Translations under genes and position numbers: made by a program
Assembly: GCA_018334055.1 (NCBI GenBank)
Contig: JAGXSS010000002.1
Span: forward strand, 1-34,561
DNA from: Peptococcaceae bacterium
GTDB lineage: Bacteria > Bacillota > UBA994
Length of the DNA stretch: 34,561 nucleotides
Direction of reading: 5' to 3'
Notes under the pieces: generated by a model
Seen by the model: the letters and a program-made list of their open reading frames with translations, nothing else
Databases searched by the model: none
Told to the model about the DNA's origin: nothing
Shown: piece by piece, positions 1 to 34,561 of the stretch
Layout: every line of letters begins with the position of its first letter
Numbering within the stretch: position 1 is the first letter of the stretch

Positions 1-2888
1 TAGGCGCCGTCGGCGTAGGTGATGCGGGTAAGGAGACCCCGGCGGTCGTAGGCGTACTGGGTGGTGATGTCGGTGGTCTCGGTAAGCTTTTGGTTGGCGT
101 TATTGTAGGTAAACACCACATCTGAGCGTGTGGGTGTAATTGTTGGGTAGATAAAGCGCTTGAGCCTGTTAAGCCCGTCGTATTCCCGGCTGGTGGTGTT
201 ACCCTTAGCGTCGGTAACAGTCAGGAGATTGCCGACGTTGTCGTAGGTGTAGGTGGTGGTATAGGTGGTTGACCCCTGCGGGTCTGGCTTTTGCTGTACT
301 TGAATTAGCCTACCCAGTATGTCAAAGGTGCGCGTGGTAGTGTTGCCGTTTGGGTCTCTCACGCTTATGGTGCGCGCGGCGTCGTTGTAGGTGGTTATTT
401 CCTCGAGGTTGCCTGGGAAAACGGTCCTTGTTACCCGGCCCCCGCCGTCGTACTGGTAAGTGGTGCCGAGGCCGACTCCGTTCTCTACGCTGCTCTTACG
501 CGAGATAGCGTCGTAGGCTATTTTGGCTGTGACCTGCCAAACGTTGTTAAGCCACACGCGCTCCTCAGAGAGGCGCCCAAGCCTATCGTACACGAACATG
601 GATTTAGCGCCGTTCTCTAGAGTAACAGTCACAGTACGGTTAACGTCATCGTAGGCGTACGCTCTAAAGGTGTTATCCGGGTTAGTGTGGCGAGTTAGCC
701 TGCCTAGATGATCGTACTGATAAGCGGTACGGTTATTAAGCGGGTCGACTGTAGCCGTCTTTTGGCCGGTATTAAGGTTGTATTCAATTGTTGCTACTTG
801 AGACCCTGTAGCATAGGGGACAGTAACCTTGGTAAGATATGCGCCTTGGTTGAGGGCGCTGTACTCATACTGGGTTATTCGTTCGGTACCGTCTTCCATT
901 ACCAAGCGGCTCTCCGTGAGGTTGCCGTACTGGTCGTAGATGTAGTAGGTGTTAATTTCCCGCGTAGCCTCTTGCTCCATATACACGCGGCGTTCCTCAG
1001 TGCGGTTACCGTTGGCAGCCACAGTATACTCGGCGCGCAGCACCACTCCGTCACTGCGGGTGGTTTGCACACTGGTGGGCTGATGGTACTTCGAGGCGTC
1101 GTAGGTGTAGGTTGTAACTGTTCCCAGAGCGTCTGTGGAGCTGGTGAAGTTATTGTGTTGGTCGAAGGTAGTGTGGGTGTTTGTCGTGGTAGCTTCGCCA
1201 GAGGGGTTAAAGGTAGTGGTTGTCACCTGGGTAGGCGTCTTTTTGCTATCGTAGGCGGTGACCACTACCTGTTTTATGCCGGAACCCTCAGTTTCGACTC
1301 GTGTTTGTAAGTGAAGATTGTTGTATGTGGTCTTAATAGTGGTTCCGTCGGCTTTAGTCATGGTTCCGCTATATGAGTAGGCGGATGGCAGGTTAAAGGG
1401 GCTGTGGTATGATGGATAACCCCCCGGTTCTCCCTGGTAGGTGTAGTTAACCAGATTAGCCACGGTTGCATCAATGTTGTCCTGTCTGGATGAGATTTTG
1501 TACAGTTCGCGCGCTCCATCATTGCCGAGGTTATCTCTGGCCTTAATGTAGGTGTACGAGGATGACCCGCCTGTAGGATAGATCACTGACTGGAGGCTAG
1601 CGAAGATATTGGCGACGGTGAGGGAGTGCTTGTTAGTAAAACTAAAATAGCCAGTGTCAAGCTGGTAGGCGTAAGAGGTGATACGCCCCAGTGGGTCTAC
1701 CGCTGAACTAAGTACTGGTTTGCCGGTAGTGGTCGCTGCCAGGTTATAACGCCACACTCTGCTATCGGGTGCGGTCAGCTCGACCGCGGATTGGCTGTAA
1801 CTAAGCCTTGTTTCTCTACCTAGGCTATCGACAATCTCTCCGATAAGGTGGTGTCCGTTCCAGAGTGTGTGCTTAAAGGTGATGGTATTGCCGTACCTGT
1901 CTTTAATGCCGAGCAACCTGCCGTCGCTGGCGAAGTAGGTGGTTCGGCCTTCTTTCGTGACTACGCGGTAGTGTGAGGTTAGCTGGCCATTGCTAAACGT
2001 CTGTGCATCCGTCTCAAAGCGGATATCTAGCAGCGGGTAGTCCTTAAACCTAGACGCGGCATTCCAGTCTACCGCGAGGGATTGCTGGCCGCTGTGGTAG
2101 ATGATGTGACCATCCCTGAGCTCTAGCGAGGGGAAATCCCATTGCCAACCGATGCCAAGGCCGTGGCGTCGGTCGAGGTGAGTCTCTAAACTCCGGCTTG
2201 TCTCTACCCAGTAGTCTGTGTAATACCTGTAGTGGCCCGGTATAAGTTCAATGGTAACGGTTGCGTAAACAGGAGCAACATAAACCCATATCTCCTGCCG
2301 CTCGTAGATTGGGTCTACCCAAGCAGTTTCGCAGACGCGTCTAAAATAACCTGGCACCCAATACTGGTAGAGTACGAGGTAATCCCACTCGTCAATGTAG
2401 AAGCCCCATGCAAAATGCCCTTCGACCCATTCGTCGCGACATACTGTGGCCCAATATCCTCCCCCTACTTGGCGCAGAACCCAAGTGGAGTACAAGTACC
2501 CTTCCTGCACTAGGACTTGTCTTTGCTCAGTCACTGGGGGAACCCACTCGCTCCACGTATGGGAAGCCACGTGAGACGTCTTCTGGTAGACATTAGACTG
2601 CTGGTTGTTATACATTCTCGTCATGCTGAGACCCAGGCCGTTGCGGCCGGGCAGGACGAGGTCGGTGTGGCTAAGGGTGAGGTTGCCGTTGCCGGGATGA
2701 ATGAGTTCTTTGTTATTGGCGAAAAAGGCGTTGTAGGGACCGACTTGCTCGGCGTTTGACTGCGTGGTCGGGCCTATGTAGTTGTTGTAGAGGCTGGATA
2801 TGTGCTGTGCCGACGCTGCCGCGAGCGAAGCGGCGACTGCCTGTAGACAAAGTGACGCGATAAGAATCGCGGCTAAGACGCGGCGCAT
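1..2888 (-). CDS. Secreted RHS/YD-repeat protein, C-terminus beyond window
   Basis: The frame is open from the ATG at 2888 to the left edge (962 codons), and I sampled codons along it without finding a frameshift. Residues 1 to about 27 form a signal peptide (MRRVLAAILIASLCLQAVAA). A start-of-RHS motif, HPGNGNLTLSHTDLVLPGRN, follows near residues 64-83, then an aromatic insert (about 112-225) and LGIGWQWDFPSLEL. From about residue 300 on there are many YD-type repeats (YDQYGNLTESR, YDHLGRLTRH, YDDVNRTV, YDNVGNLLTV, YDGLNRL). RHS repeats usually build a large beta-shell that encloses a variable C-terminal, often toxic, domain; that part is not visible here, so no toxin can be claimed. The start overlaps the stop of the upstream gene by one base (TAATG), so the two are probably translationally coupled. 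Confidence 0.93.
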   Translation of the reverse strand, partial: MRRVLAAILIASLCLQAVAASLAAASAQHISSLYNNYIGPTTQSNAEQVGPYNAFFANNKELIHPGNGNLTLSHTDLVLPGRNGLGLSMTRMYNNQQSNVYQKTSHVASHTWSEWVPPVTEQRQVLVQEGYLYSTWVLRQVGGGYWATVCRDEWVEGHFAWGFYIDEWDYLVLYQYWVPGYFRRVCETAWVDPIYERQEIWVYVAPVYATVTIELIPGHYRYYTDYWVETSRSLETHLDRRHGLGIGWQWDFPSLELRDGHIIYHSGQQSLAVDWNAASRFKDYPLLDIRFETDAQTFSNGQLTSHYRVVTKEGRTTYFASDGRLLGIKDRYGNTITFKHTLWNGHHLIGEIVDSLGRETRLSYSQSAVELTAPDSRVWRYNLAATTTGKPVLSSAVDPLGRITSYAYQLDTGYFSFTNKHSLTVANIFASLQSVIYPTGGSSSYTYIKARDNLGNDGARELYKISSRQDNIDATVANLVNYTYQGEPGGYPSYHSPFNLPSAYSYSGTMTKADGTTIKTTYNNLHLQTRVETEGSGIKQVVVTAYDSKKTPTQVTTTTFNPSGEATTTNTHTTFDQHNNFTSSTDALGTVTTYTYDASKYHQPTSVQTTRSDGVVLRAEYTVAANGNRTEERRVYMEQEATREINTYYIYDQYGNLTESRLVMEDGTERITQYEYSALNQGAYLTKVTVPYATGSQVATIEYNLNTGQKTATVDPLNNRTAYQYDHLGRLTRHTNPDNTFRAYAYDDVNRTVTVTLENGAKSMFVYDRLGRLSEERVWLNNVWQVTAKIAYDAISRKSSVENGVGLGTTYQYDGGGRVTRTVFPGNLEEITTYNDAARTISVRDPNGNTTTRTFDILGRLIQVQQKPDPQGSTTYTTTYTYDNVGNLLTVTDAKGNTTSREYDGLNRLKRFIYPTITPTRSDVVFTYNNANQKLTETTDITTQYAYDRRGLLTRITYADGA

Positions 2889-4459
2889 TACTTGCCATTC
2901 CCTGCGGGAAGCTTGACCGGGGGCCTAGGGTTGCTAGGCGGAGGGGTGCTCGGGATTTTGGGTATGCGCTTACCGGGGAATAGCTGCTCTAAGACGTTGC
3001 TCCAAGTGTTGTCTTTGGTTTTAAGGGCTAGAACTTCACTTGCGGTGAGTTTCGTAGCGGGGGCGAGGAGAGCTGCTTGGTAAGCGTCGTTTACCCAGAG
3101 CCCTTGTAACAGAGCTTGCGTAACCAGTTCCCGGTCATTAAGTCCCCAGCTAGCTGCCACCTCTAGGGCCTGAGTTAGCTCAGCCTCAGGCACTCCGGCG
3201 ATCTCCCGCCAGGTCTTGCCGAGGGATCTCAGGGCCGCTACTTCGACTCTAGGTTTGCCGGTGCGCGCGGCGTAGATTTCCACCAGTTCTTCTTCTGTGG
3301 GCTGTTTTACAGGAGTAGTGACTTTCCTAGCCGCGGCGGGGGTATTCCTATCCGTTTCTTTCACCAATTCCATTAGACTGATTCCTGACTTTCTGGCAGT
3401 CAGAATGGCGCGGAAATTTAGTCCCCGCGCGTTGGCGTAAGTATCCGCAAGTATAAGTTCTTTGAGATCTATGCCGCTGGCTACAAGCGCCACTACTTCA
3501 GCGGGCGTAAGTCCGGAAGGTGTGGTCTCTCTGTCTCCAAATCTCACTGCGACGACTCTGTTTTGGCTGGCCTTAATATCTGCAAGGCTCCGCCCGGTTT
3601 GCGCGGCTATCTCTTTGAGGTCGGATTCGCTTAGGGGCTTCACTTTGCTCTTGGCCTGTTCCCTTTGGGACGGGGTAAGGCTCGCGTATATTCTCAATAC
3701 AGTATCTGTAAGGGGTTCTCCCGCCTTCACCAAGGGCTTTAATTCTAGGCCAAGCGCAGCGGCGAGAGCATCTGCCTTAAGAATCTCCTCTAGCTTATAG
3801 CCGAGTTTTACGATCTCGGCGACTTCTTGTTTGGATAGACCCGTCCTAGTGTGAGTGGCTTTCCCATCCTGGCCAAAGCCGAAGCCGTACGGGTCATTGG
3901 AACCAGACATTTTCTCCTGCCAAGCAGTGGCATGATCTCGCCTAATGTCATCCCAAGCACGACCGCTCCGCTTCAGTTGCAGTAAGTGTCTGACGTCTCC
4001 GCCGTAGTTAAACAGGATGCTGCTGGCCTCTCTGATGTCCTCGCCTGCGTAGCCTTCACGCATTAGTTGAAGAATTTCCTGCGGTGTGAGAGTGCGCGAT
4101 TTCTCTGGGTCTAGTGGCTGGCGCTCCAATTTAACTCCCTTAGCTAACTGTTCGATGGCCTCGGACCAAGTCTTACCCGCCTTTCTGGCGGCCAGCCACT
4201 TGACGATGGGGATACCGGTTTGTTCTAGAAGGCCCAATGCGGTATAGACATCTGAGGGGGTATGGCCCTGTTTTTCATAACGCGCTAACTCCTCGCTACT
4301 CACTTGAGCCGATGCCTTGCTTTGATTGGGGGCTTGTCCACTTGAGCCGGGATTAGCCGCCACGGCATGGGTCACAAGCGTTACTATTAAGAGCATCAGT
4401 AGCAGCCAAAGCGCGCTTCGCTTCTGGAGTGGGATGGGTCGATCCTGCTTGGCTTTCAC
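2888..4459 (-). CDS. Secreted helical-repeat protein of unknown function, coupled to RHS gene
   Basis: GTG start with the Shine-Dalgarno site GGGAGG eight bases upstream; 523 aa. A basic N-terminus and hydrophobic core (residues 16-35) ending AVAA predict Sec export, with no lipobox. I do not recognise a family. The body contains imperfect repeats of about 50 residues starting near 54, 124, 207 and 316, with a partial one near 387 and a divergent one near 430. The shared pattern is an acidic helix start (ExLxxhhxxGy), DI or EI, an Ala-rich helix, a Gly, a Leu-rich helix, then K-x-G-x-x-W (KAGKTW 93-98, RSGRAW 164-169, SLGKTW 412-417, DNTW 483-486). The tail (498-523) is Pro-rich. The repeats suggest an alpha-helical scaffold or binding protein. 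The one-base overlap with the RHS gene suggests a joint role, possibly as partner, export helper or immunity factor; this is inference only. Confidence 0.85.
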   Translation of the reverse strand: MKAKQDRPIPLQKRSALWLLLMLLIVTLVTHAVAANPGSSGQAPNQSKASAQVSSEELARYEKQGHTPSDVYTALGLLEQTGIPIVKWLAARKAGKTWSEAIEQLAKGVKLERQPLDPEKSRTLTPQEILQLMREGYAGEDIREASSILFNYGGDVRHLLQLKRSGRAWDDIRRDHATAWQEKMSGSNDPYGFGFGQDGKATHTRTGLSKQEVAEIVKLGYKLEEILKADALAAALGLELKPLVKAGEPLTDTVLRIYASLTPSQREQAKSKVKPLSESDLKEIAAQTGRSLADIKASQNRVVAVRFGDRETTPSGLTPAEVVALVASGIDLKELILADTYANARGLNFRAILTARKSGISLMELVKETDRNTPAAARKVTTPVKQPTEEELVEIYAARTGKPRVEVAALRSLGKTWREIAGVPEAELTQALEVAASWGLNDRELVTQALLQGLWVNDAYQAALLAPATKLTASEVLALKTKDNTWSNVLEQLFPGKRIPKIPSTPPPSNPRPPVKLPAGNGK

Positions 4460-5088
4460 ATGCGATTCCTCCCTTTCTACCTATGCCTGTCGTTACGTGT
4501 CTAAGCAGACTGTTATAGCAAGCATAAATGATGGAAATGGTAAAAACAAGCACAATCTTTCGATAAATTTCGACACTTGCTGTCGAATGTTGTCGGGATT
4601 TGTCTGTGACCTGAAGTTTGTGGAAGTGCCGCGCTGGCTAACCTTCACGTACCGTGTCCATGGCTGTTTCTTGCATAATTAAATAGGGCAAAGCTGCAAA
4701 AAGAACTTCCCCACTTTTGCAACTCCGAATTCCCCAGAAATGCAAAGAGCCATTGTGGGCACCAACCAAATAACTTGCCCCTATAATGGTTGTCCCAAAA
4801 CTGCAGGGGAGGAATCGGAGGATATTTCATCACGGGGACAGGTCGCTCGTGGCGTTCCTCAAACTACGTGAGTGGCCACACCCTGTGGTTGTCCCTCGGC
4901 AACTCGTTACAGTGCGATGGTAATGGTGATACCGCACGCGCTCCTTCTGGCAGGAGATAGGGCTATAACAGAGAATATTACCTTTAATTCCACTGCAAAA
5001 AGTCACTTTTCAAACTAGAGCCCATGATTTCTCGCTGGCTGGTGACCTTGCTCGATGTCCAAAAATTTCGGTTTGAAGGAGAGCATCT
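4460..5088. other. Non-coding gap of 629 bp between divergent genes
   Basis: It lies between the divergent starts of the helical-repeat gene (minus) and the glucokinase gene (plus), so it must hold both promoters, but I see no convincing -35/-10 pair for either. It holds a ribosome site GAAGGAGAG just before 5089, a site GGGAGG before 4459, and a small hairpin at 4695-4721. The short reading frames here lack ribosome sites or family resemblance. Confidence 0.6.
4695..4721. repeat. Small inverted repeat, possible dispersed palindromic element
   Basis: Arms TGCAAAAAG (4695-4703) and CTTTTGCA (4714-4721) flank the loop AACTTCCCCA. A second TTCCCCA follows at 4730-4736, beside GAATT. This looks like part of a short interspersed repeat rather than a terminator, because neither neighbour ends here. 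No second copy was noticed in this window, so the repeat status is unproven. Confidence 0.3.
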
Positions 5089-6072
5089 ATGTACTACTTA
5101 GGCTTAGATTTGGGCGGCACTAAAATGGAAGCGGCGGTGATAAGCGAACGCGGCTTGCTAATAAGTTCAGAACGAGTTTTAACGCACGCCCAGGAAGGTA
5201 GCGCCGCCGTTTTAGAGAGAATGTTTGTTTTACTAGATGCTGTTCTCTCTGCTGCACACCTCGAGGCAAAGCAAATCAGCGGCCTCGGCGTGGGTGTGCC
5301 AGGGGCTGTGGACCACGCCACGGGCAGCATCCATTCACTTGTCAACCTCCCTGGATGGACTAATTTTCCAATCAGCGATTGCCTACACTCTCGGTATGCC
5401 CTGCCAGTCTTTCTTAACAACGATGCCAATGCGGCTGCCTGGGGGGAGTATATTTTTGGCAATGGCAGAGGCTGCAAAGACATGCTCTATGTCACCGTGA
5501 GCACCGGCATCGGTGGTGGCATCATCCTTGATGGCAGACTCCATAATGGGGCTACCGGCTCGGCAGGTGAGGTCGGGCACATGGTGCTTCTCCATCACGG
5601 AGAGCGCTGCAACTGTGGCAACATTGGCTGCTGGGAAAGCATCAGTTCAGGCCCAGCCATTGCTAAAGAGGCCATGCGGAGAATGCATTGTGGCGAAGAA
5701 AGTACGCTTAGCAGTCTGGCTCACCCAGAGAAGGTTACGGCGGAGGATGTGTTCGCCGCGCGGGAAAGGGGCGACCGCCTCGCCATAGAGGTAACCGAAC
5801 GAGCCCTTTATTTTTTGGGTCTTGGCATAGCTAACTTAGTCAATGCGCTAAATCCAGAAAGAGTGATCCTCGGGGGAGGAGTCGCGGGAGTTGGCGAACT
5901 GCTTATAACTAGGGTGAAAAATGTGGTGGAGCAAGTGGCGTATGGACCGGCAAAAACCGTCAAAATATTGCCGGCCTCGCTCAAGGCAAAGGCCGGCGTC
6001 ATTGGAGCAGCAGCTTTGGCGATTGGGCCAGTTTTACCAAACAACACTTTCTGGGTGGGTCAAGAACCGTAA
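5089..6072 (+). CDS. glcK: ROK-family glucokinase
   Basis: Probably phosphorylates glucose to glucose-6-phosphate with ATP in the cytosol. 327 aa, normal for a ROK sugar kinase. Residues 6-12 (LDLGGTK) form the N-terminal phosphate loop, NNDANAAAWGE (110-120) carries the catalytic Asp112, and TGIGGGII (139-146) is the second glycine-rich loop. The ROK zinc signature is complete: GEVGH with His164, then CNCGNIGC (Cys174, Cys176, Cys181) and WE. The site GAAGGAGAG sits a few bases before the ATG. Its 3' end overlaps the 3' end of the convergent phosphoglucose isomerase gene by 39 bp. Glucose released by the two cytosolic glycosidases of the locus is the expected substrate. ROK members also include fructokinases and N-acetylmannosamine kinases, so specificity is inferred from context. 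Confidence 0.9.
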   Translation: MYYLGLDLGGTKMEAAVISERGLLISSERVLTHAQEGSAAVLERMFVLLDAVLSAAHLEAKQISGLGVGVPGAVDHATGSIHSLVNLPGWTNFPISDCLHSRYALPVFLNNDANAAAWGEYIFGNGRGCKDMLYVTVSTGIGGGIILDGRLHNGATGSAGEVGHMVLLHHGERCNCGNIGCWESISSGPAIAKEAMRRMHCGEESTLSSLAHPEKVTAEDVFAARERGDRLAIEVTERALYFLGLGIANLVNALNPERVILGGGVAGVGELLITRVKNVVEQVAYGPAKTVKILPASLKAKAGVIGAAALAIGPVLPNNTFWVGQEP

Positions 6073-6798
6073 TTTTTCCGGTGACTCAAAAATCATCTTA
6101 TACATGGGCTGATTACTAAACATCCCGAACTCTGGGTAATCTCTTGGCTCTGAGATTTTTTGCTCGGGCACCTCAGCGTAACTTGGGTTGGGTACCCATA
6201 CGGGTGCCCCGTCTTGCACCACGAGGTAGTAAGCACCACCCCGCAGTTCTTTTATCTCGCCGTAAACAGATGAGAATTCTGCGGCTACCCAGTTGGCCAT
6301 GACCAAGGGGCAGCTCTTGGCGTTGATTGTAATGTGGCCAAAACCCGGCGGTATGACGACCTTGTCTCCGGCTTGCGCCACCATCACCAAGGCTTCTTCA
6401 ACTGTTCCCGCTGTTACACCGGGGCGCTGCAACAAGTAGGTTGCCTCGCCATAGAGCACCTCGTACACTTCAGGATATGTGTAGGGCGTACCTCTTTTGA
6501 CCGGGTGGTAATGTCCCACTGTCTTATTATACTCCCGTCCGATAAGCCCAGGCATAATTACCGTAATGTCATAGCGCAGTCCTAATGCCGCCAAGGCAGC
6601 TCTGTCTTCGTTTCTCGCCACATCGCGGTACATATAGTAAAGTTCGGATAAACCTACGGCGTTGGCCTCAAGAAAAGCATAGCGAGCGTCATCTAAGTAA
6701 CGACACGCCGGCTCAATAGGCACTAGGCCCTCCCCAAATTGCAGTCGTCCGTCCGACAATTTGACATCTAAATATGCGTATTTTTTTAGGTCAACCAT
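6034..6798 (-). CDS. Cupin-type phosphoglucose isomerase
   Basis: Interconverts glucose-6-phosphate and fructose-6-phosphate with a metal-dependent cupin fold, unrelated to ordinary Pgi. This type is best known from Archaea such as Pyrococcus and is found in fewer bacteria. The 254-aa product shows YNKTVGHYHP with metal ligands His96 and His98, PEVYEVLYGEATYLLQ with Glu110, and PPGFGHITINA with His155. The loop between the HxH pair and the Glu is a few residues longer than in the Pyrococcus enzyme as I recall it. I chose the ATG at 6798 because AGGGG lies eight bases upstream; the GTG at 6804 would sit directly on that site. It is the last gene of the minus-strand maltodextrin cluster, 74 bp after the GH31 gene, and it overlaps the glucokinase gene tail to tail. 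Confidence 0.88.
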   Translation of the reverse strand: MVDLKKYAYLDVKLSDGRLQFGEGLVPIEPACRYLDDARYAFLEANAVGLSELYYMYRDVARNEDRAALAALGLRYDITVIMPGLIGREYNKTVGHYHPVKRGTPYTYPEVYEVLYGEATYLLQRPGVTAGTVEEALVMVAQAGDKVVIPPGFGHITINAKSCPLVMANWVAAEFSSVYGEIKELRGGAYYLVVQDGAPVWVPNPSYAEVPEQKISEPRDYPEFGMFSNQPMYKMIFESPEKLRFLTHPESVVW

Positions 6799-6872
6799 CT
6801 TCACATCCCCTGTCCAGGAACCTTTTGTTCCTTTTTATACAGTTTACAGGTCGGGGCCTACTATGGCAATGC

Positions 6873-9209
6873 TCACTCCCAAGTGATAGTGAAATCTGCA
6901 AAATTCGCCGTCTTTACAGTCAGAGTGCCATCATTATATGTCCACTCCAAACCCTCCTGCGTGACAGCAGTCACAGCGAGGGGCCTGGGCATTCCGATGA
7001 AGTTAAAGGTTATGTCCTGGTAAGGGTTACTGCTTTGGCCACTCTCTAAAACTCTGAAATATGCCTGTGTCGGCTCAAAATCAAGCGCAAATTGCCACAG
7101 GTTGTACTGCCCGCAAGTGTAGGCCAGACTTGTACCGTCATCATGGTACAACATCCCTGCGCAGGGCGTGGTATGATCTGCAAATACATCTATGGTGATC
7201 GCATCTTCGGGTTTTTCCCCGTGGTAATTGACCACCGGGGCCTGTGGTATCATCGCTCCGGCCTTCACAAACAAAGGCATTACTGCAAGCGAAGCATCAG
7301 CAACAATATAGCCATTGCCACTGTACTTTTCTCTCGTCCACCAGTCAACCCAGCTGCCTTCCGGCAGATAAACCATTCTCTTGTCCTTTCCTATTGCAGT
7401 TACAGGTGCAATAAGCAAGGAATTACCAAGCAGACACTGGTCGTCCAGACGCCAGGTGTTTTTGTCTTGCGGGTAGTGCAGCACCAAGGGTCGCCATATC
7501 GGCAAGCCAGTGCTACTAGCTTCAAAAAAAAGTGTGTAAAGAAACGGCATAAGTTGGTAGCGCAAGCGAATATATGTGCGGCATATCTCTTCGATAACTG
7601 GTCCGAAAGCCCACGGTTCTTGATGGATTGTGTCAATGGCCGAGTGGTTGCGGCAGAAAGGGGCCAATGCGCCGAGCTGAGTCCAACGTGCTAAGAGCTC
7701 CGGCTCACAGTCATCAACAAACCCCCCGATGTCTGTGCCAATAAAAGGCACGCCGGAAAGGCCCATACCGATAGACATCGGTATAACTGCCGCCAAATGT
7801 TCCCACCAACTACTGTTGTCGCCAAACCAGACTGCGCTATAGCGCTGTATGCCCGCGAATCCAGCCCGAGTCAAGACAAAGGGACGCTCTTCTGGCTTTA
7901 ATCTGAGCAGACCAGCCCGAGTAGCCTTAGCCATCTCCAAGCCATAGACATTATGCACTCTGGCGTGGGCAAAGCATCCGTCTTCTCCATGGCGAACTTG
8001 TTCTGGCATTGTTTTCCCAGCCACATTAAAAACCGCTGGTTCATTCATATCATTCCAAATGCCGTCGATGCCCCTTTCAATGTAAAAGCGATGCCATTCT
8101 CCCCACCAGTGACGAGTCTTCTCTTTAATAAAATCAGGAAAAGCAGTTGCACCAGGCCAGACATCACCAACATAGACGCTACCATCAGCATGTCGCACAA
8201 AATGCTCTCCCTCTATACCTTCCCGATACACACTGTACTTATCATCTACCTTAACTCCGGGGTCTACAAGGCACACCGTCTTATAGCCCATGCTTTTCAA
8301 CTGATCAGTTAACCCCTCCGGGTCTGCAAACTCATGGGAATCAAACGTAAAGACACGATAGCCATCCATATAATGAATATCTAGATACAATGCATCACAG
8401 GGAATCTCTTTCTCGCGCATAGTACGGGCAATCTCAATGACCTGGCTGTCTGGGTGATAGCTGTAGCGACATTGCTGGTAACCAAGGCTCCATTTTGGCG
8501 GCATGGGCATCTTGCCGGTTAGTTCGGTATATCGCCCGAGAACATCTTGAATGCGCGGACCTGCCAGTAAGTAGTAACGCAGGCGACCGCCATCCGCGCC
8601 GAAAATAATGGTCCCTGGGTCATGTTTACCCATATCAAAATGAGACCGATAGGTATTGTCTAAGAATACTCCCCAAGCCACATTATTATTAAAACCTATA
8701 AAGAAAGGTATTGACACGTACAAGGGATCGGTGTTCGGCAGGTGAGGAACGACATCGGTATTCCACATAGTCATGGCTTTACCACACTTATCCATGTGGC
8801 CCATTTTTTCGCCGAGACCGTAGTAATGATCTCCTTCGCGCATGGTCATCTTGGCAACCACAGCCTGACCGCTCTGTCCCACAGTCTCACCTTCTACAGT
8901 ACTGCAAAATAGATTCCCTTCGCCGTCAAAAAAATTCAGGGCGAATGGTGACTCTTGCACTTCGACCCTCCAGTAACCGTCGCTCAAAGACACTCCCTGC
9001 GGGCTGATACTTGATACCCCCAGCGAAAAATTAGGCTCTGCTATTACTGCCCATGAAAGGTCATCGTGGTGTCTTGGATTGTAGTCCACCCTGAGGGTGC
9101 CCGGCGCGACAAAAACCACTTCTACCGTATGCTCGGCGCCTTTTAGCAATAGGCCACCCTCGACTGGAGATGCCAAAGTTGCCGCATGAAAATAATTATA
9201 TTGTTTCAT
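6873..9209 (-). CDS. GH31 alpha-glucosidase
   Basis: Releases glucose (or xylose in related enzymes) from the non-reducing end of alpha-linked oligosaccharides. 778 aa from the chosen ATG, which has GGAGG five bases upstream; the GTG at 9224 has no such site. An N-terminal beta domain (about 1-225) with HYYGLGEKMG is followed by the barrel, with PKWSLGYQQCRYSY near 239-252, DALYLDIHYMDGYRVFTFD near 272-290, and the nucleophile in GIWNDMNEPAVF (Asp387). The likely acid/base Asp464 is in WFGDNSSWWEHL. A C-terminal beta domain completes it. There is no signal peptide, so it should be cytosolic and act on imported maltodextrins. It starts 20 bp after the MsmX-type gene. Alpha-xylosidase is the main alternative; the maltodextrin context favours alpha-glucosidase. 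Confidence 0.92.
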   Translation of the reverse strand: MKQYNYFHAATLASPVEGGLLLKGAEHTVEVVFVAPGTLRVDYNPRHHDDLSWAVIAEPNFSLGVSSISPQGVSLSDGYWRVEVQESPFALNFFDGEGNLFCSTVEGETVGQSGQAVVAKMTMREGDHYYGLGEKMGHMDKCGKAMTMWNTDVVPHLPNTDPLYVSIPFFIGFNNNVAWGVFLDNTYRSHFDMGKHDPGTIIFGADGGRLRYYLLAGPRIQDVLGRYTELTGKMPMPPKWSLGYQQCRYSYHPDSQVIEIARTMREKEIPCDALYLDIHYMDGYRVFTFDSHEFADPEGLTDQLKSMGYKTVCLVDPGVKVDDKYSVYREGIEGEHFVRHADGSVYVGDVWPGATAFPDFIKEKTRHWWGEWHRFYIERGIDGIWNDMNEPAVFNVAGKTMPEQVRHGEDGCFAHARVHNVYGLEMAKATRAGLLRLKPEERPFVLTRAGFAGIQRYSAVWFGDNSSWWEHLAAVIPMSIGMGLSGVPFIGTDIGGFVDDCEPELLARWTQLGALAPFCRNHSAIDTIHQEPWAFGPVIEEICRTYIRLRYQLMPFLYTLFFEASSTGLPIWRPLVLHYPQDKNTWRLDDQCLLGNSLLIAPVTAIGKDKRMVYLPEGSWVDWWTREKYSGNGYIVADASLAVMPLFVKAGAMIPQAPVVNYHGEKPEDAITIDVFADHTTPCAGMLYHDDGTSLAYTCGQYNLWQFALDFEPTQAYFRVLESGQSSNPYQDITFNFIGMPRPLAVTAVTQEGLEWTYNDGTLTVKTANFADFTITWE

Positions 9210-9229
9210 ATTGTCCTCCGTCACAACTC

Positions 9230-10348
9230 TTAGTAGATTGCCGCTTCAGTGTTAAGGTCAAAAAAGTAGATCCGCTCCATATCTAATGCCACTCTAATGT
9301 TGTTCCCCGGTCTAGCCTTTGTCCGTGGGCTGACTCTCGCGACCAAATTGAAGGGACTATGTCCCACACTGCGCAAATATAGATGAGTTTCAGGCCCCAT
9401 TAATTCTGTGTTTTCCACCACGGTTTCAACTACGCTATGAGGTGAATTTGCCATAAATTGCTCATCATCGTGCACGTTTTCAGGACGAATGCCCGCTAAA
9501 ACGGCCTTGTTGGCATAGCCTCTCGCCCGCAAAACTTTGGCGTAGCCCTCTGGAATGTTCACCTTGTTATTGTCTAAATTTAACCACATGCCATTCGTGC
9601 CTTCCACGATGTCGCCACGCAAAAAATTAATCGCCGGACTGCCTATGAACCCCGCCACAAATGCATTAACTGGTTTTTCATAGATTGTCTGCGGGTCCGC
9701 CACCTGGTGAACAACACCCCCATGCATTACCGCAATGCGGGTGCCCATAGTCATGGCTTCCACTTGGTCATGAGTAACATAGACCACTGTCGTGCCCAGA
9801 CGACGATGTAACTTACTGATTTCGCTTCGCATCTGCACTCTAAGCTTGGCATCCAAGTTTGACAAGGGTTCATCCATGAGAAAAACTTTGGGCTCCCTCA
9901 CCATTGCTCTCCCCAGCGCCACGCGCTGGCGCTGCCCGCCGGAGAGCTGTTTCGGTTTACGCTTAAGCAAGTCAGTAATCTCAAGCATTTGTGCTGCCTC
10001 ATTCACGCACCGTTTTATCTCTTCTCTAGGCATTTTACGCAGCTCTAAAACAAAAGAAATATTTTCAAATACTGTCATATGCGGGTAAAGGGCATAGTTT
10101 TGAAAGACCATGGCAATATCTCTGTTTTTGGCTGGCAGGTCATTGACCCTTTTGTCATCGATAAAGACTTCGCCCGAGCTGACCTCTTCAAGCCCAGCAA
10201 TCATACGCAAGGTTGTGGTCTTACCACAACCGGAAGGTCCGACCAACACCATGAACTCCTTTTCATCAACTCTTAAGCTAACATTTTTTACGGCATGCAC
10301 ACCGTTTGGAAATACTTTGTTAACATTAATTAGGTTTACGCCAGCCAT
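9230..10348 (-). CDS. msmX: Sugar ABC transporter ATPase, MsmX/UgpC type
   Basis: Energises a CUT1 carbohydrate importer. 372 aa. Walker A GPSGCGKT is at 37-44, the Q-loop Gln at 83, the signature LSGGQ at 135-139, Walker B VFLMDEP at 155-161 and the switch His at 193. The C-terminal part (about 240-372) is the TOBE-type regulatory domain of the MalK/MsmX/UgpC group, with GIRPENVH. GAGGG lies seven bases before the ATG. It follows malG by 22 bp and so should serve the MalFG pair, though ATPases of this group often serve several sugar importers. Confidence 0.93.
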   Translation of the reverse strand: MAGVNLINVNKVFPNGVHAVKNVSLRVDEKEFMVLVGPSGCGKTTTLRMIAGLEEVSSGEVFIDDKRVNDLPAKNRDIAMVFQNYALYPHMTVFENISFVLELRKMPREEIKRCVNEAAQMLEITDLLKRKPKQLSGGQRQRVALGRAMVREPKVFLMDEPLSNLDAKLRVQMRSEISKLHRRLGTTVVYVTHDQVEAMTMGTRIAVMHGGVVHQVADPQTIYEKPVNAFVAGFIGSPAINFLRGDIVEGTNGMWLNLDNNKVNIPEGYAKVLRARGYANKAVLAGIRPENVHDDEQFMANSPHSVVETVVENTELMGPETHLYLRSVGHSPFNLVARVSPRTKARPGNNIRVALDMERIYFFDLNTEAAIY

Positions 10349-10370
10349 ACTTGATCCCTCTTTCTTCTAG

Positions 10371-11213
10371 CTACTTAGTTGCGCCTTGGGTAAGCCCTGC
10401 TATGAGTAATTTCTGCAGCAGGAGATAGGCGACAGCAATCGGCAGCGCTACCAGGACTGCCCCAGCGGCAAAGCGAGTGAAATTATTGGCAAACTGAGCA
10501 GTCACATAAGAATACAACCCGAGTGCCAGGGTAAATTTTTCGGGGCTGCGGAGAATGATTCGCGGCAAAATATAGTCGAACATTGGTCCGAAAAAATTAA
10601 ACAACGCTACAACTGAAATAATAGGCAGGGCCAAAGGCAACATAATACGAACGAATATAGTGAAATGGCTTGCCCCGTCAATCTTCGCCGCTTCTTCAAT
10701 GCTCTTAGGAATAGTGTCAAAATAACCCTTCATGAGCCAAGTGTTGAAGGGAATTTGTCCGGCAGCATAGACCAGGATTAAACCTAGGTGAGTGTTTAAG
10801 AGGCCCATTTTACTAAGCAGGACAAATATAGCGATGATGCCCATCGCGCCGGGAAACATTTGCACTATAAGAAAGGCCATCATACTCGTTTTACGCCCCC
10901 AAAAGCGATAACGCGAGAACGAGTAAGCCGTCATGGTAGTAAGGACTATGGACAGCAATGAATTGACTACGGCAATGAACAATGTGTTTTTATACCAATT
11001 GAGGTACTGCGTCTGCGTAAAAAGATAGATGTAGTGGTTCAAGGTGACCTCGCGCGGAATCAGCGTGCTGCCCGAAAGGCTATATGCTGGGTTAAAAGAG
11101 CCGGCAACCACCCAAGTGAGCGGGTACGCGACCACTAGCACCATCAGCCATAACACGACATAGGTGGCCACAAGCCCCCAGTCAATTCTTCTTCTTTGCG
11201 TAGATTGTTTCAT
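10371..11213 (-). CDS. malG: Maltodextrin ABC transporter permease, MalG type
   Basis: Inner permease of the CUT1 importer; 280 aa with six predicted membrane helices. The EAA loop, EEAAKIDGASHFTIFVRIMLP, lies near 168-188 and docks the ATPase. The order MalF, MalG, ATPase and the four-base ATGA overlap with malF (11210-11213) show one operon and translational coupling. Substrate is inferred from the neighbouring amylases and alpha-glucosidase. Confidence 0.92.
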   Translation of the reverse strand: MKQSTQRRRIDWGLVATYVVLWLMVLVVAYPLTWVVAGSFNPAYSLSGSTLIPREVTLNHYIYLFTQTQYLNWYKNTLFIAVVNSLLSIVLTTMTAYSFSRYRFWGRKTSMMAFLIVQMFPGAMGIIAIFVLLSKMGLLNTHLGLILVYAAGQIPFNTWLMKGYFDTIPKSIEEAAKIDGASHFTIFVRIMLPLALPIISVVALFNFFGPMFDYILPRIILRSPEKFTLALGLYSYVTAQFANNFTRFAAGAVLVALPIAVAYLLLQKLLIAGLTQGATK

Positions 11214-12550
11214 GATATCATATCCTCTTCTTGGAATTGTCTGGTCCTTCGAAAGTTCCAGATTGAAATGATGGCGACTATAACAAAGATAACCAGACTG
11301 ATTGCCGCGGCGTAGTTGTAACGAAACAGCTCATCAAATGCTACCTTAAACACCCATGTAATCAAAATATCGGTGCCCCCCGCAGCGCGCAAGCCCGGCA
11401 CAGCAGGTCCGCCGCCGGTCAAAAGGTAGACTGCATTAAAATTGTTAAAATTATGGGCGAAGGACATGATTAGAAGCGGACCCACGGCGTACAGGACAAG
11501 TGGTAGGGTTATTCGCCAAAACTGTTGGAAGTCCGAAGCTCCATCCACCTCTGCCGCTTCGTAGACTTCTACGGGGATGCTCTGTAAGACACCGGTGCAG
11601 AGTATCATAAACCAGGGAAAGCCAAGCCATAAATTGACGATGAGTATCAGCGCCCGTGACCAAAAAATGCTATTAAACCACGGAATCTGGGCGATGCCCA
11701 CAGCAGCGAGCATCTGATTGACATGCCCCCACTGATCATTAAAAAGCCCTCGCAGCACCAAAATAGAAATAAATCCGGGTATAGCCCACGGAAGAATGAG
11801 AAAGGTGCGAAAGAAACGGCGAAATTTAAGTCTTGGATGGTTTAGCAATACCGCAAGAAATAGACCCAAGAAGAAAGTCGAAAGCGTAGAAAAAATGGTC
11901 CAGGCAACAGTCCACCCAAACACATGAACAAAACTATTTCTCCATGCCTCTATACGCCAAATGCTAAGAAAGTTTTCGAATCCTACCCACGACACCAGCC
12001 TTGCCGGGGGTGCATTGTGCAGTGAGTAGTTCGTGAAGGCAATCGATATTGAAAAAAGTAGCGGCATGACCACAAAAAACAGCATCATCCCTGTGCCTGG
12101 CGCGAGCAAGAGGTAGGCAAATCCCTTCTCATATAAATCCGTCATGTTTTGCTTAAACCCAACAATTCGCAAGCCCTGGTCCCGACGCTTACCCGTATGC
12201 CACGCATCTAGGACGTTGCCTATGTAGACCAGGAGGAACACTGCCAAGACAGTAAGCACAATCAATGCATCAATCAGTAGAAATAAGGAATGGTCACCGC
12301 GAACACCGGGTCTTTCGCCCAACGTCGTAATGGACCATAGGGCGTGCCCGATGATCGAACGCCCACGCAACCCAAGTTGCGAGTTGAGAGGTTCAATTAA
12401 CCTGCTACCAAATTCGACCGCTAGGAAAGAAAGATGCACCCCTGTCAAAATCGCTCCCTTAATCCATTGACCATTATATATCTGGCCAAGGCCCATAAAC
12501 AGCGCAGAGAGGAATGAGGCCCTACTTCTGTGATTCAAACTGCTTTGCAT
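11210..12550 (-). CDS. malF: Maltodextrin ABC transporter permease, MalF type
   Basis: Permease partner of MalG; 446 aa from the chosen ATG at 12550, which has AGAAAGG upstream. The GTG at 12589 lies inside the terminator stem and is unlikely. The N-terminus carries an extra small membrane unit, LGQIYNGQWIKGAIL near 22-36, followed by a helix around 90-110 before the usual MalF core. This extra unit is seen in Firmicutes maltodextrin permeases. The core includes the EAA loop EVYEAAEVDGASDFQQFWRI, about 110 residues before the C-terminus. A strong hairpin precedes the gene, so expression is probably lower than that of malE. Confidence 0.92.
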   Translation of the reverse strand: MQSSLNHRSRASFLSALFMGLGQIYNGQWIKGAILTGVHLSFLAVEFGSRLIEPLNSQLGLRGRSIIGHALWSITTLGERPGVRGDHSLFLLIDALIVLTVLAVFLLVYIGNVLDAWHTGKRRDQGLRIVGFKQNMTDLYEKGFAYLLLAPGTGMMLFFVVMPLLFSISIAFTNYSLHNAPPARLVSWVGFENFLSIWRIEAWRNSFVHVFGWTVAWTIFSTLSTFFLGLFLAVLLNHPRLKFRRFFRTFLILPWAIPGFISILVLRGLFNDQWGHVNQMLAAVGIAQIPWFNSIFWSRALILIVNLWLGFPWFMILCTGVLQSIPVEVYEAAEVDGASDFQQFWRITLPLVLYAVGPLLIMSFAHNFNNFNAVYLLTGGGPAVPGLRAAGGTDILITWVFKVAFDELFRYNYAAAISLVIFVIVAIISIWNFRRTRQFQEEDMIS

Positions 12551-12578
12551 GCCATCAAGCCTTTCTAAAATTCTTAAA

Positions 12579-12617
12579 AAGCCCCCCACTTATCAAGAAA
12601 AAAGAAGTGAGGGGCTT
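12579..12617 (-). terminator. Intercistronic terminator between malE and malF
   Basis: On the minus strand AAGCCCCTCACTT (12617-12605) pairs with AAGTGGGGGGCTT (12591-12579) over 13 positions with one mismatch or wobble, followed by a run of T (GGGGGGCTTTTTAAG). The stop codon of malE lies just before the stem, at 12625. Partial termination or 3' protection here would give more binding protein than permease, as is common in CUT1 operons. Confidence 0.82.
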
Positions 12618-12624
12618 TAAACGA

Positions 12625-13848
12625 CTACTTCATCTCAGCTATAGCGTCCTTGATATGTTTTACAGCGTCGTCGAGCGCCTGTTGGGCAGAAACGCCATCC
12701 CTAGCCACAACCTCAATGGCCGCGCCTATTGCGCCCCATACAGGGCCTAACTCGGGAACATTTGGCATGGGAACGGCAAACTCCGCTTGCGCTAAAAACC
12801 CGGCGGCAATTGGGTCGGTAATTTGAATATCCGCCCGGGGTGGTATTTCGCCAGTATCAGCAAAACGACTTTCGAGGCTGGTCTTGCTAGTCATAAACTC
12901 AATTAATTTAGTAGCCCAGTAAGGGTGTTTTGTAAAGGCACTTACATACCAACCTTTAACACCACTAAACGAGGCTTGATTCCGGCCGTTAGGGAGTTTT
13001 GGCAGCACGGCAACTCCCACATCAATACCCCGGGCACGGTAATTGGCAATAGACCACGGGCCGTTGACAATCATGGCCGTCCTACCTTGCACAAACTGGT
13101 CATCCATCTGGCCGTAGTCAGTGGCGATAGGTATCAGTTTTTTGTCGACCAGCTCCTTAATAAGCCCCATAGCGGCAACTGCTCCGGCATTATTCATTCC
13201 TATGTCTGCAGTGTCAAACTTACCGTCCGCGAATTTAAAAACATAACCACCCATTCCGGCGAAGATACCGTGCACAAAATAGAAGTTCCTATAATCAAAC
13301 AGAAACCCAAACCTATTATCGGCACGATTTGTATGTTGCTCAGCCAAGGACAGGAGTTCACCCCAAGTAGTCGGCGGGTTGGCCACTAAGGCCTTGTTGT
13401 ATACTAATGCGCTAGTCTCGATAGCCTTCGGCAGACCATAAAGTTGGCCGTCAAAAGTCAGGGCATCAAGGGCTGGCTTTAAAAATTCATCTTTGACGCC
13501 TCGCGCCAACCATTCCGAGATGGGCTGAATCACACCCGCCAAGACGGCAGGACCGATTTGGTCGTGAGGCCAGGTAACGACATCGGCCGCAATTCCGGCA
13601 GGTCCATCAAGAGTTAACTGATTACGTTGTTCGAGGTTGGCCACTTCGACAACTTCGACTGGGATTCCATACTTAGCTGTGAATAGGGCAGCCAACTTGC
13701 GAGCGCTTTCCGCTTGTTCTGCCACCTCCCAGACGACTAGTTTTTCTGGCTTATCGGGCACACGAACTGCGGGGCGACAGCCAATCAGGGTGCTAAAAAC
13801 AATTGCCGTCAAAAGAGCGAGCGCTGCATACTTGGTAAAATTCTTCAC
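12625..13848 (-). CDS. malE: Maltodextrin-binding lipoprotein, MalE type
   Basis: Extracellular solute-binding protein of the CUT1 importer; 407 aa. Signal peptide with lipobox STLIGC, so lipidated at Cys24 and anchored in the membrane. The start of the mature protein, KLVVWEVAEQAESARKLAAL, and GPWSIANYRARGIDVGVAVLP with KGWYVSAFTKHPYWATKLIEF are typical of extracellular solute-binding family 1. GTG start with a GGGGGA site about seven bases upstream. It lies 106 bp after the alpha-amylase gene and before the terminator that separates it from malF. Binding of maltose or longer maltodextrin is inferred from neighbours. Confidence 0.92.
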   Translation of the reverse strand: MKNFTKYAALALLTAIVFSTLIGCRPAVRVPDKPEKLVVWEVAEQAESARKLAALFTAKYGIPVEVVEVANLEQRNQLTLDGPAGIAADVVTWPHDQIGPAVLAGVIQPISEWLARGVKDEFLKPALDALTFDGQLYGLPKAIETSALVYNKALVANPPTTWGELLSLAEQHTNRADNRFGFLFDYRNFYFVHGIFAGMGGYVFKFADGKFDTADIGMNNAGAVAAMGLIKELVDKKLIPIATDYGQMDDQFVQGRTAMIVNGPWSIANYRARGIDVGVAVLPKLPNGRNQASFSGVKGWYVSAFTKHPYWATKLIEFMTSKTSLESRFADTGEIPPRADIQITDPIAAGFLAQAEFAVPMPNVPELGPVWGAIGAAIEVVARDGVSAQQALDDAVKHIKDAIAEMK

Positions 13849-13928
13849 TTCATTTTCCCCCTTCTTTTTTAACTCTCGGTCAACAACTGCAACTATGCTT
13901 GATTTCGTCGCCTCCCCTCATGCTTACA

Positions 13929-13942
13929 AGCGTACGTTTTCA
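13929..13942 (-). promoter_or_regulatory. Weak LacI/CcpA-like operator match before malE
   Basis: On the minus strand TGAAAACGTACGCT fits the left half TGNAANCG of the LacI/CcpA site but ends CT rather than CA. It lies in the 106-bp gap between the amylase and malE genes. It is much weaker than the two sites at 16684-16731 and may be chance. Confidence 0.25.
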
Positions 13943-13954
13943 TCACTTAAGCCC

Positions 13955-15640
13955 TTATGGGGCATGTATCGCTGACCTTTGCAGTACTACAGTGGTCAGT
14001 GGGGCAATGCTAATTCTTACACCGTTGACTCTGTTCTTGTTTGTTCCTGTACTCTCGAATATGATTTTTGCGCCCGACAAATCTTCCCCCTGCACTATGA
14101 TTTCCTGTGGTTCCAGACTCAAATTGTGTAAAACGATAACACTGCTCCGGGCACTCCCCCCACTTCGCAGGTTTCTACCATAAACAATTACTTTGTCATT
14201 GCTAGATTCAAGCGCCACGAAATCCCCTTTTGCCAAAGCCTCATTGGTCTGCCGCAATCTGATAAGCCGCTTATAATGGTGCAAAATTGAATTACGATCT
14301 TGCTGTTGCTCCTCCCAAGGCACCGTATCCTTGTTGTGGGCTATGTTTTGCCAACTGGTCTCCGGCAATTTTGCCTCTCTAAACCACACGAACGGTTCGC
14401 GTATTTCCTCGTCAGGCTTAGTGCCCTTCATGCCGATTTCTTCCCCATAATAGATAAATGGATTGCCAGGCATGGTCAGATAGATGCCAGCCGCCAATTT
14501 TGCCCTATCGATGTCTCCGCGCAGCCTATTCATAACCCGCTCTTGGTCGTGATTAGATAAAAACGGGGCATCTAAGAAGTGCGGCTCAACAGCCGCAAAC
14601 TCTTTGTACATTCCTTCAAGCCATACCGCAAAATCCTTCCCGTTTGCATATACAGTACTCCCTGAATTTACGGCGCGAATAATGCCCTCTGCCAAATCAA
14701 AGTTAAACAAAGAGTCCAGGCCGGAGTAAAAAGGCGCCACAACACGAGCACTGGCCCACACCTCCCCCACTAGATATACATCTGGGTTGACCGCCTCTAG
14801 TGCTGCCCCAAACTCCCTCCACCACTGCAGGTTTTTTTCCCTCAGATTCGTGCCCAGAGGTTCTTCAAAGATGCCGTATGCATGCAGGACAGCATCCAGC
14901 CTAAAGCCATGAACACCCTTGTTTAGCCAGAATGTTGCGATTGCCTTAATCTCTTCTCGCACTTTCACATTGTCAAAATTCAAGTCAGGCATTTGATCCC
15001 AGAAAATGCCATAGTAATAGCTACTACCCTTTCTGTGCCATAGCCTGCTTCCCCATGAGGACCTTCCTCGAAGATTAAACCCCTCCTGCCCTTCTTTGGC
15101 CCAAACATAATAGTCTCGGTACGGATTATTTTCTGACCTGGCGGACTCCTTGAACCATGGATGCCGCGAGCTGGTATGATTTATCACTAAGTCTAGCAAG
15201 ACTTTTATTCCCCTCTGCTCTGCCTCCTGCAGAAAAACTCTAAAATCCTCCATAGTTCCATATTCTGGGTCAATATTGTAATAGTCGACTACGTCATACT
15301 TATGGTAACTTGGCGAGACGTTGATCGGCATAAGCCATAGACCAGTTACGCCCAGGTCAGTGTCTGTCAGCGGGTCTCCATCATTTAAATAATCCAGTTT
15401 AGAGGTTAGTCCATTAATATCTCCTATTCCATCGCCATCTGAGTCGGCAAAAGACCTCACGAAAACCTGATAATAGACCCCATATTTGCTCTCGATTCTG
15501 CGCGGCTGTCTACTTACTTCTGCCGCTCTTTCCCCAGCGCTCTTGTCTGCAGTGCATCCAACTAGTAGCCACCCCACTAACAGAAGACAGGTAGACCGTA
15601 TAATCCACACAAAAAATCTTTTGCCGTACAGCTGTTCCAC
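13955..15640 (-). CDS. Surface lipoprotein alpha-amylase, GH13
   Basis: Hydrolyses alpha-1,4 glucan outside the cell. 561 aa with an N-terminal membrane segment and lipobox (LLVGC, Cys29), then the GH13 barrel. Markers in order: VYYQVFVRSFADSDGDGIGD (55-74), DLVINHTSSRHPWF (150-163), GFRLDA with nucleophile Asp249, VGEVW with acid/base Glu293, and LSNHDQERVM with the third acid Asp365. The calcium-type motif DSDGDGIGD is intact. Start is uncertain: the GTG at 15640 directly abuts GGGAGG, so initiation may be slightly downstream. It lies 28 bp after the LacI-type gene and upstream of malE, so it fits the role of making maltodextrins for import. Confidence 0.9.
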   Translation of the reverse strand: MEQLYGKRFFVWIIRSTCLLLVGWLLVGCTADKSAGERAAEVSRQPRRIESKYGVYYQVFVRSFADSDGDGIGDINGLTSKLDYLNDGDPLTDTDLGVTGLWLMPINVSPSYHKYDVVDYYNIDPEYGTMEDFRVFLQEAEQRGIKVLLDLVINHTSSRHPWFKESARSENNPYRDYYVWAKEGQEGFNLRGRSSWGSRLWHRKGSSYYYGIFWDQMPDLNFDNVKVREEIKAIATFWLNKGVHGFRLDAVLHAYGIFEEPLGTNLREKNLQWWREFGAALEAVNPDVYLVGEVWASARVVAPFYSGLDSLFNFDLAEGIIRAVNSGSTVYANGKDFAVWLEGMYKEFAAVEPHFLDAPFLSNHDQERVMNRLRGDIDRAKLAAGIYLTMPGNPFIYYGEEIGMKGTKPDEEIREPFVWFREAKLPETSWQNIAHNKDTVPWEEQQQDRNSILHHYKRLIRLRQTNEALAKGDFVALESSNDKVIVYGRNLRSGGSARSSVIVLHNLSLEPQEIIVQGEDLSGAKIIFESTGTNKNRVNGVRISIAPLTTVVLQRSAIHAP

Positions 15641-15668
15641 CTCCCGCTAGCTTTTTTCTTTACCGATT

Positions 15669-16667
15669 TCATGTAGTCTGACGAACAATCAACTCTGCAG
15701 GTATGACCAGCTGTTCTGAGGGGGACTGGTTCTCGAGCATATCGATTAGCATCCGAGCAGATTCGAATCCTAATGCATAGGTCGATATCCGCAACGTGGT
15801 CAAGGCCGGTTGCATAAATGCTGACATTGGGTCGTCGTTGAAGCCGATCACAGCCACATCAGCAGGAATCGCAAAACCATGCTCCTTTAGCCAATGGATC
15901 ACGCCCAGCGCAATGACATCATCCGCCGCAACAATTGCGTCAGGCATTTCGGCTAGGCTTGCTAGACGAGCCATCGCCTCACGCCCTCCTGCTGTCGTAA
16001 AGCTGGTCTCCACAACTAATTCTGGCAGATTTCTAGAAGACGCCCTTAGGGCACGGCGGTAACCCTCAATACGGTCAAGAGAGACTACCAGATCCCGCGG
16101 CCCGGAGATAAACGCAATGCGCTGTCGCCCACGCTCAACGAGATGCCGCGTGCCTTGGATCGCACAATCAATGTTATCGTTATTTACCATGGCCACATGG
16201 TGCTTTAGGCTGCGCCCAATCAACACAAAAGGCACCTGTTCTGCTAATAAAGCTTCTACCAAAAAATCATCGGCACGCACAGAGGATAGAATTAGACCGT
16301 CTACTTGTTTGCCCTTCACCATCTGGAGGGCATCCTTCACCTCCCAATCTGAATTACTGCTCATCGACAGCATCAGCTTGTAGTCACGCTGCTGGCAGGC
16401 CGACGCAATGCCACGCAGTAGTTCTGCAAAGAAGGGGTTGGCAAAAGCCTCCTCGGCGGAGCGCGCAATAGTCAAGGCTATCGTCTTGGTGCGGTGTTTT
16501 GCCAGACTGCGGGCGTTAGCATTGGGCACATAGTTAAGTCTCACCATTGCCCCACGCACCTTTGCGGCGGTCTCTAAACTGATCGCTTGATTATTGGCGA
16601 TTACTCGTGAGACGGTAGACGGAGAAACATTCGCCAGTGTGGCGACATCCCTGATAGTAGCAGACAT
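15669..16667 (-). CDS. LacI-family transcriptional regulator of the maltodextrin locus
   Basis: 332 aa from the ATG at 16667, chosen because GGAGGA lies about five bases upstream. Starting at 16688 would place the first codons inside an operator. The helix-turn-helix is TIRDVATLANVSPSTVSRVI (3-22), followed by the hinge NYVPNANARSLAKHRTKTIAL. The effector domain has the periplasmic-binding fold (GLILSSVRADDFLVEALL, AFISGPRDL, AVIGFNDDPMSAFMQPALTTLR). It sits between the amylase gene and a divergent GH13 gene, with two sites matching LacI-family operators in the shared promoter region, so it is probably an autoregulated repressor that responds to a maltose-type sugar. Confidence 0.92.
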   Translation of the reverse strand: MSATIRDVATLANVSPSTVSRVIANNQAISLETAAKVRGAMVRLNYVPNANARSLAKHRTKTIALTIARSAEEAFANPFFAELLRGIASACQQRDYKLMLSMSSNSDWEVKDALQMVKGKQVDGLILSSVRADDFLVEALLAEQVPFVLIGRSLKHHVAMVNNDNIDCAIQGTRHLVERGRQRIAFISGPRDLVVSLDRIEGYRRALRASSRNLPELVVETSFTTAGGREAMARLASLAEMPDAIVAADDVIALGVIHWLKEHGFAIPADVAVIGFNDDPMSAFMQPALTTLRISTYALGFESARMLIDMLENQSPSEQLVIPAELIVRQTT

Positions 16668-16681
16668 GGCTTCCTCCATTC

Positions 16682-16699
16682 TATGCAACCGCTTGCATA
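16682..16699. promoter_or_regulatory. Operator O1 for the LacI-family regulator
   Basis: TATGCAACCGCTTGCATA has seven-base inverted arms around a central CCGC. The core at 16684-16697, read on the minus strand, is TGCAAGCGGTTGCA, a full match to TGNAANCGNTNNCA. It overlaps the proposed -10 of the regulator gene and ends 14 bp before its start codon, which suggests autorepression. Confidence 0.8.
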
Positions 16700-16725
16700 A
16701 ACGGCTAAAAAAATTTGTGCAACCG
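16694..16725 (-). promoter_or_regulatory. Proposed promoter of the LacI-type gene and downstream operon
   Basis: On the minus strand TTGCAC is followed after 17 bases by TATGCA. The -35 is close to consensus and the -10 matches four of six. Both elements overlap the operators O1 and O2. Confidence 0.5.
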
Positions 16726-16731
16726 GTTTCA
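16718..16731. promoter_or_regulatory. Operator O2 for the LacI-family regulator
   Basis: TGCAACCGGTTTCA fully matches TGNAANCGNTNNCA. Its centre is 34 bp from that of O1, roughly three helical turns. It lies just upstream of an extended -10 for the divergent GH13 gene and over the -35 of the regulator gene, so it could control both. Confidence 0.78.
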
Positions 16732-16739
16732 TGGATTCA

Positions 16740-16748
16740 TGGTATACT
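16740..16748 (+). promoter_or_regulatory. Extended -10 promoter of the divergent GH13 gene
   Basis: TGGTATACT fits the extended -10 pattern TGnTATAAT with one mismatch. No good -35 is seen; O2 lies in its place. Transcription from here gives a leader of about 120 bases before the proposed TTG start at 16875. Confidence 0.5.
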
Positions 16749-16874
16749 ATTCGCAATAGTGGCTCAGAATCCTTCTCGCTGCAAATATTTTTTTTGTTCC
16801 TGAAGAAGCCTAGACCGAGCCGCAAGAAGCATTGGCATCACGGAATAGTTGATCGAGAAGGGGGGTCCTCCTGC

Positions 16875-18596
16875 TTGCTACTACATGCTATCTCCCACCG
16901 ACCCGGCACAAGCAATGCCTATACCGTTTCCCACAGATATGCAGAGCTACGCCTACGCACAGGTCCTGACATCCAGAGAGTCAGTGTGGTCTACGGTGAT
17001 AAATATGACTGGGAGCATACCCGCAACAAAGTCGCCATGCGCCCTATGGGCAGCGACGATCTGTTTCTTTACTGGCGGACTACGGTGCACTGCCCTGTAC
17101 GCCGTCTGCGCTATTGTTTTTTCATTGAGACGAAAGATGAAAGTGTTTGGTTAACTGAAGAAGGCTTGCGCGTCGCAGCTGGCGAAAATCCCCAAGGACT
17201 ATTCGATTTTCCATGGCTACACCAGAGTGACGGCTTAGAGATTCCCGATTGGATTAGAGATGCGGTTTTTTATCAGATCTTTCCTGATCGCTTTGCCAAT
17301 GGTGATCCCTCGAATGATCCTGAAGACTTAACACCTTGGCATGAACAGCCTACCTCTCACTCCCTCCATGGCGGCGACCTCGAAGGCATCGCCCAAAAAT
17401 TGGACTACCTTTGCGATCTTGGGATCAACACCATCTACCTTACTCCCATTTTTTACGCTCCAAGCAACCATAAGTACGATACTATCGATTACTTCTCGAT
17501 TGACCCACATTTTGGGAGCATTGAAACACTGCAGAAACTCGTATCCCTCTGTCACCAGCGAGGGATACGAGTTGTCCTAGACGCTGTTTTCAACCATATC
17601 GGCTGGCAAAGCCCCCAATTCCAGGACGCAGTACTGCGCGGAGCCGAATCATCCTATTACAATTGGTTTCACTTTCATGATCTACCCTCCGGCACTAGGC
17701 CTCGTCCTACATACGACACCTTTGCCTATGCACCTTCAATGCCAAAGTTAAACACTCAAAACAAAGAGGTGCAAGAATATCTTCTTAATGTAGCCACTTA
17801 TTGGATTGAAGTCGCCGACATTGATGGCTGGCGCTTCGATGTAGCCGATGAGGTCGACCACGAATTCTGGCGCAAATTAAGGCATAGAGTGCGGGCAGTG
17901 AAACCCACGGCCTATATCTTAGGCGAAATTGTACACCAAGCTGAGCCATGGCTACGGGGGGACCAGTTTGATGGAGTTATGAATTATCCTCTCACCGAAG
18001 CACTTACTGCCTGGCTCACCGGCAAGGGCAGTGCGGCCAGCTTTGCCAACAGAATAACCCAGTTGCACTTTGATTACAGCCGCCCAGCACTAGAGGGTTG
18101 CCTCAACCTCTTAGATAGCCACGATACCCCCCGCTTGCTCAGCCAGTTAGGGGGAAACCGACCATTGCTTAAGTTAGCCGCCGTGATATTACTAACGTTA
18201 CCAGGAGCACCATGCATTTACTACGGAGATGAAGTCGGCATGGAAGGCGGTCCCGACCCTGATTGTCGGCGCGCTATGATCTGGGATACCGCCAGCTGGG
18301 ACTTAAATTTGCTCAGTTGGTACAAACAATTGATAGCGCTTCGCTTGAAGCACCGCGCCCTTCGCCGAGGAGATTTGGCAGTTGTGACTTTGGGAGAACA
18401 TCTTTTAGGATGGTCGCGCCAGGAAGAGAACGGCGACGAACTGTTAGTGCTTATAAACAGAGGAGCCGAACCGGCTCCTCTGACAACAGCTATTCCTGAC
18501 GGACAGTGGTTCGACCTACTTACTGGCACAATTTACCAAGCGCACCACGAGATTCCTCCATCATGCGCCCTAATCATGCAGCGCCTGACAACGTAA
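16875..18596 (+). CDS. Cytosolic neopullulanase/maltogenic amylase-type GH13 enzyme
   Basis: Acts on imported maltodextrins, possibly also on alpha-1,6 branches or cyclodextrins. I chose TTG at 16875 (573 aa): AAGGGGGG lies nine bases upstream and the family-like start LLLHAISHRP...AYTVSHRYAELRLR follows at once. The frame is open back to an ATG at 16731, but that region overlaps operator O2 and the promoter. Residues 1 to about 110 resemble the CBM34-type N-domain, then the barrel follows: DAVFYQIFPDRFANGD near 129-144, HGGDLEGIAQKLDYL, VVLDAVFNH, GWRFDVADE with nucleophile Asp322, ILGEI with acid/base Glu351, and LLDSHDTPR with Asp417. No signal peptide. It is divergent from the regulator and tail to tail with dctM, 18 bp apart. 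Confidence 0.9.
   Translation: MLLHAISHRPGTSNAYTVSHRYAELRLRTGPDIQRVSVVYGDKYDWEHTRNKVAMRPMGSDDLFLYWRTTVHCPVRRLRYCFFIETKDESVWLTEEGLRVAAGENPQGLFDFPWLHQSDGLEIPDWIRDAVFYQIFPDRFANGDPSNDPEDLTPWHEQPTSHSLHGGDLEGIAQKLDYLCDLGINTIYLTPIFYAPSNHKYDTIDYFSIDPHFGSIETLQKLVSLCHQRGIRVVLDAVFNHIGWQSPQFQDAVLRGAESSYYNWFHFHDLPSGTRPRPTYDTFAYAPSMPKLNTQNKEVQEYLLNVATYWIEVADIDGWRFDVADEVDHEFWRKLRHRVRAVKPTAYILGEIVHQAEPWLRGDQFDGVMNYPLTEALTAWLTGKGSAASFANRITQLHFDYSRPALEGCLNLLDSHDTPRLLSQLGGNRPLLKLAAVILLTLPGAPCIYYGDEVGMEGGPDPDCRRAMIWDTASWDLNLLSWYKQLIALRLKHRALRRGDLAVVTLGEHLLGWSRQEENGDELLVLINRGAEPAPLTTAIPDGQWFDLLTGTIYQAHHEIPPSCALIMQRLTT
17536..17573. repeat. Perfect 14-bp inverted repeat inside the GH13 gene
   Basis: AACTCGTATCCCTC (17536-17549) and its exact reverse complement (17560-17573) flank a 10-base loop. 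It lies in the codons for KLVSLCHQRGIRVV. No T-run follows, so it is not an ordinary terminator. Confidence 0.7.
18458..18482 (-). terminator. Perfect hairpin within the 3' end of the GH13 gene, possible terminator for the TRAP operon
   Basis: CAGAGGAGCCG (18458-18468), three-base loop, then the exact complement (18472-18482). Read on the minus strand it is followed by TTTATAAG and lies 133 bp past the dctM stop codon, so it could terminate the TRAP operon while lying inside the convergent gene. The T-run is weak. Confidence 0.4.
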
Positions 18597-18614
18597 TCAG
18601 TGCGCCGACGAAGA

Positions 18615-19940
18615 CTAGCGGCCCAAAAGACGCGGCAACCAAAGAACAATCTCCGGGAAGATAATAATCATAAGGAGGCCCAGTGCCTGTAAGGTGATGA
18701 AAGGCCAAACTCCCCGGTAGATATCGCCCAATGTAACTTCCGGAGGGGCCACCTGTTTTAGGTAGAAAATCGAATAGGCAAATGGCGGTGTCAAGAGAGA
18801 CATCTGCAGATTAACGGCGACAAGCAAGCCAAACCAGAGCGGGTCAAAGCCCAGAGCCGCCGCAATGGGTGTAAAGATGGGGATGACAATCATCAAAATG
18901 CCCACCCAACAAAGCAGCTTGCCCAGTAAAAATAACAAGAGCATCATCATAAACAAGACAACGGCTGGACTTCCCCCTGCCAAAGATAGCATCGCATCCT
19001 TGGCGACCACTCCCCCCCCAAGGGCGAGAAATACTGCGGTAAACATACTGGCTCCCACTACCAGCCAGAGTATAGTTGATGAAATCTGGAGCGTGTGCCT
19101 CGCCGCTTCCTGTAATGAACGAAAATTGAGCCTGCCCGCTGCTAGCGCCAGTATAGCCGCGCCCAGTGAGCCGGCGGCGGCGGCTTCAACGGGAGCTGCG
19201 ACACCGAGAAAAATTGTCCCCAGCACTGCGGCAATCAAAAAGGCAGGCGGAACAAGGGACACGAGGAGGTCGCGCGTAAAAGTGACTGGGTTAATCGCTT
19301 GACGCTCTTCGAGCGGTATAGGGGGTCCAAGTTCTGGTCTCAGATAGCACCTAATGGCCACATAGGCGATGTAAAATGCCGCAAGCAACAGCCCAGGGCC
19401 GACCGCTCCTGCAAAGAGAGAAATAATGGGGACACCTGCGGCTAAACCATAGAGAATCAGCATGTTGCTCGGCGGAATGAGGATGCCAAGACTGCCCCCG
19501 GCACATATGATGCCTGCAGCGAGAGGCTTATTGTAACCCGCCTTCAACATACTTGGCAAGGCCAGGGTGGCCATCATGACGATGGAAGCCCCGATAATGC
19601 CTGTTGTCGCCGCCAAGACTGTAGCTAAAATAATGGCCACGATTCCTAACCCACCCCTTACTGAACCTAGCAAAATGCGCAGATTCGTGAACAAGCGGTC
19701 CGCTACACCAGAGGCCTCCATCATGCACCCCATAAAGACAAAGAGTGGCAAGGCAATCAAGACGTCGCTGCTCATCACCCCAAAAATTGCGGAAAGCAGA
19801 ACATGCACTGCCCGATTGCCCCACATAGCCAGCCCAAAGGACAGGCCCAGCCCGCCTAACACCGAAGCGACCGGTATGCCCACGCCGATTCCCGCTAGAA
19901 GCAAGATAAACATTGCAGCAACCATCAATTCCGGACTCAT
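18615..19940 (-). CDS. dctM: TRAP transporter large permease, DctM
   Basis: Large membrane subunit of a sodium-driven TRAP importer for organic acids. 441 aa, normal length, with about 12 membrane segments. Typical motifs: ALPLFVFMGCMMEASGVADRL near 63-83, GGLGIVAIILATVLAATTGIIGAS near 95-118, and GGSLGILIPPSNMLILYG near 147-164. The start overlaps the end of dctQ by four bases (ATGA, 19937-19940). It ends 18 bp from the convergent GH13 gene. Confidence 0.94.
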   Translation of the reverse strand: MSPELMVAAMFILLLAGIGVGIPVASVLGGLGLSFGLAMWGNRAVHVLLSAIFGVMSSDVLIALPLFVFMGCMMEASGVADRLFTNLRILLGSVRGGLGIVAIILATVLAATTGIIGASIVMMATLALPSMLKAGYNKPLAAGIICAGGSLGILIPPSNMLILYGLAAGVPIISLFAGAVGPGLLLAAFYIAYVAIRCYLRPELGPPIPLEERQAINPVTFTRDLLVSLVPPAFLIAAVLGTIFLGVAAPVEAAAAGSLGAAILALAAGRLNFRSLQEAARHTLQISSTILWLVVGASMFTAVFLALGGGVVAKDAMLSLAGGSPAVVLFMMMLLLFLLGKLLCWVGILMIVIPIFTPIAAALGFDPLWFGLLVAVNLQMSLLTPPFAYSIFYLKQVAPPEVTLGDIYRGVWPFITLQALGLLMIIIFPEIVLWLPRLLGR

Positions 19941-20467
19941 ACCTCACCTGCCTTCGTCAGCTTCTCCACTGCCCCGATAAGTCCGATTATCGCCTGCGTC
20001 CCCAACATGAATAGAGTCACTGGGATGACAGAACGCAGTGGCCACATCAGCGGCCTCCAAACCGTCATAGCAGAGGTTTCACCGATACGCATAGACCACA
20101 TGACTGCCCGCACTGACGGCATAAAAAGAGCTACCGCAATGGCAATCAAGATGAGATTGTGAATGAGATCTATGATAGCCCGTTGGGATGCCGACATTCC
20201 AAAGTTGTAGACCAAGTCTTCGCACGAAATGTGCATTCTTTTTCGGTAATAATGAGCGACCCCTAACATAAATGAAGTCGCAAATAACCATGTCGAGACA
20301 TCTCTCGCCCACTGCAAGGGGTTCAAAAAAACAAACCGCGCGACAATGTCGGCCACCATCACCAGTATCAGGGGATATATCAACCAAGAAACCAGTGACT
20401 CTATCGTGTTGTTCAACCAGTCGACTGAGCGTATGAAGAGCCGCTTTGCTTTGGTAGCTGCTTCCAC
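19937..20467 (-). CDS. dctQ: TRAP transporter small permease, DctQ
   Basis: 176 aa with four membrane segments, typical of DctQ. Family features include the LVMVADIVARFVFLNPLQWARDVS segment and AHYYRKRMHISCE with the positive loop. Ribosome site AGGAGGTAC lies before the start. It is coupled to dctM by the ATGA overlap and lies 139 bp after dctP. The gap holds no clear promoter or terminator. It lacks a catalytic role and anchors the transporter complex. Confidence 0.9.
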   Translation of the reverse strand: MEAATKAKRLFIRSVDWLNNTIESLVSWLIYPLILVMVADIVARFVFLNPLQWARDVSTWLFATSFMLGVAHYYRKRMHISCEDLVYNFGMSASQRAIIDLIHNLILIAIAVALFMPSVRAVMWSMRIGETSAMTVWRPLMWPLRSVIPVTLFMLGTQAIIGLIGAVEKLTKAGEV

Positions 20468-20606
20468 GTTGTACCTCCTACTGTTGCATTAAACAGACTA
20501 AAAATTATGGATTAGCTTTTAGGGGGCAGGAGAACACGCGCGACTCATACCCCCTGCTGCACTTCATCTCATGATGGCCACAATTACCCTAAGAACGCTC
20601 TATCTT

Positions 20607-21692
20607 CTACTGCCATGGATACAGAGCGCCACGGAATTGACGGAAGTCCCTGCGGAACTCTTTTTGCGAGTTCCATATTTTAGCAAACATTGGGTCCTTG
20701 GCAGCTTCTTCATCAAGTATCTGGTCTAAGGTCGTTCTAAATGCTAGATTCAACTCATCAGAAACAGGGACAAACGTAACGCCGGCGTCCTTCGCCCTCT
20801 GCACGGAGCCTTGGTCGAGACGCAAAAGCTCACCGTAGGCAGTAAGACTTAGGCGCAAAATACTGTTAGTCACCAGTATCTGCAGGTCTAGTGGGAGTTC
20901 CTTCCATCTGTCGGCGTTGATCAAAAGGTCATCAGTGATCATCGGGGCACGGGTTCCGGTCATGGCAAACTTAGCCGCCTCGTGAAAACCAACAGCTAGG
21001 TCCTGTGTCAGCGAGCCAAATTCACCAGCGTCGACGACCTTGGTCATCAAGGCGGGCGGGGTCTCTCCGCCAGGCAAGAAGGTAGCGGCTGCGCCGAGGC
21101 GAGTAAAAGTATCTAAAGAAAAGCCCGCCGCACGCACTTTAAGTCCTCGCAAATCGTTGACCGTTCTGATAGGCTTATGTGCCCATAAGAATATTTCTGG
21201 AGTAACGGGGATAGCGGGAGTCCAGTGTATGTTGTACCCCGCGTACATTTCTTTGATCATTGCCCATCCGCCATAATTGAAGAGCCAAGTGTTAAATTCT
21301 GCAGCGGTGAGCCCAGGCGTTTGTCCGCATGATAGGGCCAACTTAGGACTTATGCCGCGCCAGAAGGGCCCCCACATGATAGCCCCGTCAAGCGCTCCGT
21401 TGGTTACGGCAGTAAATGTTTCCATCAGAGGGAAAACAGTCCCCACAGGATGGACGACAATATTCAACCGCCCGCCAGAGGCTACCCCGACTTCTTTAGC
21501 CCATGCTTGGTAATACGGCAACATGGGGTGAGCAGATGGACCATGCATTTGGAGTGTCCAATTTATAACTGCCGCCTTAGGATCAGCTTCTCTTAGTCCC
21601 AAGACAGGGCCGGTTATCGGTCCCACCACATTGCCAGCGACAAAGGCGATAATGACTAAGACAATCCACAAAACCATCTGTTTGCTTTTCAA
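20607..21692 (-). CDS. dctP: TRAP transporter solute-binding protein, DctP (TakP-like)
   Basis: Extracytoplasmic receptor of the TRAP importer. 361 aa, TTG start with GGGGGGA five bases upstream. The N-terminus has an uncleaved-looking or weak signal segment (VLWIVLVIIAFVAGNVVGP) and no lipobox, so it may stay anchored. The family motif DLRGLKVRAAGFSLDTFTRLGAAATFLPGGETPPAL contains the Arg that binds a carboxylate in DctP proteins. The layout, with RAAG, LPGGE and VVDAGEFGSLTQD, resembles the TakP subgroup that binds 2-oxoacids or lactate. The substrate is therefore likely a small carboxylic acid, but this is not proven from sequence. Confidence 0.9.
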   Translation of the reverse strand: MKSKQMVLWIVLVIIAFVAGNVVGPITGPVLGLREADPKAAVINWTLQMHGPSAHPMLPYYQAWAKEVGVASGGRLNIVVHPVGTVFPLMETFTAVTNGALDGAIMWGPFWRGISPKLALSCGQTPGLTAAEFNTWLFNYGGWAMIKEMYAGYNIHWTPAIPVTPEIFLWAHKPIRTVNDLRGLKVRAAGFSLDTFTRLGAAATFLPGGETPPALMTKVVDAGEFGSLTQDLAVGFHEAAKFAMTGTRAPMITDDLLINADRWKELPLDLQILVTNSILRLSLTAYGELLRLDQGSVQRAKDAGVTFVPVSDELNLAFRTTLDQILDEEAAKDPMFAKIWNSQKEFRRDFRQFRGALYPWQ

Positions 21693-21801
21693 TGAAATCC
21701 CCCCTTTTCTATTGCCATGACTTCTCTTAGGTGTTCAAAATCCTCCCTCCTTATTTTTTGGTAAAACCGACTTTGTGCAGGGCAATCATGATGAAATTCT
21801 A

Positions 21802-21834
21802 AATATCGTGATGTGTTGATATTATCATAATATC
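21802..21834 (-). promoter_or_regulatory. Palindromic operator candidate overlapping the TRAP operon promoter
   Basis: GATATTATCATAATATC (21818-21834) is a perfect palindrome around a central base. An AATATC at 21802-21807 also pairs with GATATT at 21818-21823. On the minus strand a possible -35 TGGACT and -10 TATGAT, 18 bases apart, overlap the palindrome. A regulator binding here could control dctPQM; no regulator gene lies next to it. Confidence 0.4.
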
Positions 21835-21906
21835 CAGACTTTTAGGTAGTCCATTTTTGAATATTCCCTTTTTTATAGGCACTTCAAACTGCCGCGTTAA
21901 AGTCCC

Positions 21907-22002
21907 GAGCATTGTCTGCGTTCTATTTTCTGCTCGTCAGACTTAAAAGAGCCTCCGTAAACACGGAAGCTCTCGGTAAAAACGCAGACGGGGTTAATGC
22001 TC
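21907..22002 (-). ncRNA. Highly structured 96-bp element, possible RNA or 3' structure
   Basis: Outer arms GAGCATTGTCTGCGTT (21907-21922) and AACGCAGAC plus AATGCTC (21981-21989, 21996-22002) pair over 16 positions with a single six-base bulge. Inside are an 11-bp hairpin (21948-21973) and a four-pair hairpin (21929-21941), giving a three-way-junction layout. The only imperfect pair of the 11-bp hairpin is A-C on plus-strand RNA but a U-G wobble on minus-strand RNA, which favours minus-strand transcription. The inner hairpin is followed by TTTTAAG. It could be the 3' structure of the sigma/anti-sigma operon, a leader of the TRAP operon, or a mobile repeat. I do not recognise an RNA family. 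Confidence 0.5.
21945..21973 (-). terminator. Possible terminator of the sigma/anti-sigma operon
   Basis: On the minus strand AGAGCTTCCGT, loop GTTT, ACGGAGGCTCT, then TTTTAAG. It lies 80 bp beyond the anti-sigma stop codon. The T-run is short, and the hairpin is also part of the larger structure at 21907-22002. Confidence 0.5.
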
Positions 22003-22053
22003 AGCTCATTATCGACGCGGTTTTCTATCAGATAATACTGTAGATTTGAGCCC

Positions 22054-22569
22054 TCAGTGAGCTTGGCGTCTATACCAGAGCAAGACCACTGCGCCCCAAG
22101 CGACAAAAATAGTACCACCCAGAGAAGAAGATACAACCAGTAGAGGGGGTGGGGTTTGGTCTTCTTCTATGGCACTAGCGCTCGAAAACACGCGGGGCGC
22201 TACTTGCGTCTCCATCAGGGCGTCCTCAGGGGAGGCCTTTTGACCCAAGAAGTGGCCGGGCCACATATTAATGCTCGCTACCGTTACGACGATGGCCGCA
22301 GCCACAGGCACCAGGCGTGGCACAAAGAACTTCCATGGATTCTTTGGAGCAACTTGCCTGACCGCTGCCAAAATCCGGTGCTTGAGCACGGCCGGAGGGT
22401 AAACCTGGGGCAAAGCAACGAGCGCCCGCTGGTCGAGGGTGATCTCTGCGATTAGCTGGCGACAATCAGCACAAGTATCCCGATGCGCTCGCCATTCTTC
22501 CTCAGTATGAGGGGGCAGCAACCCATCTAAAATGTCGCAAAGATTGTCTTTAACCCAATTGCAATTCAT
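22054..22569 (-). CDS. Membrane anti-sigma factor with zinc-finger domain
   Basis: Probably binds and inhibits the ECF sigma factor encoded just upstream. 171 aa. The cytosolic N-terminus has a zinc-binding anti-sigma motif, HRDTCADC (H-x3-C-x2-C), near residues 29-36. A membrane helix lies near 83-105 (FFVPRLVPVAAAIVVTVAS) and a second one near the C-terminus (about 143-165), ending LLWYRRQAH. GGGGAGG lies eight bases before the ATG, and the sigma gene stops four bases upstream. The short region between the helices would be outside the membrane; no sensor domain is recognisable. Confidence 0.88.
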   Translation of the reverse strand: MNCNWVKDNLCDILDGLLPPHTEEEWRAHRDTCADCRQLIAEITLDQRALVALPQVYPPAVLKHRILAAVRQVAPKNPWKFFVPRLVPVAAAIVVTVASINMWPGHFLGQKASPEDALMETQVAPRVFSSASAIEEDQTPPPLLVVSSSLGGTIFVAWGAVVLLWYRRQAH

Positions 22570-22573
22570 GGTG

Positions 22574-23206
22574 CTACCCTCCCCTTTGTACTTTTAGACG
22601 TTCGGTAGTCTTACCTTGTTCCGCAACAATCAGCTTTTCTCGCAGTGCTATCCGGGCACGACTCAACCGCGACTTCACGGTACCGATGTTAAGAGCGAGT
22701 ATTTGAGCCATTTCTTCGTATGCCAGGCCCTCGATGTCCCTCATGATGAGCACTATTCTGTGCTCACTGGTGACCATCCCGAGTGCCTGCTCTATTTCGG
22801 CAATGCGCTCCATGCGCAACAACTGTTCCTCGGGCGTGTCCTCTCGTTTGCCACTTAGTTCTAAAACATGAACATGTTCACCCTCGTCCGTGCTCAACAA
22901 AGCATCGGTACTGAACCCTATTTTGGGGCGGCGCTGACGCTTACGCAACTCATCAATGACGACATTGTTCACAATGCGGTGTATCCAGGTGCCAAGAGAA
23001 CTGTCACCTTTAAAGCTCTTTAGAGCGCGGAAAACACGAACAAAGCTTTCTTGAGTGAGGTCCAGACTATCTTCGCGGTCGCCAGTCATGCGGAAAGCGA
23101 CGTTGTACACTCTTTGCTGATATTTTTCTACAATAGCAGCAAAAGCTTCGGCATCTCCACCGAGGCTCTTACGGACTAATTCTAATTCATCGGCATTAGA
23201 GCGCAT
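22574..23206 (-). CDS. ECF-type RNA polymerase sigma factor
   Basis: 210 aa with sigma region 2 (AFAAIVEKYQQRVYNVAFRM, DLTQESFVRVFRALKSF, GTWIHRIVNNVVIDELRKR) and region 4 (IVLIMRDIEGLAYEEMAQIL, then NIGTVKSRLSRARIALREKL). This is the SigW/RpoE-like layout. Between the regions is an acidic linker (about 98-125). It is followed after four bases by a zinc-finger anti-sigma gene. The expected role is a response to envelope stress. The regulon cannot be told from here; the adjacent L,D-transpeptidase gene, which ends upstream of it, is a plausible but untested member. Confidence 0.93.
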   Translation of the reverse strand: MRSNADELELVRKSLGGDAEAFAAIVEKYQQRVYNVAFRMTGDREDSLDLTQESFVRVFRALKSFKGDSSLGTWIHRIVNNVVIDELRKRQRRPKIGFSTDALLSTDEGEHVHVLELSGKREDTPEEQLLRMERIAEIEQALGMVTSEHRIVLIMRDIEGLAYEEMAQILALNIGTVKSRLSRARIALREKLIVAEQGKTTERLKVQRGG

Positions 23207-23271
23207 TACATGTCACGCCTCCTCAATCCCCCTTGATATAGACGCTGTAGCTAGGATGAAGTTCCTCTTAG

Positions 23272-23280
23272 ATTATATCA
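23272..23280 (-). promoter_or_regulatory. Extended -10 promoter of the sigma/anti-sigma operon
   Basis: TGATATAAT on the minus strand is a perfect extended -10 (TGnTATAAT), 66 bp before the sigma start codon. It lies directly after the T-run of the upstream terminator. No good -35 is seen, as expected for this promoter type. It indicates transcription by the housekeeping sigma factor. Confidence 0.65.
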
Positions 23281-23288
23281 GCCTTTAA

Positions 23289-23321
23289 GAAAAAAAGGCA
23301 TCAGAGGCGCACTCTGATGCC
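23289..23321 (-). terminator. Intrinsic terminator of the L,D-transpeptidase gene
   Basis: On the minus strand GGCATCAGAG, loop TGCGC, CTCTGATGCC, then seven T. Perfect ten-pair stem, 27 bp after the stop codon of the gene at 23348. Confidence 0.95.
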
Positions 23322-23347
23322 CGGAGATAATGGCCATGGGTAATTAC

Positions 23348-24715
23348 TTAACGCCGTTGACTTATAGCGATTAGGCCGCTTGCTGCTTCCCAGGAGACGG
23401 TGAGCGGCAAGCGTCTTATTTCTCGCAGACAGAGAAATGTCTGCGAGCCAATGGTCATCCCGACCAGAGCTACTCCCCCCACGTGTATTCTGCCATTTGC
23501 GCCAAGGGTAAACACGAGCCCCAAAGACGAGCCCAACGCCGCCATCTCCACCATTGGGCCATGCTCTGAGTGCCAGAAAATGTTGTTGTAGCCTACGAAA
23601 GTTCCATCGACAACCAAACGCAAGACCGAAAAATCTAGCGTGTTGCGAAGAGCGTCGAAAAAGTACCCTCTCCCAGCCACCTCCTCGATTATCCGCGCCG
23701 CCAAAAAGACCCTTGCCCCGACCTGTTGCAGCTCTTCAGCTACAAGCCTTCTTTCACCGAGGAAGTTCTCGCCATCCCTATGCTGATAACTGACACCAAG
23801 CATCTTTTCCATAGCCTGCATCGGCAAGAAGAATTGCCCGTCGATATTTAGTGCCCCTACGGCTACTAAGGAGTGGTTATTTTGCACTGAAGGGTTGCCA
23901 CTGAGGATATGCGAGCCAGCGAACGGCTGCTGCAAGAGCTGTTCTAGCCACCTATTAAGAGGGACCGCAACGCGCGCGGCGGCGGCACTTAGCGCCGAGT
24001 TCCAATCCGGTATGCGACGATAGACATCGAAATTTACCTCCAAGAAAGCTTCCCCCGTAGTCGGGTCAATGAGCTCGCGAATGGGTTCATAGAGAATGGT
24101 CACGGGGACGCGCCTACCCCTTGGCAATCTATCAAACAGCCTCTCAATATCGCTGTTCCTCATGCGCATGCACCCTAGGGAAACTGGCGTGCCGATAGAG
24201 GAAGGGGCATTGGTGCCATGTATACCATAGCCGTTGTGGTAGGGTATCTCTACTACCTGTCCTGCTCTCACCGGTGTTCCAGAGCGCAGATTGTTCGCCC
24301 GGAAAATTTCGTTCACCGTCGTACCGTACTGCCTAGCCAAGGCCTCCCAAGTCTGGCGGCCCGTTAAAACCACCCTATCAATTTTCATGAGCCCGAGCCA
24401 CCTAGTTCCGAGCGGATTACTCGGTCCGGGAGGCACAAGTTGCCTCGTGCGTGGGTTTCGCCAAGTAGGGTGACTAACCATCTGGAATATCTCAAAACGC
24501 CGCACATCGCTTGACGCTGGCGTAGGAGTGCGGATGTGACCAATGGAGATGTCATATATTCCCACTCTGTCCTGTCCGATGTAGTGGTAAAGCCGGTAGG
24601 CGGGCAAATTGATGATGATGCTATGAGTTAAGGGCTGTGCCCGCGCTGCACCCCCAAGATGAACAACCAACAGCACAACGACCCAGGCCATTGCCACTAT
24701 ACGCCAGCGCAACAT
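23348..24715 (-). CDS. L,D-transpeptidase with LysM inside the YkuD domain
   Basis: Probably cross-links or modifies peptidoglycan outside the cell. 455 aa: signal peptide 1-26 (ending ARA), YkuD part one about 30-115 (SIIINLPAYRLYHY, NPLGTRWLGL), LysM about 118-158 (TWEALARQYGTTVNEIFRANN, then VRAGQVVEIPY), and YkuD part two about 162-215 with the catalytic motif HGTNAPSSIGTPVSLGCMRM (His166, Cys182, Arg184). The C-terminal half (about 275-455) has degenerate copper-amine-oxidase-N-like segments (NIDGQFFLPMQAMEKMLGV; VDGTFVGYNN...MVEMAALGSSLGLVF), probably for wall binding. GGAGG lies eight bases before the ATG. Terminator follows. A LysM placed between the substrate strand and the catalytic loop is uncommon. 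Confidence 0.9.
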   Translation of the reverse strand: MLRWRIVAMAWVVVLLVVHLGGAARAQPLTHSIIINLPAYRLYHYIGQDRVGIYDISIGHIRTPTPASSDVRRFEIFQMVSHPTWRNPRTRQLVPPGPSNPLGTRWLGLMKIDRVVLTGRQTWEALARQYGTTVNEIFRANNLRSGTPVRAGQVVEIPYHNGYGIHGTNAPSSIGTPVSLGCMRMRNSDIERLFDRLPRGRRVPVTILYEPIRELIDPTTGEAFLEVNFDVYRRIPDWNSALSAAAARVAVPLNRWLEQLLQQPFAGSHILSGNPSVQNNHSLVAVGALNIDGQFFLPMQAMEKMLGVSYQHRDGENFLGERRLVAEELQQVGARVFLAARIIEEVAGRGYFFDALRNTLDFSVLRLVVDGTFVGYNNIFWHSEHGPMVEMAALGSSLGLVFTLGANGRIHVGGVALVGMTIGSQTFLCLREIRRLPLTVSWEAASGLIAISQRR

Positions 24716-24878
24716 ACAGACCCCTCCTTATTCTTACCTGGGTAGTATATGCCAAATGGGTAGGATACTTGCGTTGCGGCCATTTCAATCGCTTTATTAC
24801 AATTTTATTAAATTTCATACTATTGCATTCTTTGAAACAGTTCATTTTGCTACAATTATTAGAAGAGAGGGGGTGCCA

Positions 24879-24932
24879 TTGAATCAAAGAACGCAGTGGC
24901 AAGACAGATGGGAACCGCTCACTCGACCGTAG
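24879..24932 (+). CDS. Possible 17-codon leader peptide
   Basis: TTG start with GAGAGGGGG five bases upstream, encoding MNQRTQWQDRWEPLTRP and a TAG stop, 24 bp before the start of the first binding-protein gene. The strong ribosome site is the only support. It has no known family and could be chance. Confidence 0.25.
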   Translation: MNQRTQWQDRWEPLTRP

Positions 24933-24956
24933 TATAAAAAATGGGGGGATGTTGCT

Positions 24957-26927
24957 TTGAGTAAACGCATTTTGGTCGGCGTACTGGCAGTAGCAATGGT
25001 CGTAACACTGTTTGGCGGGCTTTCCTTCGTCCAAGCCAATGCTCCTTGGCGCGTACTCATCAACGGGTCACCACTGACCATGGATGTTTTGCCCGTCATT
25101 CAAAACGGGCGCACCCTAGTTCCCATGCGTGCCATTTTTGAATCTCTTGGTGCCCAGGTCCATTGGGACGATGCAACCAGTACGGTTACCGCTTATCGCC
25201 GCGAGGCAGCCATAGCGCTCCAAATCGGCAATCGCACCGCCTGGGTTAACGGACCGTCACGGCAACTTGATGTTCCGCCTGTTATTGTGGGCGGCCGCAC
25301 CATGGTGCCGCTCCGCTTCGTCGCTGAGGCCCTTGGCGCCACTGTAGGCTGGGATGGAGCAGTGACGGTCACGGTCACTCACACCCCTTATGTCGCCCCT
25401 CGCGTGGGTGGCAACATTGTCTTTGGTTCGACAGCCGACCCAGTGATTCTAAACCCCATCCTTTCCACTGATACCGCCTCCGCTGCGGTACATGGTCGCA
25501 CCAACTGGGGCCTTGTAAGGCTCAACGAACAGCAGGAACCAATGAATGCTATTGCCGACCGCTGGAGCTGGGACCCAGCCACCCTTACCTGGCGCTTCTG
25601 GCTTAACCCTAACGCCAAGTGGCAGGATGGGGTGCCGGTTACCGCCCGCGACGTCAAATTTACCTTTGACAGCATAATACATGCGGACTACGATGGACCC
25701 CGTCGCGGTGCAGTGCGCCAGGTGCAAGAAATAGTTGCCGTAAGCGACCGCATCGTCGATTTTAAAATGCGCCAAGTGGACGCGCCTTTCTTGTTTAACA
25801 TAGGCCTTGGCCTGCTGCCGCACCATGTGCTGGGCGCGGTTCCCGTCAGAGAACTTAGAGCACACGCCTTTAACCGCAATCCACTCGCTAACGGTCCATA
25901 TCTTTTGACGCGCTGGGTCTCTGGCCAGTTTGTCGAAATGACCCGTAACCCCAATTTCTTTCAATCTCCGCGCCCCTATATTCAGTCGGTTGTCTTTAGG
26001 AACTACCCGGACATCAATGTCATGCAAGCTGCCTGGGAAAATGGCGACATCGACTGGTTTGGCGCCCTCCTCACTGACCACATCACCCGCATTCAGCGCG
26101 AGCACGCCCACAGAGCGTACTTCAGAGAAGTGCCCACCCATGCCTATGACTATGTCTCAATAAACTTAGAGCATCCTATCTTGAGCGACCGCCGAGTACG
26201 CGAGGCACTTTTGGTAGGCATTGATCGGCCGGCCCTAGTGAGGACCATCCTCGATGAACGCGGCAGAGTCATTCACTCTCACCAACTGCCCACCTCTTGG
26301 GCTTTCGGCGCAGCAGGACTCAACCTCTATGAGCACAGCGCCGTTCGAGCGCGTCAACTGCTTGATGCCGCAGGCTGGCGCGTGCCGGCGGGAAGCCGAG
26401 ACGGAGTGCGCATGAAAGACGGCCAACGTCTAACCCTGCGCCTAAAAACTAACTCCGGCAACACTATCCGCATGGACACTGTAACCTTAATGACTAGCTA
26501 CTGGAAACGCATTGGAGTCGAGGCAATCGAAGAAATACTCGAATGGTCGGTCTTGCTCGATCGCTGGGAACATGGTCGCTTTGATTTGGTCGTCAGTGGT
26601 TGGTCTCTCGGTATCGACCCCGATGTGTTTAGCTTCTTCCACTCCTCGCAAGCCGCTAGGAATCCTGCCGGCAGAACCCTTGGATTTAATGACCCACAGT
26701 TTCGCAATGCCGAGGTTGACCGTCTGATCGATGCTGGACGCGCCACCTTAGACGTCGCCGAGCGCCGCCGTATCTACCATCAGATTGACGTCATCCTCAA
26801 CCGTGAGCTACCCTATTTTTGGCTTTTCCAGCGCACTGTAGTCACTGCCATCGCGAATCGTGTCCAGGGGGTTATTTGGTCACCTACCGGCTCAGTTCAT
26901 CCCGAGCGATGGTTTATCCGACACTAA
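24957..26927 (+). CDS. Oligopeptide-type ABC binding protein with N-terminal copper-amine-oxidase-like domain
   Basis: 656 aa; TTG start with GGGGGGA seven bases upstream. Signal peptide 1-27 (cleavage near FVQA), no lipobox. Residues 30-140 are two halves of a copper-amine-oxidase-N-like module (VLINGSPLTMDVLPVIQNGR, TLVPMRAIFESLGAQVHWDD, TMVPLRFVAEALGATVGWDG), which is non-catalytic and often found on secreted Firmicutes proteins. Residues 148-656 are a family 5 solute-binding domain: VFGSTADPVILNPILSTD, WRFWLNPNAKWQDGVPVTARDVKFTFD, NPLANGPYLL, and SGWSLGIDPDVFSFFHSSQ. Such proteins bind peptides, nickel or glycosides. A paralogue and two permeases follow. The N-terminal module may replace lipid anchoring. 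A terminator follows at 27013. Confidence 0.93.
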   Translation: MSKRILVGVLAVAMVVTLFGGLSFVQANAPWRVLINGSPLTMDVLPVIQNGRTLVPMRAIFESLGAQVHWDDATSTVTAYRREAAIALQIGNRTAWVNGPSRQLDVPPVIVGGRTMVPLRFVAEALGATVGWDGAVTVTVTHTPYVAPRVGGNIVFGSTADPVILNPILSTDTASAAVHGRTNWGLVRLNEQQEPMNAIADRWSWDPATLTWRFWLNPNAKWQDGVPVTARDVKFTFDSIIHADYDGPRRGAVRQVQEIVAVSDRIVDFKMRQVDAPFLFNIGLGLLPHHVLGAVPVRELRAHAFNRNPLANGPYLLTRWVSGQFVEMTRNPNFFQSPRPYIQSVVFRNYPDINVMQAAWENGDIDWFGALLTDHITRIQREHAHRAYFREVPTHAYDYVSINLEHPILSDRRVREALLVGIDRPALVRTILDERGRVIHSHQLPTSWAFGAAGLNLYEHSAVRARQLLDAAGWRVPAGSRDGVRMKDGQRLTLRLKTNSGNTIRMDTVTLMTSYWKRIGVEAIEEILEWSVLLDRWEHGRFDLVVSGWSLGIDPDVFSFFHSSQAARNPAGRTLGFNDPQFRNAEVDRLIDAGRATLDVAERRRIYHQIDVILNRELPYFWLFQRTVVTAIANRVQGVIWSPTGSVHPERWFIRH

Positions 26928-27012
26928 ATTAGGCCCTAGCTCCATAGGCGCCACTACCGGCAAGAGCGCCTGTCGTATACTTATTCGTGTATGAGCATAA
27001 CCATCCAACAAG

Positions 27013-27057
27013 CCTGTGGCAAATATTCAACCTGCTACAGGTCTTTTCTTTTTTCTT
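27013..27057 (+). terminator. Intrinsic terminator after the first binding-protein gene
   Basis: CCTGTGGC and GCTACAGG pair over eight positions with one G-T wobble around a 13-base loop, followed by TCTTTTCTTTTTTCTT. It separates the two paralogous binding-protein genes into different transcripts. Confidence 0.8.
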
Positions 27058-27101
27058 GATTTATGAGACACTAGTGGAGTGAAAAAATATACTCCGCTTG
27101 C

Positions 27102-27129
27102 TTGATTGTTTCTTTGCGAAATTTGTAAT
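27102..27129 (+). promoter_or_regulatory. Weak promoter candidate for the second binding-protein gene
   Basis: TTGATT and TGTAAT are 16 bases apart (four and five of six matches to consensus), 116 bp before the start codon. Since a terminator lies just upstream, a promoter is expected in this interval. Confidence 0.35.
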
Positions 27130-27244
27130 CTTTGCAGGATTAACAAGGCAGAGGTAGTATATAAGTATCTCAAGGAGTCGCGCTTTGCCCGGACAGAGAA
27201 CGCCTGCGGGTCGCGATTCCGCATTTAGAAGGGGAGGTTTGTTG

Positions 27245-29224
27245 ATGTCCAGAAAGTACATAGGTATCCTAGTCGTGACAGCACTTTTGTTCGGCAGTCT
27301 CTTGGGATCTGGCGCATTGCCGGTCAATGCGGCAATCCGCATTGCTGTCACCATCGACGGCAGGCCCTTGGTGACCGACGTTGCCCCCGAAATACGCAAC
27401 GGACGCACCTTGGTCCCATTCCGCGCCATCTTTGAGTCCCTAGGAGCAAGGGTCGAATGGGATGAAAGGACTAATACTGTACGTGGCACCAAGGGCCATA
27501 TTACCGTAACTTTGCCCATCGGCCAGAGACTGGCCTATGTCAATGGTGCCCCGGTGAACATTGACGTCGCACCGCAAATTATCAGTGGCCGGACCATGGT
27601 GCCCGGGCGTTTCGTCGCTGAAACACTGGGGAGCACCGTAGAATGGAACGCGGCTACTAATACCGTAGCCATAAGGTCCTTGGTGGAGCCGCGCGTTGGC
27701 GGCGAAATGGTCTATGCCCTCGCTGGCGACCCCACCACCTTAAACCCCCTGCTCAGCACCGATAGCGCGAGCAACTTCGTCATCAGCATGATTCACAGCG
27801 GCCTGCTGCGCACCAATGAGCGCTTGGAAATTATTGGTGACCTGGCCGAAGAATGGTCGGTCTCTGCGGACAATTTAACCCTTACTTTCCGCATTCGGCG
27901 TGGGGTTATGTGGCATGACGGCCGGCCCCTCACCGCCGCAGACATCAAGTTCACCTACGACACCATCATGCACCCCGACTACACCGGCGTGCGCCGGCGC
28001 GATTTTAGAGCGGTGCGCGAAATCACCACTCCTGATGACCACACCTTGGTCATGCGCCTGAGCGAAATTGATTCCTCCTTGCTCAGCAAGCTCTTCATCG
28101 GCATCATCCCACGCCACATCTTCCAAGGCCACCCTGTGGCTAGACTGCGGGAGCACCCCAACAGCCGCAGTCCCATCGGCACCGGCCCGTATCATTTTGG
28201 TAGCTGGCTACCAGGGCAACAGGTTGTCTTAAACAGAAACCCGAACTACTTCTGGGCGGGTCAGGAACCATACATTCAGCGCGTCAGATTCCGCATCATC
28301 CCCGATACGCAGGCTCAGCTTGTGGCCCTAGAAGCCGGGCAAATAGACTGGATGGGCTCCATTCCCGTAGATGACATCGAACGCGTACGGAGAACCCATG
28401 CAGCTAGGTTACAATTTAGGGAAGTCAAACAAAATGGCTACTGGTACATCGGTATGAAGCAAGACCACCCCATCTTCAGAGAACTCCGGGTGCGTCAAGC
28501 CCTCATGTACTCGCTAGACCGCCCGGGGATGGTGCAAACACTTTTCAAGGGTTACGGCACCGTGATTCATGGCGATAAGCCGCCCGTATCTTGGGCCCAC
28601 AACCCCAACCTCTACACCTATCCCCACAACCCAGCCAAAGCGAGACAGCTACTCGAGCAAGCCGGTTGGAACCGCATCGGAGCAGACGGCATTCGCATGA
28701 ACGCAGCTGGCCAACGTCTGTCTTTCGAACTGATTAGCGCTTCAGGGGACCAGACTCGCGAAAATATGCTCAACATCATCAGAAACCAGTGGCGCGCCGT
28801 GGGGGTAGATATGAGGATCGAACTGATCGAAATCTCGGTCTACTTCGGCAAACTCGACACCGGACAGTTTGAAATCTACCAGTGGGGCTGGAATTTGGGC
28901 ATTGACCCCGACAACTTCATCTTCTTCCACTCCACCTCAGGATTTAACGCCGAAGGCGTACTCATGGGCTTTAACGACGTAGGTTACTCGAACCCCGCCG
29001 TAGACAGGCTCATCGAGAGAGGGCGCGCTACCTTCAACCAAGAGGAGCGCCGCAAGATCTACTGGGAAATCCAAGAGATTTTAAACCGCGACCTCCCCTA
29101 CGTCTTCCTCTACAACCGCAACAACATAGCTGCTCACGTCAATCGCATCAGAGGGATTGTCTGGACGGAAATAGGCACCACCTTCTTCGAAAAATGGTTC
29201 ATTGACCCAGCAACGCTGCGGTAA
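27245..29224 (+). CDS. Second oligopeptide-type ABC binding protein with copper-amine-oxidase-like domain
   Basis: 659 aa from the ATG at 27245, chosen for GGGGAGG seven bases upstream and a following signal peptide (cleavage near LPVNA, about residue 28). An upstream in-frame start at 27185 would add 20 residues before the signal. No lipobox. Residues about 32-145 are the copper-amine-oxidase-N-like module (VTIDGRPLVTDVAPEIRNGR, TLVPFRAIFESLGARVEWDE, TMVPGRFVAETLGSTVEWN). Then comes a family 5 binding domain with LAGDPTTLNPLLSTDSAS, TFRIRRGVMWHDGRPLTAAD, GTGPYHFGSWLPGQ and WGWNLGIDPDNFIFFHS. It is clearly a paralogue of the preceding protein, with the same architecture, and precedes the permease genes after a stem-loop. 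Confidence 0.93.
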   Translation: MSRKYIGILVVTALLFGSLLGSGALPVNAAIRIAVTIDGRPLVTDVAPEIRNGRTLVPFRAIFESLGARVEWDERTNTVRGTKGHITVTLPIGQRLAYVNGAPVNIDVAPQIISGRTMVPGRFVAETLGSTVEWNAATNTVAIRSLVEPRVGGEMVYALAGDPTTLNPLLSTDSASNFVISMIHSGLLRTNERLEIIGDLAEEWSVSADNLTLTFRIRRGVMWHDGRPLTAADIKFTYDTIMHPDYTGVRRRDFRAVREITTPDDHTLVMRLSEIDSSLLSKLFIGIIPRHIFQGHPVARLREHPNSRSPIGTGPYHFGSWLPGQQVVLNRNPNYFWAGQEPYIQRVRFRIIPDTQAQLVALEAGQIDWMGSIPVDDIERVRRTHAARLQFREVKQNGYWYIGMKQDHPIFRELRVRQALMYSLDRPGMVQTLFKGYGTVIHGDKPPVSWAHNPNLYTYPHNPAKARQLLEQAGWNRIGADGIRMNAAGQRLSFELISASGDQTRENMLNIIRNQWRAVGVDMRIELIEISVYFGKLDTGQFEIYQWGWNLGIDPDNFIFFHSTSGFNAEGVLMGFNDVGYSNPAVDRLIERGRATFNQEERRKIYWEIQEILNRDLPYVFLYNRNNIAAHVNRIRGIVWTEIGTTFFEKWFIDPATLR

Positions 29225-29237
29225 AGCCTAACCGTCC

Positions 29238-29268
29238 GTAACGGGCAGGGAGCGTCCCTGCCCGTTAC
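29238..29268 (+). terminator. Perfect 14-bp stem-loop between binding-protein and permease genes
   Basis: GTAACGGGCAGGGA, loop GCG, TCCCTGCCCGTTAC. The sequence after it (TATGATAATTTATTC) is AT-rich but has no real T-run, so it probably acts as a weak attenuator or as an mRNA 3' protector that raises binding-protein output over the permeases. Confidence 0.65.
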
Positions 29269-29295
29269 TATGATAATTTATTCTGCGAGGAAAGG

Positions 29296-30276
29296 GTGTT
29301 GTACTTGCTTGGGTATATCGCACGACGTTTTTCACAAATGCTCATTCTCCTCGTTGGCATAAGCATCGTATCTTTTGCCATCATGCATATCGCTCCCGGC
29401 AACCCCGTCGACCTGATGACCGACCGCCTAGCCACAGCGGAAGAGAAGGCCCGCATAGCCACCCTCTATGGCTTCGATCAACCCATCCCAGTGCAATACA
29501 TCCGTTGGGCGAGCCAAGTCATCCAAGGCAATTTTGGCCGCTCCTTTGTCACCGGCGAGAAAGTTCTAGACATGATTGCCGCGCGCTTACCGGCAACTCT
29601 GTTTTTAAATTTCTTAACGCTCATCATTATTTATGCCCTGTCAATCCCGATTGGCATTATTTCGGCCATTAAGCAGTATAGCTGGTTTGACCATGTAGTC
29701 ACATTTTACGCTTTTCTCGGCCAGTCCATGCCCCAATTTTGGCTGGCGCTACTACTGCTCTTCTATGTGGGTTTGAGATTTCCATTCATCCAGACAGCCG
29801 GTATGTCGAGCTATGGCGTGACGGTCGCCACCGAGGGGCTTTGGGCTGTCCTTGTCGATCGGTCGCGTTACCTCATTTTGCCATTAACCGTGGTCACTTT
29901 TAGCAACCTAGCCAGCATCACCCGTTACATGCGGGCCAGTATGCTCGATGTAATTAACCAGGATTATGTGCGCACCGCCAAAGCCAAGGGCCTAGCGCCA
30001 AAAATAGTTATTCTCAAGCATGCTTTCCGCAATGCTTTGCTCCCCCTCGTGACCATGATGGGGTTTGAACTCCCTATTCTCTTCAGCGGTTCCGTCATCA
30101 TCGAAACGATATTTGCCTGGCCTGGCGTGGGGTTACTGAGTTGGAATGCGGTCATGCAGCGCGATTACCAAGTGATCATGGCTTTTAACCTCCTCGGCGC
30201 TTCCATGATGGTACTGGGCTCCTTCCTTGCCGATATGCTCTACCTAGTGGTCGACCCCCGGATAAAGTATAACTAG
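29296..30276 (+). CDS. Peptide/nickel-type ABC permease, DppB/OppB family
   Basis: 326 aa. The N-terminus YIARRFSQMLILLVGISIVSFAIMHIAPGNPVD is typical of DppB, followed by a periplasmic loop with GNFGRSF, then five more helices. The EAA loop is near RTAKAKGLAPKIVILKHAFRNALLP. GTG start with GAGG about five bases upstream, TTG at 29299 being an alternative. It is 13 bp before the second permease gene and in one operon with the second binding-protein gene. Substrate is uncertain: family members import peptides, nickel or oligosaccharides. Confidence 0.93.
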   Translation: MLYLLGYIARRFSQMLILLVGISIVSFAIMHIAPGNPVDLMTDRLATAEEKARIATLYGFDQPIPVQYIRWASQVIQGNFGRSFVTGEKVLDMIAARLPATLFLNFLTLIIIYALSIPIGIISAIKQYSWFDHVVTFYAFLGQSMPQFWLALLLLFYVGLRFPFIQTAGMSSYGVTVATEGLWAVLVDRSRYLILPLTVVTFSNLASITRYMRASMLDVINQDYVRTAKAKGLAPKIVILKHAFRNALLPLVTMMGFELPILFSGSVIIETIFAWPGVGLLSWNAVMQRDYQVIMAFNLLGASMMVLGSFLADMLYLVVDPRIKYN

Positions 30277-30289
30277 AGGTGGTGTAGAA

Positions 30290-31153
30290 ATGGATGCTAG
30301 ACTGATGCCCAAAGAAGAAACTTATGCCCAAATGGTATGGCGCCGTTTTAGACACCACAAACTGGCAATGATCAGCCTCGGTGTGCTTATTGTACTCTAC
30401 AGCATGGCCATCTTGGCCCCCTGGGTCACCCCATACCATTACGACCATATGGATTTTGACAAAATAAGCCAGCCACCCTCTCTTGAGCACTGGTTTGGTA
30501 CCGACCGCATTGGCGCCGACCTCTTTAGCCGCGTCATCTGGGGTAGTCGCATTAGCCTGAGTGTTGGCTTTGCGGCCGCCGGCATCGCTTTGGTGCTGGG
30601 TACAGTCATTGGCGCTATATCGGGCTACTATGGCGGAGTCATCGATGACATTCTCATGCGCTTTACCGAAATTGTCGCTTCCTTTCCTACCATGTTCCTG
30701 CTACTCACGGTAATAGCGGTGCTACCGCGCAGCGTTATGAACATCATGATCGTGATCGGCGCAACTTCTTGGCCGGGTTTAGCTCGCCTGGTACGCGGTC
30801 AGTTTCTCTCGCTCCGCGAACAGGATTATGTAGAGGCAGCGAGGGCCATTGGCGCTACGAATACCCGCATCGTCTTCAAGCACATCCTCTTAAATACCAT
30901 GGCCCCCATCATCGTCAATGCGTCGCTACGCATTGGTGGTGCTATCCTTACTGAGTCTGGATTGAGCTTTCTCGGTCTTGGGGTGACTACGCCGCCCAGC
31001 TGGGGGACTATTCTGAACGGCGGGCGCCCTTTGCTTCGCAGCGCACCCTGGATTACTACCATCCCCGGAATATTCATCTTCGTTACCGTACTGGCTTTCA
31101 ACTATGTGGGGGACGGCCTGCGTGACGCTCTAGATCCACGTGCCACCAAGTAA
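30290..31153 (+). CDS. Peptide/nickel-type ABC permease, DppC/OppC family
   Basis: 287 aa. The N-terminal OppC-type segment (YAQMVWRRFRHHKLAMISLGVLI) is followed by HWFGTDRIGADLFSRVIWGSRISLSVGFAAA, typical of DppC. The EAA loop is near QDYVEAARAIGATNTRIVFKHILLNTMAP, and the end is SFLGLGVTTPPSWGTILNGGR...[14 protein letters not shown]. It partners the preceding permease. The matching ATPases (OppD/OppF type) are not in this window. The gene overlaps the next by 14 bp. Confidence 0.93.
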   Translation: MDARLMPKEETYAQMVWRRFRHHKLAMISLGVLIVLYSMAILAPWVTPYHYDHMDFDKISQPPSLEHWFGTDRIGADLFSRVIWGSRISLSVGFAAAGIALVLGTVIGAISGYYGGVIDDILMRFTEIVASFPTMFLLLTVIAVLPRSVMNIMIVIGATSWPGLARLVRGQFLSLREQDYVEAARAIGATNTRIVFKHILLNTMAPIIVNASLRIGGAILTESGLSFLGLGVTTPPSWGTILNGGRPLLRSAPWITTIPGIFIFVTVLAFNYVGDGLRDALDPRATK

Positions 31154-32804
31154 CCTCTGGCAGAGACTCCTTGTTTTTATACTGGCATGCTTCATCATGC
31201 CTGCCCACGCCGACGCCATGAACCCGCGGGCCTGGCCGCAATGGTCGAGCCCGCAAGAAGTAGCGTCTGGAAATGGGCAATTTGGCTTTAGGAGCACCAT
31301 ACACAAAGATGGCAGCATTGTGGTGGCTACCGTCAATTTCACCGCTGATGCCTTACTCATCACTGCCATAGGCCAGGAGCCCCAGCAGATTGTACCGGTT
31401 AAGAACCTTGTCTCTTACACGATCTCCTCATTGGGCAGCGAAACGGCTGTTGCTTGGAGCGAACGCACCGCCGGCAGGTCTACACTGTGGCTGCAAATTG
31501 GCACAAAACCAAGAATTGTGGCGTGGCAAGGCGAAGGATTCATCACCGATGTAGCGGCCACTGGTGGCGCCGACGGAAGGCTTTATGTCACGTGGGCGGG
31601 TGGCAAGTTCGGGGCAGAAGGCATTCATTTGACCATCCTAGCGACTAATGCTTCCGCGACCCAGGAGCCGGTCCGACTTACGGCCGGCGGGGCTATGGAC
31701 CACAGCCCGCGTCTAACGATAAGTGGCGCCTATGCCCATCTAAACTACCGGCGCGACCTTGTCCTCTACACTGAAATCCGTTACCGACGCATCAATTTAG
31801 ACGATTTACAGGGAGCCGACAGCATTAAAATTGGGGACACCGGTAGAGAATCAAACAATCTGCCCCTATTGGCACCAAATGTTGACGGTTCAGCCGATGT
31901 TTATTGGTTAAGGAGCACTGTCTTGCGCGGACGTGCGCGCGGCAGCTCTTTGGTCATGGGGCAAGTTGGCCCTCTGGGAAACTGGACACGGTCACTCACT
32001 CCCCTGCTCGAGCAAGAGGGCCATAACCTGCACTTGTCTATAGCAAGGAGTGAAACCGGAGTAACCGTACTAACCTGGCTTAATGACGCCACCAGCACCT
32101 GGCAAGCCCACTTTCTGTCCTTAGACAAGGAGGGGCAACTGCTAACGAGTGGGCCCGTCACCCAGAGTTCTGGGAACAAATTCAGCCCAGCGGTGCACGC
32201 CAACGGCACATGGCATGTATTGTACTATGAGTTACGTGGGGATATGCTGCGAGTAATGCAGGTCGATAACCAAAATGTACCCCCCATGCCGTTTGTGGTT
32301 CGCTTAGGGCTAGACCCAGAATTTCCCCTTCTTGACGCTTTCTACACTTTCGTTTCGGCTATGGCTGGCGCGCTAGCCCTCACCGTCATAGCTGCGCTAC
32401 CCATACTAATGCTTGTGCTACTCTGCCACAGGTGTGCCGGGCAACTAACGGCTTTGCTCGGGCTGGTTGCGTCTTTCAACATTTTGCTCCGCTTAGTAGG
32501 GGGAACCTACATCGGTTCATTCCTCGTGCCTGGTTGGGGTGGCTTCGCCATCATGCTGGGCAGCGCGCTTTTTTCTTATGGATTTGTCTACCACAATAGA
32601 CCATATCATAGCGACATGCTCACTATAGGGGCTTTCGCTTTTTTATATGCATTTTGCTTATTTTTCATTTCCTTGCTGGTCAAAAGTGCAGGACAACCGG
32701 ACGGACAATTTATCATGTATCCTTGGCTCATAGATTTAGCCATAGGGATGCTTTCGGTAAGCGCATTGTTCTGTAGCAGGAGCGCCAACAAGGGAATGCG
32801 TTGA
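31140..32804 (+). CDS. Unrecognised exported protein with C-terminal membrane helices
   Basis: 554 aa, no family recognised. GTG start overlaps the permease gene by 14 bp and has no clear ribosome site, so coupling is likely. An upstream start is needed to keep the signal peptide (1-25, ending AHADA). Residues about 30-395 are beta-rich and contain repeated strand patterns ([48 protein letters not shown]), reminiscent of a sialidase-like or other beta-propeller. Five membrane helices follow near 401-428, 433-452, 463-484, 492-514 and 526-545. The position, where the ABC ATPase genes are usually found, suggests a transport-linked or sensing role, which is only inference. Confidence 0.75.
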
Positions 32805-32830
32805 GTAATCGTATGAGGGGAGGACTTGAT

Positions 32831-33835
32831 ATGTGTTACCTGCCAATAAAATACCAGCCAATACTAGATGTGCGCCAGACCGAGGCCGCCATCAAGAAAG
32901 TCAAGGACCATTTCGAAGCACGTCTGGCTCAAGCCCTCAACTTGCATCGCGTGTCAGCGCCACTTTTCGTGCCCCGGGCCAGCGGATTGAATGACAGCCT
33001 GACAGGTGTGGAACGACCGATTTCCTTCGTGGCGCCAAGCCTGGCCGATCAGGAACTGGAAATTATCCACTCACTGGCTAAATGGAAAAGAATGGCCCTG
33101 CACCGCTACGGATACAAGGTCGGGGAGGGACTTTACACCGACATGAACGCCATCCGGCGGGATGAAATTCTTGATAACACTCATTCATTGTATGTGGATC
33201 AGTGGGATTGGGAGAAAATTGTGTGCAGGGAAGACAGAACCCTACCTTTCTTGGCTGGCACTGTCAGTGTCATTTATGATGCTTTTAAGGAGGTCGAAGA
33301 CTTTGTAGCCGGCAACTATCCAAAGCTTCACCCCCAGTTGCCCAAGGATATCTTTTTTATCTCGGCGCAAGAGCTGGAAGACCGCTACCCGCACCTACCC
33401 CCTGCTCTGCGCGAAGATGAGATCGCTAAGGACAAGAAGGCCGTCTTTGTCTCGCAAATTGGCGGCGCACTTAAATCTGGTGATGCCCATGGCGGCCGTG
33501 CTCCTGACTATGATGATTGGTCACTCAATGGGGATATTATATTTTGGTGTCCATGGCTTGGAAAGTCACTTGAGCTTTCCTCGATGGGCATTAGGGTAGA
33601 TGCGCAGTCCTTGCTGAGGCAGCTAACCAGTAGCGGTTGCTTGGAGAATCGGCGGTATCTGTATCACGACGCTGTCCTCAAGGACAAACTCCCCCTCACC
33701 ATTGGCGGGGGGATCGGGCAATCACGTATCTGCATGTTTTTCTTAAAAAAAGCCCATATCGGGGAAGTACAGGCCAGTGTATGGCCTGTAGAAATACAAA
33801 AAGCATGTGAGGCGAACAATATTTTTCTGCTTTAG
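32831..33835 (+). CDS. asnA: Aspartate-ammonia ligase (asparagine synthetase A)
   Basis: Makes asparagine from aspartate, ammonia and ATP, giving AMP, in the cytosol. 334 aa from the ATG at 32831, close to the usual 330; GGGGAGG lies seven bases upstream. TTG at 32801 is an alternative but has no such site. Markers of the class II aaRS-like fold: [18 protein letters not shown] near 41-58, [13 protein letters not shown] near 100-112, [23 protein letters not shown], and [23 protein letters not shown] near the C-terminus with the motif 3 Arg. It follows the membrane protein gene by 26 bp, but a functional link is unlikely. Some homologues in other lineages are tRNA-synthetase-like, yet length and motifs support AsnA. 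Confidence 0.95.
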
Positions 33836-33851
33836 ACTCCTGCCATGTTAG

Positions 33852-33881
33852 TTGACAAGGATGTCTATAAGGCAGTATAAT
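33852..33881 (+). promoter_or_regulatory. Consensus promoter of the tRNA-Val gene
   Basis: TTGACA (33852-33857) and TATAAT (33876-33881) are both perfect matches, 18 bases apart. The tRNA begins 10 bases after the -10. Confidence 0.88.
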
Positions 33882-33891
33882 CATAAGCGCT

Positions 33892-33968
33892 GGGGGCATA
33901 GCTCAGTTGGGATGAGCGCTACCCTGACACGGTAGAGGCCACAGGTTCGAGCCCTGTTGCTCCCACCA
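33892..33968 (+). tRNA. tRNA-Val (GAC anticodon)
   Basis: A full cloverleaf can be drawn. The acceptor stem GGGGGCA pairs with TGCTCCC, with one G-T pair. The D arm is GCTC/GAGC. The anticodon stem CTACC/GGTAG carries the loop CTGACAC, with GAC as anticodon. The T arm is ACAGG TTCGAGC CCTGT. Discriminator A is followed by an encoded CCA (33966-33968). Confidence 0.96.
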
Positions 33969-33979
33969 TAGCGATAAAC

Positions 33980-34017
33980 AATACCGTGGGCTTGTACCCT
34001 TGGTATTTTTTATTTTT
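33980..34017 (+). terminator. Intrinsic terminator of the tRNA-Val gene
   Basis: AATACC (33980-33985) pairs with GGTATT (34002-34007), extended inward by GGG/CCC around CTTGTA, and followed by TTTTATTTTT. Confidence 0.85.
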
Positions 34018-34090
34018 GCCCGGACGCAGGGGACGCTTCTTCTTTTTCCTGAGAGTTGGCCGTGTTATGATGGTTGTGAGGTGATGGAGA

Positions 34091-34306
34091 ATGGCTCGGA
34101 AACCACGGCAGGAGAGCAGCACGGGGTATTATCATGTAATGCTGCGAGGCATCAACCGCGACTTCCTCTTCAAGCGCGAAAACGAAAAGCGGCTGTTCTT
34201 GGAGTTGGTTAAGGAGCAACAAGACGACAAGCTTCTGGAACTGGTGGCATGGTGCATCATGGATAACCACATCCACATGATGGTCAAGTCAGAGCCGGGT
34301 AGGTAA
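34091..34306 (+). pseudogene. REP-associated (RAYT/Y1-type) transposase fragment cut by a group II intron
   Basis: The frame begins MARKPRQESSTGYYHVMLRG and includes AWCIMDNHIHMMVKSEPG. This is the N-terminal part of a RAYT-type Y1 transposase, with the HUH motif His-Ile-His. About 70 aa are present, against roughly 200 or more in intact members, and the catalytic Tyr region is missing. The frame runs into intron sequence near 34292-34300 and stops at 34306. The intron lies antisense, so it could not be spliced from this mRNA. The remainder of the gene may lie beyond the right edge. Confidence 0.82.
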
Positions 34307-34561
34307 GGCCATTACTGGCCTTTTCCCCCCAAAGAACCGGACTTGAGAGTTTCCCCTCATCCGGCTCAAGCCTTTCAAAGTTACCTTAGCGGCAACCGTC
34401 TCTCCCTGCCGGGAGAGCTTCACGATACTGCCTACTTCATCCAGCCTTTCGGTGAGGTGGTACACAAGACTTTCGTCTTATTCATTTACACTTCCTCATT
34501 CCTGTCTTCTGTAGTTTTCTCGTGACGAAAGACCCATAGCGGAAGTCTGCTCCCTTTCGGG
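34292..34561 (-). mobile_element. Group II intron, 3' part, runs off the right edge
   Basis: On the minus strand domain V spans 34367-34334, exactly 34 bases, beginning GAGCCGG and ending CCGGTTC, with a GAAA tetraloop and an AG bulge. Domain VI follows (34330 to about 34296) with stem AAGGCC/GGCCTT and a likely branch-point A opposite 34300. The 3' boundary is near 34292-34300 but I cannot fix it to the base. The rest up to 34561 is folded-looking non-coding sequence, and no reverse transcriptase frame is recognisable here. The intron sits inside the transposase gene in antisense. Confidence 0.85.
34334..34367 (-). ncRNA. Group II intron domain V
   Basis: Thirty-four bases with lower stem GAGCCGGA/TCCGGTTC, an internal bulge, upper stem TGAG/CTCA region and GAAA loop. 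The catalytic AGC triad lies in GAGCC. This size and layout define domain V. Confidence 0.88.

What the first reader, a model, noticed from the sequence alone, without database searches (positions are those of the whole stretch)
2888..4459. Unrecognised secreted helical-repeat protein coupled to an RHS gene
About four clear and two degenerate repeats of some 50 residues share an acidic helix start, GY, DI/EI, an Ala/Leu-rich helix and K-x-G-x-x-W. The stop and the RHS start share a base (TAATG at 2886-2890). I know no named family with this pattern. It may be a dedicated partner, export aid or immunity-like factor of the RHS protein.
Basis: partly seen in the sequence, partly recalled or inferred. 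Interest (0 to 1): 0.62.

Follow-up and report, generated by a model that had tools for sequence, protein, structure and literature searches.

The report
Helical partner of secreted RHS toxins
The gene is real and belongs to an unnamed family of exported proteins built from a small four-helix repeat; across Gram-positive-type bacteria this repeat sits either in the gene just before a large RHS shell protein or fused to that protein's front end, never both, so it is probably a working part of the RHS toxin particle.

Summary
In detail: ORF 2888-4459(-) encodes a 523-aa exported all-helical protein with six ~55-residue units, and its stop shares one base with the RHS start (TAATG). No Pfam, NCBIfam, PADLOC or PDB family covers it. 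The repeat is not unique to the window. A profile made without the window scores it 89 bits (best of 2000 shuffles: 7). In 31 RHS loci carrying the module, it is either a separate exported gene directly 5' of RHS (17) or fused to the RHS N-terminus (14), never both; TAATG recurs in two other loci. In one Paenibacillus-like family all 20 newly inspected loci are RHS-linked. But 19 other genomes of the phylum carry exported members of the same repeat family with no RHS nearby, so the family is broader than RHS. RHS C-termini vary (TNT, Ntox44, lipase-like): polymorphic toxins; the upstream, exported module is a poor immunity candidate. Best reading: a modular extracytoplasmic partner of the N-terminal end of a Sec-exported RHS shell (cap, assembly aid or anchor). 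Association is shown; binding and mechanism are inferred. One unit folds confidently (pLDDT 91) with a UBA-like look.

The parts
2888..4459 (-). Exported helical-repeat protein, 523 aa, GTG start
   Evidence: ORF; no Pfam/NCBIfam/PADLOC/PDB family; 97.4 bits to a profile built only from RHS-unlinked relatives
4355..4459 (-). Signal-peptide-like N-terminus (residues 1-35, ...THAVAAN)
   Evidence: Hydrophobic stretch KD 2.73 from residue 16, no lipobox
4139..4303 (-). Repeat unit 1 (residues 53-107)
   Evidence: Profile hit; AF2 helices 55-105
3929..4096 (-). Repeat unit 2 (residues 122-177)
   Evidence: Profile hit, 26.9 bits; single-unit AF2 model pLDDT 91
3674..3844 (-). Repeat unit 3 (residues 206-262), partly degenerate
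3347..3517 (-). Repeat unit 4 (residues 315-371)
3149..3301 (-). Repeat unit 5, degenerate (residues 387-437)
   Evidence: AF2 helices 389-437; weak self-match
2978..3133 (-). Repeat unit 6 (residues 443-494)
   Evidence: Profile hit; AF2 helices 443-493
2891..2971 (-). Proline-rich C-terminal tail (residues 497-523)
   Evidence: sequence; pLDDT mostly below 50
2886..2890 (-). TAATG stop/start overlap; an AGGG at 2900-2903 could be the RHS ribosome site
   Evidence: the same TAATG in L154 and L156, ATGA in L163
3..2888 (-). RHS shell protein, N-terminal 962 aa with signal peptide, DUF6531 and RHS/YD repeats; 3' end cut by the contig end
   Evidence: Pfam RHS_repeat E 2.8e-33, DUF6531 E 5.5e-6; window is contig C2 from base 1
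4496..4632 (-). 5' flank (putative promoter region) shared at 93% identity with the broken copy in G003

Best explanation
The gene encodes a Sec-exported partner of the RHS protein made downstream of it by coupled translation. It is built from six units of an unnamed ~55-residue four-helix repeat (UBA-like three-helix core plus a K-x-G-x-x-W helix). [quoted passage not shown] In many other lineages the same module is simply the N-terminal domain of the RHS protein. Shown: the repeat, the export signals, coupling, recurrent adjacency, separate-or-fused exclusivity, variable toxin tips in relatives. Inferred: physical binding, site of binding, and which of cap, assembly aid or anchor it is.
For: (1) RHS-first survey: an RHS N-terminal profile (window + G008) in 299 genomes of the phylum led to 20 loci; separate exported helical genes stand 9-63 nt before RHS in several, and others have the module fused. 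(2) Module-first surveys: 398 and 150 genomes. (3) In 31 RHS loci, 17 have the module as separate gene(s) directly 5' and 14 as an N-terminal RHS domain, none both; all 37 module ORFs among 204 ORFs are RHS itself or the ORF(s) just 5' of it. (4) TAATG overlap in window, L154 and L156; ATGA in L163; zero gap in L159. (5) Non-circular test: a profile from RHS-unlinked proteins only finds the window protein at 97.4 bits and, among 480 ORFs of these loci, hits only family members. (6) All 22 separate helical proteins, and the RHS proteins checked, have signal-peptide-like segments near the N-terminus. (7) RHS C-termini in relatives are toxins of different kinds: TNT, Ntox44, lipase/Tle3-like, DUF6973. 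(8) Known Rhs shells are closed at the N-terminal end by a plug (PMC8765631), and an alpha-helical N-terminal domain of Tse15 is proposed to be an internal chaperone (PMC11461821).
Against: No interaction was measured or modelled; the pair is too long for the folding tool. The same repeat occurs in exported proteins of 19 genomes with no RHS nearby, so it has a use without RHS, and the unlinked profile scores the window protein as well as the linked one (97 vs 89 bits). In the fused proteins read, some tens of residues separate module and shell, so tight docking is not implied. The whole-protein AF2 model has pTM 0.27.
Confidence: 0.55

Rival explanations
1. Surface anchor or stalk: the helical protein binds peptidoglycan, S-layer or another surface protein and tethers RHS to the cell, with no role in shell closure or folding.
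For: Exported; the gene 5' of it in many relatives is a large surface-type protein (VWA-fn3, RCC1, Big_5); WapA of Streptococcus suis has an N-terminal wall-binding region (PMC12704120).
Against: No LysM, SLH, LPxTG or lipobox in it; the window has no such surface gene next door.
Confidence: 0.25
2. Independent exported protein with its own job, co-transcribed with RHS by chance or for regulation only.
For: RHS-unlinked relatives exist in 19 genomes.
Against: 14 N-terminal fusions, exclusivity in 31 loci, stop/start overlap in separate loci.
Confidence: 0.1
3. Immunity protein against the RHS toxin tip.
For: Next to a polymorphic toxin gene; helical.
Against: 5' of the toxin gene rather than 3'; exported; the module is part of the toxin polypeptide itself in 14 loci; the same module accompanies unrelated tips. 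Small ORFs downstream of RHS are better candidates (e.g. DUF7878 after the RHS tip on L023).
Confidence: 0.03
4. The repeat is a chance or low-complexity pattern of an Ala/Leu-rich protein.
For: Units share only ~20-30% identity.
Against: 89.3 bits from a window-free profile against at most 7.3 in 2000 shuffles; confident one-unit fold.
Confidence: 0.01

Closest known systems
WapA-type Sec-exported RHS polymorphic toxins of Gram-positive bacteria (PMC12704120)
   Same: Signal peptide, DUF6531/YD-repeat shell, variable toxin end, dedicated genes just upstream
   Different: There the upstream genes are a SecF-like protein and a sortase, and the N-terminal region is LysM/DNRLRE; here it is an unnamed helical repeat, separate or fused
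Alpha-helical clade domain of the T6SS effector Tse15 (PMC11461821)
   Same: Helical module N-terminal to an Rhs cocoon; proposed internal chaperone and tether
   Different: T6SS, Gram-negative, one autocleaved 12-helix bundle; our profiles do not match any Rhs chain in the PDB by sequence
Rhs N-terminal plug / EagR chaperone systems (PMC8765631)
   Different: Plug is part of the shell; EagR is cytoplasmic and shields transmembrane helices; neither is this repeat
UBA domains (CBL, CBL-B)
   Same: A 35-residue stretch 'EIxxLxxxGYxxxDIxxA' matches CBL UBA (E 2.3e-6); UBA folds recur among weak Foldseek hits
   Different: Extra fourth helix with K-x-G-x-x-W, tandem, exported; Foldseek E-values are not significant; ubiquitin binding not expected
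'GWGEI' exported helical-repeat proteins of the same phylum (no Pfam name)
   Same: Same repeat: hhalign probability 98.5, E 3.7e-15
   Different: No RHS in the neighbourhood

Membership tests
RHS-linked members of the helical-repeat family described here | Repeat detected by profile built without the window | tested here: met
   89.3 and 97.4 bits
RHS-linked members of the helical-repeat family described here | Separate gene directly 5' of RHS on the same strand, or fused to it | tested here: met
   1-base overlap at 2886-2890
RHS-linked members of the helical-repeat family described here | Export signal | tested here: met
   Hydrophobic N-terminus with AVAA; no dedicated signal-peptide predictor was available
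RHS polymorphic toxin (partner gene) | RHS/YD repeats with DUF6531 start | tested here: met
RHS polymorphic toxin (partner gene) | Variable C-terminal toxin and 3' immunity gene | tested here: inconclusive
   3' end lies off the contig; relatives carry TNT, Ntox44, lipase-like ends
UBA domain | Pfam UBA-type model above cut-off | tested here: not met
   UBA_HOIP 13.8 bits against cut-off 22.4
UBA domain | Three-helix fold with GY/GF loop | tested here: inconclusive
   CBL UBA E 2.3e-6 by profile, Foldseek E 3.6-4.3
Immunity protein | Encoded 3' of the toxin and cytoplasmic | tested here: not met
   5' position, exported, fused to RHS elsewhere
ALF alpha-helical repeats of polymorphic toxins | Pfam ALF match | tested here: not met
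   no match at E up to 1
Chaperone or cap of the RHS shell | Physical binding to the RHS N-terminal end | not testable with these tools
   pair exceeds folding limit; no wet data

The most novel reading that the evidence does not exclude
Probability: 0.3. Interest if true: 0.78.

Novelty: new variant of a known kind. Interest (0 to 1): 0.6.

Why it matters
How very large RHS proteins are exported unfolded, closed around their toxin and held outside Gram-positive-type cells is open: the S. suis WapA paper says that how these proteins of over 300 kDa pass the cell wall is not identified (PMC12704120). A recurrent, translationally coupled, separate-or-fused partner gives a concrete, testable component, and a repeat family missing from Pfam and NCBIfam that can now be annotated.

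Tried and rejected
Direct search with the window protein in named genomes, plasmids and PDB found nothing; the way in was the RHS N-terminus. Whole-protein Foldseek returned only designed alpha/alpha toroids with any weight: rejected as repetition artefacts (each stretch ~7 bits). Pfam near-misses (HTH, Death, DUF433, OST-HTH) are inconsistent between relatives and were not used. Immunity role rejected on position, export and fusion. A family confined to RHS was rejected because RHS-free relatives exist. For loci with a secretin-like gene before RHS (L063, L068-L071, L077) the helical N-terminal region may be the same module (hhalign 86-95%), but single-sequence scores are weak for most, so they are left out of the 31-locus count. 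The second named-genome scan gave only two names: Bacillota MAG SKS3.bin89 (L139) and a Thermincola ferriacetica MAG (L140).

Full report
What is there. The window is the whole contig C2 of a 2.4-Mb draft genome. ORF 2888-4459(-) has 523 codons, a signal-peptide-like start, six helical units and a proline-rich tail. Its TAA shares one base with the ATG of an RHS gene (3-2888, -) that runs off the contig. Repeat self-similarity exceeds shuffles. The helical protein has no family in Pfam, NCBIfam or PADLOC and no PDB match by sequence.

Presence in the nearest relatives is patchy. In G001, same genus, the flank is 98% identical and polA stands directly beside the ROK gene with neither helical nor RHS gene. 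G002 has no match. G003 has a broken, internally deleted copy at another place, without RHS; over 141 shared codons dN/dS is 0.34 (the G003 copy is decaying, so this is only a hint of past constraint). In G004 two contig ends break at the same residue of the gene. In the window's own genome contig C63 carries a second RHS gene whose last ~200 bases before the contig end are identical to window 2190-2390, so the 5' half of this operon may be duplicated. This is the usual picture of a mobile or exchangeable toxin locus.

Relatives. A profile of the RHS N-terminus from window and G008 (which has two helical genes, 299 and 252 aa, before a 3237-aa RHS) was run on 299 genomes of the phylum. Reading 20 loci showed separate exported helical genes 9-63 nt before RHS (L062, L067, L077, L079) and RHS proteins with the module at their N-terminus (L064, L065, L072). 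A repeat profile made of eight such units, without the window, scores the window protein 89.3 bits against at most 7.3 for 2000 shuffles.

Is it always beside RHS? A survey of 398 genomes with a repeat profile found 29 with hits. Nine are RHS-linked (G000, G008, G026, G035, G109, G116, G136, G142, G211), one is the RHS-less relict G003, and 19 carry exported proteins with 'GWGEI'-type units; an RHS-repeat profile finds no RHS in the loci fetched around these (several flanks are cut by contig ends). The profile was seeded mostly with RHS-linked units, so ranking by score is biased. The unbiased test is the reverse: a profile from RHS-unlinked units only. It finds the window protein (97.4 bits, E 3.4e-29) and, among 480 ORFs of the loci, only family members, including the ORF just before RHS in L062, L067, L079, L111, L112 and L030. 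Linked and unlinked units are one family by hhalign (98.5%, E 3.7e-15).

In the family of G116 (unnamed; Paenibacillus-like by my reading of genome size and proteins) 20 of 150 genomes have the module. All 20 newly fetched loci are RHS-linked. Taking all such loci together, 17 have one or two separate helical genes directly 5' of an RHS protein lacking the module, 14 have an RHS protein with the module, and none has both. Fused loci were read with at least ~0.9 kb upstream, enough to show a gene of this size. L153 looks like a fused RHS gene split by a frame break. TAATG is repeated in L154 and L156, ATGA in L163. Stand-alone and fused forms of one module are classic evidence of a functional, usually physical, link.

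What the RHS proteins are. C-termini of linked RHS proteins are TNT (L112), Ntox44 (L166), lipase/Tle3-like (L167) and DUF6973 (L168), others unknown: polymorphic toxins. The window's own tip is off the contig. Immunity for such toxins is expected 3' of the gene (general knowledge of polymorphic toxins); the helical gene is 5', exported, and part of the toxin protein itself in 14 loci.

Fold. The whole model is beads of four short helices (pLDDT 75-90 in the good units, pTM 0.27). One unit with 28 aligned units gives pLDDT 91, pTM 0.75, helices 8-16, 21-34, 38-46, 51-63. The first three helices match CBL UBA by profile (E 2.3e-6), and UBA domains recur among Foldseek hits that are individually not significant. 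I call it UBA-like, not UBA.

How it most likely works. Rhs shells are closed cocoons with an N-terminal plug, and the toxin inside (PMC8765631). A Sec-exported RHS must fold outside the membrane. A partner made in the same place by coupled translation, exported on its own signal peptide, and elsewhere built into the RHS N-terminus, is best read as a factor of the N-terminal end: cap, assembly aid or anchor. Tse15's helical N-terminal domain, proposed to be an internal chaperone, is the nearest functional analogue (PMC11461821), not a homologue on the tests made here. The comparative survey of polymorphic toxins (PMC3482391) names ALF as helical repeats but, in the passages read, not this module; papers outside the held library were not searched.

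Limits. No binding data; the organism names behind most loci are hidden; signal peptides were judged by hydrophobicity only; loci of one family are related, so 31 loci are not 31 independent events.

Noticed in passing
L062:3127-4371, L064:5781-7628, L072:6735-6998, L154:7290-11351, L156:7234-9165, L158:7515-9290, L163:7664-9418, L165:848-1117, L167:6736-7059 and others (15 loci): The gene 5' of the helical gene (or of the fused RHS) is an exported protein, sometimes only 84-107 aa, that ends in a pair of YD repeats ('YxYDxxGRL...YxYDxNGNL'): it may dock onto the RHS shell by strand pairing.
   Followed up: partly
L155:8267-11632, L160:3449-6760, L030:12438-15746, L154:7290-11330: Genes before the helical genes are large VWA-fn3 or RCC1-propeller/Big_5 surface-type proteins; the VWA-fn3 kind was seen with two tandem helical genes.
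   Followed up: partly
L063, L068, L069, L070, L071, L077: A secretin-like gene stands just 5' of an RHS gene (or of its helical gene) with helical N-terminal region, suggesting export of RHS across an outer membrane in some lineages (secretin read by eye).
   Followed up: partly
L022 (G000:C63) 340-4509: Second RHS gene of the window's genome, 86% identical DNA, cut at a contig end where it is identical to window 2190-2390; its C-terminus looks GIY-YIG-like by eye, without a Pfam hit.
   Followed up: partly
window 6859-18599: G001, same genus and ~95-98% identical around it, lacks this 11.7-kb stretch with the GH31 and ABC sugar-uptake genes.
   Followed up: no
L114, L117, L119, L120, L122, L124-L128, L131-L135: Widespread exported helical-repeat proteins of the 'GWGEIAK.LG' type with no Pfam or NCBIfam name and no RHS nearby; function unknown.
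   Followed up: partly
G004:C6 end and G004:C44 start (L024, L025): Both contig ends stop at the same residue (~43) of a helical-gene relative; the remainder is not found elsewhere in that assembly.
   Followed up: no
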